This document shows positions 1 to 56,809 of a stretch of 56,809 nucleotides of DNA, in pieces. The DNA is from Stappia sp. TSB10P1A (GTDB lineage Bacteria > Pseudomonadota > Alphaproteobacteria > Rhizobiales > Stappiaceae). The stretch is from assembly GCF_900185725.1 (NCBI RefSeq), contig NZ_FYAU01000007.1:1-56809 (forward strand), in the 5' to 3' direction. The first letter of the stretch is position 1, and the number at the start of each line of letters is the position of its first letter. The notes beneath the pieces were generated by a model. It saw only the letters and a program-made list of their open reading frames with translations, made no database searches and was not told the DNA's origin. A program made the position numbers and the translations under genes.

Positions 1-2
1 TG

Positions 3-385
<383 letters not shown>

Positions 386-389
<4 letters not shown>

Positions 390-1000
390 CACAGTCGCCG
401 AATTCCTCGCTCCAGCCCGCGCCGCGTCTCCTTGTCGGGGTGTCCGGCTCGCTCGACTCGACGCTGCTGCCGGGTTACCTGCGCGCGATCCGCGAAGCGA
501 TGGCCTGCAGCATCACCGCGCTGCTGACGCCGACCGCGACGAAGTTCATCAACCCGGCGAGCACGGCGCTTTTCGTCGACCGGCTGATCTGCGGTGACGA
601 TCCGAAGGATTGGCCGACCGACAAGCCTGGCCGGATCGTACTCGATCACGACCTGCTGATCGTCCTGCCGGCGACGGCCAATACGCTCTCCGCCGTCGCG
701 AACGGCAGTTCGCTGAACCGGCTGACGACCGTCATTCTCGCGGCAACCTTCCCGGTCGCGTTCTTCCCCGTCATGGGCGGCCCGATGTGGGAAAAGCCGG
801 CGGTGCGGCGCAACGTGGCACGGATGCGCGAGGACGGCTACGCGGTGATCGAGCCCGTCTGGCGCGAGCACTTCGACCCGCTGATGGACAAGATGCACGG
901 CCATTTCTCCCTGCCCGACCCCGATGACGTGGTGGCGGTGGTGCGCGGCCTGCTCGCGCAGGTCACGGCCGGGACGCCGCGCGCCGCCCTGCTGCGCTGA
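386..1000 (+). CDS. HFCD-family flavoprotein (cysteine decarboxylase fold, TdaF/EpiD/CoaC-like)
   Basis: A 204-residue single-domain protein of the homo-oligomeric flavin-containing Cys decarboxylase family. It has an N-terminal FMN-binding G-V-S-G-S (18-22), a histidine at 88 in the usual active-site position, the P-A-T-A-N-T motif (95-100, the PASANT motif of the family) and P-V-M-G-G-P-M-W (128-135), which matches the PxMNxxMW substrate clamp. Family members oxidatively decarboxylate a C-terminal or S-linked cysteine (EpiD, CoaC, and TdaF in tropodithietic acid synthesis). The absence of a CoaB synthetase domain argues against the housekeeping CoA enzyme. It lies between a GshB-like ligase and a GST, so a role on a glutathione- or cysteine-conjugated intermediate is likely. 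The exact substrate is unknown. Confidence 0.8.
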
Positions 1001-1026
1001 CCGGCATGCCAAACGGGAAACCTGCC

Positions 1027-1734
1027 ATGCAGACAATTCTCTACAGCCTCACCGGAGCCGACACCCGCCGGCACTATTCGCCGCATGTGTGGAAGATCAT
1101 CCTGGCCCTGCTGCACAAGGGTCTGGAGTTCGAGCTGCGGGCGGTGAGCTTCGATGGCATCGCCGGGATCGAGGACGGGTCCTTCCGCAGCGTTCCGGTC
1201 CTCAACGACCGCGGCCATATCGAGGGCGACAGCTTCGCCATCGCCCTCTACCTGGAGCAGCGCTACGCCGACCGGCCGAGCCTGTTCGGCGGCGCCGGCG
1301 GCATCGCCATGGCCCGTTTCGTCGAGGCGTTCAGCAAGGAGATGCTGCACCCGCCGATCTCGGCCGCGGCGATGCTCGACATGCACGCTATGATGTCTCC
1401 CGCCGACCGGGCCTATTTCCGCGCCGCGCGGGAGAAGCGGTTCGGCAAGACGCTCGAGGCCCTGTTCGAGCCCCGCCACGCCGCGCTCGCCGACCTTCCG
1501 GCCCGCCTCGCCCCCTTGCGGGCGGTGCTGGCCCTGCAGCCCTGGTTCGGCGGCGAGAGGCCGCTCTTTGCCGACTACATCCTGTTCGGCGTGTTCCAGT
1601 GGGCCCGTGTCTGCACGCCCGAGCCAGTGTTGTCGCCGGGCGACCCCGTGCATGACTGGTTCGAGCGGTGTCTCGACCTGCACGGCGCGGTCGGCCGGTC
1701 GGTGCCCGAAGCCGAGGCCGCCACCGCGGCATGA
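1027..1734 (+). CDS. Glutathione S-transferase, LigE/TdaB (beta-etherase) type
   Basis: About 235 residues. An N-terminal thioredoxin-like domain carries Y-S-P-H-V-W near residues 17-22, the same arrangement as the S-P-x-V-W of LigE-type beta-etherases, and D-S-F-A-I-A-L-Y-L-E (glutathione gamma-glutamyl contact) follows near 70. The rest is the helical GST C-terminal domain. Such enzymes attach glutathione to, or remove it from, an activated carbon; TdaB of the tropodithietic acid pathway belongs here. I chose the ATG at 1027 because the conserved fold starts there and a GGGAAA lies upstream; an in-frame ATG at 1006 is possible. It is the last gene of the plus-strand operon and converges with the C-S lyase gene, 24 bp away. 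Confidence 0.8.
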   Translation: MQTILYSLTGADTRRHYSPHVWKIILALLHKGLEFELRAVSFDGIAGIEDGSFRSVPVLNDRGHIEGDSFAIALYLEQRYADRPSLFGGAGGIAMARFVEAFSKEMLHPPISAAAMLDMHAMMSPADRAYFRAAREKRFGKTLEALFEPRHAALADLPARLAPLRAVLALQPWFGGERPLFADYILFGVFQWARVCTPEPVLSPGDPVHDWFERCLDLHGAVGRSVPEAEAATAA

Positions 1735-1758
1735 GGCCGGCTGCCTCGCGGCCCGGTC

Positions 1759-3000
1759 TCACCGGGTCCGGCAGGCGGCAACGAGGGCATCGACCAGCGG
1801 ATCGAGAAGCTCCGGCGCCGCCGCGAAGTTGAACCGCGCGAAAGCCGTTCCGCCCGGCAGGAAGCGCTCGCCCGCACTGAGCGCGATCCGGCCCCGCTCG
1901 AGCAGCACGGAGGCCGCCGGTCCGGGCAGGTCCAGCGCCGAGAGATCCAGCCAGGCCATATAGGTCGCCTGCGGGGCGGCGAAGGCGATGCCGGGCACCT
2001 CGGCGGCGAGGCGCCGCTGCACATGGTCGCGTGCCGCCTGCAGGTAGGTCCGCAGGCGGTCGAGCCATTCATCGCCCCGCGCCCAGCCGGCAAGCGTTGC
2101 CGCCACACCAAAGGCATTTGCCAGGCCGAGCCCCTTGAGCGGGATCCGCGCCGCGAACCGCTGCTTCAGCCCGCCCGAGCCGAACTGCATCAGCCCGGTC
2201 GACAGCGCCGGAATGTTGAACGCCTTCGTCCCGGAGACGAGCGTCACGGCGCGCGCGCCGATCTCCGCGCCCAGCGCGGCGAGAGGGACATGCGCGCGTC
2301 CGTCGAACACCAGGTCGGCATGGATCTCGTCGCTGACGACGACCATGTCGCGCGAAAGGCACAGGCTGGCGAGCGCGTCGAGCTGCGGGCGCGTCGCGAC
2401 ATGGCCGGTCGGATTGTGCGGGTTGCACAGGAGCAGGAGGCGCGTGCGGTTCGGCAGGCGGGCATCGAGTTCGGACGCCGAAAGCGCCGGACCCTGGCCG
2501 TCGGCGCGCATCGGCAGCGTCGCGACCTGGCGCCCCTGGTCGAGCACGGCTGCCCGGATCGGCGGGTAGATCGGCTCCTGGATCAGCACGCAGTCGCCGG
2601 GATCGGTGAAGGCGGCAACGCAAAGATAGAGCGCCTGCACCAGGTCGGCGACAGGCACCACGAGGTCCGGCTCGGGCTCGAACCCGTAAAGCGCCACCAT
2701 CCGGGCGGCATGGGCAAGCGCCAGCGGGTGCGGCGCGCCGGTCGAAAGATGCGGCGGGGAGCCGTAGTCCCCGCGGGCGGCGACGTCGGCAATCGCCTCT
2801 TGCACGCAAAGCGGCGGCGCAAGATCCATCTCGGCGACAAAAGCCGGCAGCACGTCCTCGCCATGGGTGGCCCATTTCATCGACCGCCGCTGACGCAGCT
2901 CGGCCGGCGAGAGCCGGCTTTCGGGGGGCAGGAGCGCGTCGCCGAGCGGGGCGAAGGGCGGGCTGGGCGGCGCGTCCTCACGCGGTGCTGTCGGGTGCAT
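1759..3000 (-). CDS. patB: PLP-dependent C-S beta-lyase, MalY/PatB family
   Basis: A 413-residue fold-type I aminotransferase-like enzyme. It shows N-P-H-N-P-T-G (193-199), S-D-E-I-H-A-D-L (223-230) and the PLP lysine in S-G-T-K-A-F-N (Lys259), all typical of MalY/PatB cystathionine beta-lyases, which split Cys S-conjugates into a thiol, pyruvate and ammonia. The N-terminal W-A-T-H-G-E-D-V-L-P-A-F-V-A-E-M-D segment is also a family hallmark. It is the last gene of a minus-strand operon and starts 23 bp inside the preceding SDR gene. Facing a GST and an HFCD protein, it could release sulfur from a glutathione-derived conjugate, as MalY does in tropodithietic acid synthesis. A general methionine-metabolism role cannot be excluded. 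Confidence 0.85.
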   Translation of the reverse strand: MHPTAPREDAPPSPPFAPLGDALLPPESRLSPAELRQRRSMKWATHGEDVLPAFVAEMDLAPPLCVQEAIADVAARGDYGSPPHLSTGAPHPLALAHAARMVALYGFEPEPDLVVPVADLVQALYLCVAAFTDPGDCVLIQEPIYPPIRAAVLDQGRQVATLPMRADGQGPALSASELDARLPNRTRLLLLCNPHNPTGHVATRPQLDALASLCLSRDMVVVSDEIHADLVFDGRAHVPLAALGAEIGARAVTLVSGTKAFNIPALSTGLMQFGSGGLKQRFAARIPLKGLGLANAFGVAATLAGWARGDEWLDRLRTYLQAARDHVQRRLAAEVPGIAFAAPQATYMAWLDLSALDLPGPAASVLLERGRIALSAGERFLPGGTAFARFNFAAAPELLDPLVDALVAACRTR

Positions 3001-4036
3001 GGTGGTCGCCTCGATCGGTGGACAGGGAAGAGGGCAGCGCCTCCGCAGACCGACCCGGAGCGAGCGCCGCGAAGGTGCGGGCGACCATCTCCTCGACGGG
3101 CGGCATGGCAACGCCGAGCGACTCGCGGCGGGTGAAGTCGAACCGGGTCGGCGGCTCGGGAGGTCCTGCGGCGGGCGCGGGCAGCGCGGAGGCCGGCACG
3201 TGGCGGGCGATGAGGCCATAGAGGTCCTGCCAGGTCCGGCTCTCGGTGATCGCGAAATAGCGGCCGCTTGCCTGCGGCTGGTCGAGAGCTGCCAGCACCA
3301 TCCGCGCCAGGGCGTCCGGATCGGTAAGCGACATGGAGCCCGCCGGGACCTGCCGATGCCAGCCGGGCCGGCCGGCGGCGAGATCGCGCAGCATCGCGAG
3401 GACATGACCCTCGACGTGCCCGGGCAGCAGCGGCGGCCCGACCACCATGCTCGCCAGCAGGATCGACAGACGGATCCCGGCCGCTTGCGCGAAACGCTGG
3501 GCGGCCTGCTCCATCGCCGTCTTCTGCGCCGCTCCGAAGCGGCGGGCGGCAAGCTGCGCCGCAAGATCGGATACGTGATCGACCTCGTTCCGGACGACAG
3601 CCGGGTCCTGCGGATCGGCGCTGGCCGTGCTGGAGCACAGCACGACGCGGCAGATGTCATGACGATGCGCCGCCGCCATCAGGCCGAGGCAGGCCTGTTC
3701 GAGCGGCTGCACGAGCTCGGCGGCGCCGCGCCGCGGATCGAGCTCCGCCTCCGGGGTTCCGTCCGCCGCCTGTCGCCGCGTCGGGAAACAGGCGATGCAC
3801 AGGGCATCCGCCCCGCGCAACGCCGGATCGAAAGACGCCGGGTCCGCCGTGTCGGCCGGATGCAGCCGCAGCCGCTGCGCCGCGCCGGGAAGGGCGTAGA
3901 GGCGGGAAGGCTCCTCTGCCGCGTGCCAGGTGGCGGCCACCTCGTCGCCGCGTGCCAGCGCGGCGCGCACCACATGGGCGCCGACGAAGCCGGTTCCGCC
4001 GGCAACGCATAGACGCAAGGGAGGGCGTTTCGTCAT
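2978..4036 (-). CDS. NAD(P)-dependent extended SDR (dihydroflavonol-reductase/epimerase-like), atypical active site
   Basis: A 352-residue extended short-chain dehydrogenase. The nucleotide motif G-G-T-G-F-V-G-A-H is at 13-21 and V-V-L-C-S-S-T-A-S supplies the usual serine region. The family's YxxxK is missing its tyrosine: the local sequence is R-R-F-G-A-A-Q-K-T, so no Tyr lies four residues before the lysine. The downstream S-M-V-V-G-P-P-L-L-P matches the reductase family. I chose the ATG at 4036 because GGGAG lies 7 nt upstream; an in-frame ATG at 4063 exists. It sits between the importer ATPase gene and the C-S lyase gene in one transcription unit. A catalytically altered reductase or a binding protein is possible; the substrate is unknown. 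Confidence 0.75.
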   Translation of the reverse strand: MTKRPPLRLCVAGGTGFVGAHVVRAALARGDEVAATWHAAEEPSRLYALPGAAQRLRLHPADTADPASFDPALRGADALCIACFPTRRQAADGTPEAELDPRRGAAELVQPLEQACLGLMAAAHRHDICRVVLCSSTASADPQDPAVVRNEVDHVSDLAAQLAARRFGAAQKTAMEQAAQRFAQAAGIRLSILLASMVVGPPLLPGHVEGHVLAMLRDLAAGRPGWHRQVPAGSMSLTDPDALARMVLAALDQPQASGRYFAITESRTWQDLYGLIARHVPASALPAPAAGPPEPPTRFDFTRRESLGVAMPPVEEMVARTFAALAPGRSAEALPSSLSTDRGDHHAPDSTA

Positions 4037-4126
4037 GTCGGCTCCCACAAGGGGCGAAGGCATCGGCTCCGCGCGTGGTCCAGTGTGCCGCTCCGGACCC
4101 GTCGGACCAGAGGCGCTGCGTGCATC

Positions 4127-5692
4127 TCATCCGTGCTCCGCACGCCCGCTCGCCACCCCGGCTCCGGCTCCAGGGCGCGACGCCGGCGCCGGGCCCCGGC
4201 GCTCCCCGTCAGGCAGTCGCATCAGCACACCCCCGGCAAGCGTGTGCCGCGCGCCGCCGAGCGTCGCCGCGACGGCCGGATCATGGGTGACGAGCAGCAA
4301 GCCCGCGCCCCGGCGCACCAGATCCGCGAGCAGCCGCACGATCTGGTCACGAGTGTCGGCATCGAGCGCCGCGGTCGGTTCGTCGGCCACCAGAAACGCC
4401 GGCGCGCGCGCCAGCGCGCGGGCGATCGCCAGGCGCTGCGCCTCGCCGCCGGACAGAACGGCGACCCGGCGGCCAAGGAAATCTGCCGCCACCGGCAGTC
4501 CGACCTGCGTCAACAGGCGTGCGATCCGATCATCCGTCGCCGCGCGCGCGGCGCGGCTCGGCCAGGGCCAGACCCGCGCCGGCCGCCGCTCCGGGGCCTG
4601 CAGCACCTCGGCGAGCACCTCGCGCACCGTGAAATGCGGCGCCATCGCGCGGTGCGGATGCTGGCTGACCAGGGCGCAGGCCGCGCGCGGCAGTGTGAGA
4701 TGCCGGCCCTTGCCGCTGCCCTCTTCCCCTTCCAGGACCGTAACCTCGCCCTGCTGCGGCGCGATCAGCCCGGCAGCCAGCCGCGCCAGCGTCGACTTGC
4801 CGCTGCCACTCGGACCGCACACCGTGGCGCAGCCGCCGGACGCGATGGTGATCGACACCCCGTCGAACAGGCAGCGGTTGCCAACCGCGTGGCTGACCGC
4901 CTGCAGCCGCAGCCGCGCGGTCGCGCCTGCCCGGCATGGGGCGGATCCGGCCACGTCCCGCAGCACCGTTGCCGGAGGACGCCGAGCGGGCAGGCCCGGC
5001 TGCAACCGACCGTTCTCGAGCCAGCCGGCGCGTGCGGCGAAGCGGGCAGCGAGATCGCGATCATGGGTGATGAGGATCTGCGCCCGCTCCTCCGCCCGCC
5101 TGGCGAGGCTGCGCAGCGCGCGGTCGCGGCTGGCGGGGTCGAGCGAGGCCGTCGGCTCGTCGAGGATCAGCACCCGCGGCCGCGGGATGAGCGCGAGGGC
5201 GAGCAGCACGCGCTGGATTTCACCACCGCTGAGATGGGCTGGATATCGGTCGTGAAGCACCTCGGGAAGATCGTAGTCCAGGCAGATCTCGCGCACGCTC
5301 CGCCCATCGCTGCCATGCACCGCGAGCATTTCGGCAACGTGGCCGGCAACCGTCAGATGCGGATTGAGCGCATCGCCGAGCCCCTGCACCACAAGGCCGA
5401 TGGCGCGCCCGTAGAGGCGGCGCAGGCGGCGGGGTCCGGCGGCGAGCATGTCCGTGTCGCAGACGCGGGCCGCGCCGGCCCAGCGGGCCCCGGCGGCCGG
5501 CCGGCCGGCAAGCGTTTCGCGCGCGGCGGGCCTGCCCGGCAGAAGCCCGGTGAGCAGCCGGGCGAGACTGCTCTTGCCGCAGCCGGACGGCCCGAGCAGG
5601 GCATAGGTCTCGCCGGGCGAGACCCGCAGGTCGATGCGGTCGAGCAGCAGGCGTCCGCCGATGGCGAGCGACAGGTCGGTTACCTCGATCAT
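4127..5692 (-). CDS. Peptide/nickel-type ABC transporter, fused double ATP-binding protein
   Basis: A 521-residue protein with two complete ABC ATPase domains (DppD+DppF fusion, as in GsiA/YejF). Domain 1 has Walker A G-P-S-G-C-G-K-S (34-41), signature L-S-G-G-E and Walker B V-L-I-L-D-E-P. Domain 2 has Walker A G-P-S-G-S-G-K-S-T near 291-299, signature L-S-G-G-E and F-L-V-A-D-E-P. It would power import through the two permeases encoded just upstream, whose second gene it overlaps by 4 bp. The substrate may be a peptide, glutathione conjugate or metallophore; the sequence alone does not decide. The C-terminal 25 residues are Ala/Pro/Gly-rich and not conserved in the family. Confidence 0.88.
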   Translation of the reverse strand: MIEVTDLSLAIGGRLLLDRIDLRVSPGETYALLGPSGCGKSSLARLLTGLLPGRPAARETLAGRPAAGARWAGAARVCDTDMLAAGPRRLRRLYGRAIGLVVQGLGDALNPHLTVAGHVAEMLAVHGSDGRSVREICLDYDLPEVLHDRYPAHLSGGEIQRVLLALALIPRPRVLILDEPTASLDPASRDRALRSLARRAEERAQILITHDRDLAARFAARAGWLENGRLQPGLPARRPPATVLRDVAGSAPCRAGATARLRLQAVSHAVGNRCLFDGVSITIASGGCATVCGPSGSGKSTLARLAAGLIAPQQGEVTVLEGEEGSGKGRHLTLPRAACALVSQHPHRAMAPHFTVREVLAEVLQAPERRPARVWPWPSRAARAATDDRIARLLTQVGLPVAADFLGRRVAVLSGGEAQRLAIARALARAPAFLVADEPTAALDADTRDQIVRLLADLVRRGAGLLLVTHDPAVAATLGGARHTLAGGVLMRLPDGERRGPAPASRPGAGAGVASGRAEHG

Positions 5693-6555
5693 GCTTCTGC
5701 CTCGGCGGCGGTGCGGCCCGACGGGTCGCCGGAGAGGCGCTGTATCGTCAGCAGGAACAGGGCCAGCGTCACCGCCGGAGGCAGCATCAGCCAGGCCCAG
5801 GCCGGCGTGGTGAGGTGGCCAAGGGCGTCCTGCATCATCCCGCCCCAGGTCGGCAGTTGCGGATCGACAAGTCCCAGAAAGCCCAGTCCGGCGGTCTTGA
5901 GCGCCGCCCGCCGGACGCTCTCAAGCGCCAGCGCCCGCAGTTCCGGGGCGATCGGCGGCAACAGGTGCCGGACCGACAGGTAGAACCAGCCGTAGCCGAC
6001 CAGCCGTGCCTGCTGCAGGCTCTCGCGGGTGAGTTCGCGCAGGATCAGGGCGCGCACCACCCGCACGTCGTCGTGCCAGTTGGTCAGGGCGAGCAGCAGC
6101 ACGAGGGTGACGAGGCCCGGCTCGAGCGAGGCGGCCACCACCAGCAGGATCAGGATCGAGGGCAGGATCTGCAGGATGTCGACCAGACGCAACACCAGTG
6201 CCTGGACGATCCGGCCGCCGCACGCTGCGGCAAGACCGCCGAGGATCGCGAGCGCCAGCGTCGCCGCCGCAGCCAGGAACGCGATGGCGATCGAGTTCGG
6301 CGTTGCCGCTAGCAGGCCGGCCAGCACGTCCTGGCCGATATCGTTGGTGCCGAGAGGATGGGCGAAGCCGGGCGCCATGAGGATATCGGGCCCGGTCGCC
6401 GGCGGCGGCAGGCCGATGCCGGACACCAGCAGAACGACCGCGATGGCGAGACCAAGGCCCCGGCCCAACAGGCGGCGAAGCGCCGGTCGGCGGCCGGCCG
6501 GGCCGCGCTTCGGCGAATTTCGCTGGCGGCCAGGGGCCGGAACGCTGCAGACCAT
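5689..6555 (-). CDS. Peptide/nickel-type ABC transporter permease (DppC/OppC-like)
   Basis: A 288-residue inner-membrane permease. It has a short basic N-terminus, a first membrane span near 32-48, then H-P-L-G-T-N-D-I-G-Q-D-V-L, the OppC/DppC signature that follows the first span, and five further hydrophobic segments. The coupling (EAA-type) loop is visible around the R-E-S-L-Q-Q-A-R-L-V-G-Y stretch. It pairs with the DppB-like permease encoded 3 bp upstream and with the fused ATPase downstream. It is expected to form half of the translocation channel for the binding protein at 7547-9121. Confidence 0.87.
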   Translation of the reverse strand: MVCSVPAPGRQRNSPKRGPAGRRPALRRLLGRGLGLAIAVVLLVSGIGLPPPATGPDILMAPGFAHPLGTNDIGQDVLAGLLAATPNSIAIAFLAAAATLALAILGGLAAACGGRIVQALVLRLVDILQILPSILILLVVAASLEPGLVTLVLLLALTNWHDDVRVVRALILRELTRESLQQARLVGYGWFYLSVRHLLPPIAPELRALALESVRRAALKTAGLGFLGLVDPQLPTWGGMMQDALGHLTTPAWAWLMLPPAVTLALFLLTIQRLSGDPSGRTAAEAEA

Positions 6556-6558
6556 GGC

Positions 6559-7536
6559 TCAGCCCCTGCGCGCCAGCCGGCCGGCCAGTCCGTCGAGCAG
6601 CGCGTTCAGGACCAGGATCGCTGCGGCGAGACAGATCACCGCTCCCTGCAGAAGCGCAAGGTCGCGGGCGCGGATCGCCTCGTGGATCACCAGGCCGATG
6701 CCGGGATAGGAGAACACGATCTCGACGAACAGGACGACGGAGAACTGGCCGGCCAGCGTGTCGCCGAGACGCCCTGCCAGCACCGGCGCCAGGCTGCGGG
6801 CGAGATAGGTGACGCGCAGCCGCCAGCCGGCGATGCCCCGCGCCCGCGCGTTGATCACGAAGGGCCGCAGCGACAGGGCAAGAGTCGCGCCGCGGCTCAG
6901 AAAGAAAAAGCGGACGATCTCGTGGGTGGCAAGCGCCAGCGCCGGCAAGGCCGCATGATGCAGCACCCCGGCAATCCGGACGAGGGGATCGGCGGGGGGA
7001 AGCAGCGCCTCCGCCCCGCCCAGCGGAAACAACGGGACCGCGACCGCAAGAAGCCACAGCAGCAGGATCGAGACGGCGTAGGGCGGCACGCTGCCCAGCG
7101 CCGACAGGCCGACGAGAAGGCCTCGGCCGAGCGGTCGCTCCGGGGCAAGGCCCGACTCGATGCCGAGCCAGGGCCCGATCAGCAGATAGATCGGAAAGGC
7201 GAGCAGCACGAGCAGGCTCGTCCACGCAAGGGCACCCGCCACGACCTGCGACACCGGCGCGGCATGGGCCACCGAAAAGCCGAGATCGCCGGACAGGAGC
7301 GCCGCGCAATAGGTCAGAAACTGCTCGCCGAGCGATCCACCGAGGCCCATCTCCTGCCTCAGCGTCTCGCGCTGCGCAGCCGCAAGCCCGAGATCGAGGT
7401 CCGAGGCCCGCTGCAACTCGACCGGATCGCCCGGCATGAAGCGCGGCAGCAGGAAGCCGAGGGCGACGACCAGCAGCAGGGCGAGGGCCCGGTCGAGGAC
7501 CATTCGGCCGGCACGAGACGGGAAGCCTGCCGCCAC
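6559..7536 (-). CDS. Peptide/nickel-type ABC transporter permease (DppB/OppB-like)
   Basis: About 325 residues with six predicted membrane spans. The N-terminal span is followed by R-F-M-P-G-D-P-V-E, the DppB/OppB post-span motif, then L-G-L-G-G-S-L-G-E-Q-F and G-D-L-G-F-S, both family landmarks. The coupling loop contains R-A-R-G-I-A-G-W-R. I chose a GTG start at 7536: GGGAGG lies 5 nt upstream and it begins 10 bp after the binding-protein stop. An ATG at 7503 would also leave an intact first span. It forms the channel with the DppC-like permease. Confidence 0.82.
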   Translation of the reverse strand: MAAGFPSRAGRMVLDRALALLLVVALGFLLPRFMPGDPVELQRASDLDLGLAAAQRETLRQEMGLGGSLGEQFLTYCAALLSGDLGFSVAHAAPVSQVVAGALAWTSLLVLLAFPIYLLIGPWLGIESGLAPERPLGRGLLVGLSALGSVPPYAVSILLLWLLAVAVPLFPLGGAEALLPPADPLVRIAGVLHHAALPALALATHEIVRFFFLSRGATLALSLRPFVINARARGIAGWRLRVTYLARSLAPVLAGRLGDTLAGQFSVVLFVEIVFSYPGIGLVIHEAIRARDLALLQGAVICLAAAILVLNALLDGLAGRLARRG

Positions 7537-7546
7537 ATCGGCCTCC

Positions 7547-9121
7547 CTAGAGCGCGCCGGGACGGTAGAACAGCGACCTGTGCAGCGGGCTCGGAATGCC
7601 GATGGCGACGCCATCGGCCGGCATCACCGGCACAACCCGCGGCGAGTGCCCCGTCATCCACACGGGATCGACCAGCATCAAGGAGGGAAGCTGGGCGAGA
7701 TAGAGATCCTCGAACTGCCACAGGATGCGCTGCCGCTCGTCCGCATCGAGCGCCTCCGACTGGCGCCGGAGCAGGTCGCGCAAGTCCTGATCGCCGGGAA
7801 AGCGGTCGTGGCGCCAGTCGTCACCGACGATCCGCCGGCCGATCCCGTTGGGATCGCCGAGCGTGCTGGTCGACGCAAGGGCGAGGTCGAACTCATCGGA
7901 GGCCAGGCGGTCCTGCAGGGCGCCTTGCTCCAGCACCGAGAGGGCGACCTTCAGCCCGAACCTCGCGAACTGGTCGGCCAGCGTCACCGCCAGTCGGCGC
8001 ATGTCCTCGCCGACCACGAGCCGCAACGTGTCGGGCGCGCCCTCCGTCTGCCAATTGCCAGCCGCATCGCGCGTCCAGCCGGCCTCCGTCAGGAGACGCT
8101 CGGCCTGCTGCGGATCGAACGCATAGCCAGGCAGCCCGCCATCCCGAAGCCAGCGCGAGCCTTTCTGGAAATAGCCGGCCTCGGCGACCTGCGCATGGCC
8201 CTGATAGGCAATGTCGGCGAGCGCCTGCCGGTCGAGCGCGTGAGCCAGCGCGCGCCGCACCGCGAGCGGGGCCAGAACCGGATTGCGGTGGTTGAACAGC
8301 AGGCGCACCGGATGCCCGCTCGAGGTTTCGATCACCAGCTTGCCGGCCGCTGTGACCTCTGCGGCCTTCGCCGGCATCAGGTTCGGCACGATGTCCGCCT
8401 CGCCGCGGATCAGCGCCAGCGCAGCCGCCTCGGGCGCGAGCCTGGTGATGACGACCGTGCTGAAGCGCGGCGGCCCCGCCCGATGGCCGGCAACCGCCTC
8501 CAGCCGGTAGCGCCCCTGCGCCTTGTCGAAAGTCGCCAGCCGGTACGGTCCGCTGCCGGTCGCCGCCTCCAGGCTGGCGAACCGCTGCGGATCCTCGATG
8601 TCGCGATAGACATGGGCGGGCAGGACCGGCATGCCGGCGAGCACCTCGCCGACAAAGCCGGCATCCGGGCGCGTGAGCGTCAGGCGGAGCCGGGCCTCGT
8701 CCAGCGTCACCGCCTCGCCGATCGCCTCGACGGAGACGAAGCCGTGCCGGTGCCGGCGCAGATAGTCCACCGTGAAGGCGACGTCCTGCGCGGTGAGCGG
8801 TTGTCCGTCCTGCCAGCGCGCCGAGGGGTCGAGATCGATGTCGTAGACGAGGCCGGCGCCGCTGGCCTGCCAGTGCAGCGCAAGGCCGGGCACGAAGGCG
8901 CCGGTCTCGTCCTTCTCCACCAGCGTGTCGAAGAGGAACCCGGTGTAGATATAGCCCATGCCGTCGCGCCGATGAGCGAAGGGCGCGAGCAGGCCGCGAT
9001 CGCCGCGTGGATCGGCGATGACGAGCGGCGCCTCCGGCTCGGCGCGCAGCGCCGACGGCCCCGCTGGCAGGGCGAGGCTTGCGGCAAGTGTCAGAAGAAT
9101 ACCGGCGAGTGGTTTGAACAT
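7547..9121 (-). CDS. Periplasmic solute-binding protein of a peptide/nickel-type ABC transporter (SBP_bac_5)
   Basis: A 524-residue DppA/OppA/NikA-family binding protein. The start at 9121 gives a good signal peptide (K then a 15-residue hydrophobic core, cleavage near L-R-A-E). Family marks include G-F-L-F-D-T-L-V, L-A-L-H-W-Q, W-Q-D-G-Q-P-L-T-A-Q-D-V-A-F-T and A-V-R-R-A-L-A-H-A-L-D-R. It is first in a minus-strand operon with two permeases, a double ATPase, an SDR and a C-S lyase. That linkage suggests a cysteine- or glutathione-related ligand, or a thiolated metallophore, but the ligand cannot be read from the sequence. Confidence 0.87.
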   Translation of the reverse strand: MFKPLAGILLTLAASLALPAGPSALRAEPEAPLVIADPRGDRGLLAPFAHRRDGMGYIYTGFLFDTLVEKDETGAFVPGLALHWQASGAGLVYDIDLDPSARWQDGQPLTAQDVAFTVDYLRRHRHGFVSVEAIGEAVTLDEARLRLTLTRPDAGFVGEVLAGMPVLPAHVYRDIEDPQRFASLEAATGSGPYRLATFDKAQGRYRLEAVAGHRAGPPRFSTVVITRLAPEAAALALIRGEADIVPNLMPAKAAEVTAAGKLVIETSSGHPVRLLFNHRNPVLAPLAVRRALAHALDRQALADIAYQGHAQVAEAGYFQKGSRWLRDGGLPGYAFDPQQAERLLTEAGWTRDAAGNWQTEGAPDTLRLVVGEDMRRLAVTLADQFARFGLKVALSVLEQGALQDRLASDEFDLALASTSTLGDPNGIGRRIVGDDWRHDRFPGDQDLRDLLRRQSEALDADERQRILWQFEDLYLAQLPSLMLVDPVWMTGHSPRVVPVMPADGVAIGIPSPLHRSLFYRPGAL

Positions 9122-9457
9122 CGCGAATGGCCCCCGTCGCGCCCGTGGGCGGGCGCAGGCGCGTCGGAACCGCGGCGGGAGGCCGGGTCGCGCGCAGGAA
9201 TCTGTCGCTTCGGTCTGGCTGGCGATGATCGCGAGGGATCGACTGGCTGGGCAGCGGGCGGCGGCGCGCAGCATGTCTGCATGCCGGCCGGGACTGCGCC
9301 CGAAAGCTGGTTTTGATTAGCGCCTCGAACCCGAGGGGACCAGTCGGATGAGATGAGGACAGCCCTCGCAAAAACCGAGGGCCTGGCCTGCCGCTCCGGA
9401 ACGATCCGGCCCGAGAGCCGGATTCGGCTGACTTCCGCTGACTTCGGCGACAGCCCC
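9122..9457 (-). other. 336-bp intergenic stretch upstream of the importer operon, with one perfect hairpin
   Basis: No gene is visible. The stretch should hold the promoter of the minus-strand importer operon, but I see no convincing -35/-10 pair. A perfect 7-bp inverted repeat (GCCCTCG at 9362-9368, CGAGGGC at 9376-9382, A-rich 7-nt loop) lies 76 bp past the stop of the minus-strand gene at 9458. It has a terminator-like shape but no T-run follows on either strand, so it is a weak terminator at best. Confidence 0.4.
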
Positions 9458-10282
9458 CTACTCGTCCACGCGGATCGTGATCTGGTCCTCGTAGAGCATG
9501 AACCGCTCCTCGCCGGACCGCGTGGCGGTGAACACGACCGCCCGTGCCGGCGTCGCGCCGCCGCAGGATCGGCTGATCCGGAACCCGACGCCTCCGTCCG
9601 ACCAAATGCCCGTGGCGAGTTCCGGAAGGTACTCGAACGTCTCTTCCCAAGATGGTGGCTGTTCGCCGCAGCGTCCGCGCTTGGCATGGATCACGACCGA
9701 CTCGCCAACCCTCACCTCGGAAAGCTCGCGCCAGTAAATGCGCTCACCGGTCATGTCGATGACCGGCTCGCCGGCCTCCGGCTTCTTCCGCACGGCGACT
9801 TGAGGCTCCGGTTTCTGCCAACCGATCAATCCGATCCCCATGCCGCCCACCAAGACAATCGCAACGGCGATTACAGCGGCAATCGGCCAGCGGCGCGAGC
9901 GACGGGACGCGCCGACGGTGATCCGCGGCGCAAGCTCCTGCAAGTCCGTGGCGTCGCCGTTCTTGTCGTTACCCTGCTCATTGGAGGGCTTGCGCCGTTG
10001 AGCCTCTTCGTAAAGCCGATGCCAATGCGGCAGGATATCGTCGCCGTCCTCGATCTGGAGCAACAGAGTCAGAAGCCGGAAATTGCGGCGATTGGGAACA
10101 TGGACACCCTGACGCCAGTTGTTCAGGCTCTTGAGCGCCGTTTCGTGGGCCCCGTCCGTCCTCTTCCTGGTGAGGGCACAGTAGTCGCTGGCGAGGCTGC
10201 CGTTGTCCACGTGCCCCCGCTCCATGCACAAGGCATCGAATAGCCTGTGCCATTCTTCAATGCTCTCAAGTCTGCGCCCCAT
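9458..10282 (-). CDS. Unrecognised single-pass membrane protein with a regulator-like N-terminus
   Basis: A 274-residue protein of no family I can name. Residues 1-95 are hydrophilic and helical, with a segment S-L-N-N-W-R-Q-G-V-H-V-P-N-R-R-N-F that resembles the recognition part of XRE-type helix-turn-helix domains. A basic patch (S-R-R-S-R-R) precedes one membrane span near 132-155, and a C-terminal domain of about 115 residues would then be periplasmic. It contains two cysteines (around G-R-C-G-E and R-S-C-G-G) that could form a disulfide. The layout is that of a one-component transmembrane regulator or anti-sigma-like protein. It is divergent from a run of exported proteins and could regulate them; this is inference from layout only. 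Confidence 0.6.
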   Translation of the reverse strand: MGRRLESIEEWHRLFDALCMERGHVDNGSLASDYCALTRKRTDGAHETALKSLNNWRQGVHVPNRRNFRLLTLLLQIEDGDDILPHWHRLYEEAQRRKPSNEQGNDKNGDATDLQELAPRITVGASRRSRRWPIAAVIAVAIVLVGGMGIGLIGWQKPEPQVAVRKKPEAGEPVIDMTGERIYWRELSEVRVGESVVIHAKRGRCGEQPPSWEETFEYLPELATGIWSDGGVGFRISRSCGGATPARAVVFTATRSGEERFMLYEDQITIRVDE

Positions 10283-10347
10283 GCAGCCCCCAGGCCTGAC
10301 CCTCGTCCGTCCTTTTTAGCCAGCACGCTGAAACCGGTCAACACTTT

Positions 10348-10357
10348 GATAATTATC
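10348..10357. promoter_or_regulatory. AT-rich palindrome in the divergent promoter region
   Basis: GATAATTATC is a perfect 10-bp palindrome in a short AT-rich tract (about 10335-10395). It lies between the minus-strand membrane-protein gene (start 10282) and the plus-strand exported-protein genes (start 10533). It could be an operator or part of a divergent promoter. The motif loosely recalls Fur-type boxes, but one short palindrome is not enough to assign a regulator. Confidence 0.3.
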
Positions 10358-10532
10358 GTTTAATTTCCTTGTCTTCCGATTTTTCCAAGCCTTCCAAGTT
10401 GGTAGATGACGCCGAATGCCGTCCTCCCTAAGAGCATGGTCGGGCAGCCCGTCACACGGGCTGTTGCTGGGCGCCTGCTTACAGGTTGAGGGTGGGCGGC
10501 TTGGACAAGCCATACGGAAACCGGGAACCTCC

Positions 10533-10826
10533 ATGACCAGCCGACACAGATCTTTTCTACGGCCTGCCGCTCTTCTCCTGGGTGGCCTTCTCGTCACGGC
10601 GGCGGGGACGTCCAGCGCACTCGCCTGCCGGGGTACGGCAGAATACCCCGCGGTCTTGCAGCAGCTTGCCGCCGCTTCACTGGCCGCCAAGCGCAAGGCC
10701 GAGCTGACGCGGCAACTGGAAGAGGGCCGCGTCCTGCACGACCGCGCCCATCGGCAGAATGACGCGGGTGCCATGCGGGAGTCGCTGAAGATCCTCGACC
10801 GCATCAAAGCCGCGCTGCCGAGGTAA
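10533..10826 (+). CDS. Small exported protein of unknown function
   Basis: 97 residues starting M-T-S-R-H-R-S. A basic N-region, a hydrophobic core (A-A-L-L-L-G-G-L-L-V-T-A-A-G) and S-A-L-A form a clear Sec signal peptide with cleavage near residue 30. The mature part of about 67 residues begins with a single cysteine and is charged and helical (A-A-K-R-K-A-E-L-T-R-Q-L-E-E-G), probably a short coiled coil. A longer in-frame start at 10416 would bury the signal peptide and is unlikely. Its stop is 3 bp before the lipoprotein gene, so they are co-transcribed. No family recognised. Confidence 0.6.
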   Translation: MTSRHRSFLRPAALLLGGLLVTAAGTSSALACRGTAEYPAVLQQLAAASLAAKRKAELTRQLEEGRVLHDRAHRQNDAGAMRESLKILDRIKAALPR

Positions 10827-10829
10827 GCG

Positions 10830-11201
10830 ATGATGTTCCCGAGACTGTCACGCTTCGGCGTGGTTTTCGCCGTGCTTTTCGCGCTGAGCCTGATGGCCTG
10901 TCAGACCGCGGCGGCCGATAACGGCAACCGCCTCACCGCCGAACAGGTGCGCAGCGCCTTCATCGGCCGCGAATGGAGCCAAGGCCAGGGCACCTTCCTG
11001 TTCTCCAGAGACGGCACCTATCGCTATGCCGACAGCCGGATGACCGCCCAGGGCACCTGGCAGATAAACGACAACGGCGTCCTGTGCGCAACCAACAGCC
11101 ATTCGGGCGTGCGGACTTGCTACACCTTCTACCGCGACGGCAATGGATACCGGTACTGGCACGACCGCGAGCGCCGGTACTGGCCTGCCTATCTTCGTTG
11201 A
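10830..11201 (+). CDS. Small lipoprotein of unknown function
   Basis: 123 residues with a lipoprotein signal: F-A-V-L-F-A-L-S-L-M-A-C gives a lipobox with the lipidated cysteine at 24. The mature domain has a repeated aromatic pattern (F-L-F-S-R-D-G-T-Y-R-Y, G-T-W-Q-I, C-Y-T-F-Y-R-D-G-N-G-Y-R-Y-W) typical of small beta-sheet proteins of the DUF995/lipocalin-like kind, with a pair of cysteines that could bond. GAGGTAAG lies just before the ATG. It forms a unit with the genes on either side. The family assignment is tentative. Confidence 0.65.
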   Translation: MMFPRLSRFGVVFAVLFALSLMACQTAAADNGNRLTAEQVRSAFIGREWSQGQGTFLFSRDGTYRYADSRMTAQGTWQINDNGVLCATNSHSGVRTCYTFYRDGNGYRYWHDRERRYWPAYLR

Positions 11202-11222
11202 TCCACGTTCAGAGGGAGAGCA

Positions 11223-12182
11223 ATGAAAAACGTCTTCCTGGCGGTTCCCGTCGTTGCGGCGATCTTCGCGGCGCTCATCAGCGGATCCGCGTTCGCCGCC
11301 GAGCCAAGTGAGAGGCAGATAAGAAACGCATTCACGTTCGATATTCCGCCGGTGTGGGACGTTAGAGACTTCAAGGTCGAAGCAACGCAAAACTTCGGAA
11401 GCAACATTGAACCGCTGTACAAGAGCCGGTTCAACGCGTCTATTGAAGTCAAGGAAGATACATTCGAGCCGCTGGGGCATCTGGGAGATGTCTTAGTGTT
11501 GCGTCAGGTGCTTCCGGCGGGCCACGCCGTCAAGGTCTATGGCATTTCGTCCGCAACGCTCAATCAAGGGCAATGGGTGTTCGCATTCGATCTGCAGGGA
11601 TCGCCCTTCGCCGCTGTTGGGGAGCCTCGCGGCGCCTTCTCTGGCCTTGCCGTGGTGCAAGGCTCGGACGAGCATACGGCTCTTGCGGCCCGTATCGAGC
11701 AAGAGCGGCAAGCCGCATTGGAGGCGGAGCGGAAGAGGGCTGCAGAGGAAAGGAAGGCGTGGGAGGAAGCCGAAGCTGCGCAAAGGAAACGCGCCGCCGA
11801 ACATTTTTCATCGGTGGAACGCGTTCTTACGAGCGGGGTTGTCCTTCAAGGTGTCTATATTGACGAGGGCACGTTAAGTCGCCAACGACACCAGATCGAA
11901 GTGTCTTTTAGCGACTACGATGCAGCAAGCGGCACCTTCAAAGCGCGTATGACATGGCAGTCCGGTGCCATCTTGGCGCTGGATGGCAAGGCCGATGACA
12001 AGACGCTGTCAATGGTGGAAACTGCGTGGATTGCAAATCCAAGAGGGTCTGGCGTTGCCTTCCAAAGGTATGACGGAACCATATTGGGTCATGGGATAGA
12101 TGGAATAACCTGCAGGAACGCGAATTTTGACGGACAATGCTCCGCCGCGGCAAGCCGATTTTCTCTAGGATTGCCGGAATAG
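11223..12182 (+). CDS. Exported protein with a central coiled coil, unknown function
   Basis: 319 residues. A signal peptide (K then A-V-P-V-V-A-A-I-F-A-A-L-I) ends near A-F-A-A. A domain of about 120 residues is followed by a highly charged coiled coil near 155-200 (E-R-Q-A-A-L-E-A-E-R-K-R-A-A-E-E-R-K-A-W), then a C-terminal domain rich in beta-strand pattern that contains the protein's only two cysteines. GGGAGAG precedes the ATG. Base composition falls clearly below the neighbours in the second half, with more A/T third positions, which suggests recent acquisition. No homolog recognised. It is third in an exported-protein operon. Confidence 0.6.
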   Translation: MKNVFLAVPVVAAIFAALISGSAFAAEPSERQIRNAFTFDIPPVWDVRDFKVEATQNFGSNIEPLYKSRFNASIEVKEDTFEPLGHLGDVLVLRQVLPAGHAVKVYGISSATLNQGQWVFAFDLQGSPFAAVGEPRGAFSGLAVVQGSDEHTALAARIEQERQAALEAERKRAAEERKAWEEAEAAQRKRAAEHFSSVERVLTSGVVLQGVYIDEGTLSRQRHQIEVSFSDYDAASGTFKARMTWQSGAILALDGKADDKTLSMVETAWIANPRGSGVAFQRYDGTILGHGIDGITCRNANFDGQCSAAASRFSLGLPE

Positions 12183-12328
12183 CCATGAGGCGATGGTGGT
12201 TTGACCTTGCCCTTGCCTGCCAATCCAGCTCGAGGTTCGTTCTGGCCGTATCGAAAGGACCAGAACTGTAGTGCAGCCGTTTCGACGAGGAGCAGGAGGC
12301 GGGCGTATATGGCCGCTTCCCGGTAGAT

Positions 12329-12364
12329 AAAAAGCGGGCCACGTTGGTGTGAGACGTGACCCGC
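12329..12364 (-). terminator. Rho-independent terminator of the polyol operon
   Basis: Read on the minus strand, an 11-bp stem (12364-12354 with 12344-12334, one G-T pair) closes a 9-nt loop and is followed by five T residues (12333-12329). It lies about 70 bp past the stop of the thiamine-diphosphate enzyme gene, the last gene of the minus-strand operon. Confidence 0.75.
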
Positions 12365-12434
12365 AGTTGGTTCCGGGACAGAAGGCTGGGTCAGGGCTCC
12401 GGAACTCCGGGAGCTTTAAACAGCCGGATCCGGA

Positions 12435-14225
12435 TCAAAGATCCGGAGAGATCTTCCAGTCACGCAGCTTGTAGACCGTGCCCGGGCGTGGACGGGGCTT
12501 GTCCTCGGTTTCGCGCATGCGCCGCTTGAAAGAGTGGATAGGGGTTGCCCGGTCATCGATGCGCACCTCCACCACCGACGGCCCGTCATGGGCGAAGGCC
12601 TCGTCGAGGGCCGCACCAATGTCCTCAGGCTTCTCCACATAGATGCCCTTGAGCCCAAGGCCCGCCGCCGCAGCGGCATACCCTGGAACGCTGCTCTGGC
12701 TTTCCAGCTCGCAAGACAGGACATTCTTGAAGAAGATCTCCTGCCACAGCTGAATCCAGCCGAGCTTGCCGTTGTTGATCACCACATTGACCACGCGCTG
12801 ATTGTACTGGGCCTGGGTGGCCAGTTCGCCGATGGTGTAGGAGAACGCGCCATCGCCCGCGACCGTGACCACCCGCGCCCCCTCCGGGGCAATGGCCGCC
12901 GCGCCAATCGCGCCGGGAACCGAATAACCAAGACCGCCCTGCCCGCGGGCAAATAGGAACTTGCGTCCCGGTTCGCGCGCCGGAATATAGCCGGAGATCC
13001 AGCCTGCCGAAAATGACGCATCGGAGACGACAATATCCTTGTCCCCCAGGCGCTTGTCGATTTCCGCCATGACGCGCGGCGGCAGAACCGGGATCTGGTC
13101 GGAGCGCATTTCCTCCGCCTTCGCCGCGTCGCACTCGGCCTTCGCCTCGGCAATCCGGGCCATCCAGTCCGGGCGGCTGTCCGCCATGCTCTCGCCAAGA
13201 GCTGCATCCAGCGCGGTAATGATTTCGCGCACATCGCCCAACAGCGGCACGGTGGGGCGGAAAGTGCGCCCGTGTTCGAGCGGATCAAAGTCGATGGTGA
13301 TCGTCGCCTGGTCCGGCTTGGGCAGGGTCCAGTTCATGCCCGTGTTCTGGCTGACCTTGGAGCCGCACCAGATCACCAGATCAGCCTCCTGAATGAGATC
13401 GATGGCGGCTTTCGAGCCGAGCGGATTGAGCACCCCCGCCGCGTAGCTCCGGGTTTCAGGCACGGAGCCCTTTCCCGACAGGCTGGTGACCACCAACGCC
13501 CCGAGACGGTCGGCGAAGGCGGTGACTTCCTTTGCTGCATCCGAGCCATGCACGCCGCCGCCACAGACCAGCGCGGGGCGCTTGGCCTTGCGGATCAAGG
13601 CGGTTGCGGCGGCAATATCGCCATCGGGCGCGGTCGAGCGCAGGTAGGGAATGCGTACGCTGCGATCATCGACGGTCGCCAGAAGCGTGTCCATGTCCCA
13701 GTCCGCATCGAAGATATCATGGGGAATGATCAGGGCGACCGGACCAGGCCGCGGGGCAGTGGCAATGCGCATGGAGGTGCGGATCAACTCCGGCAGCGCA
13801 GCAACCGACGGCACCAGGAAGGCTTCCTTCGAGCAGGTCTTGAAGAAGGCCAACTGGTCGAAACCCTGGCTGGCGATGCCCTTTTCCTTCAGCGGCAGCC
13901 AGTCGAGCGGCAGTTCCCCAATAATGCCGACCAAGGGAATCGAGGCATTCAGCGCCTCCAGAAAGCCTGCGGGCAGGAGATTGGCGCCGGGACCGACGGT
14001 CACGTCGCAAATGCCCGGCTTGCCGGTCAGGCGGGCATAGGCATCTGCCGCATAGGCGGCGTTGCGCTCGTCGCGCATGAGGATATGGCGGATACGGTCG
14101 GAGCGCCGGGAAATCCCGTCATGCAAAGCTGTGGTTTGCCCGCCGGGCATGCCGAAAACATACTCGACTCCGGATCGCGCCAGCATTTCCGCAACCAGAT
14201 CTCCGATATGTGGTGCCATTGTCAT
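12435..14225 (-). CDS. Thiamine-diphosphate-dependent enzyme (acetolactate synthase / benzoylformate decarboxylase superfamily)
   Basis: 596 residues with the three-domain layout of the family. The N-terminal Pyr domain carries the catalytic glutamate in R-D-E-R-N-A-A-Y-A-A-D and G-P-G-A-N-L-L, the central domain is Rossmann-like, and the C-terminal PP domain has G-D-G-A-F-S-Y followed about 25 residues later by N-N-G (the GDG-NN ThDP/Mg site). It would cleave or ligate a C-C bond next to a carbonyl. Being last in a polyol operon, it could act on a ketose or keto-acid product, but I cannot name the substrate. AAGGA fits either ATG 14225 or 14219. A short perfect hairpin (12429-12447) overlaps its stop codon. 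Confidence 0.82.
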   Translation of the reverse strand: MTMAPHIGDLVAEMLARSGVEYVFGMPGGQTTALHDGISRRSDRIRHILMRDERNAAYAADAYARLTGKPGICDVTVGPGANLLPAGFLEALNASIPLVGIIGELPLDWLPLKEKGIASQGFDQLAFFKTCSKEAFLVPSVAALPELIRTSMRIATAPRPGPVALIIPHDIFDADWDMDTLLATVDDRSVRIPYLRSTAPDGDIAAATALIRKAKRPALVCGGGVHGSDAAKEVTAFADRLGALVVTSLSGKGSVPETRSYAAGVLNPLGSKAAIDLIQEADLVIWCGSKVSQNTGMNWTLPKPDQATITIDFDPLEHGRTFRPTVPLLGDVREIITALDAALGESMADSRPDWMARIAEAKAECDAAKAEEMRSDQIPVLPPRVMAEIDKRLGDKDIVVSDASFSAGWISGYIPAREPGRKFLFARGQGGLGYSVPGAIGAAAIAPEGARVVTVAGDGAFSYTIGELATQAQYNQRVVNVVINNGKLGWIQLWQEIFFKNVLSCELESQSSVPGYAAAAAGLGLKGIYVEKPEDIGAALDEAFAHDGPSVVEVRIDDRATPIHSFKRRMRETEDKPRPRPGTVYKLRDWKISPDL

Positions 14226-14336
14226 TCCTTTCCTGTCATTTGACAAAGCTTGACCATTCCGCCGCCAGTCGAGGCGGAGGGTCCTTTGGGGTCACGCTAG
14301 AGGCCCATCTATGTGGGCTGTTGGTGGTGGCGGCCT

Positions 14337-14364
14337 GGTCCTTGAGCAATCAGGCTCAAGGGCC
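14337..14364 (-). other. Intercistronic stem-loop at the 3' end of the second FGGY kinase gene
   Basis: An 11-bp inverted repeat (14337-14347 and 14354-14364, one mismatch on the plus strand that becomes G-T on the minus-strand RNA) with a 6-nt loop overlaps the kinase stop codon. No T-run follows, so it is more likely an RNA-stabilising or read-through attenuating hairpin than a full terminator. The gap of 130 bp to the next gene holds nothing else I recognise. Confidence 0.45.
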
Positions 14365-15903
14365 CAGGGTGTCAGGCCGCATTGTCCGGGTCCGCTCCGC
14401 CATACGGTGCATCAGGGGCCTCAGGGCTTCGTGGGTCTCCCGGTAGAGGGCCAGCAGATCGCGGTAGGCGGCATGCCGCGACGGATCGGGTCGGATTTCC
14501 CGGTTGATCCTGACCATCTGGCGCGCTGCGCTCTGCAGGCTGTCATAAGCGCCAGCTCCGACAGAGGCGCCGATTGCCGCGCCCAAGGCGGTTGCATCGC
14601 CCACCTCGGGGATTCTCAGCGTCAGGTTGGTCGCATCCGCATGCATCTGCAGCCAGTAAGGCGTGCGCAAACAGCCCCCGGCCACGGTCATGCTGCCAAT
14701 GGAAATGCCGTTGGCGGTCAGGCGCTCGATAATATTGGCCGTGCCAAGCACCACGGATTCCATCAGCGCCCGTGTGATGTCTGCGGCGCCATGCTTCATG
14801 GTCAGGCCCCAGACCGCGCCCTGCAGGTCGTAGTCGATGTAGGGATTGCGGTTGCCCTGCCAGAAATCCAGCGCGATCAGGCCATTGGCACCGAGCGGCA
14901 CCTCCTCCGCCTCACGCATCATGCGCTCGAAATCGCTTTTCTCACGGCCAAAGGCCACTTCCTGCCACCAGCGCAAAATGCCGCCGGAGGACACCTGCCC
15001 GCCTTCCATGACGAAGAGATCCGGCACCACACAATCGGGATGCGGCCCGAAGATGCCTTCCACCTCGGTGTCGGCGTCTGTCATCGGCAGCACCAGATGG
15101 GACGTGCCGGTGATCAGCGCCGTCTCACCGTCGCGCAGGGTGTTGAGCCCGGCCATGGCAACATAGGCGTCGGTTCCCCCGCAGACCGTCAGGGTCGAGG
15201 TAGTCAGGCCCAGAGCCTCCGCCGCTTCCGCGCTCAAGGGGCTGATGGGCGCGCCGAAGGGCAGCATCCAAGGAGGAAAGCGGCTCTCGATTCCCTCCAG
15301 CCCCACAGCCTCGAACAGGCTCAGCGGCCAGCCTCCCTGGCGCGGATCGTAGAACCAGCGGTTGATCGTGTGATTGAGGCCAAGGGTCAGTTGGCCGGAC
15401 AGACGCAGCGCCATGTAGTCGGCCATCTCGACGAACCAGCGGGTGCGGGCATAGCGCTCTGGTTCCTGCTGCTTGATCCAGAGAATCTTCGGCAGGGCGG
15501 TTTCCGCGCTGACACCGCCCCGTGACCGGCGCAGGGCCGGATGGCCGCTGGCTTGGATCTGGTGCGCCTGCGGGGACGCCCGGTTGTCCATCCACAAGAT
15601 CGCCTCGCCGATAGGGGACAGATGTTCGTCCAGAGCGACAAGCGTGCTGGAGGTGCCGTCCGCGCAGATGGCGCGTACGCTGGCGGGGCTGACGCCCGCT
15701 TCCGCAACAGCCTCCCGGACGGCGAGACAGGCTGCCTGCCACCAGTCTTCCGGGGTCTGTTCGGCCCGGCCCGGTTGGGGGAAACGGGTGGGATAGTCCT
15801 TGCTGGCGACGGCAAGAAGCTTTCCGTCCGCGCCGCAGATCAGAGCACGGGCGCCGCCGGTGCCACAGTCCAGTCCGATGAACACATCAGACGATCCGCT
15901 CAT
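14356..15903 (-). CDS. FGGY-family carbohydrate kinase (second kinase of the operon)
   Basis: 515 residues. N-terminal phosphate loop F-I-G-L-D-C-G-T-G-G-A-R, D-G-T-S-S-T-L-V-A-L-D, W-M-D-N-R-A, the catalytic region C-G-G-T-D-A-Y-V, and the C-terminal ATP-site V-A-G-G-C-L-R-T-P-Y-W-L-Q. It phosphorylates a sugar, ketose or polyol with ATP. The D-C-G-T-G-G-x-R start is closer to the erythritol/ribulose kinase branch than to XylB, so the two kinases of this operon probably use different substrates. Its ATG overlaps the upstream permease stop by 4 bp. The exact substrate is not determinable here. Confidence 0.83.
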   Translation of the reverse strand: MSGSSDVFIGLDCGTGGARALICGADGKLLAVASKDYPTRFPQPGRAEQTPEDWWQAACLAVREAVAEAGVSPASVRAICADGTSSTLVALDEHLSPIGEAILWMDNRASPQAHQIQASGHPALRRSRGGVSAETALPKILWIKQQEPERYARTRWFVEMADYMALRLSGQLTLGLNHTINRWFYDPRQGGWPLSLFEAVGLEGIESRFPPWMLPFGAPISPLSAEAAEALGLTTSTLTVCGGTDAYVAMAGLNTLRDGETALITGTSHLVLPMTDADTEVEGIFGPHPDCVVPDLFVMEGGQVSSGGILRWWQEVAFGREKSDFERMMREAEEVPLGANGLIALDFWQGNRNPYIDYDLQGAVWGLTMKHGAADITRALMESVVLGTANIIERLTANGISIGSMTVAGGCLRTPYWLQMHADATNLTLRIPEVGDATALGAAIGASVGAGAYDSLQSAARQMVRINREIRPDPSRHAAYRDLLALYRETHEALRPLMHRMAERTRTMRPDTLGP

Positions 15904-16910
15904 TTTTCGCTCTCCCCGCCGCGGCTGCCATGACGGCGGCCGGCCCATGTGGCAACCCCGAGGCCAAGCGCCAGCAGAACGCCTTGAATGATCTGGCGCT
16001 GATAGTCCGGCAGGCCGAGCAGAGCCGCGCCACTAAACAGAACCCCGAGAAACAGGGTCGCGGTCAGGGTGCCGAGAATGTTCGGTTTGCCGACATGCAC
16101 CATCATTCCGCCCAGCAGCACCACGGTCAGGCCGTTGATCAGAAAGGGGCCGCCGATGGTGGGCTGGCCGGAAGACAGGCTGGCCGCAAGCATCACCCCG
16201 GCCATGGCCGCGCAAAGGCCGGACAGGGTAAAAAGCAAGATCATCAGCCGGGTCACCGGCACGCCGACCGAGCGGACAGCCGCCTCGTTCTGGGCCATGG
16301 CATAGATGTAGCGTCCAAGCGTCAGCCGCTCCTGAATGTACCAGGCCGCCAGAGCCAGCACCGCCACCGGCAGCACGATTACCGGCACGACGGACAGAAC
16401 AGGGGTATTGAGCATCCAGCCCAATGGCCCGGCATCGGCGATGCGGATCACGGTGCCCTTGCCCAAAGCGGCGGCGGCCGAAGCGCAGATGCCCGCCGTG
16501 GCGATGGTCACGATCAGGGCGGGCAGCCGCAATGCGGCAACGAGCCAGCCATTGATCAGCCCCGCCAGCACGCCGGTTCCAAGGGCAACGGCTATCGCTA
16601 CGCTCCAGCCGTAGCCATGGGCGAGCAGCGCTGCCGTCATCATGTTGGCGAGAGCTGCGACCTGCATGAAGCTGACGTCAATCTGTCCTGCCGCGATCAC
16701 CCAGGTCAGTCCCAGCACCATTACGGCCATGATGGAAAAGGAGCGCAGCATGGAAATCATGTTGGTGCTTTCCACCAGTTGCGGTCGCACCGAGGAAATG
16801 GCCAGCGTCAGCAGCACGAGCACGGCGACAAGCCAGAGGTTTGTTATTGTTCGGGCAAGCTTGCGCGCACGCGGGCGTCGAAAGGCGGGGTCCGGATAGG
16901 CCATGGTCAT
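15900..16910 (-). CDS. Ribose/erythritol-type ABC transporter permease 2
   Basis: 336 residues of the BPD_transp_2 (RbsC/EryF) family with about ten hydrophobic spans. The motif W-V-I-A-A-G-Q-I-D-V-S (G-x-I-D-L-S of the family) and G-R-Y-I-Y-A-M-A-Q-N-E-A-A-V-R-S-V-G (the EAA-like coupling loop, G-x-N-x-x-A-A-x-x-S-G in RbsC) are both present. I used the ATG at 16910, which overlaps the upstream permease stop (ATGA) and has AGGA directly before it. It pairs with the permease at 16907-17920. Confidence 0.85.
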   Translation of the reverse strand: MTMAYPDPAFRRPRARKLARTITNLWLVAVLVLLTLAISSVRPQLVESTNMISMLRSFSIMAVMVLGLTWVIAAGQIDVSFMQVAALANMMTAALLAHGYGWSVAIAVALGTGVLAGLINGWLVAALRLPALIVTIATAGICASAAAALGKGTVIRIADAGPLGWMLNTPVLSVVPVIVLPVAVLALAAWYIQERLTLGRYIYAMAQNEAAVRSVGVPVTRLMILLFTLSGLCAAMAGVMLAASLSSGQPTIGGPFLINGLTVVLLGGMMVHVGKPNILGTLTATLFLGVLFSGAALLGLPDYQRQIIQGVLLALGLGVATWAGRRHGSRGGESEK

Positions 16911-17920
16911 TCCTGCCACTCCCTTTTGTTGTTGGTCCTGCCGCTGCCCCGGAAGAACACCGCAAAGGAGCTGGCCCAGTTGCGGGCGAAACCGGAGAAC
17001 GCCACCACACCCATGAGCAGGATGAGGCTGACCACGCCGTCGCTGTAGTAGTAGGGCACGCCCAGAAGCGAGAAGCCGTCGAGCAGCATGGTGATGAGCA
17101 AGATGCCCGCGAACGTCGCCAGCACGGAGGTGCCGGCCATCATGGCCGCGCCCAGGAAGACGCCCGCATAGGCCGGCATCATCAGGTTGGCGCCCTTGTT
17201 GGTCTCCGCATTGCCGCTTTCCGCCAGGATCAGCAGCACGGCCAGCACAGTGCAGACGGCGCAAAGCACATAGGCCAGAACCACGTAGTTCTTCACCTGG
17301 ATGCCGGAGTAATGGGCTGCCACGGGGTTTTCGCCGGCCGCATAAAAAGCATGGCCCGTTCGGGTGCGGTGCATGACGAACCAGGCCGCCGCATAGACCG
17401 CGACCAGGAACCACAGCGACACGCCCAGCCCCAGGAAGCGAGCATCGTTCAAGTCGGTGATGCCGCTGGTGAAGAAGTTCTGAAAGATCGACCGGCCGCC
17501 CGTGTAGAGAAAGGCAAGGCCAGCGCAGACAGAGCCGGTGGCGATGGTCGTCACGATATCGGGCATGCCGAAACGGCTGATGGCAACGCCGGAGACCATG
17601 CCGATCAGACCGCCGGTCACAATGCCTATGGCGACAGCGGCCCAGAGCGGATAGCCCGCCGCAATGACCGCCCCCATGGTCATGGCGGTGAAAGCTGCGA
17701 CCCCGGCAATCGACAGGTCGAACTTGCGGACCACCACCACGAAGGTCAGGCCGAGGGCCGCAAGGCCGTTGGCCGCCATGTGGCGGGCGATGCCGGAGAG
17801 GCTGGCGTGAGACAGGTAACGCGGCTCGGCGATGGTGAACCCGGCAGCCACCAGCACCACCAGCAGCAGGAAGACGAGCGCCCGGCCCCAGATGGAGGGA
17901 AGGGGAGACAGAAGTTTCAT
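16907..17920 (-). CDS. Ribose/erythritol-type ABC transporter permease 1
   Basis: 337 residues, same family as its neighbour. V-V-V-R-K-F-D-L-S-I-A-G (the family G-G-I-D-L-S motif, here with R-K-F), V-S-R-F-G-type loop and A-A-G-E-N-P-V-A-A-H-Y-S-G-I (coupling loop) are visible among the membrane spans. A heteromeric permease pair like this is usual for ribose/erythritol-type importers. It overlaps the ATPase gene by 4 bp upstream and permease 2 by 4 bp downstream. Confidence 0.85.
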   Translation of the reverse strand: MKLLSPLPSIWGRALVFLLLVVLVAAGFTIAEPRYLSHASLSGIARHMAANGLAALGLTFVVVVRKFDLSIAGVAAFTAMTMGAVIAAGYPLWAAVAIGIVTGGLIGMVSGVAISRFGMPDIVTTIATGSVCAGLAFLYTGGRSIFQNFFTSGITDLNDARFLGLGVSLWFLVAVYAAAWFVMHRTRTGHAFYAAGENPVAAHYSGIQVKNYVVLAYVLCAVCTVLAVLLILAESGNAETNKGANLMMPAYAGVFLGAAMMAGTSVLATFAGILLITMLLDGFSLLGVPYYYSDGVVSLILLMGVVAFSGFARNWASSFAVFFRGSGRTNNKREWQE

Positions 17921-19434
17921 GCGTGGAGTTCCCCCATGATGCCGGCCATCAGCAATTGGTCGCGGGTGAAACCTTCCGGCCCCGGGTCGACCTGACGGCC
18001 CTTGTGCATGGCGATGGTCCGGTCGGCGACGCCGTTGACCTCGTCGCAGTCGCTGGAGAACACGATCACCGCCGCCCGTAAGGACAGCTCCCGGATCAGC
18101 GCGTAGATCTTGGCCCTTGCGCCAATGTCGACACCGACCGTCGGCTCCACGAAAATGTAAAGATCCGCTTCCCTGTAGAGGCCCTTGGCCAAAACGAGCT
18201 TCTGCTGGTTGCCCCCGGAAAAGTCGCTGGCCGCCGTGGTCAGGCTCGGCGGATGCAGGGCCATGGCGCGGGTGATCTCGCTGGCGTCCTGGCGCACCTG
18301 CCTGCGGCGCAGCATCCAGCCGCCGCCGCTGGCGCGCTTGAGATTGGCCAGCGGCACGTTGAACAGGGGCGAGCGGGTGAGCGTCAGCCCTTCCGTGCGC
18401 CGGTCGCCGGGCACGAGGAAAATGCCCGCATCAAGCGCTTCACGGGGAGATTTCGGCGCCAGGGTCCTGCCCTTCAGCACCATCTCGCCTTCTTCCGCAG
18501 GCTGAACGCCGTAAACCGCTTTCGCCAGTTCTTCCGCGCCCGAGCCGACCAGCCCGAAGATGCCGACCACCTCGCCCTTGCGGGCTTCAAGGTGAATGTT
18601 GCGAAAAGCGCCCGCACTGCCAAACCCCTTCAGACTGAGGACGGTCTCGCCAATCTCCAGCCCCTCCGGGCGGGCCGGGAACACATCGCCGATTTCCTCG
18701 CCCAGCATCAGCGTCGCCAGAGACTGGTCCTGCCGCCTGGCCTCCTCTACGCTCATCCGCGCAACGCAGGTGCCGTTGCGGAAGACGGAGAAGCTGTCTG
18801 CGATGGCGAACACCTCTTCCAACTGATGGGTGATGTAGATCATCGAAATGCCCTGGGCGCGCAGTTGGCGCATGAGCCTGAACAGGTCCTCCCGCTCCAC
18901 CTCTGTCAGGGTCGAGGTCGGCTCGTCGAGGATCAGAACCTTGATGTCATCACTGGCGATCGCCTGAAGCACGGCCACGGCCTCGCGCTCGACGGCGGGC
19001 ATCTGGGCCACGGGCTTGGACAGATCCAGCGGCACGGAGAACCGGGCCAGCAGCGCCTTGGCGCGCTTTTCCAGCGCCTGACGGTCGACCCGGGCAAACA
19101 GGCTGCGGCCGGCGCTTTCCCGGCCCAGAAAGATATTGTCGAGACCGCTCATGTCCGGCACCAGCTCGGGATGCTGCTGCACCGTCGCAATGCCCGCGCC
19201 GATGGCGTCGTTCGGCCCGCGGAAGTGCACATTCTTGCCAGCGATGCGGATGCTGCCGCTATCTTTCTGGATGATCCCCGAGAGGATCTTGATGAATGTG
19301 GATTTGCCTGCGCCGTTGATGCCCAGAAGCGCGTGGATCTCGCCTGCCTCGACGCGGAAATCCACGCCGGTGAGGGCCATGACCGGACCGAACCTCTTGG
19401 ACACGCCGGACGCCTGAAGGATAGGCGTTCCCAT
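17917..19434 (-). CDS. Ribose-type ABC transporter ATP-binding protein (RbsA/EryE-like)
   Basis: 505 residues with two ABC domains. Domain 1: Walker A G-I-N-G-A-G-K-S-T-F and Walker B V-L-I-L-D-E-P-T-S-T-L are intact, but the signature is replaced by Q-M-P-A-V-E-R-E. Domain 2 has the degenerate Walker A G-L-V-G-S-G-A-E-E normal for this family, the signature F-S-G-G-N-Q-Q-K and a Walker B that reads Y-I-F-V-E-P-T (Asp replaced by Val). The start at 19434 has AAGGGAG upstream. It energises import of the sugar or polyol captured by the binding protein upstream. Confidence 0.87.
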   Translation of the reverse strand: MGTPILQASGVSKRFGPVMALTGVDFRVEAGEIHALLGINGAGKSTFIKILSGIIQKDSGSIRIAGKNVHFRGPNDAIGAGIATVQQHPELVPDMSGLDNIFLGRESAGRSLFARVDRQALEKRAKALLARFSVPLDLSKPVAQMPAVEREAVAVLQAIASDDIKVLILDEPTSTLTEVEREDLFRLMRQLRAQGISMIYITHQLEEVFAIADSFSVFRNGTCVARMSVEEARRQDQSLATLMLGEEIGDVFPARPEGLEIGETVLSLKGFGSAGAFRNIHLEARKGEVVGIFGLVGSGAEELAKAVYGVQPAEEGEMVLKGRTLAPKSPREALDAGIFLVPGDRRTEGLTLTRSPLFNVPLANLKRASGGGWMLRRRQVRQDASEITRAMALHPPSLTTAASDFSGGNQQKLVLAKGLYREADLYIFVEPTVGVDIGARAKIYALIRELSLRAAVIVFSSDCDEVNGVADRTIAMHKGRQVDPGPEGFTRDQLLMAGIMGELHA

Positions 19435-19460
19435 GAGCCTTGCTCCCTTTCGTTCGAGAA

Positions 19461-19488
19461 TCCGCGGAGCCAGCAATGGCCCCGCGGA
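19461..19488 (-). other. Intercistronic hairpin between binding-protein and ATPase genes
   Basis: An 11-bp inverted repeat (19461-19471 and 19478-19488, one G-T pair on the RNA) with a 6-nt loop fills the 62-bp gap after the binding-protein stop. Hairpins at this place are common in ABC sugar operons and keep the binding-protein mRNA at higher level than the downstream membrane genes. Confidence 0.55.
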
Positions 19489-19496
19489 CTTTTCCG

Positions 19497-20507
19497 TCAC
19501 AGAGCGCGGGTCCAGCCCAGCTCGGCCGCACGGCCCGGCACGTCGAAATCGTCCGGAATACCGTTGGTCAGCATTTCCTGCGTCACGGCGTAGGTCGGGG
19601 TGATCACCAGGCGGGGCGTGTTGCGCCCGGCGAGCTTCTCATGGGCGTAGAACACGCAGGCATAGGCCATTTCGTAGAAGCTCTGCGCCATGGAGAGCTT
19701 CAGCGGCGTGCCGCCCGCGATATAGTTGAAGGCCTGCGATCCGCCGTCGATACCGGTGATGATCAGATCGTTGCGGCCTGCGGCGCGAGCCGCCAGCGTG
19801 CCTTCCACAGCCGCCCCGTCCCAGGCGCACCAGATGGCATCCACGTCCGGATTGGAGGTGAGGATGTTGTCCACGGCCTGCCGGGGCGAAATGTTGCCTG
19901 CCAGCGCAAAGGCCCATTCGGCCACCACCTTGATGTCCGGATAGCGGCGCAGGGTCCATTCCATGCCCAGGGTGCGCTGATCCCAGCTCTCGTTCTGCGG
20001 CAGCATCACACGGGCAATCCGGCCCTTGCCGTTCAGGGCCTTGCAGATGTACTCGCAGGAATATTGTCCCATGCCGAAGTTGTTCGACATGGCCGTGGTC
20101 ACCACTTCCGCGCCCGGCACCGCGCTGTCCGCGCAGAAGACCGGGATACCGGCGGCAATCGCCCGCTTGACAGCCGGGGCAATGGCGGCCGCATCCGCCG
20201 GAGTGATGAACAGGGCGTCGGGCTTGGTTGCCACCAGCGAGTCGATCTGGTCGGACTGGACGCGGGCATCAAACCCGGCGTCGGTCGCATTCAACGTACC
20301 GCCCAGGTCGGCAACGGCGGCCCGGAACCCGTCCTGCAGGTGGCGGCCGGAGTCATAGGTGGTCCAGCCCAAAGCGGCGGCAAAGTTCGGATTCGCCCCT
20401 TCCGCTCTGAGGCCCTTCGGCCACAAGGCAGCCGCACCGGCAAACGCCGCGGTGCCCATCATGAAGGTCCTGCGGTCGAAACCGGATACTGTCTTTTCCT
20501 CGGTCAT
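19497..20507 (-). CDS. Periplasmic sugar/polyol-binding protein, Tat-exported (Peripla_BP_4, RbsB-like)
   Basis: 336 residues. The N-terminus has a twin-arginine motif D-R-R-T-F-M-M followed by a hydrophobic A-rich core and cleavage near L-R-A-E, so export is by Tat. The mature protein shows RbsB-type marks: S-D-Q-I-D-S-L-V-A-T-K-P-D-A-L-F-I-T-P-A, A-G-I-P-V-F-C-A-D-S and N-P-D-V-D-A-I-W-C-A-W-D. The start at 20507 has a strong GGAGGAGG upstream. It delivers its ligand to the ribose-type permeases downstream. Confidence 0.87.
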   Translation of the reverse strand: MTEEKTVSGFDRRTFMMGTAAFAGAAALWPKGLRAEGANPNFAAALGWTTYDSGRHLQDGFRAAVADLGGTLNATDAGFDARVQSDQIDSLVATKPDALFITPADAAAIAPAVKRAIAAGIPVFCADSAVPGAEVVTTAMSNNFGMGQYSCEYICKALNGKGRIARVMLPQNESWDQRTLGMEWTLRRYPDIKVVAEWAFALAGNISPRQAVDNILTSNPDVDAIWCAWDGAAVEGTLAARAAGRNDLIITGIDGGSQAFNYIAGGTPLKLSMAQSFYEMAYACVFYAHEKLAGRNTPRLVITPTYAVTQEMLTNGIPDDFDVPGRAAELGWTRAL

Positions 20508-20599
20508 TCCTGATCCTCCTCCACTTTTGCCCGCCCGCGCATTCCGCCGGGCCGGGCCTTCCTCCCGCTGCATCCGTCTCCTCCCGGAGGCAGCCTTCC

Positions 20600-22045
20600 T
20601 CAGCAAAGCCCGGTAAACGCCTCCCAGCGTTCAAAGGCTTGCGCATAGCTGGCCGCAAAGGCCGCTTCCGGCTCAACGACACCCCGGATGGCGGGACGCT
20701 TGAGAATCGCTTCCGGCGGCATGTTGCTGGCGGCGATCATGCCCAGCCGGGCCGCGCCAAAGGCCGCGCCAAGTTCGCTGGCTTCCGGCAGGTCCAGTTC
20801 GACACCAAGGCTCGTAGCCAGCATCGACATCCAGACACGGGACCGGGACCCGCCGCCGATGGCGAGCAGCCGCTTCAGGTCCGTGCCGCTGGCACGGAAG
20901 GCGTTGGCGCATTCCAGCACCGCAAAGGCCACTCCCTGCATCACCGCCTGGGCCATCGCCGCATCGTCATGCTGATGGGCCAGGCCGAGAAAACCGCCCC
21001 GGATTGCCGCGTCGTCCCGCGGGGACCAGCAGCCATCCAGAAAGGGGACAAAGAGCAGATCCGTTGCCGGGCGCGGCTTGTCACCGACAAGGGCTGCAAG
21101 TTCCGCCGGGCTCTTCTTCAGCCGGGCGGACAGCCAGGTCAGGCAGGATGTTGCCGACAGGACCACCGACATCTGATGCCAGCGGTCAGGGACCGCATGG
21201 CACAGGGACTCGATGGCCGCTCCGCCGGCATTGCGCGGCGTGTTGTTGGCGACGAACAGAACCCCGGAGGTGCCGAGCGAAACTGTGCCCTCACCATCCT
21301 CGATGACACCGGTGCCGCAGGCGCCGCAGGCGTTGTCGCCGCCTCCTCCCGCGATCACGGGCCGCCGGTGCATGCCCCAGCGGCTGGCAAGTTCGGGCAG
21401 AAGCACCCCGGAAACCGCTGTTCCTTCGCAAAGACGCGGCATGTGCGACCGGTCAAGGCCACAGGCCGCCAGCATCGCGTCCGACCAATCCCGGCGGGCA
21501 AGGTCGACCCACATGGTTCCGCTGGCATCAGCCATGTCCGACACCATCTCCCCTGTCAGCCGCAGGCGGATATAGTCCTTTGGAAGCAAAACCTTATGGA
21601 TATGGGCGAACAGCTCGGGCTCGTGGCGGCGCAGCCAGAGAAGCTTGGAGGCGGTGACGCCGGGGGTTGGCTTGCGCCCGACCCGGTCCAGAAGGTCGGG
21701 GACCGCGGCTTCCAGCTCCCGGCATTCTGCGCCGGTGCGGGTGTCGTTCCAAAGGATCGCCTGCCGCAGCGGCTTGCCGTCCTCGCCCAGGACCGTTGCG
21801 CCATACATTTGGCCGGACAATCCGATGCCTTCCACGGCGGCGAGCTTGTCAGGATGGCTGGCGGCCAGAGCATCCAGCGTCTCGGTGACGGCGTCCCACC
21901 ACAGGGACGGATCCTGCTCGGACCAGCCCGGATGGGCGCGAGTGACGGCGAGCGGGCGCGATGCCGCTTCGGCCACCAGTTTCTGCTCCCCGTCGATCAA
22001 GATCGACTTCACCCCGGACGTGCCAAGGTCGATGCCTAAAAACAT
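20600..22045 (-). CDS. xylB: Xylulokinase-type FGGY kinase
   Basis: 481 residues, close to E. coli XylB in length and motifs: M-F-L-G-I-D-L-G-T-S-G-V-K, W-S-E-Q-D-P, G-L-S-G-Q-M-Y-G-A-T, A-I-L-W-N-D-T-R, V-L-L-P-K-D-Y-I-R-L-R-L-T-G-E, the catalytic aspartate in G-G-G-G-D-N-A-C-G-A, and L-G-A-A-F-G-A-A-R-L near the end. It phosphorylates D-xylulose or a related ketose with ATP. The start at 22045 has GGGAGGAG upstream. It lies between the GlpD-like dehydrogenase gene (109-bp gap) and the binding-protein gene. Confidence 0.85.
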   Translation of the reverse strand: MFLGIDLGTSGVKSILIDGEQKLVAEAASRPLAVTRAHPGWSEQDPSLWWDAVTETLDALAASHPDKLAAVEGIGLSGQMYGATVLGEDGKPLRQAILWNDTRTGAECRELEAAVPDLLDRVGRKPTPGVTASKLLWLRRHEPELFAHIHKVLLPKDYIRLRLTGEMVSDMADASGTMWVDLARRDWSDAMLAACGLDRSHMPRLCEGTAVSGVLLPELASRWGMHRRPVIAGGGGDNACGACGTGVIEDGEGTVSLGTSGVLFVANNTPRNAGGAAIESLCHAVPDRWHQMSVVLSATSCLTWLSARLKKSPAELAALVGDKPRPATDLLFVPFLDGCWSPRDDAAIRGGFLGLAHQHDDAAMAQAVMQGVAFAVLECANAFRASGTDLKRLLAIGGGSRSRVWMSMLATSLGVELDLPEASELGAAFGAARLGMIAASNMPPEAILKRPAIRGVVEPEAAFAASYAQAFERWEAFTGLC

Positions 22046-22154
22046 GATGTCTCCTCCCAGTTCCCGCCGCCCCCACGGCAGGTGAACTCTCATGTCCCTT
22101 GCTGCTTCTCTTGTCTGTCAGTCCTCCTGTCGTCCCCCTTGTCTTCCTGATTGC

Positions 22155-23693
22155 TCAGGCCCTGCGCGCGGCTGCTCCCGCACCCGTCTCCTCCAGGAAG
22201 TGATCGAGCGCTTCGATCTCGTCAGGGCGCATGCGCAGACCCAGCTTGCTGCGCCGGAAGACGATATCCTCGGCGCTGACAGCCCATTCAGCCTCCTGCA
22301 GGTAGCGGACCTCCGCCTCGTGCAGGCCCGCACCGAATGCCTGTCCCATCTCCTCACGGGACCGGGCATCTCCGATGGCGGCTCCCGCACGGGTCCCGTA
22401 CTGGCGCACCAGCCGCACGGCCTCAGCCCTGCTCAGGAACGGGTGATCCTTCTGGAACTTGTCCACCACCGCATCGAACTCTCCGGGCGCAAAGCCGCCC
22501 CCTGGCAGCGGAAACCGGCCAGTCCAGCCCGCAGCGAGACCGCCCCTGGCAGGTTGGCCGATACGGGAGACGATATGCTCCATCGCAGCCTCTGCCAGCC
22601 GTCTGTAGGTTGTGATTTTCCCGCCGAAAACAGAGAGAACGGGCGCCTCCTCGCGGCCGTCCACGTCCAGCACGTAATCCCGGGTTGCTTTTTGGGCTTC
22701 CGAGCTGCCGTCGTCATAAAGCGGACGCACGCCGCTGTAGGTCCAGACCACGTCCGCGGGCGTGACCGGCGTCTTGAAGTAGCTGCTTGCCAGACCGCAC
22801 AGATAGGCGATCTCCTCCTCCGAGGCCGCCACCTTGGCCGGATCGCCCGGATAGTCCCGGTCCGTGGTGCCGATCAGCGTGAAGTCATCTTCATAGGGAA
22901 TGGTGAAGACGATCCGCCCATCCGCATTTTGAAAGATGAAACAGCGGTCATGGCTGTAGAGCTTGGACACCACGATATGCGAGCCCTGCACCTGGCGGAT
23001 CCGACCTTTCGGCGGTGTCCCCGCAATCTCCCGCGCAACGGCATTCGCCCAGGGGCCGCCCGCGTTGATCAGCATGCGGGCGGTGAGGGTCTCTTCCCGT
23101 CCGGTCAGCAGGTCACGGGTCGTCACCCGCCAGCCACCGCCCGGCAGCGGTTTGGCGCTGGTGCAGCGGGTGCGTGAGCGGATCACCGCGCCGCGCTCAT
23201 GGGCATCGCGGGCGTTCAACACCACCAGCCGGTTGTCCTCCACCCAGCAGTCCGAATATTCAAAGCCAAGGGTCAGATCGTCCCGCAAACCCTCTCCCAG
23301 CGGGGACCGCTTGAACTCTACCTTCGAAGTGCCCGGCAGCAGCTTCCGCCCGCCCAGGTGATCGTAGATGAAGAGGCCGAGGCGTAGCAGCCAGGCGGGG
23401 CGCATGCCCTTGGCGTGCGGCAGCACGAAGCGCAGGGGCCGGACGAAATGCGGCGCGATGCCCCACAGAACCTCCCGCTCGACCAAGGCTTCCCGCACCA
23501 GGCGGAATTCGTAATGCTCCAGATAGCGCAGGCCGCCGTGAAGCAGCTTGGTCGAGGCGGAAGACGTCGCTCCGCCCAGGTCCCCCTGCTCGCACAGGAA
23601 GACGGAATACCCCCTGCCCACCGCGTCGCGGGCGATGCCGCAGCCATTGATGCCGCCGCCGATGATGGCCAGATCGTAGCGCGTCTCAGGCAT
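22155..23693 (-). CDS. FAD-dependent glycerol-3-phosphate/erythritol-phosphate dehydrogenase family (GlpD/EryB-like)
   Basis: 512 residues. FAD-binding I-I-G-G-G-I-N-G-C-G-I-A-R-D, then the GlpD hallmark S-S-A-S-T-K-L-L-H-G-G-L-R-Y-L-E, R-P-L-R-F-V-L-P-H, and the active-site R-x-x-Q-G-S-H-I-V-V region. It oxidises a polyol phosphate at the membrane and passes electrons to quinone. In Brucella/Rhizobium erythritol loci the same family member is EryB. It overlaps the HAD phosphatase gene upstream by 8 bp. The polyol phosphate used here is not known. Confidence 0.86.
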   Translation of the reverse strand: MPETRYDLAIIGGGINGCGIARDAVGRGYSVFLCEQGDLGGATSSASTKLLHGGLRYLEHYEFRLVREALVEREVLWGIAPHFVRPLRFVLPHAKGMRPAWLLRLGLFIYDHLGGRKLLPGTSKVEFKRSPLGEGLRDDLTLGFEYSDCWVEDNRLVVLNARDAHERGAVIRSRTRCTSAKPLPGGGWRVTTRDLLTGREETLTARMLINAGGPWANAVAREIAGTPPKGRIRQVQGSHIVVSKLYSHDRCFIFQNADGRIVFTIPYEDDFTLIGTTDRDYPGDPAKVAASEEEIAYLCGLASSYFKTPVTPADVVWTYSGVRPLYDDGSSEAQKATRDYVLDVDGREEAPVLSVFGGKITTYRRLAEAAMEHIVSRIGQPARGGLAAGWTGRFPLPGGGFAPGEFDAVVDKFQKDHPFLSRAEAVRLVRQYGTRAGAAIGDARSREEMGQAFGAGLHEAEVRYLQEAEWAVSAEDIVFRRSKLGLRMRPDEIEALDHFLEETGAGAAARRA

Positions 23694-24513
23694 GGTTCAG
23701 CTCCGCTGTCCGCAGGGAGCCACGCGCTTCAAGAATGCGCTCGGCGATCTGCACGAAGCCACCGCCGCCCTCGGCATCCGCCACATAGGCAGGCGGGTTG
23801 AAGCTGGCCGGATCAAAGTCCCGGACATTCGCGACGCCACAGGAATTGACGAAGAAACCGAACATCGGCCCGTCGTTCGGGCTATCGCCCGCAAAGACGA
23901 TCCGGTCCCCGTCCCGGTCGATATCGAGACCGAGAATGTCCTTGGCAAAGATCCGGGTCATGGACAGCTTGTCGTAGTTGCCGAACCAGCCGTTCACATG
24001 GATGGACGATAGCTTGGCCACCGCCCCGGCCTCGACGAAGATATCAAGAATGCGCTGGACCTGATCTTCCGGCAGCGGGGGAACGTCCTCGCAAAAGTCG
24101 ATGGCCAGATCCGCCTCGCGGTAAAGCTGGTCGGAGGCAATGCCCGCACCGGGAACCTCTCTCAGGATCTTCTCACGAAGGGCTTCGAGCTTGGCCCTGT
24201 TGGCCCGCCGTTCTTCACCTGACGCAAAGAACTTCTGGCGCATGACACGGGCATCCCGGTCATACGAGAAATAGAAGGCGCCATTTTCACCCACCACACC
24301 GGCCACAGGCCAGAAGCGGGCAATCATGTCGCACCATCCTGCGGGGCGGCCCGTGATCGGCACCACCGCAAGCCCCGCCTGAGCCAGCTTTTCCAGCGCC
24401 TGGTAGGCGGCGGCGGGCAGTTGGCCATCGGTGGTCAGCGTGTCGTCGATGTCGGTCAGCACGGCCACACAGCGCGCCAGTGCCCGGTCATCCATGTCGC
24501 GCAGGGGTTTCAT
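23686..24513 (-). CDS. HAD-superfamily phosphatase (Cof/HAD-IIB-like)
   Basis: 275 residues. HAD motif I L-T-D-I-D-D-T-L-T-T carries the nucleophile Asp and the acid Asp; motif II is V-V-P-I-T-G-R-P; motif III/IV is F-A-G-D-S-P-N-D-G-P-M-F. The cap sits between motifs II and III, as in Cof/sucrose-phosphatase-type enzymes. It would dephosphorylate a small sugar or glycerol phosphate. Pairing of a HAD gene with a glycerol-1-phosphate dehydrogenase gene also occurs in the Bacillus ara operon (araL-araM), which supports a shared triose/polyol-phosphate substrate. It overlaps the upstream gene by 1 bp. Confidence 0.82.
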   Translation of the reverse strand: MKPLRDMDDRALARCVAVLTDIDDTLTTDGQLPAAAYQALEKLAQAGLAVVPITGRPAGWCDMIARFWPVAGVVGENGAFYFSYDRDARVMRQKFFASGEERRANRAKLEALREKILREVPGAGIASDQLYREADLAIDFCEDVPPLPEDQVQRILDIFVEAGAVAKLSSIHVNGWFGNYDKLSMTRIFAKDILGLDIDRDGDRIVFAGDSPNDGPMFGFFVNSCGVANVRDFDPASFNPPAYVADAEGGGGFVQIAERILEARGSLRTAELNHA

Positions 24514-25853
24514 CAGACGGTTTCCTCAATGAAATCTTCCAGAATGCCCATGTCCGCAGCCATATCGAGCAGGGAGTAGCGGTCGCGCATTTCGCGGCAA
24601 TAGCGCAGGGCATCCGCATAAAGCTGCCGGTCGAGACCGATTTCCTGGGGCGTTGCCCCGCCGCCGGCCGCTCTCAGATGCGCGGCCATTTCGTCCGCAT
24701 CCAGCATCATTGCGCGCAGGGTCCGGCGCAGCTCCGGCCAGAGCTCCGCAAGGCGCGTGTTGAAGGCTGCCGCTGCTGCCTCGTCCATCGCCTTGGCCCG
24801 GCTGGCCTCAAGGCAGTCTTCGACGGCCGCGTCGGGATAGCGGGCGCGGATGGCGGCCTCATCCGGCTGCCAGGGCTTCACTCGGGGCGCTTCGTCCCTG
24901 GACAGGATCCGGTCTTGCAAACGGGCCATGGTGATGGAGGCGACCCCCACCTGCTGTCCATGCACGGTGCCTGGATGACGGCTGCCTGCGAAACTGTCGA
25001 TCCAATGGGAAATCTGGTGCTCGCCCATGGAGCCCGGATGGCTCATGCCCACCACTGCAATGCCGAGGCCGCCGAGGGTCAGCAAGCGCTGCAGATAGCC
25101 GATGGCCTCGTGGTCCCGTGCACCAAGTCCGGCGGTGCGCTCCAGCACCGCCCGCTCATCGTCCTGCTGCAACACATAGGGTGCAGTGGCATAGCGTGTG
25201 CTGAGCATGACATGAGAGAAATACCAGTCTACCTGGGCTGTCGGCCGGCACAGGCTGTCGCCCAGCCCTGCCCCGATCAGATATTGCGGCGCTCCGGCGG
25301 ACACAGCGATGTCGATGAAAACCCCCTTGGCCGCATGGGCGTTGCGAGTGGTCTTCAGGCCGGAGTCGAGCGTGATCGAGGCCGTGGATGAGGTGTATCC
25401 GTTCATGGAGGGCGCGGTGCCGAACACGCTGTAGGACCGGCCGTCGAGATAGGTCGCGTATTTGCAAAGGTCGTTGATCGTGCCGGACCCGACAGCCACC
25501 AGCGCCGCGTGCTTCTTCGTCCGCTCCTGAAGGGCGCGGACACAAGCCATGTCTGCATGGGGATGGTCGAGAAGCACAAGCTCGGCCCGGTTGCCGATAC
25601 GGCTGGCAATGCGCGAGCCCATGGCATCGGCCGTATGGCTGTCACAGACCACCGCATAGCTTTCCGCCGGCATCACGCTGTTCAGCATGTCCGGCGCGGC
25701 CTCGGCGAACCCGTCACCAATGTCGATGTGGCGGAAGGGAACGGAAACGGGAGCGCCCGTGTCCGGGTCACGCCACCGGCCTTGCGTCACGTCGCCGATA
25801 AGGGCGTTCCAGCCCCCGCTCAGCGCATGGCCTGTCATGCGCGGCACGTTCAT
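24513..25853 (-). CDS. Iron-containing alcohol dehydrogenase, sn-glycerol-1-phosphate dehydrogenase (AraM) type
   Basis: 446 residues. The nucleotide loop G-S-G-T-I-N-D-L-C-K-Y is the AraM/G1PDH signature, as is T-A-P-S-M-N-G-Y-T-S-S-T-A-S-I. Metal ligands are likely the Asp in G-A-G-L-G-D and the histidines in G-M-S-H-P-G-S-M-G-E-H and P-G-T-V-H-G-Q-Q-V-G. The enzyme interconverts dihydroxyacetone phosphate and sn-glycerol-1-phosphate or a close analogue with NAD(P)H. It is the first gene of the ten-gene operon, with GGGAGGGG before the ATG, and is divergent from the SorC regulator. Confidence 0.85.
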   Translation of the reverse strand: MNVPRMTGHALSGGWNALIGDVTQGRWRDPDTGAPVSVPFRHIDIGDGFAEAAPDMLNSVMPAESYAVVCDSHTADAMGSRIASRIGNRAELVLLDHPHADMACVRALQERTKKHAALVAVGSGTINDLCKYATYLDGRSYSVFGTAPSMNGYTSSTASITLDSGLKTTRNAHAAKGVFIDIAVSAGAPQYLIGAGLGDSLCRPTAQVDWYFSHVMLSTRYATAPYVLQQDDERAVLERTAGLGARDHEAIGYLQRLLTLGGLGIAVVGMSHPGSMGEHQISHWIDSFAGSRHPGTVHGQQVGVASITMARLQDRILSRDEAPRVKPWQPDEAAIRARYPDAAVEDCLEASRAKAMDEAAAAAFNTRLAELWPELRRTLRAMMLDADEMAAHLRAAGGGATPQEIGLDRQLYADALRYCREMRDRYSLLDMAADMGILEDFIEETV

Positions 25854-25906
25854 TCACCCCTCCCAAGCTTGAACCCTGCCTCTGGGATGAAAGTTGCCAG
25901 TTCTTG

Positions 25907-25920
25907 TTGGCATATGTCAA
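25907..25920. promoter_or_regulatory. Operator 1 of the SorC-type regulator (near-palindrome)
   Basis: TTGGCATATGTCAA shares the core GGCATATG with the perfect palindrome 33 bp away (centre to centre), about three helical turns. Read on the minus strand it begins TTGACA, a consensus -35 hexamer for the operon, though the matching -10 is poor. Binding here would directly block or aid transcription of the polyol operon. Confidence 0.55.
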
Positions 25921-25940
25921 TGACGTATTTCAGAATTATG

Positions 25941-25952
25941 TGGCATATGCCA
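25941..25952. promoter_or_regulatory. Operator 2 of the SorC-type regulator (perfect palindrome)
   Basis: TGGCATATGCCA is a perfect 12-bp palindrome in the divergent 179-bp region between the operon's first gene and the regulator gene. Together with operator 1 it makes a helically phased pair, which fits cooperative binding by a tetrameric SorC-family protein. Confidence 0.6.
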
Positions 25953-26032
25953 AAAAATGCGGGAGGCCGCTCTAAACAATGGAAACCGGCGCGAAAATCT
26001 GCCAAGGACGGCTCAGGACGGAAGGAGCCTGC

Positions 26033-27037
26033 ATGTCGAAGAAGTACAATCAGGGGAAGAGCACGGCGGAGGTCCGCGGCGGCGCACCACGACGGGCAGT
26101 GCCCTCGCAATTCGCCATGGACGAGGTGCTGTGGGCGGCTTGGCTCTACTATGAGCAGGGCTACAAGCAGGACCAGATTGCCGAGGAGCTGCGCATATCC
26201 CGCGCTTCGGTGTTCAATCTGCTGCAACGGGCCAAGGATGAGGGCGTTGTGACAATCGCCATCGACCCGACCCGCATGGCGCGGATCGAGATGGCGCAGA
26301 AGCTGTGCGAAAAGACGGGGCTCAACGAGTGCTATCTGCTGCCGCATGCGGGCGGGGCCGCGCCGCTGACAGAGCTGATCGGCCAGCTTGGCGCCCGGGT
26401 TCTGGAAACCCGCCTGCAGCCGGACGACACTATCGGCGTTGCCTGGGGCCGCACTGTGCTGAGCCTGTCCCGCACCCTGACCCCAGGCCGCTTCCCGGGT
26501 ATCACAGTCGCCCAGACCACCGGCAGTTCTGCGGCGACCTTCGACTTCTCACCGGTTCTGTGCACGTCCAACATCGCAGCAAAGCTGAATGCTCGCGCCG
26601 TCAACCTGCATGCGCCGGGCGTGGTGTCGTCACCGCACGTGAAAGATATCCTCATGGCGGAACCGGCCATACGCGAGCATTTCGAAATGCTGCGACACTG
26701 CAGCAAGATCCTTTTTGGCGTGACCCAGTTGACCGGCCCCACCCTGTTGGTGCAGGGCGGTTTCATGACCCAGGAGGAAATCCAGTGCTATCTCGACCTT
26801 GGCGCGGTCGGCTTCGCCTCCGGCTATTTCTTCAATCGCGATGGAGAGATCGTGATCAGCGAGTTCGATGAACGGCACATCACCATGGACGAGGAGGAAA
26901 TGTGCAACGTGCCCGAGCGCATCTGTGTGGGAGGCGGCCCGGAAAAAATCGAGGCCATCCACGCCATGCTCCAGTCCCGCCTTGCCAGCATCCTCGTTAC
27001 CGATGAAGCCACAGCCTTGGGCATCCTCAGTCTTTAA
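26033..27037 (+). CDS. SorC/DeoR-family sugar-responsive transcriptional regulator (EryD-like)
   Basis: About 334 residues. An N-terminal helix-turn-helix (Y-Y-E-Q-G-Y-K-Q-D-Q-I-A-E-E-L-R-I-S-R-A) is followed by the SorC effector domain: D-D-T-I-G-V-A-W-G-R-T-V, A-Q-T-T-G-S-S-A, L-H-A-P-G-V-V and G-A-V-G-F-A-S-G-Y-F-F. These regulators bind phosphorylated sugars and act as tetramers; EryD of erythritol loci is one. I chose the ATG at 26033 (GGAAGGAG 7 nt upstream) over an in-frame ATG at 25979. It is divergent from the polyol operon and very likely controls it. Confidence 0.85.
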   Translation: MSKKYNQGKSTAEVRGGAPRRAVPSQFAMDEVLWAAWLYYEQGYKQDQIAEELRISRASVFNLLQRAKDEGVVTIAIDPTRMARIEMAQKLCEKTGLNECYLLPHAGGAAPLTELIGQLGARVLETRLQPDDTIGVAWGRTVLSLSRTLTPGRFPGITVAQTTGSSAATFDFSPVLCTSNIAAKLNARAVNLHAPGVVSSPHVKDILMAEPAIREHFEMLRHCSKILFGVTQLTGPTLLVQGGFMTQEEIQCYLDLGAVGFASGYFFNRDGEIVISEFDERHITMDEEEMCNVPERICVGGGPEKIEAIHAMLQSRLASILVTDEATALGILSL

Positions 27038-27108
27038 AGGGGACCAGAACCTTTTCACACCTCGATGTCGAGGGCGGCGGTGAAGAGGCGGTCCAACTGC
27101 CGTGACAA

Positions 27109-27142
27109 TGGCCGATTATCAGTGGCCGATTATCATTGGCCG
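27109..27142. repeat. Short tandem repeat, 14-bp period
   Basis: TGGCCGATTATCA occurs at 27109-27121 and again at 27123-27135, with a third partial copy TGGCCG at 27137-27142. It may be replication slippage at a decayed junction, or clustered binding sites. It lies 72 bp after the SorC regulator stop. Confidence 0.6.
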
Positions 27143-27295
27143 GCCGAAGCGAACTGCCCCCGGGGCACCGATCACAACGCCCCGCCAGTCGGCGTCGGGC
27201 GTGTCGATGTCCTCAATGTCGAACAGGCTGAGGCGGTGCATCCGGCAGAGCCTCCTCAGTTCATGCTTTGTTCTAAATCTGCACCAGAAACGCCA

Positions 27296-27324
27296 AAAGC
27301 CCCGTCCGTGAGGATCGGGGCTTT
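27296..27324. terminator. Strong hairpin terminator
   Basis: A perfect 9-bp inverted repeat (27296-27304 and 27316-27324, GC-rich core CCCCG/CGGGG) with an 11-nt loop and a T/A tract at each side. It can act in either direction. On the minus strand it lies 32 nt past a tRNA-fMet-like CCA end, the same place as the genuine terminator after tRNA-fMet at 56595. Confidence 0.7.
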
Positions 27325-27355
27325 CGTCTGAAACGTTGATTTTGATTAGGTATTC

Positions 27356-27422
27356 TGGTTGCGCGGGCGTGCAATCATCATTACTTGCGACCGCCCTCCC
27401 CTCTTCACGCCACGCTGCTCCA
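27356..27422 (-). pseudogene. Decayed tRNA-fMet-like sequence (possible attachment-site remnant)
   Basis: Read on the minus strand, this stretch shares several blocks in the same order with the intact tRNA-fMet at 56700-56624: TGGAGCAGC near the 5' side, GGTCGCA at the T-arm and CGCAACCA at the 3' end. Spacing from the CCA end to the far end of TGGAGCAGC is 66 nt here and 69 nt in the real gene. The 3' flank also agrees (a CCTA then AAAATCA tract, then an AAAGCCC terminator stem). The anticodon arm is lost and the acceptor 5' strand does not pair, so it cannot be a working tRNA. Its origin as an integration scar is inference. Confidence 0.4.
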
Positions 27423-27659
27423 GATGGACACGGCGCTCCTTGGAGAATTATTTGGCACAGCAGCGTAGGGAACAGACTCAATGATCCCACATGTTGAGTT
27501 GTGCTTTTATCGGCGTACCTATGCTTCGACGACGATCATTGTCGATTGGGGTCAAGTCAGCAAACAAAGAACTTCAGCTGTCGACGGGTAAAGGGTCGAT
27601 TGCACTCCTGCAGAAAATCGCAAGATGGTGCTGGTAGCCGAACACGTGCGGGCAGGTCC

Positions 27660-28814
27660 TCACGCAATCGAGAGCGAGGACGCTTCCATCTTGCGGGCCA
27701 TCAGACGCACCAATGGAGGGCGCATGAGGGCCGGAATGACCCAGGACTGGACCGCAAGGCCGAAGCGGCTGCGCGGCACGTAATGCCCGCCGATCTTCTC
27801 CGACTGCTTCTGCAGCCTCGTCGCCACGGGGCGCAGCCGCGCCTCATAGGCAGCCAGCGCCTCGGCCGGCGGCCGCGACGCCAGTTCGGCCGCCAGCACA
27901 TAGGCCCCGACGACGGCCGTGGAGGTGCCCTGCCCCGACAGGAAGGTCATGCAATGCGCCGCATCGCCAATCAGAACCACCCGGCCGCGCGACCATTGCG
28001 GCACCTCGACCTGGCAGATCGTGTCGAAGAACCCGTCCGACCAGTCGACGCCATTGCGGAACGTGTCGGACACCAGCGCCGGCCAATGCGAGAAGCGACT
28101 GGCGATCCGGGCGGTGCGTTCCTCCGCCGGCACGCGGGAGATCTCCTCGTCGCGCCAGCAGAACAAGGTCGACACCGTGCCGTCGCCGACCTGGTAGAGA
28201 CCGGCCTGCAGGTCGATATCCATGAAGGCTGCATAGTCGCAGTCCATCGCCTGCGACGAGGGCAAGCGCCACGCGGCGCTGCGATAGCCGAGCGGTTTCA
28301 GAAACTCCGAATGCGGGCCAAACTGCAGTTCCCGCACGCCGCTGCGATAGCCGTCAGCCGCCACCACAAGGTCGAAATGCTCGCTCGACCCGTCCGAGAA
28401 CCCCACCTCCACCGCCTCGCCCTTATCGGCAAGGGCGGTGATGGTGGTGCCATAGCGGATCGGCACCCGGCCCGCCAGTCGCTCGACCAGAACCTCCTGC
28501 AAGGCATCGCGCAGGATCATCAGCATGCGCTCGCCGCAGGCCGCCGACAGATGGCGATAATTGTAGGAGAACAGCTTGCGGCCTCGCGCGTCCCGATAGT
28601 CGGCCTGCTGGATCGAGATGGCTCGCGCCTTCAGGGCATCGATCAGGCCGAGCCGCTCGGCGACCTCCCAGCCGCCAAGATGCAGGCCGACCGCATAGCC
28701 GGCGGTGCGCAGCGCTGGTGCCTTCTCGACGATGACCGGCGCCATGCCGGCGTCGAGCAGGCAGTTGGCAAGCGCAAGGCCCGCCGGGCCGGCGCCGGAG
28801 ATCAGGATCCGCAT
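27660..28814 (-). CDS. FAD-dependent aromatic-type monooxygenase (PHBH/UbiH-like)
   Basis: 384 residues. N-terminal G-A-G-P-A-G-L-A-L-A (FAD ADP-binding), V-V-A-A-D-G-Y-R-S-G-V-R (the DG motif for FAD/NADPH) and L-I-G-D-A-A-H-C-M-T-F-L-S-G-Q-G-T-S (FAD ribityl GD motif) define a class A flavoprotein hydroxylase. It is the last gene of the metallophore transcription unit, starting 10 bp after the receptor gene, with GAGGCGG before the ATG. It could hydroxylate the aromatic or alkyl part of the product, or modify the imported chelate to release metal. Both roles are inference. Yersiniabactin loci have no equivalent. Confidence 0.83.
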   Translation of the reverse strand: MRILISGAGPAGLALANCLLDAGMAPVIVEKAPALRTAGYAVGLHLGGWEVAERLGLIDALKARAISIQQADYRDARGRKLFSYNYRHLSAACGERMLMILRDALQEVLVERLAGRVPIRYGTTITALADKGEAVEVGFSDGSSEHFDLVVAADGYRSGVRELQFGPHSEFLKPLGYRSAAWRLPSSQAMDCDYAAFMDIDLQAGLYQVGDGTVSTLFCWRDEEISRVPAEERTARIASRFSHWPALVSDTFRNGVDWSDGFFDTICQVEVPQWSRGRVVLIGDAAHCMTFLSGQGTSTAVVGAYVLAAELASRPPAEALAAYEARLRPVATRLQKQSEKIGGHYVPRSRFGLAVQSWVIPALMRPPLVRLMARKMEASSLSIA

Positions 28815-28824
28815 GCCTGCCGCC

Positions 28825-30843
28825 TCAGAAGGTGATCTTGAGGCGGCCGCCGATGGTGCGGCCCTTGCCCAGTTGGTAGACATTGCCGAAGCCGCTGGAG
28901 CTCGCATCGAACCCATAGACCGTATAGGTCTTGTCGGCGATGTTATCGACGTAGAAGTCGGCGACGACATTCTCGCCATGCTTCCACGACACCCCTGCGT
29001 CGAACAGCGCGTAGGCGCCCTGCCCCACGGTGTTGGCTTCGTCGAACCAGGTCTTGCCGACATAGGAGACGCCGGCGCGCGCGGTCAGGTCGCCGAAGTC
29101 GCCCGGCAGGCCGAACGTATAGGCCGCGGTCAGGTTGGCCGTGACATCCGGCGCGTAGGGCACCTTGTTGCCGGTGAGGTTGACGCCCGGATTGGCGGGG
29201 TTCCGGTAGCGGCTGAAATAGGTGTCGTTGAAGGCAATCCCGCCCGACAGCGAGAACGGCTGCACCGGCTGCCAGCGGGCCGTCAGGCTGACGCCCTTGC
29301 TCTCCACCTTGCCGACATTCTGCAGATACTGGCCGGTGACCGGGCCGACGGAAAGCTGGTAGTCGTCCGTCATCGTGAAATAGACGGAGGAGCCAAGCTC
29401 CAGCGTGTCGTCGAACAGACCCGCCTTGATGCCGGCCTCATAGTTGTAGCTGTGCTGCGGCTGATAGGAGAAGCCGATATTGGCCGGGGTCACCGCGCGT
29501 GTGAAGCCGCCGGCCTTGAAGCCCGTGCTGAACAGCGCGTAGACGAGCACATCGTCGGTGACCTTGTAGCTGGCGCCCACCTTGGGCGAGAGCGCCGAGA
29601 AATTGGCGCTGTTGGTCTGCCGGATACCGGCCAGCGTCGTGGCGGCATCGACCTGCTCATAATCGAAGCGCAGTCCGCCGGTCAGGTCGATCCGCTCGCT
29701 CGCATGCCAGGTGACTTCGCCGAAGGCCGCGTAGGAGCGGATTTCCTGATGCGAGGCGAGGGTTGCGGCCGGCACCTCGCGGCGGAAGTCGAGATCCTGG
29801 AAGTAGAGGCCGGCGACATAGTCGAACATCGCGCCCTCCTCCGGGTTGGAGGCGATGCGCAGTTCCTGGTTGAACGTCTTCTGCCATTCGGGCGTGTAGG
29901 AACCGAAGATCGTCCGCAGCAGCGAGCGGTCCTGATAGCCGGTCAGCGCGGTGATCGTCGCCGGACCCAGGTCGTAGGAGGCGGTCAGGCCGTAGCTGTC
30001 CGTCGTCAATTCGTAGTGCGAGGGCACCGGCAGCGAGATGCGGCTGTCCAGCATCGACTGCATCACGAAACGTTCCTCGTCGGACGTGCGCTGGCTGCGG
30101 CCGTAGGAGAGCATGATGTCGAGCGGGCTGCCGACGGGGGCGTAGCGCAGGCGGGCCTGGCCGGCCAGCGTCTCGCTGTCGCCGGTGCGCTCACCGGTGA
30201 ACATGTCGCGCATCTCGCCGTCCTCGTGTTCGGCGCTGAACCAGGCGTCGCCGTAGAGCACGTCCTCGATCAGCGCGCCGCCGAAGGCGACGCCGCCAAG
30301 CGCGCCGAGATTGGTCACGTTCAGGACCGGGCTGAGGAAATAGTCGTTGCCCGGCTTGCGGGTGACGACGTTGATCACGCCGCCGATGGCGTTGCGGCCA
30401 TAGAGCGTGCCCTGCGGGCCGTAGAGCAGTTCGACCCGCTCCAGGGTTTGCGGCAGCAACTGGCTGAACAGCGCCTGATCCTGCGGCAGCCCGTCGACAT
30501 AGAGCTGGGTCGCCGGATTGTAGAAGTCGACGGACGACTGGCCGCGCACGGTGATGCCGGAATAGGCCCGGCTCGAACGCTGACGGACCAGCACGTCCGG
30601 GAACACCCGGTCGATCCGGTCGATGGTGGTGAAACCGCGCTCCTCGAGTTCATCCGCTTCAACGGTCGCGATCTCGCCGATCGCCTCGAAGGCCTCCTGC
30701 AAGCGCTTGGTGGCCGAGACGAGAATGCGGGGAAGCGCCGTCGGTTCGCCGGACGCGGCACCCTCCTGGGCGTGCGAAGGGAACGGTCGCAGGACGGCGA
30801 TCAGCGCGACGAAGGAAACACCCAGCAGAGCACGGCTTCTCAT
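28825..30843 (-). CDS. fyuA: TonB-dependent outer-membrane siderophore receptor, FyuA (yersiniabactin receptor) type
   Basis: 672 residues. A signal peptide ends near P-S-H-A, then a TonB-box-like P-R-I-L-V-S-A-T-K (compare T-L-V-V-T-A-S-K in FyuA). The plug has D-F-Y-N-P-A-T-Q-L-Y-V-D-G-L-P-Q and L-L-Y-G-P-Q-G-T-L-Y-G-R-N, nearly the same as FyuA. Barrel strands include Q-N-V-G-K-V-E-S-K-G-V and end with a terminal Phe. It would import the metal chelate across the outer membrane. It overlaps the permease gene by 4 bp. The strong FyuA likeness shows that the chelate resembles yersiniabactin. Confidence 0.9.
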   Translation of the reverse strand: MRSRALLGVSFVALIAVLRPFPSHAQEGAASGEPTALPRILVSATKRLQEAFEAIGEIATVEADELEERGFTTIDRIDRVFPDVLVRQRSSRAYSGITVRGQSSVDFYNPATQLYVDGLPQDQALFSQLLPQTLERVELLYGPQGTLYGRNAIGGVINVVTRKPGNDYFLSPVLNVTNLGALGGVAFGGALIEDVLYGDAWFSAEHEDGEMRDMFTGERTGDSETLAGQARLRYAPVGSPLDIMLSYGRSQRTSDEERFVMQSMLDSRISLPVPSHYELTTDSYGLTASYDLGPATITALTGYQDRSLLRTIFGSYTPEWQKTFNQELRIASNPEEGAMFDYVAGLYFQDLDFRREVPAATLASHQEIRSYAAFGEVTWHASERIDLTGGLRFDYEQVDAATTLAGIRQTNSANFSALSPKVGASYKVTDDVLVYALFSTGFKAGGFTRAVTPANIGFSYQPQHSYNYEAGIKAGLFDDTLELGSSVYFTMTDDYQLSVGPVTGQYLQNVGKVESKGVSLTARWQPVQPFSLSGGIAFNDTYFSRYRNPANPGVNLTGNKVPYAPDVTANLTAAYTFGLPGDFGDLTARAGVSYVGKTWFDEANTVGQGAYALFDAGVSWKHGENVVADFYVDNIADKTYTVYGFDASSSGFGNVYQLGKGRTIGGRLKITF

Positions 30844-32105
30844 TGTTGATTTCCTTGTATTTCCAGCGCCCCGTCGACAGACAGAGGCGGTTCCGAAGCA
30901 ATCGAGAGGCGCCGGGCGAGACCCGCACCGACGAGAAGCAGAACAGCGGCAAGGGCAAAGACGGCAGCATGCCCGAAGGTCTGGCCGATGAAGCCGGCGG
31001 CAATGCCGAAGGCGATGGCCATCACCGCGTCGGCGCTCTGCAGCAGGGCGAAATCGGTGCCGGCCTGACGCGGCGAGCACCAGCCGATCATCACAGCGTA
31101 AAGCGCGATCATCGACGTCGCCGCGGCGGCGGACTGGGCCAGGATCAGCGGCGCGACGAGATCCTTGGGGACGATACCGCTCCACACGCCCGCGAGCGCC
31201 AGGAACAGCGTCGCGTTGGCGAGGGCGGCGAGCATCAGGGCACGCGCGGAAGGACGCCGCAGCACCGCCATCATCGCCAGCGCGGCGGCGAGCCCGGCGG
31301 CGGCGCCGCCCGCTCCCTTGAGCCAGCCGATCTCGGCAAGCGTCAGCCCGGCATCGACCAGGAACGGCCCGATCAAGGCGATGCCGAGCCGCAGGCCCGA
31401 CTGGTAGACCAGCATGAAGCCGAGGCCGCGGCGATACTCCATCCTGCGGAACGACGCCGACAGGCGCGGACGCGACAGCCCCGCCGCAACCGGCACCGGC
31501 GCGCCGGCCTCGATCCCCCGCGCTGCGACGGCCGGGATCGTCAGCACCGCGACGACGCCCGCCATGAACAGCATCGAGGCCTGCCAGCCGAAGGCGGCAT
31601 AGACCGGCAGCCACGCCCCGACGCCGAGAAGGAACCCGACATAGCCGCCGAAGACCCCGGCGCTGCTGACGGTGGCGCGGCGGCTTTCGTCGACCGCCTC
31701 GACCGCCAGCGCATCGGTGGCGATGTCCTGGGTCGCCGCGAAGACGGCAACGGCCAGCAGAACGCAGAGCATCAGTTCGAAGTGCCCGGCCGGCGACAGC
31801 AGCGACAGCACCGCGAAGCTCGTCACGATCAGTGCCTGGCACAGCAGCAGCCAGGACCGCCGGCGGCCGAGGCGGACGACGCAGAAGCGGTCGACCAGCG
31901 GCGCCCACAGGAATTTCAGCGCCCAGGGCAGGAACAGCAGCGACAGCAGGCCGATGCGGTCGAGCCCCATCCCCTCCTCCCGCAGCACGGTCGGAAGACC
32001 GGTCTGCACGAGGCTGCCGGTGATGGCCTGCGCCGCGTAGAGCCCGATGAACAGGCTGACGATCCTGAAGGTGAAGGCGCCTGAAGCGCGCGGATGCGAT
32101 GTCAT
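30840..32105 (-). CDS. Inner-membrane siderophore permease, RhtX/FptX (AmpG-like MFS) family
   Basis: 421 residues with about twelve hydrophobic spans. L-P-W-A-L-K-F-L-W-A-P-L-V-D-R followed by R-R-S-W-L-L is the loop 2-3 signature of the RhtX/FptX single-subunit siderophore importers (rhizobactin, pyochelin) and of AmpG. A-T-Q-D-I-A-T-D-A-L-A-V is also conserved in that group. It would carry the intact metal complex into the cytoplasm, replacing the YbtPQ ABC pair of Yersinia. It has only a weak GGGG-TAAG ribosome site and a 124-bp leader, the one long gap in the cluster. Confidence 0.85.
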   Translation of the reverse strand: MTSHPRASGAFTFRIVSLFIGLYAAQAITGSLVQTGLPTVLREEGMGLDRIGLLSLLFLPWALKFLWAPLVDRFCVVRLGRRRSWLLLCQALIVTSFAVLSLLSPAGHFELMLCVLLAVAVFAATQDIATDALAVEAVDESRRATVSSAGVFGGYVGFLLGVGAWLPVYAAFGWQASMLFMAGVVAVLTIPAVAARGIEAGAPVPVAAGLSRPRLSASFRRMEYRRGLGFMLVYQSGLRLGIALIGPFLVDAGLTLAEIGWLKGAGGAAAGLAAALAMMAVLRRPSARALMLAALANATLFLALAGVWSGIVPKDLVAPLILAQSAAAATSMIALYAVMIGWCSPRQAGTDFALLQSADAVMAIAFGIAAGFIGQTFGHAAVFALAAVLLLVGAGLARRLSIASEPPLSVDGALEIQGNQQ

Positions 32106-32229
32106 GAAGTGCTTACCCCGACCACAGTTCGGCCTTAATTGCCCCTCGCAAGGTCTGCCACCCGGATCGGCCCTGCTTCAGCCCCGATCAGGGCCTTTCG
32201 TGTCCCTCGTGCGAACCGTTGCCCGCATG
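32106..32229 (-). promoter_or_regulatory. 124-bp gap before the uptake genes (possible separate promoter)
   Basis: This is the only gap above 50 bp in the minus-strand cluster and it separates synthesis from uptake genes. It contains a 7-bp inverted repeat (32169-32175 and 32189-32195) without a following T-run. I see no clear Fur, Irr or RirA box. A secondary promoter or partial terminator here is possible but not shown. Confidence 0.3.
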
Positions 32230-33003
32230 TCACGCCAATCCCGCATGGCGGCGCAGCCGCGCGAGGACGTCGGCAAGCACCGATGGCTCGGAGAGGTAGA
32301 AGTGATCGCCCGACAGATCCGCCCGCGCGAACCGGGATCCGCAGACCGCTTCCCAGGCATCGACGTCGGCCGCCGACACTTCCGGGTCGTCCTCGCCGCG
32401 CAGGGCCAGAACGGGGCAGCCGATCCGCGAGCCCGCCCGCAAGGCATAGGTTTCGGTCAGCGCGAAGTCCGCCCGGATCGCCGGCAGGAACAGCTCCAGC
32501 AGTTCCTCGCTTTCCAGCACCTCGTCGCTGGTGCCGCCCAACCGGCGCAACTCGCCGACCAGCATCGCGTCGGACATCGAGTGGCGCCACGGACGCGGCG
32601 TCGGCAACTGCGGCGCCCGGCGGGCCGAGGCGATGAAAGCCGATGGAGGCAGGCCGCGCGCCTGCAGCACCAGCCCCGCCTCGAAGGCGACGAGGGCGCC
32701 GAGGCTGTGCCCGAAAAGGATTACGGGGCGACCGGCCGGGACGGCGCTGCATAACGCAGGCACGAGCCCGGCCAGCACCCCGTCGACACCGGTGCTGGCG
32801 GCTTCCGAAAAGCGACGTCCGCGACCGGGCAGTTCGACCGGGCAGACATCGATATCGGCAAGCAGCGGATGATCCCGCCAGCCATGAAAGAAGGATGCGG
32901 CTCCACCGGCATGGTGGAAAGCAAAAAGCACCGCCCGTCCTCGCCCGTCCGGCAGGCCGAAGGGGAACCAGGCGGGAGCGACGCGAAGGGGTGCGTTCAT
33001 CAT
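32230..33003 (-). CDS. Type II thioesterase (YbtT-like)
   Basis: 257 residues, alpha/beta hydrolase of the NRPS/PKS editing type. Catalytic serine in L-F-G-H-S-L-G-A, acid in R-G-E-D-D-P-E, histidine in S-G-D-H-F-Y-L. The N-terminal F-H-H-A-G-G-A-A-S-F-F and P-V-E-L-P-G-R-G-R-R motifs are characteristic. It clears misprimed carrier domains, as YbtT does. Its ATG overlaps the upstream stop by 4 bp. A second thioesterase domain lies in the preceding gene, so this one is probably the editing enzyme. Confidence 0.88.
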   Translation of the reverse strand: MMNAPLRVAPAWFPFGLPDGRGRAVLFAFHHAGGAASFFHGWRDHPLLADIDVCPVELPGRGRRFSEAASTGVDGVLAGLVPALCSAVPAGRPVILFGHSLGALVAFEAGLVLQARGLPPSAFIASARRAPQLPTPRPWRHSMSDAMLVGELRRLGGTSDEVLESEELLELFLPAIRADFALTETYALRAGSRIGCPVLALRGEDDPEVSAADVDAWEAVCGSRFARADLSGDHFYLSEPSVLADVLARLRRHAGLA

Positions 33004-34640
33004 GCGACCTCCACCGGCCGAAGGCCCTGGCTGAGCTGCGCGGCCACGGCCTCACGCACCGCATCCGCGACGGCAGGCGCATCGTCGCGCGCCATGAAAT
33101 GCCCGCCCTCGAGCCGGCGATGGGTGAAGCCGCCAGCGGTGCGCGGCCGCCAGCTTTCCACGGCCTCCTTTGAGACGAGGTCGTCCTGCGTGGCGGACAG
33201 CGCCAGCATCGGCGCGTGGATCACCGCCTCACTGCGATAGCTGGCGGCCATCGCCGTGTCGCCCTCCATCGTCGTCTGCAGCGCCGACAGCATCTCGCCG
33301 CTCGACAGGATGTTTTCCGGCGTGCCGCCGAGCAGCCGCAGCCGGGTTTCCATGCCGTCCTCCCCGAAGTAGCTGCGCAGGTCCGGCAAGGGCTGGTGCG
33401 GGCCGGGACATACGCCCGCGACCACCAGCGACGGTTGGCAGGTGCCCTCCTGCTCCAGCCGGTGCGCCAGTTCGAAGGCGATCTTGCTGCCGAGGCTCCA
33501 GCCGACGAGAACGAGCGGCGTCTCGCGATAGGGTCTCACTCTCGGCAGCAGCGCCTCGACCGCCGCCGACAGCGTGGTGAAGGGAGGCTCGGCGATCCGT
33601 CCCTCGCGGCCGGGAAGCTGAACCGGCGACACCTGCCAGTCGCGTGGGAATTGCGCCTGCCAGTTCTTGAAGGCCGAGGCGCCAGCCACCGCATGGGGAA
33701 AGGCCAGGATATTGACGTCGGCTCCACATCTTGGACCGCCGAACGGAAACCAGTCGGCGCGCTCGGCGAGAGACGCACGCGCCTCGTCCAGCAGCGCTTC
33801 GATCCGCGCCGCGCGCTTTTCGAGCTGCCCCGTATCCACACCTGCGAGCCCGCCCTCGCCGCGCCGCCAGCGGCAGAGCAGATAGGCGATGGAGCCGCGG
33901 TCGAGGCAGTCGTACATCGCCGATCCGGGAGCCGCGAAATAGTCCTGGACCTCTACCGCTCCCCTGCTGCCGGCAAGGCGCGCCATCAGCCCGGCGGGCA
34001 TCCGGTCTCGCGCGCGGCAGACCTGCCGCGTCACGTCGCGCAGGCTCTCCAGGACGAAGCCCATCTCCTCCATCGTCTCGATGAACGGGCCGACGAGTTC
34101 CGCAGGCCAGAGATCGCCATGCAGGAACAGCCCGCCGGGCGCCAGCACGCGGCGGACATGGCGCAGGAAGGCACCCATGTCCGGATAGGCGCCGGAAGAT
34201 TCCAGGTTGAGGACAACATCCTGGCTGCCGTCAGCCAGTGGCACGGCACAGGCATCGGCCACCTGCAGGCGCACACGCCGCCCGGAGAGCAACCGTCGGG
34301 CGCCGGCGATGTTGTCGGCGCTGAGATCGAGGCCGACCGCGAAGAGCGGACGGTAGTGCCGCGTCACGACGTCCAGCGCGCCGCCACGACCGCAGCCGAT
34401 GTCCGCGACCCTCAGGCCGTCGAGCGAGAGGGGCCCCAGCAGTTCGGCGACGAGACGCTCGCAGGCGTCGTTGGCACCCGGTTGCGCAAGACCGGGCACG
34501 GCACCATCGGCAAGACCGGGAACGGGCTCGTAGCCCCAATTGAGGAAATGCGCATGCCCGTCCAGCCCGGCTTGAACGAAAGCGTCGTCGAGGGCGGAAT
34601 AGGCGCGGCGCGTACGGTCTGCGGCCGGTTCAGTCGGCAT
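33000..34640 (-). CDS. Methyltransferase-thioesterase fusion protein
   Basis: 546 residues. Residues about 1-255 are a class I SAM methyltransferase: motif I V-A-D-I-G-C-G-R-G-G (near 78-88), L-D-L-S-A-D-N, and N-L-E-S-S-G-A-Y-P-D, as in small-molecule O/N-methyltransferases. Residues about 290-546 are an alpha/beta-hydrolase thioesterase: L-P-G-R-E-G-R, catalytic Ser in V-G-W-S-L-G-S-K (near 380), Asp in T-Q-D-D and His in G-G-H-F-M (near 515). In yersiniabactin synthase the last MT and the TE are built into Irp1; here they are on one separate protein without a carrier domain. I chose the ATG at 34640; a TTG 18 bp upstream is possible. It overlaps irp3 by 11 bp. Confidence 0.85.
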   Translation of the reverse strand: MPTEPAADRTRRAYSALDDAFVQAGLDGHAHFLNWGYEPVPGLADGAVPGLAQPGANDACERLVAELLGPLSLDGLRVADIGCGRGGALDVVTRHYRPLFAVGLDLSADNIAGARRLLSGRRVRLQVADACAVPLADGSQDVVLNLESSGAYPDMGAFLRHVRRVLAPGGLFLHGDLWPAELVGPFIETMEEMGFVLESLRDVTRQVCRARDRMPAGLMARLAGSRGAVEVQDYFAAPGSAMYDCLDRGSIAYLLCRWRRGEGGLAGVDTGQLEKRAARIEALLDEARASLAERADWFPFGGPRCGADVNILAFPHAVAGASAFKNWQAQFPRDWQVSPVQLPGREGRIAEPPFTTLSAAVEALLPRVRPYRETPLVLVGWSLGSKIAFELAHRLEQEGTCQPSLVVAGVCPGPHQPLPDLRSYFGEDGMETRLRLLGGTPENILSSGEMLSALQTTMEGDTAMAASYRSEAVIHAPMLALSATQDDLVSKEAVESWRPRTAGGFTHRRLEGGHFMARDDAPAVADAVREAVAAQLSQGLRPVEVA

Positions 34641-35754
34641 CGGTAAGGGTCCTTGCAAAATCGACGGGATCGGGATGCGGCGGCGGCGGCACGGGCATGG
34701 CGCGTTCGTGCGGAGGCCCGGCCTGGCGCAGCACGGTCAGCCAGGCCTTGCCGAGGTCGGCGAGATAGGCGTCCGACTGCCAGTGCACGCTGCCCGGCGT
34801 TTCGATGGCACGGCGCAGCTCGGCGAGCGCATGGCCGATGGCCTCGGGGAACTCGGCATGCACCACGTCCCAGAACGGCGCGCCGGCGGGCGAGCCCAGC
34901 ACATGGGCGCTCGGCTGCGTGAAGTGGCGACAGCCGGCATGGCGCTCCGGCGACAGCAGATAGGAGCTCGCCTCCCCGTCCTGCCGGTAGTCGGGCGCAT
35001 AGAGCGAGTGGCTCCATACGACCGGGCCGAAACTGTTGACCAGATTGACGGTCCCTTCCGGCCAGCCGACTGCCATGCGGTGCATGACCAGCGAGTGATG
35101 GTCCGGGTCGGACGGGTCGAGCCAGGATTGCAGCATCAAGGAGAAGGGAACGCCGCCGACCCGCCCCTGGAAAGCATGGAACGGCAAGGCCTCGGACGGC
35201 GGAACCAGAGGCCCGATGCATTCGAGCCCGACCAGCGAGCCGAGGCTGCGCCCCAGGCTGTCGAGCGCCGAATACAGTAGCTGCGGACTGGTGGTGACTT
35301 CCGCAAAGGCCGCCGGCGCCCGTTCGCCCGCCGCGCTCGCATAGGCGATGAAGTGCCGGAACGCCGGCAGATGCGGGTAGAAGCTGTTGACGTGATAGCG
35401 CACGCCCGCGGCTTCCGCATGCCGGCGCAGCGAGGCTACCTCTCCCGGATGGACGGGATGTTCCTGCAGCACGTGAATGCCGCGCTTCAGCAATGCCTCG
35501 GCAAGGCGGGTGCCGTCGCCGCCGAACAGCGTGGTGCGGACCACGACGCAGGCCACGTCGATATCGGCCGGCAGATCTGCAACCTCCCGGTAGAGCGGCA
35601 CGGCGAGATGCGCAGCAAGCGCACGCGAGCGCGCCCCGCCCCGCGCCAGGATACCGGCCAGCCGGACATCCCCGCCGAGCCTTGCGATCGCGGCAAGATA
35701 ATGCTCGCCGAAGCAGGTGCCGCAGACGACGACGTTCAGCACCTCACCCGCCAT
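34630..35754 (-). CDS. irp3: Thiazolinyl imide reductase (Irp3/YbtU/PchG family)
   Basis: 374 residues that track Irp3 through their length: V-V-V-C-G-T-C-F-G-E-H-Y-L (NADPH site; V-G-A-K-F-G-E-M-Y-L in Irp3), G-G-A-R-S-R-A-L-A, V-V-V-R-T-T-L-F-G-G-D-G-T, V-L-Q-E-H-P-V-H-P (proposed catalytic region), S-F-Y-P-H, T-T-S-P-Q-L-L-Y-S-A-L-D and M-H-R-M-A-V-G-W-P-E-G. The enzyme reduces one carrier-bound thiazoline to a thiazolidine with NADPH. Its presence predicts one reduced ring in the product. GGGAGG precedes the ATG, which lies 11 bp inside the upstream gene. Confidence 0.92.
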   Translation of the reverse strand: MAGEVLNVVVCGTCFGEHYLAAIARLGGDVRLAGILARGGARSRALAAHLAVPLYREVADLPADIDVACVVVRTTLFGGDGTRLAEALLKRGIHVLQEHPVHPGEVASLRRHAEAAGVRYHVNSFYPHLPAFRHFIAYASAAGERAPAAFAEVTTSPQLLYSALDSLGRSLGSLVGLECIGPLVPPSEALPFHAFQGRVGGVPFSLMLQSWLDPSDPDHHSLVMHRMAVGWPEGTVNLVNSFGPVVWSHSLYAPDYRQDGEASSYLLSPERHAGCRHFTQPSAHVLGSPAGAPFWDVVHAEFPEAIGHALAELRRAIETPGSVHWQSDAYLADLGKAWLTVLRQAGPPHERAMPVPPPPHPDPVDFARTLTDAD

Positions 35755-38700
35755 GACCGATACCTCCCAGCCAGGCGCGCAGGCCGAACTCGCCAGCCGG
35801 TGGTTTGCTGGTGCCGACCAGATCCGCCAGCGGCAGCGACCAGGCCTCCTCGCCTCTCGACAGGATCGCCAGCACGGTGTCGAAGACGGAGGCAGCAAGC
35901 CCTTGCGGAAACAGGCCGGCGAGCTCGTCGATGTTGCACAGCAGCTCGCGCTCCTCCTCCAGGACCTGGAAATGCAGCGCAACCTGCGGCTGGGCGGCGT
36001 ATTCGTAAGCTGGCATGCCGAGCAGCGGGTCGGCGCTTTCCGGCAGCGCATAGGCCTGCCGCACGCCGAGCAACGACGTCATCGCCACCGGGAACATCAG
36101 CGTCGGCAGGTCCTGCGCCGCATTCGCCTCGGCAAGCCCTCCGCACAGCAGCGGCGACAGGTTCTCGCGGATCGCGTCCTCGGTCCGCTGCATGAGATCG
36201 CCGAAGGTCGTCACCCTTGAGAAGTCGAACGGCACCGCCATCGCCGCGCTCGCCTCGCAGGCGATGTTCATAGCTTCCGCATGCAGCGGCTTGCGGTCGG
36301 GGTAGGCGAGTTGCAGGGAGAACCGCTGCGTGTCCGCCGACCATCCGCGCAAACCAGCGGCGAAGGCTGCAAGCACCAGCGCCGTGCCGGACACGCCCCG
36401 GCCGGCCGCCGCATCGCGAACCGAAAGCCAGGAGGCGCGGTCGAGCGCCCGGCGTTCGATGGCGAACCGCGGCGGCAGCGTTTCGGGCAGCGCGGCAAGC
36501 GGCAGGTCGGGCGCCGGCGGCAAGGCCGCAAGGCGCTCGCCGGCCGCCTTGCGCGCCACGGCAGAGGCCTTCGTCTCGCCCAGCAGTGCCATCCCGCTCA
36601 TGTAGTCAGTGGCCGAAAAGCCAAGCCGCGGCAGTTCCCGCTCAGGATCGGCCACATGGCGGCCAAGCTCGCGCAGCATCACCTGGAAGCTCTCGATATC
36701 GAGGAAGGTCGTGTCGATGTCGAAATGCAGCCGAATGCGGCCCTCCGGCAGCAGCGAGGCACGCCATTCGAAGAACGGCCAGGCAGCAAGGTCGAAGGCC
36801 TGTGCGCTCATGCGCCGGCGGGTGTCCGTGAGCCGCTCCCCCCGCTCCGCATCGGGCAGGTCGGAAAGGTCCTCGCGGACGATCGGAGGAACCGGCCCGA
36901 CCTCGGCAAGCACCGCCCTGCCCTCGCCATCGATCGACATGCGCAGGGCCGGGTGGCGGTGGACGAAACGGGCCCAGGCGCGCTCGAAGGCGTCGAGGTC
37001 GAAACTCGCCGTCTCCTTGTCGTATTCCACATACATGTGCCGGGCCGTGCCGCCGAGCGGCACATCGCTCCGCCGGCCCAGCCACCACGCCCGTTGCAGC
37101 GGCGACAGCAGCCAGCTCATGCCCGGGCGCGCTGGCACCGGTGCGAGATCACCATTCGCGAGTGCAAGTCCTTGGCGACTGGCAGACAGTTCCGCGAGCG
37201 CTGCACGAAGAGATCCCGCCTCGGCGTCCTCCCGCAAACCGCCTTGCGCCCGGATTCCCTCCACCAGTGCGGCGACCGTGTCGAAGCGCATGGCCGCCTC
37301 GCCCGACAGCCGCAGCCCGGTTTCGGCGGCGAGCCTTTCGGCAAGATCGAGGAACAGCAGCGAGTCGAGCCCAAGGTCGATCAGCCGGCTCTCGGGGTGC
37401 ACCGCATCCAAGGGAAGCGACAGGAGGTCGGCAATCAGCGTCCTGACGATGCTCTCGAGGTCCGCTCCGGCCGCCGCCGGCATCTGGCCGCCCGCCTCGC
37501 GCAAATGCTTCGCGAGCGAGGCCGGCGTATGATCCTGAAGGGCGAAGCCTGCGGAAAGATCGAGCCCGAGCTCGCCCTTCACCGCCTGCGCCAGTTCCAG
37601 CATCATCAGGGAATCGACACCCAGCGACAGCAGGCTTGCCTGCATGTCGATCCGCTCGCGCGGAAGAGCGAGCAGGCTCGCCAGCCGTTCGACAAGCCAG
37701 GTCTCGACGCCGAGAGGTTCGACAGCATCCCCATGCGCAGGCGCCGGTTCGCGGGCCGGTGCGGCCGGCGCCATTCGCGACAGGGCCGGCGGCAGGCGTC
37801 CGCCGGCGGCGCCCGTCAACGCCTGCCAGTCGACATGCAGCGGGCTTGCCACCGCATGCCCCCGCTGCAGCGCCGTCTCCATCAGCGCCAACGCTTCGGC
37901 CGGCGTGAGCGTCAACATGCCCCGGCCGGCGAGGTCCCGTGCGAGCTGTTCCCGTTCCGCGCGCCCATCCTGCCAGTATCCCCAGGCAAGGGCGGTCGCG
38001 GCGACCCCGTCCGCGCGCAAGGCCGCCGCCAGCCCCTCCAGGGCGGCGTTGGCAATGGCATGGGCCGCCTGGCCTGCCGGCCCGAAGACGGTCGCAGCCG
38101 AGGAGGCAAAGACCACACGCGCAGGCGCAAGGCGCGCAAGATGCCGGCACAGGGCTTCGGCCGGCCGCAGCTTGGGCGCCAGCACCCGCTCCAGCGCCGC
38201 CGCATCGAGAGCCGCGAGCGGCCTGTCGTCAAGGTGCCCGGCGAAGTGGAAGAGCGAGGCAAGTCCCCGCCCCTCGATGCCGGCGAACAGACGGTCGAGA
38301 TGGTTCTCTTCCGTCAGGTCCACCTCGCTGTCCACGGTCACCTCGACCCCGGCGGCGGTCAGCGCGGCGATCCGGGCGGCCTCGACGTCCGACGGAGCGC
38401 GGCGCGCAACGAGGCGGATGCTGCGCGCGCCTTTTCCGGCGAGCCATTCGGCCGTCGCCAGGGCCATCGGCGCAAGGCCCCCAAGCAGGAGGTGAATACC
38501 GTCCCGTTCGATGCCGAGCGGTGCTGCAGCACCATCCTCCACTACCAGACGGGGCACGAAACGCCGCCCCCGGCGCAATGCGGCAACCGCCTCGCCGTCC
38601 TCGACGAGGCAGGCCCGATGCAGCGCGGCATCTGCGTGACTGCCATCGTCGTCGACGAGCCGCACCGCCAGATCCGGATATTCCTGAGCGGCAACCCGCA

Positions 38701-41700
38701 CGAGGCCTGCAATGCCGGCCAGCAACGGCGCTTTCGGCCGGTCCCAGGGAACGACGGCCAGCGCCCCGTGCGTCAGCAGCACGAGCCGGCACCCTGCCTG
38801 CGAGGCCTCGCGAATGAGTTCGGCAAGGCCGGCATGGAGGATAGCAAGGGACAACCCCTCATCGACATCCGCGAGATCGACGAGGCATGTGTCGCCGGCG
38901 GACAGTCCCGGCGGTACGAAAAACCCGGAGGCACGCGAGATCACCGCCGCGACACGCCCCGCAGACGCGCGGGAGTTGGCAGCCTCCCAGCGCCAATGGC
39001 AGAGTTGGGGGCGCGTCGCGGCGGCGGCCGGCCGACCCTTGCGGAGATTGTCGATCCACAGAGCCGGCCAGTCCGATGTGTCGAAGACGGCGAGGTCCAG
39101 CCCGCCGTCCTGGCGCGTCCTGACGGAAAGGCGCGCGTCCGACAGTTGCCCGCACGTACCGCTGACCGCATCGACGACAAGCGGGCCCTGCCCGGCCAGT
39201 TCTGCAAGCGCCGGGCGCAAAAGCTCGGCAAGCGGGCCGACAACGATTGCCGCGCCCTCCTGAGGCAGGGGCGGCAGCGCAGCGCCGGCAAACGGGACGG
39301 GCCTTGCCGTGATAAGGCGCGCGCCCTCTTCCGTCGCAAGGGCGAGCTCATCGGAGGCAGTGATCCAACGCGCGGCCTGCGGTGTTCCGGCCGGCGCAAG
39401 CTGCACGCCTTCGAACCGCCAGAACCCGTCGCCGGCCCGCGCGGCAAGGTCGGCAAGCAGGCCCGCTGCATCGGTGACGGGCACCGTCTCCGGCTGGCGC
39501 CTGGCGAGCACGGACGCCGAATGCGCAGGCGGCGCTCCGTTCCGGGCAAGAAGAATGCTCTCGCCGATGGCGCCGTCCTTCTGCTCCGGCGGCGGGAAGG
39601 ACGACCAGTCGGACCATCCCGCCTCGGTGAGGAACGTCCCCCAGCGGGCAAGCGAGGGGAACAGTTCGCCGCCGCGCGCCTCGATGTCGTCGAGCACCGG
39701 CACCAGTGGCCCGAAAACGAAGTCGAACAAGGGCTTTGGCTGCGAAATCTCACGCATCAGGAGGACACCGCCCGGCGCCAGCAGGCGGCGCACATCGGCG
39801 AGAACCCTTGTCAGGTCGCGGCCGTTATGCAGCACGTTGGCCGCCACCACGAGATCGTAGACGCCCGGCTCGAAGCCCTGGGCGGCAAGGTCCTTCTCGA
39901 TGTCCAGCGTCGCGAAGTCGAGGAACGGAAAGGCGGCGAACTTGTCGCGCGCCTTGCGCAGGAACAGCGGCCCGATATCGGTGAAAGTGTAGCGGGTCCG
40001 CCGCGCCGGCAGGACCGGCAGCAGCGACGAGGTCGTACCGCCGGTGCCCGCGCCGATTTCCAGGACGCGCAGGGGCTTGTCGGCCGGCAGCGCTTCCACG
40101 ACGGCCGCGACCGCGTCGGCGGCGAGATCGTTGAGGAAGACGCTGTCGCGCTGGCGCTCGTACATGTCCTCCACGTCATCCATGGCAGCGGACGGGAACA
40201 CCAGCGACACCGCATCCACCGCGCCGGTCAGCATCTGCGCCAGCTGCGGACCGACGCGGGCGACCATGCCGGTCAGGCGCCGGTAGCCGCGCGCAGCCAT
40301 GTCCGCGAGAAGCGGCTCCGCCTCGTCCATCGGCGGCGCCTTCAGGACGCCGAACCTGTCCCCCTCCCGTTGCAGAACGCCTTCGTTCACGAGATCGCGC
40401 AGCAGCCGGGCGGTGAGCTGGGCGTAGTGCGGAAGGATGCCGCCCGCCGCCATCGCCTCCTCCACCGAGCGCCAGACACCACCGGCGAAGACGCCGAGCC
40501 TGTCGAAGGCATGGGCGACATGGATGGCGTGCAGGCGCGCGACGGCCGCGCCTTCCGCGTCGAGCGACGACCAGTCATGCTCGGCCGCGCGCAGCCGCGA
40601 AGCCTCGCCGAGACTGGCGATCAGTTCGCGCCAGCCGTCCCCCCGTTGACCTTGCGCGCCCGGCCGGGCAATGCGGCCGCCAATGCGCGGGGCGATGGGG
40701 GCGACCACGCGCGGCCCGGCGGGGCCGGCGGGCGGCTGTGCCTCCATCAAACCGGCACGCCAGAATGACGCCGCCGCGTCGCTCGACCGCGCGAAGGCCT
40801 CGTCCTCGCCGCCGGTCTCGGCAAACAGCGACAGTGTGCGGGCAAGAGCCAGCCCGTCTCCGCCGCCGATCTCCAGCCGCATGCCCCCTGCGCCGGAGTG
40901 CTGGCGGACGAGCATGTCGCAATACCGCGGCAGCTCGCCCTGATAGGCGCCTTCCAGCAGCAGATCCGCATGGGCTTGCGACAGGACACGCAGCGCCGGC
41001 AGGTCCGGCGCCGCGAGGGCGAGCCGCAAGGGTCCTTCGGCCTTGCGCGGCGCCGGCTTCAGCGGTTCGGGCAGGTCCTCGACGATGACATGGCAATTGG
41101 TCCCGCCGATGCCGAAGGAGCTGACGCCGGCGATCCTCGGTCCTTCCGGCCAGGCCTGCAGGGCCTGCGGCACGATGAAGGGCGTTGCGTCGATTTCCAG
41201 CGCCGGATTGGGCTTGCGAAAATGCAGGCACGGCGCGATCAGCCCGGTGCGCACGCTGAAGGCGGCCTTGATCAGCGCGCCGATGCCGGCGGCGGTGTCG
41301 AGATGCCCGGTATTCGCCTTGAGCGCGCCGAGCGCACAAGGATGATGACGCGGCGTGTCGCGTCCGAAGGCCTCGGCCAGCGCATTGAGCTCGATCGGGT
41401 CGCCGAGCGGCGTGGCGGTCCCGTGCGTCTCCACCATGCCGATGCGGTCCGAGGTGACGCCGGCCAGCGCCATCGCCTCCTCGATCACCGCCCGCTGTCC
41501 AGCAAGCGAGGGCGCGGTGAAGCCGGCCTTGTCGGTGCCGTCATTGTTGACCGCCGATCCGCGGATGACCGCGAGGATGCCGTCGCCGTCCTCCAGCGCC
41601 CGGCGCAACGGCTTCAGCAGCACGACGCCGACGCCATTGCCGATGAAGGTACCGGAGGCTTCCGCATCGAAGGGCCGGCAAGTCCCGTCGGGCGAGAAGA

Positions 41701-42394
41701 TCATGCCCGGCTGGTGGAAATAGCCGGCGGCCATCGGGAAGGTCAGCGCCGCCCCGCCGGCCAGCGCCAGATCGCATTCGCCGCTGCGCAATTGCTCGCA
41801 AGCGACATGGACGGCAACCAACGAACTGGAGCACGCCGTCTGGACCGTCATCGCCGGCCCCATAAGGCCCAGCTTGTAGGCGGTGCGCGTCGCCAGATAG
41901 TCCTTGTCGTTGCCGATCAGCCGCTGGAAGGTCCGCGACTGGCCGGCGGACAGCACGTCTTCCGGCTGCGGCATGATGAAAGTGCTCATGCGCGCGGACC
42001 CGAAGACCCCGACGCGCGTGCCGGCGACCGAATCCGCCAGCCCTGCCATGTCCAGCGCCTCGCGCGAGCAGGCGAGGAACAGGCGCTGCTGCGGGTCGAT
42101 GGTCGCAGCCTCCGCCGGCGAGTAGCCGAACAGTCCGGCATCGAAATGCTCGGCCTCGTCGACGACGCTGGCAACGGGGACGAAATCGTCTCGTTCCAGC
42201 AGCGCGGGATCGAGACCGGCGGCGGCGAGATCCTGCGCGGTCACCCGGCGCGACAGTTCCTCGCCATCGGCAAGCCGCCGCCAGAAGGTGAAGGGATCCG
42301 CCGCGCCCATGAAGCGGCATCCCGCCCCGATGATCGCGACCGGTTCCACGTCCTGGTAGATCTCGGTGAAGAGGCTCATGTCGAAAGCGCGCAT
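35744..42394 (-). CDS. PKS-NRPS hybrid KS-MT-KR-ACP-ACP-Cy (shortened, AT-less Irp1/HMWP1-like)
   Basis: 2216 residues. Order: ketosynthase (about 14-440; Cys in Q-T-A-C-S-S-S near 185; H-G-T-A-T and N-T-G-H present), a post-KS linker with no acyltransferase, C-methyltransferase (motif L-E-I-G-A-G-T-G-G near 780), ketoreductase (cofactor site near 1305; His replaces the catalytic Tyr near 1444), two carrier domains (G-V-D-S-L near 1592, G-L-D-S-L near 1676) and a heterocyclisation domain (about 1760-2180; D-T-T-F-L-D-I-E-S, the DxxxxDxxS motif, near 1897). Yersiniabactin Irp1 is KS-AT-MT-KR-ACP-Cy-MT-PCP-TE, so AT, final MT, PCP and TE are missing. It would add a methylated malonyl unit to the two-ring chain. 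Start at 42394 by position; its ribosome site is weak. Confidence 0.9.
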   Translation of the reverse strand: MRAFDMSLFTEIYQDVEPVAIIGAGCRFMGAADPFTFWRRLADGEELSRRVTAQDLAAAGLDPALLERDDFVPVASVVDEAEHFDAGLFGYSPAEAATIDPQQRLFLACSREALDMAGLADSVAGTRVGVFGSARMSTFIMPQPEDVLSAGQSRTFQRLIGNDKDYLATRTAYKLGLMGPAMTVQTACSSSLVAVHVACEQLRSGECDLALAGGAALTFPMAAGYFHQPGMIFSPDGTCRPFDAEASGTFIGNGVGVVLLKPLRRALEDGDGILAVIRGSAVNNDGTDKAGFTAPSLAGQRAVIEEAMALAGVTSDRIGMVETHGTATPLGDPIELNALAEAFGRDTPRHHPCALGALKANTGHLDTAAGIGALIKAAFSVRTGLIAPCLHFRKPNPALEIDATPFIVPQALQAWPEGPRIAGVSSFGIGGTNCHVIVEDLPEPLKPAPRKAEGPLRLALAAPDLPALRVLSQAHADLLLEGAYQGELPRYCDMLVRQHSGAGGMRLEIGGGDGLALARTLSLFAETGGEDEAFARSSDAAASFWRAGLMEAQPPAGPAGPRVVAPIAPRIGGRIARPGAQGQRGDGWRELIASLGEASRLRAAEHDWSSLDAEGAAVARLHAIHVAHAFDRLGVFAGGVWRSVEEAMAAGGILPHYAQLTARLLRDLVNEGVLQREGDRFGVLKAPPMDEAEPLLADMAARGYRRLTGMVARVGPQLAQMLTGAVDAVSLVFPSAAMDDVEDMYERQRDSVFLNDLAADAVAAVVEALPADKPLRVLEIGAGTGGTTSSLLPVLPARRTRYTFTDIGPLFLRKARDKFAAFPFLDFATLDIEKDLAAQGFEPGVYDLVVAANVLHNGRDLTRVLADVRRLLAPGGVLLMREISQPKPLFDFVFGPLVPVLDDIEARGGELFPSLARWGTFLTEAGWSDWSSFPPPEQKDGAIGESILLARNGAPPAHSASVLARRQPETVPVTDAAGLLADLAARAGDGFWRFEGVQLAPAGTPQAARWITASDELALATEEGARLITARPVPFAGAALPPLPQEGAAIVVGPLAELLRPALAELAGQGPLVVDAVSGTCGQLSDARLSVRTRQDGGLDLAVFDTSDWPALWIDNLRKGRPAAAATRPQLCHWRWEAANSRASAGRVAAVISRASGFFVPPGLSAGDTCLVDLADVDEGLSLAILHAGLAELIREASQAGCRLVLLTHGALAVVPWDRPKAPLLAGIAGLVRVAAQEYPDLAVRLVDDDGSHADAALHRACLVEDGEAVAALRRGRRFVPRLVVEDGAAAPLGIERDGIHLLLGGLAPMALATAEWLAGKGARSIRLVARRAPSDVEAARIAALTAAGVEVTVDSEVDLTEENHLDRLFAGIEGRGLASLFHFAGHLDDRPLAALDAAALERVLAPKLRPAEALCRHLARLAPARVVFASSAATVFGPAGQAAHAIANAALEGLAAALRADGVAATALAWGYWQDGRAEREQLARDLAGRGMLTLTPAEALALMETALQRGHAVASPLHVDWQALTGAAGGRLPPALSRMAPAAPAREPAPAHGDAVEPLGVETWLVERLASLLALPRERIDMQASLLSLGVDSLMMLELAQAVKGELGLDLSAGFALQDHTPASLAKHLREAGGQMPAAAGADLESIVRTLIADLLSLPLDAVHPESRLIDLGLDSLLFLDLAERLAAETGLRLSGEAAMRFDTVAALVEGIRAQGGLREDAEAGSLRAALAELSASRQGLALANGDLAPVPARPGMSWLLSPLQRAWWLGRRSDVPLGGTARHMYVEYDKETASFDLDAFERAWARFVHRHPALRMSIDGEGRAVLAEVGPVPPIVREDLSDLPDAERGERLTDTRRRMSAQAFDLAAWPFFEWRASLLPEGRIRLHFDIDTTFLDIESFQVMLRELGRHVADPERELPRLGFSATDYMSGMALLGETKASAVARKAAGERLAALPPAPDLPLAALPETLPPRFAIERRALDRASWLSVRDAAAGRGVSGTALVLAAFAAGLRGWSADTQRFSLQLAYPDRKPLHAEAMNIACEASAAMAVPFDFSRVTTFGDLMQRTEDAIRENLSPLLCGGLAEANAAQDLPTLMFPVAMTSLLGVRQAYALPESADPLLGMPAYEYAAQPQVALHFQVLEEERELLCNIDELAGLFPQGLAASVFDTVLAILSRGEEAWSLPLADLVGTSKPPAGEFGLRAWLGGIGHGG

Positions 42395-42428
42395 GGGTCT
42401 GCCTGACTGAAATGAGGGAATTGACGGA

Positions 42429-55037
<12,609 letters not shown>

Positions 55038-55130
55038 GCGTGAACTCCAGCTAACCTGTCGCAGTGCGATAACCCGCTGTTTTCCCCTAGCGAATGGCGC
55101 ATTTGGTGGAACAGGCGGGTTTCGTGGGAG

Positions 55131-55159
55131 CGCGATTAAATGTTGACTTTTTCAGTCAA
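55131..55159 (-). promoter_or_regulatory. Candidate promoter of the megasynthase operon
   Basis: On the minus strand TTGACT (55159-55154) is followed about 15 bp later by an AT-rich TTTAAT/TAATCG tract in an otherwise GC-rich area. It would give a leader of roughly 90 nt before the ATG at 55037. The spacing is short of ideal. The hexamer is half of a small inverted repeat (TTGAC/GTCAA) that also reads TTGACT on the plus strand. Confidence 0.35.
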
Positions 55160-55246
55160 GAATTGGAGATCATGGGTGTGCCCGCTACCCCGATCCGGGC
55201 CGGCAAGGTCCCAATCGGATACTTATTTTCGCGTGCACTCGTCGCC

Positions 55247-55323
55247 CTGGTCACCCGAATCTGAAGTTCGTCACCTTTGGCGGCATGCTCCGAACGAACT
55301 TCAGATTCAAAAAGGGTGACCAG
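55247..55323. repeat. 77-bp stem-forming element A (one of an inverted pair)
   Basis: A nearly perfect dyad: outer arm 55247-55256 pairs with 55314-55323 (10 bp), inner arm 55257-55271 pairs with 55294-55308 (15 bp), a 5-nt A bulge lies at 55309-55313, and the loop is 22 nt (55272-55293). It is in the divergent region between the megasynthase and the AraC regulator. The same architecture and related loop sequence recur in opposite orientation at 55337-55413. Function unknown: protein-binding dyad, structured leader RNA or a mobile palindrome are all possible. Confidence 0.8.
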
Positions 55324-55336
55324 CAAGTCTATGTTT

Positions 55337-55413
55337 CTAGTGTGGTTTTCGAATTTGAAATACGCTCTGGGCGTGCCGCCGAAGTGAGGCGTATTTCAAA
55401 TTCACCACACTAG
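55337..55413. repeat. 77-bp stem-forming element B (inverted partner of element A)
   Basis: Outer arm 55337-55346 pairs with 55404-55413 (10 bp, perfect), inner arm 55351-55365 pairs with 55389-55403 (15 bp, perfect), a 4-nt bulge lies at 55347-55350, and the loop is 23 nt. Its reverse complement aligns end to end with element A, including the bulge position and the loop core GCGGCA-GC. About ten stem positions differ between the copies and each change is matched by a compensating change in the opposite arm. It ends 36 bp before the AraC regulator start. Confidence 0.8.
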
Positions 55414-55449
55414 GCACTTTTCTGGTGCACAGCCCCGGGAGAGGTTCGA

Positions 55450-56454
55450 ATGGCTCTGAACATCGAAGAGCGCCCTTTGAGCCAGGCTGCCAGCGAGCTC
55501 GATCTCGCGGCCCGGCAGCCAAGCCACAGCGGCCTGACGGAAACGGCGATCGACGGAGACTTCCGCCGCTTCGGCATCCGCCTCGGGCTGGAACTGTCCG
55601 TTTATGACCTGCGGTTGCAGGACCGCTTCCGCCGGACGGCCAACATGGCGCCGGGCCTGACCATCGTCCTTCTGCAACACGCCACCGGCAGCAGCATCCT
55701 CAAGGCGCTGGACGGCGATCCACGCGCCGTGCGGCTGGACTACGACCCGCGCTCGGCGCTGATGATCTTCTCCAGGACACCGATCTGCGGGGTCTACGAC
55801 GTGCCGGCGGACACGCGGTTCCGCGGCATCGAGATCCGCGCCAGCGAGGCGTTCCTGCGCCGGCTCGACGCCATGGTGCTGTTCGAGCAGGCGCTCGGCG
55901 GGCATCCGCTCACCGTCGCGGCCACCGGCTCGTTCTGGGTCGGGCGGTTCCCGGCAACGGAGATGATCGACGCGCTCGCCGCCGGCCTGGTCGCCAGCGG
56001 GCTCGACCGCTGCTGCGAGGATCTCGCCATCGAGGCGCGCTGCCTCGACCTGCTCACCGCCGCCATCTCGATGGTGCGCGAGCCGCTGTTCTGCCAGAGG
56101 ACCAAGATCCTGCGCGACTCGCGCAAGCTCAACGAGGCCAAGAACACGCTGCTGCGCCAGCTCGACCGGAGTTGGACGATCCACGACCTCGCCACCTGCG
56201 TCGGCCTCAGCGAAAAGCGGCTGAAGGACGGCTTCCGCCAGCAGTTCGGCCTGCCGGTCTACAGCTTCCTGCAGAAGTCGCGGATGGAGGAGGCACGCAC
56301 GCTGCTGGCGCGCGACGGGGCGACGGTGACCGAAACGGCGCTGGCGGTCGGCTATGCCAACCCCAGCCGATTCTCGCAGTTGTTCCTGCGCGAATACGGC
56401 ATGACGCCCTCCGACTTCGTCCGCGGCAAGCGGCTGGAGGCATCCGGCACATAG
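55450..56454 (+). CDS. AraC-family regulator of the metallophore locus (YbtA/PchR-like)
   Basis: 334 residues. An N-terminal sensing domain of about 220 residues is followed by two C-terminal helix-turn-helix units: W-T-I-H-D-L-A-T-C-V-G-L-S-E-K-R-L-K-D-G-F then V-T-E-T-A-L-A-V-G-Y-A-N-P-S-R-F-S-Q-L-F, ending in the family G-M-T-P-S-D-F-V-R. Length and layout match YbtA and PchR, which activate synthesis and uptake genes when the ferric chelate enters the cell. It is divergent from the megasynthase, with the two 77-bp elements in between and GGGAGAGG before the ATG. Direct control of the 27-kb minus-strand unit is likely. Confidence 0.88.
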   Translation: MALNIEERPLSQAASELDLAARQPSHSGLTETAIDGDFRRFGIRLGLELSVYDLRLQDRFRRTANMAPGLTIVLLQHATGSSILKALDGDPRAVRLDYDPRSALMIFSRTPICGVYDVPADTRFRGIEIRASEAFLRRLDAMVLFEQALGGHPLTVAATGSFWVGRFPATEMIDALAAGLVASGLDRCCEDLAIEARCLDLLTAAISMVREPLFCQRTKILRDSRKLNEAKNTLLRQLDRSWTIHDLATCVGLSEKRLKDGFRQQFGLPVYSFLQKSRMEEARTLLARDGATVTETALAVGYANPSRFSQLFLREYGMTPSDFVRGKRLEASGT

Positions 56455-56568
56455 AAGGGATGACCGGTATCAAGCCCGCTCGGCAACGAGATGGATCGCA
56501 GCGGCGAGGGGCGGCACCTCCGAACTGTTTGCATCAATGATTATTCGGTGGCTATTGGCGCTCAAACG

Positions 56569-56595
56569 CAAAAAGCCCGGTTGAGACCGGGCTTT
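56569..56595 (-). terminator. Rho-independent terminator after tRNA-fMet
   Basis: A perfect 10-bp stem (56595-56586 with 56581-56572) and 4-nt loop, followed on the minus strand by T residues and TGCG. It lies 29 nt past the CCA end of the tRNA and ends the rRNA operon transcript. Confidence 0.85.
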
Positions 56596-56622
56596 GTAAC
56601 ATTCTGATTTTATGTAGGAAAT

Positions 56623-56700
<78 letters not shown>

Positions 56701-56742
56701 ATGATATTGTTATGTTTTGTAGGGATTTTTTGCGCTTTGCGG

Positions 56743-56809
56743 GCCTGGCGGCGACCGACTCTCCCACGTCTTGAGACGCAGTACCATTGGCGCTGGGGCG
56801 TTTCACTTC
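56743..56809 (-). rRNA. rrf: 5S ribosomal RNA, 3' part (cut by window edge)
   Basis: On the minus strand the last 67 bases carry the conserved 5S 3' half: A-A-C-G-C-C-C-C-A-G-C-G-C-C, then G-G-T-A-C-T-G-C-G-T-C, then G-G-G-A-G-A-G-T and the terminal G-C-C-A-G-G-C. The 16S and 23S genes are expected beyond the right edge. Confidence 0.93.

What the first reader, a model, noticed from the sequence alone, without database searches (positions are those of the whole stretch)
27660..56454. Fatty-acid-primed yersiniabactin-type metallophore locus in an alphaproteobacterium, predicted to make a two-ring alkylphenol-thiazoline-thiazolidine chelator
Seen: FAAL-ACP-KS-AT-KR-ACP fused directly to the Irp2 pattern Cy-A(Cys)-PCP-Cy-PCP, then an Irp1-like KS-MT-KR-ACP, an Irp3 reductase, FyuA-like receptor, RhtX/FptX-like permease and AraC regulator. 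Known from memory: micacocidin uses FAAL plus an iterative KS-AT-KR module to make pentylsalicylate; agrochelin from marine Agrobacterium has two sulfur rings and a dimethyl-hydroxy acid end. Inferred: alkylsalicyl-thiazoline, one reduced and N-methylated ring, then a 3-hydroxy-2,2-dimethylpropanoate end. With a hexanoate starter my count is C23H34N2O4S2. There is no salicylate synthase or YbtE-type ligase in the locus, as this model expects.
Basis: partly seen in the sequence, partly recalled or inferred. Interest (0 to 1): 0.85.

Follow-up and report, generated by a model that had tools for sequence, protein, structure and literature searches.

The report
Agrochelin-type iron-chelator cluster in Stappia

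Summary
Window 27660-56454 carries a nine-gene, FAAL-primed, yersiniabactin-type PKS/NRPS locus. The nearest named loci are Stappia, 84-96% identical gene by gene. The predicted formula C23H34N2O4S2 is that of agrochelin/massiliachelin (PMC6604713). The cluster type is published for Stappia quadratibracata 28M-7T with its product, agrochelin II, and MIBiG entry BGC0002764 (PMC12997852). The window has the eight-residue insertion in the epimerase-like domain that the paper ties to agrochelin II. It is therefore known. The strain was not identified: this assembly does not match the published one.

Synthase 2 has no recognisable acyltransferase, two carrier domains and a third, C-terminal heterocyclization (Cy) domain. 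That Cy has His where cyclizing Cy domains have the dyad Asp, in 6 of 6 clusters compared, which favours two rings over three. A methyltransferase-thioesterase fusion is, by elimination, the N-methyltransferase. Open points: what the kept but probably non-cyclizing Cy does, where the malonyl comes from, and why a FAD monooxygenase is conserved.

The parts
42429..55037 (-). synthase 1 (AgrA/MicC-like), 4202 aa: FAAL-ACP-KS-AT-KR-ACP-Cy1-A-MTe-PCP-Cy2-PCP
   Evidence: Pfam; PDB relatives; carrier Ser motifs
53304..55001 (-). FAAL domain, starter activation
   Evidence: PDB relatives are FAALs
50439..51362 (-). AT domain of synthase 1, HAFH motif (malonyl type by recall)
   Evidence: Pfam PF00698; motif seen
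46062..47102 (-). single amino-acid A domain, pocket read by eye DLYNLSMIW (close to the Cys code as I recall it)
   Evidence: Pfam; alignment
44847..45170 (-). methyltransferase-like epimerase domain (MTe) with an eight-residue insertion
   Evidence: Pfam; insertion in 3 of 6 aligned, all Stappia
35744..42379 (-). synthase 2 (AgrB/MicG-like): KS-MT-KR-ACP-ACP-Cy3, no AT recognised; the open frame runs from 42514, likely ATG start 42379
   Evidence: Pfam; open frame; start candidates
35825..37111 (-). Cy3, C-terminal Cy domain with His2181 (35972-35974) at the dyad Asp position
   Evidence: PDB alignment; conserved His
34630..35754 (-). thiazolinyl imide reductase (Irp3/AgrC-type)
   Evidence: TIGR01761, 370 bits, over cut-off
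33000..34658 (-). methyltransferase-thioesterase fusion, proposed N-methyltransferase and release enzyme
   Evidence: Pfam Methyltransf_11 and Thioesterase; role by elimination
32230..33003 (-). type II thioesterase
   Evidence: Pfam PF00975, 145 bits
30840..32105 (-). MFS permease, RhtX/FptX-like
   Evidence: TIGR02718, 162 bits, below cut-off
28825..30843 (-). TonB-dependent receptor, FyuA-like
   Evidence: 4epa, 247 bits
27660..28814 (-). FAD-dependent monooxygenase, role unknown
   Evidence: PF01494; orthologue at 61% in the Rhizobium cluster
55450..56454 (+). AraC-type regulator, divergent
   Evidence: PF12833

Best explanation
This is a Stappia copy of the published agrochelin/massiliachelin-type cluster. 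It most likely makes a two-ring alkylphenol-thiazoline-thiazolidine siderophore, agrochelin II or a close isomer (C23H34N2O4S2) with chain-length relatives. The steps are inferred from domains and from the published compounds: the FAAL loads hexanoate on the first ACP; KS-AT-KR adds three malonyl units to give 6-pentylsalicyl-ACP; Cy1 and Cy2 install two cysteine-derived rings from the single A domain; the imide reductase reduces the second ring; a methyltransferase, by elimination that of the MT-thioesterase fusion, N-methylates it; synthase 2 adds one malonyl unit supplied in trans (by the AT of synthase 1, FabD or another AT), C-methylates it twice and reduces it; a thioesterase releases the acid. 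The receptor and permease take up the metal complex and the AraC protein regulates. Cy3 probably does not cyclize.
For: Domain content; conserved gene order in two named Stappia contigs and a Rhizobium plasmid; nine genes here, and the paper's minimal cluster is nine genes; formula equal to massiliachelin; product shown for a Stappia with this cluster type; the MTe insertion shared with the two named Stappia relatives and absent in 3 of 3 non-Stappia clusters; no salicylate synthase over cut-off in the genome; Cy3 with His for the dyad Asp in 6 of 6.
Against: No product was measured for this strain and the published BGC0002764 sequence was not compared directly. Synthase 2 has no AT and its KR has His for the catalytic Tyr, so how the last unit is loaded and reduced is not explained. 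A third Cy is present. The FAD monooxygenase has no step in the known structure. The RhtX/FptX match is below its cut-off.
Confidence: 0.9

Rival explanations
1. A three-ring, micacocidin-like product: Cy3 condenses and cyclizes a third cysteine carried on the second ACP of synthase 2 or on a carrier from elsewhere.
For: Cy3 keeps the DxxxxD region, the dyad Thr position and the helper Gln position and is under constraint (dN/dS 0.16-0.22 against three Stappia). The related Serratia symbiotica cluster has a further Condensation-A-MT-PCP-TE synthetase.
Against: The dyad Asp is His in 6 of 6, and the positions I map to floor-loop D1770 and latch T1856 of HMWP2-Cy2 are Glu and Gln. No carrier domain follows Cy3. 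No MicH-like synthetase is in the window. The published Stappia product has two rings.
Confidence: 0.04
2. A modified agrochelin: the FAD monooxygenase oxidises the product, so the main compound carries an extra oxygen or a thiazole in place of the thiazoline.
For: The monooxygenase is kept in the Stappia, Rhizobium (61%) and Undibacterium (33%) clusters.
Against: The dominant ion published for Stappia is m/z 467.205, without an extra oxygen. No monooxygenase match at E <= 1e-3 in the fetched Serratia stretch.
Confidence: 0.06

Closest known systems
Agrochelin II cluster of Stappia quadratibracata 28M-7T (MIBiG BGC0002764; PMC12997852, section 17 and passages seen)
   Same: Same genus by inference; nine genes; single Cys A domain; MTe with an eight-residue insertion; predicted product formula as its main ion.
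   Different: Not shown to be the same strain: none of the 64 contigs has the quoted lengths 168,820 or 69,494, and the published 77.7-kb region cannot lie on this 56,809-base contig. The paper puts the KR Tyr-to-His change in AgrA; here it is in synthase 2.
Massiliachelin cluster of Massilia sp. NR 4-1 (PMC6604713, whole text seen)
   Same: FAAL-primed MicC-like and MicG-like synthases, no micH, product of the same formula.
   Different: Published as a D-thiazoline (active MTe) epimer; its sequence was not obtained here.
Rhizobium rhizoryzae DSM 29514 plasmid NZ_CP049249.1
   Same: All nine genes in the same order at 51-70% identity; synthase 2 without AT and with Cy3 carrying His.
   Different: Lacks the MTe insertion, so perhaps another epimer. 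No product known to me.
Yersiniabactin (Irp2/Irp1/FyuA) and micacocidin (MicC/G/H) systems
   Same: Cy-A-MTe-PCP-Cy-PCP logic, imide reductase, FyuA-like receptor; FAAL start as in micacocidin.
   Different: No salicylate synthase (yersiniabactin) and no third-ring synthetase in the window (micacocidin); synthase 2 without an AT.

Membership tests
Agrochelin/massiliachelin-type cluster | FAAL-ACP-KS-AT-KR-ACP fused to Cy-A-(MTe)-PCP-Cy-PCP | tested here: met
Agrochelin/massiliachelin-type cluster | MicG/AgrB-like synthase with KS, MT, KR, ACP | tested here: met
   no AT found
Agrochelin/massiliachelin-type cluster | thiazolinyl imide reductase | tested here: met
   TIGR01761 over cut-off
Agrochelin/massiliachelin-type cluster | no MicH third-ring synthetase | tested here: met
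   none in the window; other contigs not searched for it
Agrochelin II subtype (Stappia) | eight-residue insertion in MTe | tested here: met
   position compared with the paper's wording, not with its sequence
Agrochelin/massiliachelin-type cluster | product C23H34N2O4S2 under iron limitation | not testable with these tools
   needs LC-MS
Yersiniabactin cluster | salicylate synthase | tested here: not met
   none over cut-off in the genome
Yersiniabactin cluster | YbtE-type salicylate-AMP ligase | tested here: inconclusive
   no TIGR02275 match over cut-off; 49 sub-threshold matches not examined singly
Micacocidin cluster | MicH synthetase for a third ring | tested here: not met
   none in the window

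The most novel reading that the evidence does not exclude
The terminal Cy3 of AgrB-type synthases is a maintained, non-cyclizing domain with a job of its own (for example handing the chain to the separate thioesterase, or docking the trans-acting AT), left from a three-ring ancestor; and the module runs on malonyl borrowed from the AT of the partner synthase.
Probability: 0.25. Interest if true: 0.4.

Novelty: already known. Interest (0 to 1): 0.25.

Why it matters
It confirms from sequence that the agrochelin cluster type sits in Stappia and, as a complete nine-gene set, on a Rhizobium plasmid, which fits the first isolation of agrochelin from a marine 'Agrobacterium'. The domain details (no AT, a kept but inactive-looking Cy, a His-type KR, an orphan monooxygenase) pose concrete questions on how such assembly lines change ring number and release their product.

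Tried and rejected
Three-ring reading from Cy3: set aside as the main reading because of the Asp-to-His change and the missing carrier. Massilia and Ralstonia sequences: not obtained. Searching around a Burkholderiales record needs a genome handle, and even samples of the class (1 of 385 genomes) and phylum (1 of 398) gave only the window's own MT-thioesterase at E <= 1e-60. Those samples evidently also missed the other Stappia carriers, so they say little about spread. The 2011 micacocidin paper is not held, so whether MicG has an AT or a terminal Cy is unknown to me. Rows set aside: 13 of the 17 matching genomes match over the KS region only and were not counted as carriers; that tool scored only four candidates per genome.

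Full report
Observation. The stretch 27660-56454 holds nine genes: eight on the minus strand (two synthases, imide reductase, MT-thioesterase fusion, type II thioesterase, MFS permease, TonB receptor, FAD monooxygenase) and a divergent AraC-type regulator. Pfam finds in synthase 1 (4202 aa) two AMP-binding, four PP-binding, KS, AT, KR, two Condensation stretches and a methyltransferase-like domain; carrier serines and Cy motifs place the copies not located by Pfam's best stretch. The first adenylating domain is a FAAL by its PDB relatives. Both of its Cy domains keep the TPQVxxDxQ stretch with the dyad Asp (Asp2564, Asp4012). The A-domain pocket, read by eye, is DLYNLSMIW, close to the Cys code as I recall it.

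Synthase 2 has KS, MT, KR, two PP-binding and a C-terminal Condensation stretch. No AT was found: no Pfam AT match at E <= 0.001 in the window protein or in the Rhizobium, Undibacterium and Serratia counterparts, and the AT of synthase 1 matches the KS-MT linker only at E 0.058. The genome has four further Acyl_transf_1 matches outside the window contig, so supply in trans is possible; which one serves is unknown.

Where it is. The nearest named loci are Stappia sp. SP245 and Stappia sp. WLB 29. Eight genes align at 84-96% identity in the same order, and the AraC gene is cut by the locus end there (89 and 134 residues seen, about 93% identical). Two genomes that genome-search runs same-genus (G081, G078) give the same synthase 2 match values as these two contigs, so the genus is Stappia by inference. 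In the family sample of 87 genomes, 4 of 14 same-genus genomes (own included) and 0 of 73 others have a match along synthase 2. The imide reductase family occurs at E <= 1e-40 in 3 of 297 sampled genomes of the order, each of this genus. Among 72,556 plasmid records, Rhizobium rhizoryzae has the nine-gene set, and Undibacterium sp. KW1 and Serratia symbiotica have related FAAL-primed sets.

What is known. Of PMC12997852 I saw section 17 whole and passages; of PMC6604713 the whole text; of PMC10291242 parts 1-2 of 4; of PMC9547227, PMC11837247 and PMC12971057 passages. PMC6604713 gives massiliachelin as C23H34N2O4S2, an agrochelin epimer from a FAAL-primed cluster lacking micH. PMC12997852 reports agrochelin II from Stappia quadratibracata 28M-7T, the cluster in five further Stappia strains, nine conserved genes and BGC0002764. 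It attributes the stereochemistry to an eight-residue insertion in the MTe domain. The window has such an insertion, as do 2 of 2 named Stappia relatives; 3 of 3 others lack it. The locus is therefore a known cluster type. It may lie in one of the paper's species, but that is not shown: size fits 28M-7T, yet no contig of 168,820 or 69,494 bases is among the 64 (the nearest to the latter is 69,097), and a 77.7-kb region cannot lie on a 56,809-base contig.

Third Cy domain. Cy3 aligns along its length with HMWP2-Cy2 (7jtj). PMC9547227 names D1862 and T1830 as the putative catalytic dyad and Q1864 as helper. In Cy3 the Thr (Thr2146) and the Gln are kept, but the Asp position is His2181. His is there in 6 of 6 sequences; in Undibacterium the second half of the domain is a separate ORF. 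By the same alignment floor-loop D1770 is Glu and latch T1856 is Gln (my mapping). dN/dS of Cy3 is 0.16-0.22 against three Stappia and 0.27 against Rhizobium; Cy1 and Cy2 give 0.08-0.12 against two Stappia and 0.13-0.18 against Rhizobium (Rhizobium values rest on dS above 1 and are rough). So Cy3 is a kept domain, somewhat less constrained, that has probably lost cyclization. This agrees with a two-ring product.

Ketoreductases. Synthase 1 keeps the catalytic Tyr (Tyr1946) in 6 of 6; synthase 2 has His1485 in 6 of 6. PMC12997852 assigns Tyr-to-His to HMWP1, MicC and AgrA. In the window it lies in the AgrB counterpart, so AgrA/MicC there may be a slip for AgrB/MicG; I could not check their sequence. 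How the hydroxyl arises with a His-type KR is open, as the paper also says.

N-methylation. Three methyltransferase-like domains are in the locus: MTe in synthase 1, the MT in synthase 2 (fits the gem-dimethyl group) and the MT of the MT-thioesterase fusion. By elimination the last is the N-methyltransferase; this is inference only.

Verdict. Observation and product prediction are right; the thing is already published. Interest is low to moderate, for the AT-less synthase, the kept non-cyclizing Cy3 and the orphan monooxygenase. In what I read of PMC12997852 and PMC6604713 I saw no discussion of these three; supplements could not be read.

Noticed in passing
L022 (Serratia symbiotica plasmid pSsAf2.3-1), 14213-41885: A FAAL-primed relative of the cluster on a plasmid of an insect symbiont, with a further Condensation-A-MT-PCP-TE synthetase on the other strand, so perhaps a three-ring product.
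   Followed up: partly
L021 (Undibacterium sp. KW1 plasmid pUKW01), 576-29369: A related cluster in which synthase 1 is annotated as two ORFs and the Cy3 domain is split over two ORFs, with two MT-thioesterase proteins (39% and 29% identical to the window's).
   Followed up: partly
window 4127-7614 (-): Peptide/nickel-type ABC transporter genes (ATPase and two permeases), family matches below their cut-offs; a link to the metallophore was not tested.
   Followed up: no
window 12435-27037: Sugar-type genes: acetolactate-synthase-like TPP enzyme (below cut-offs), xylulokinase (TIGR01312, over cut-off) and a DeoR/LsrR-like regulator (below cut-offs).
   Followed up: no
own genome, contigs C41 (about 310-342 kb) and C63 (about 161-258 kb): Further large frames with adenylation-domain matches, one of 6867 aa, and two Acyl_transf_1 matches on C63; possibly more PKS/NRPS clusters.
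   Followed up: no
PMC12997852, section 17: The text places the KR Tyr-to-His change in AgrA and MicC; in the window it is in the AgrB counterpart, so the published naming may be a slip.
   Followed up: partly
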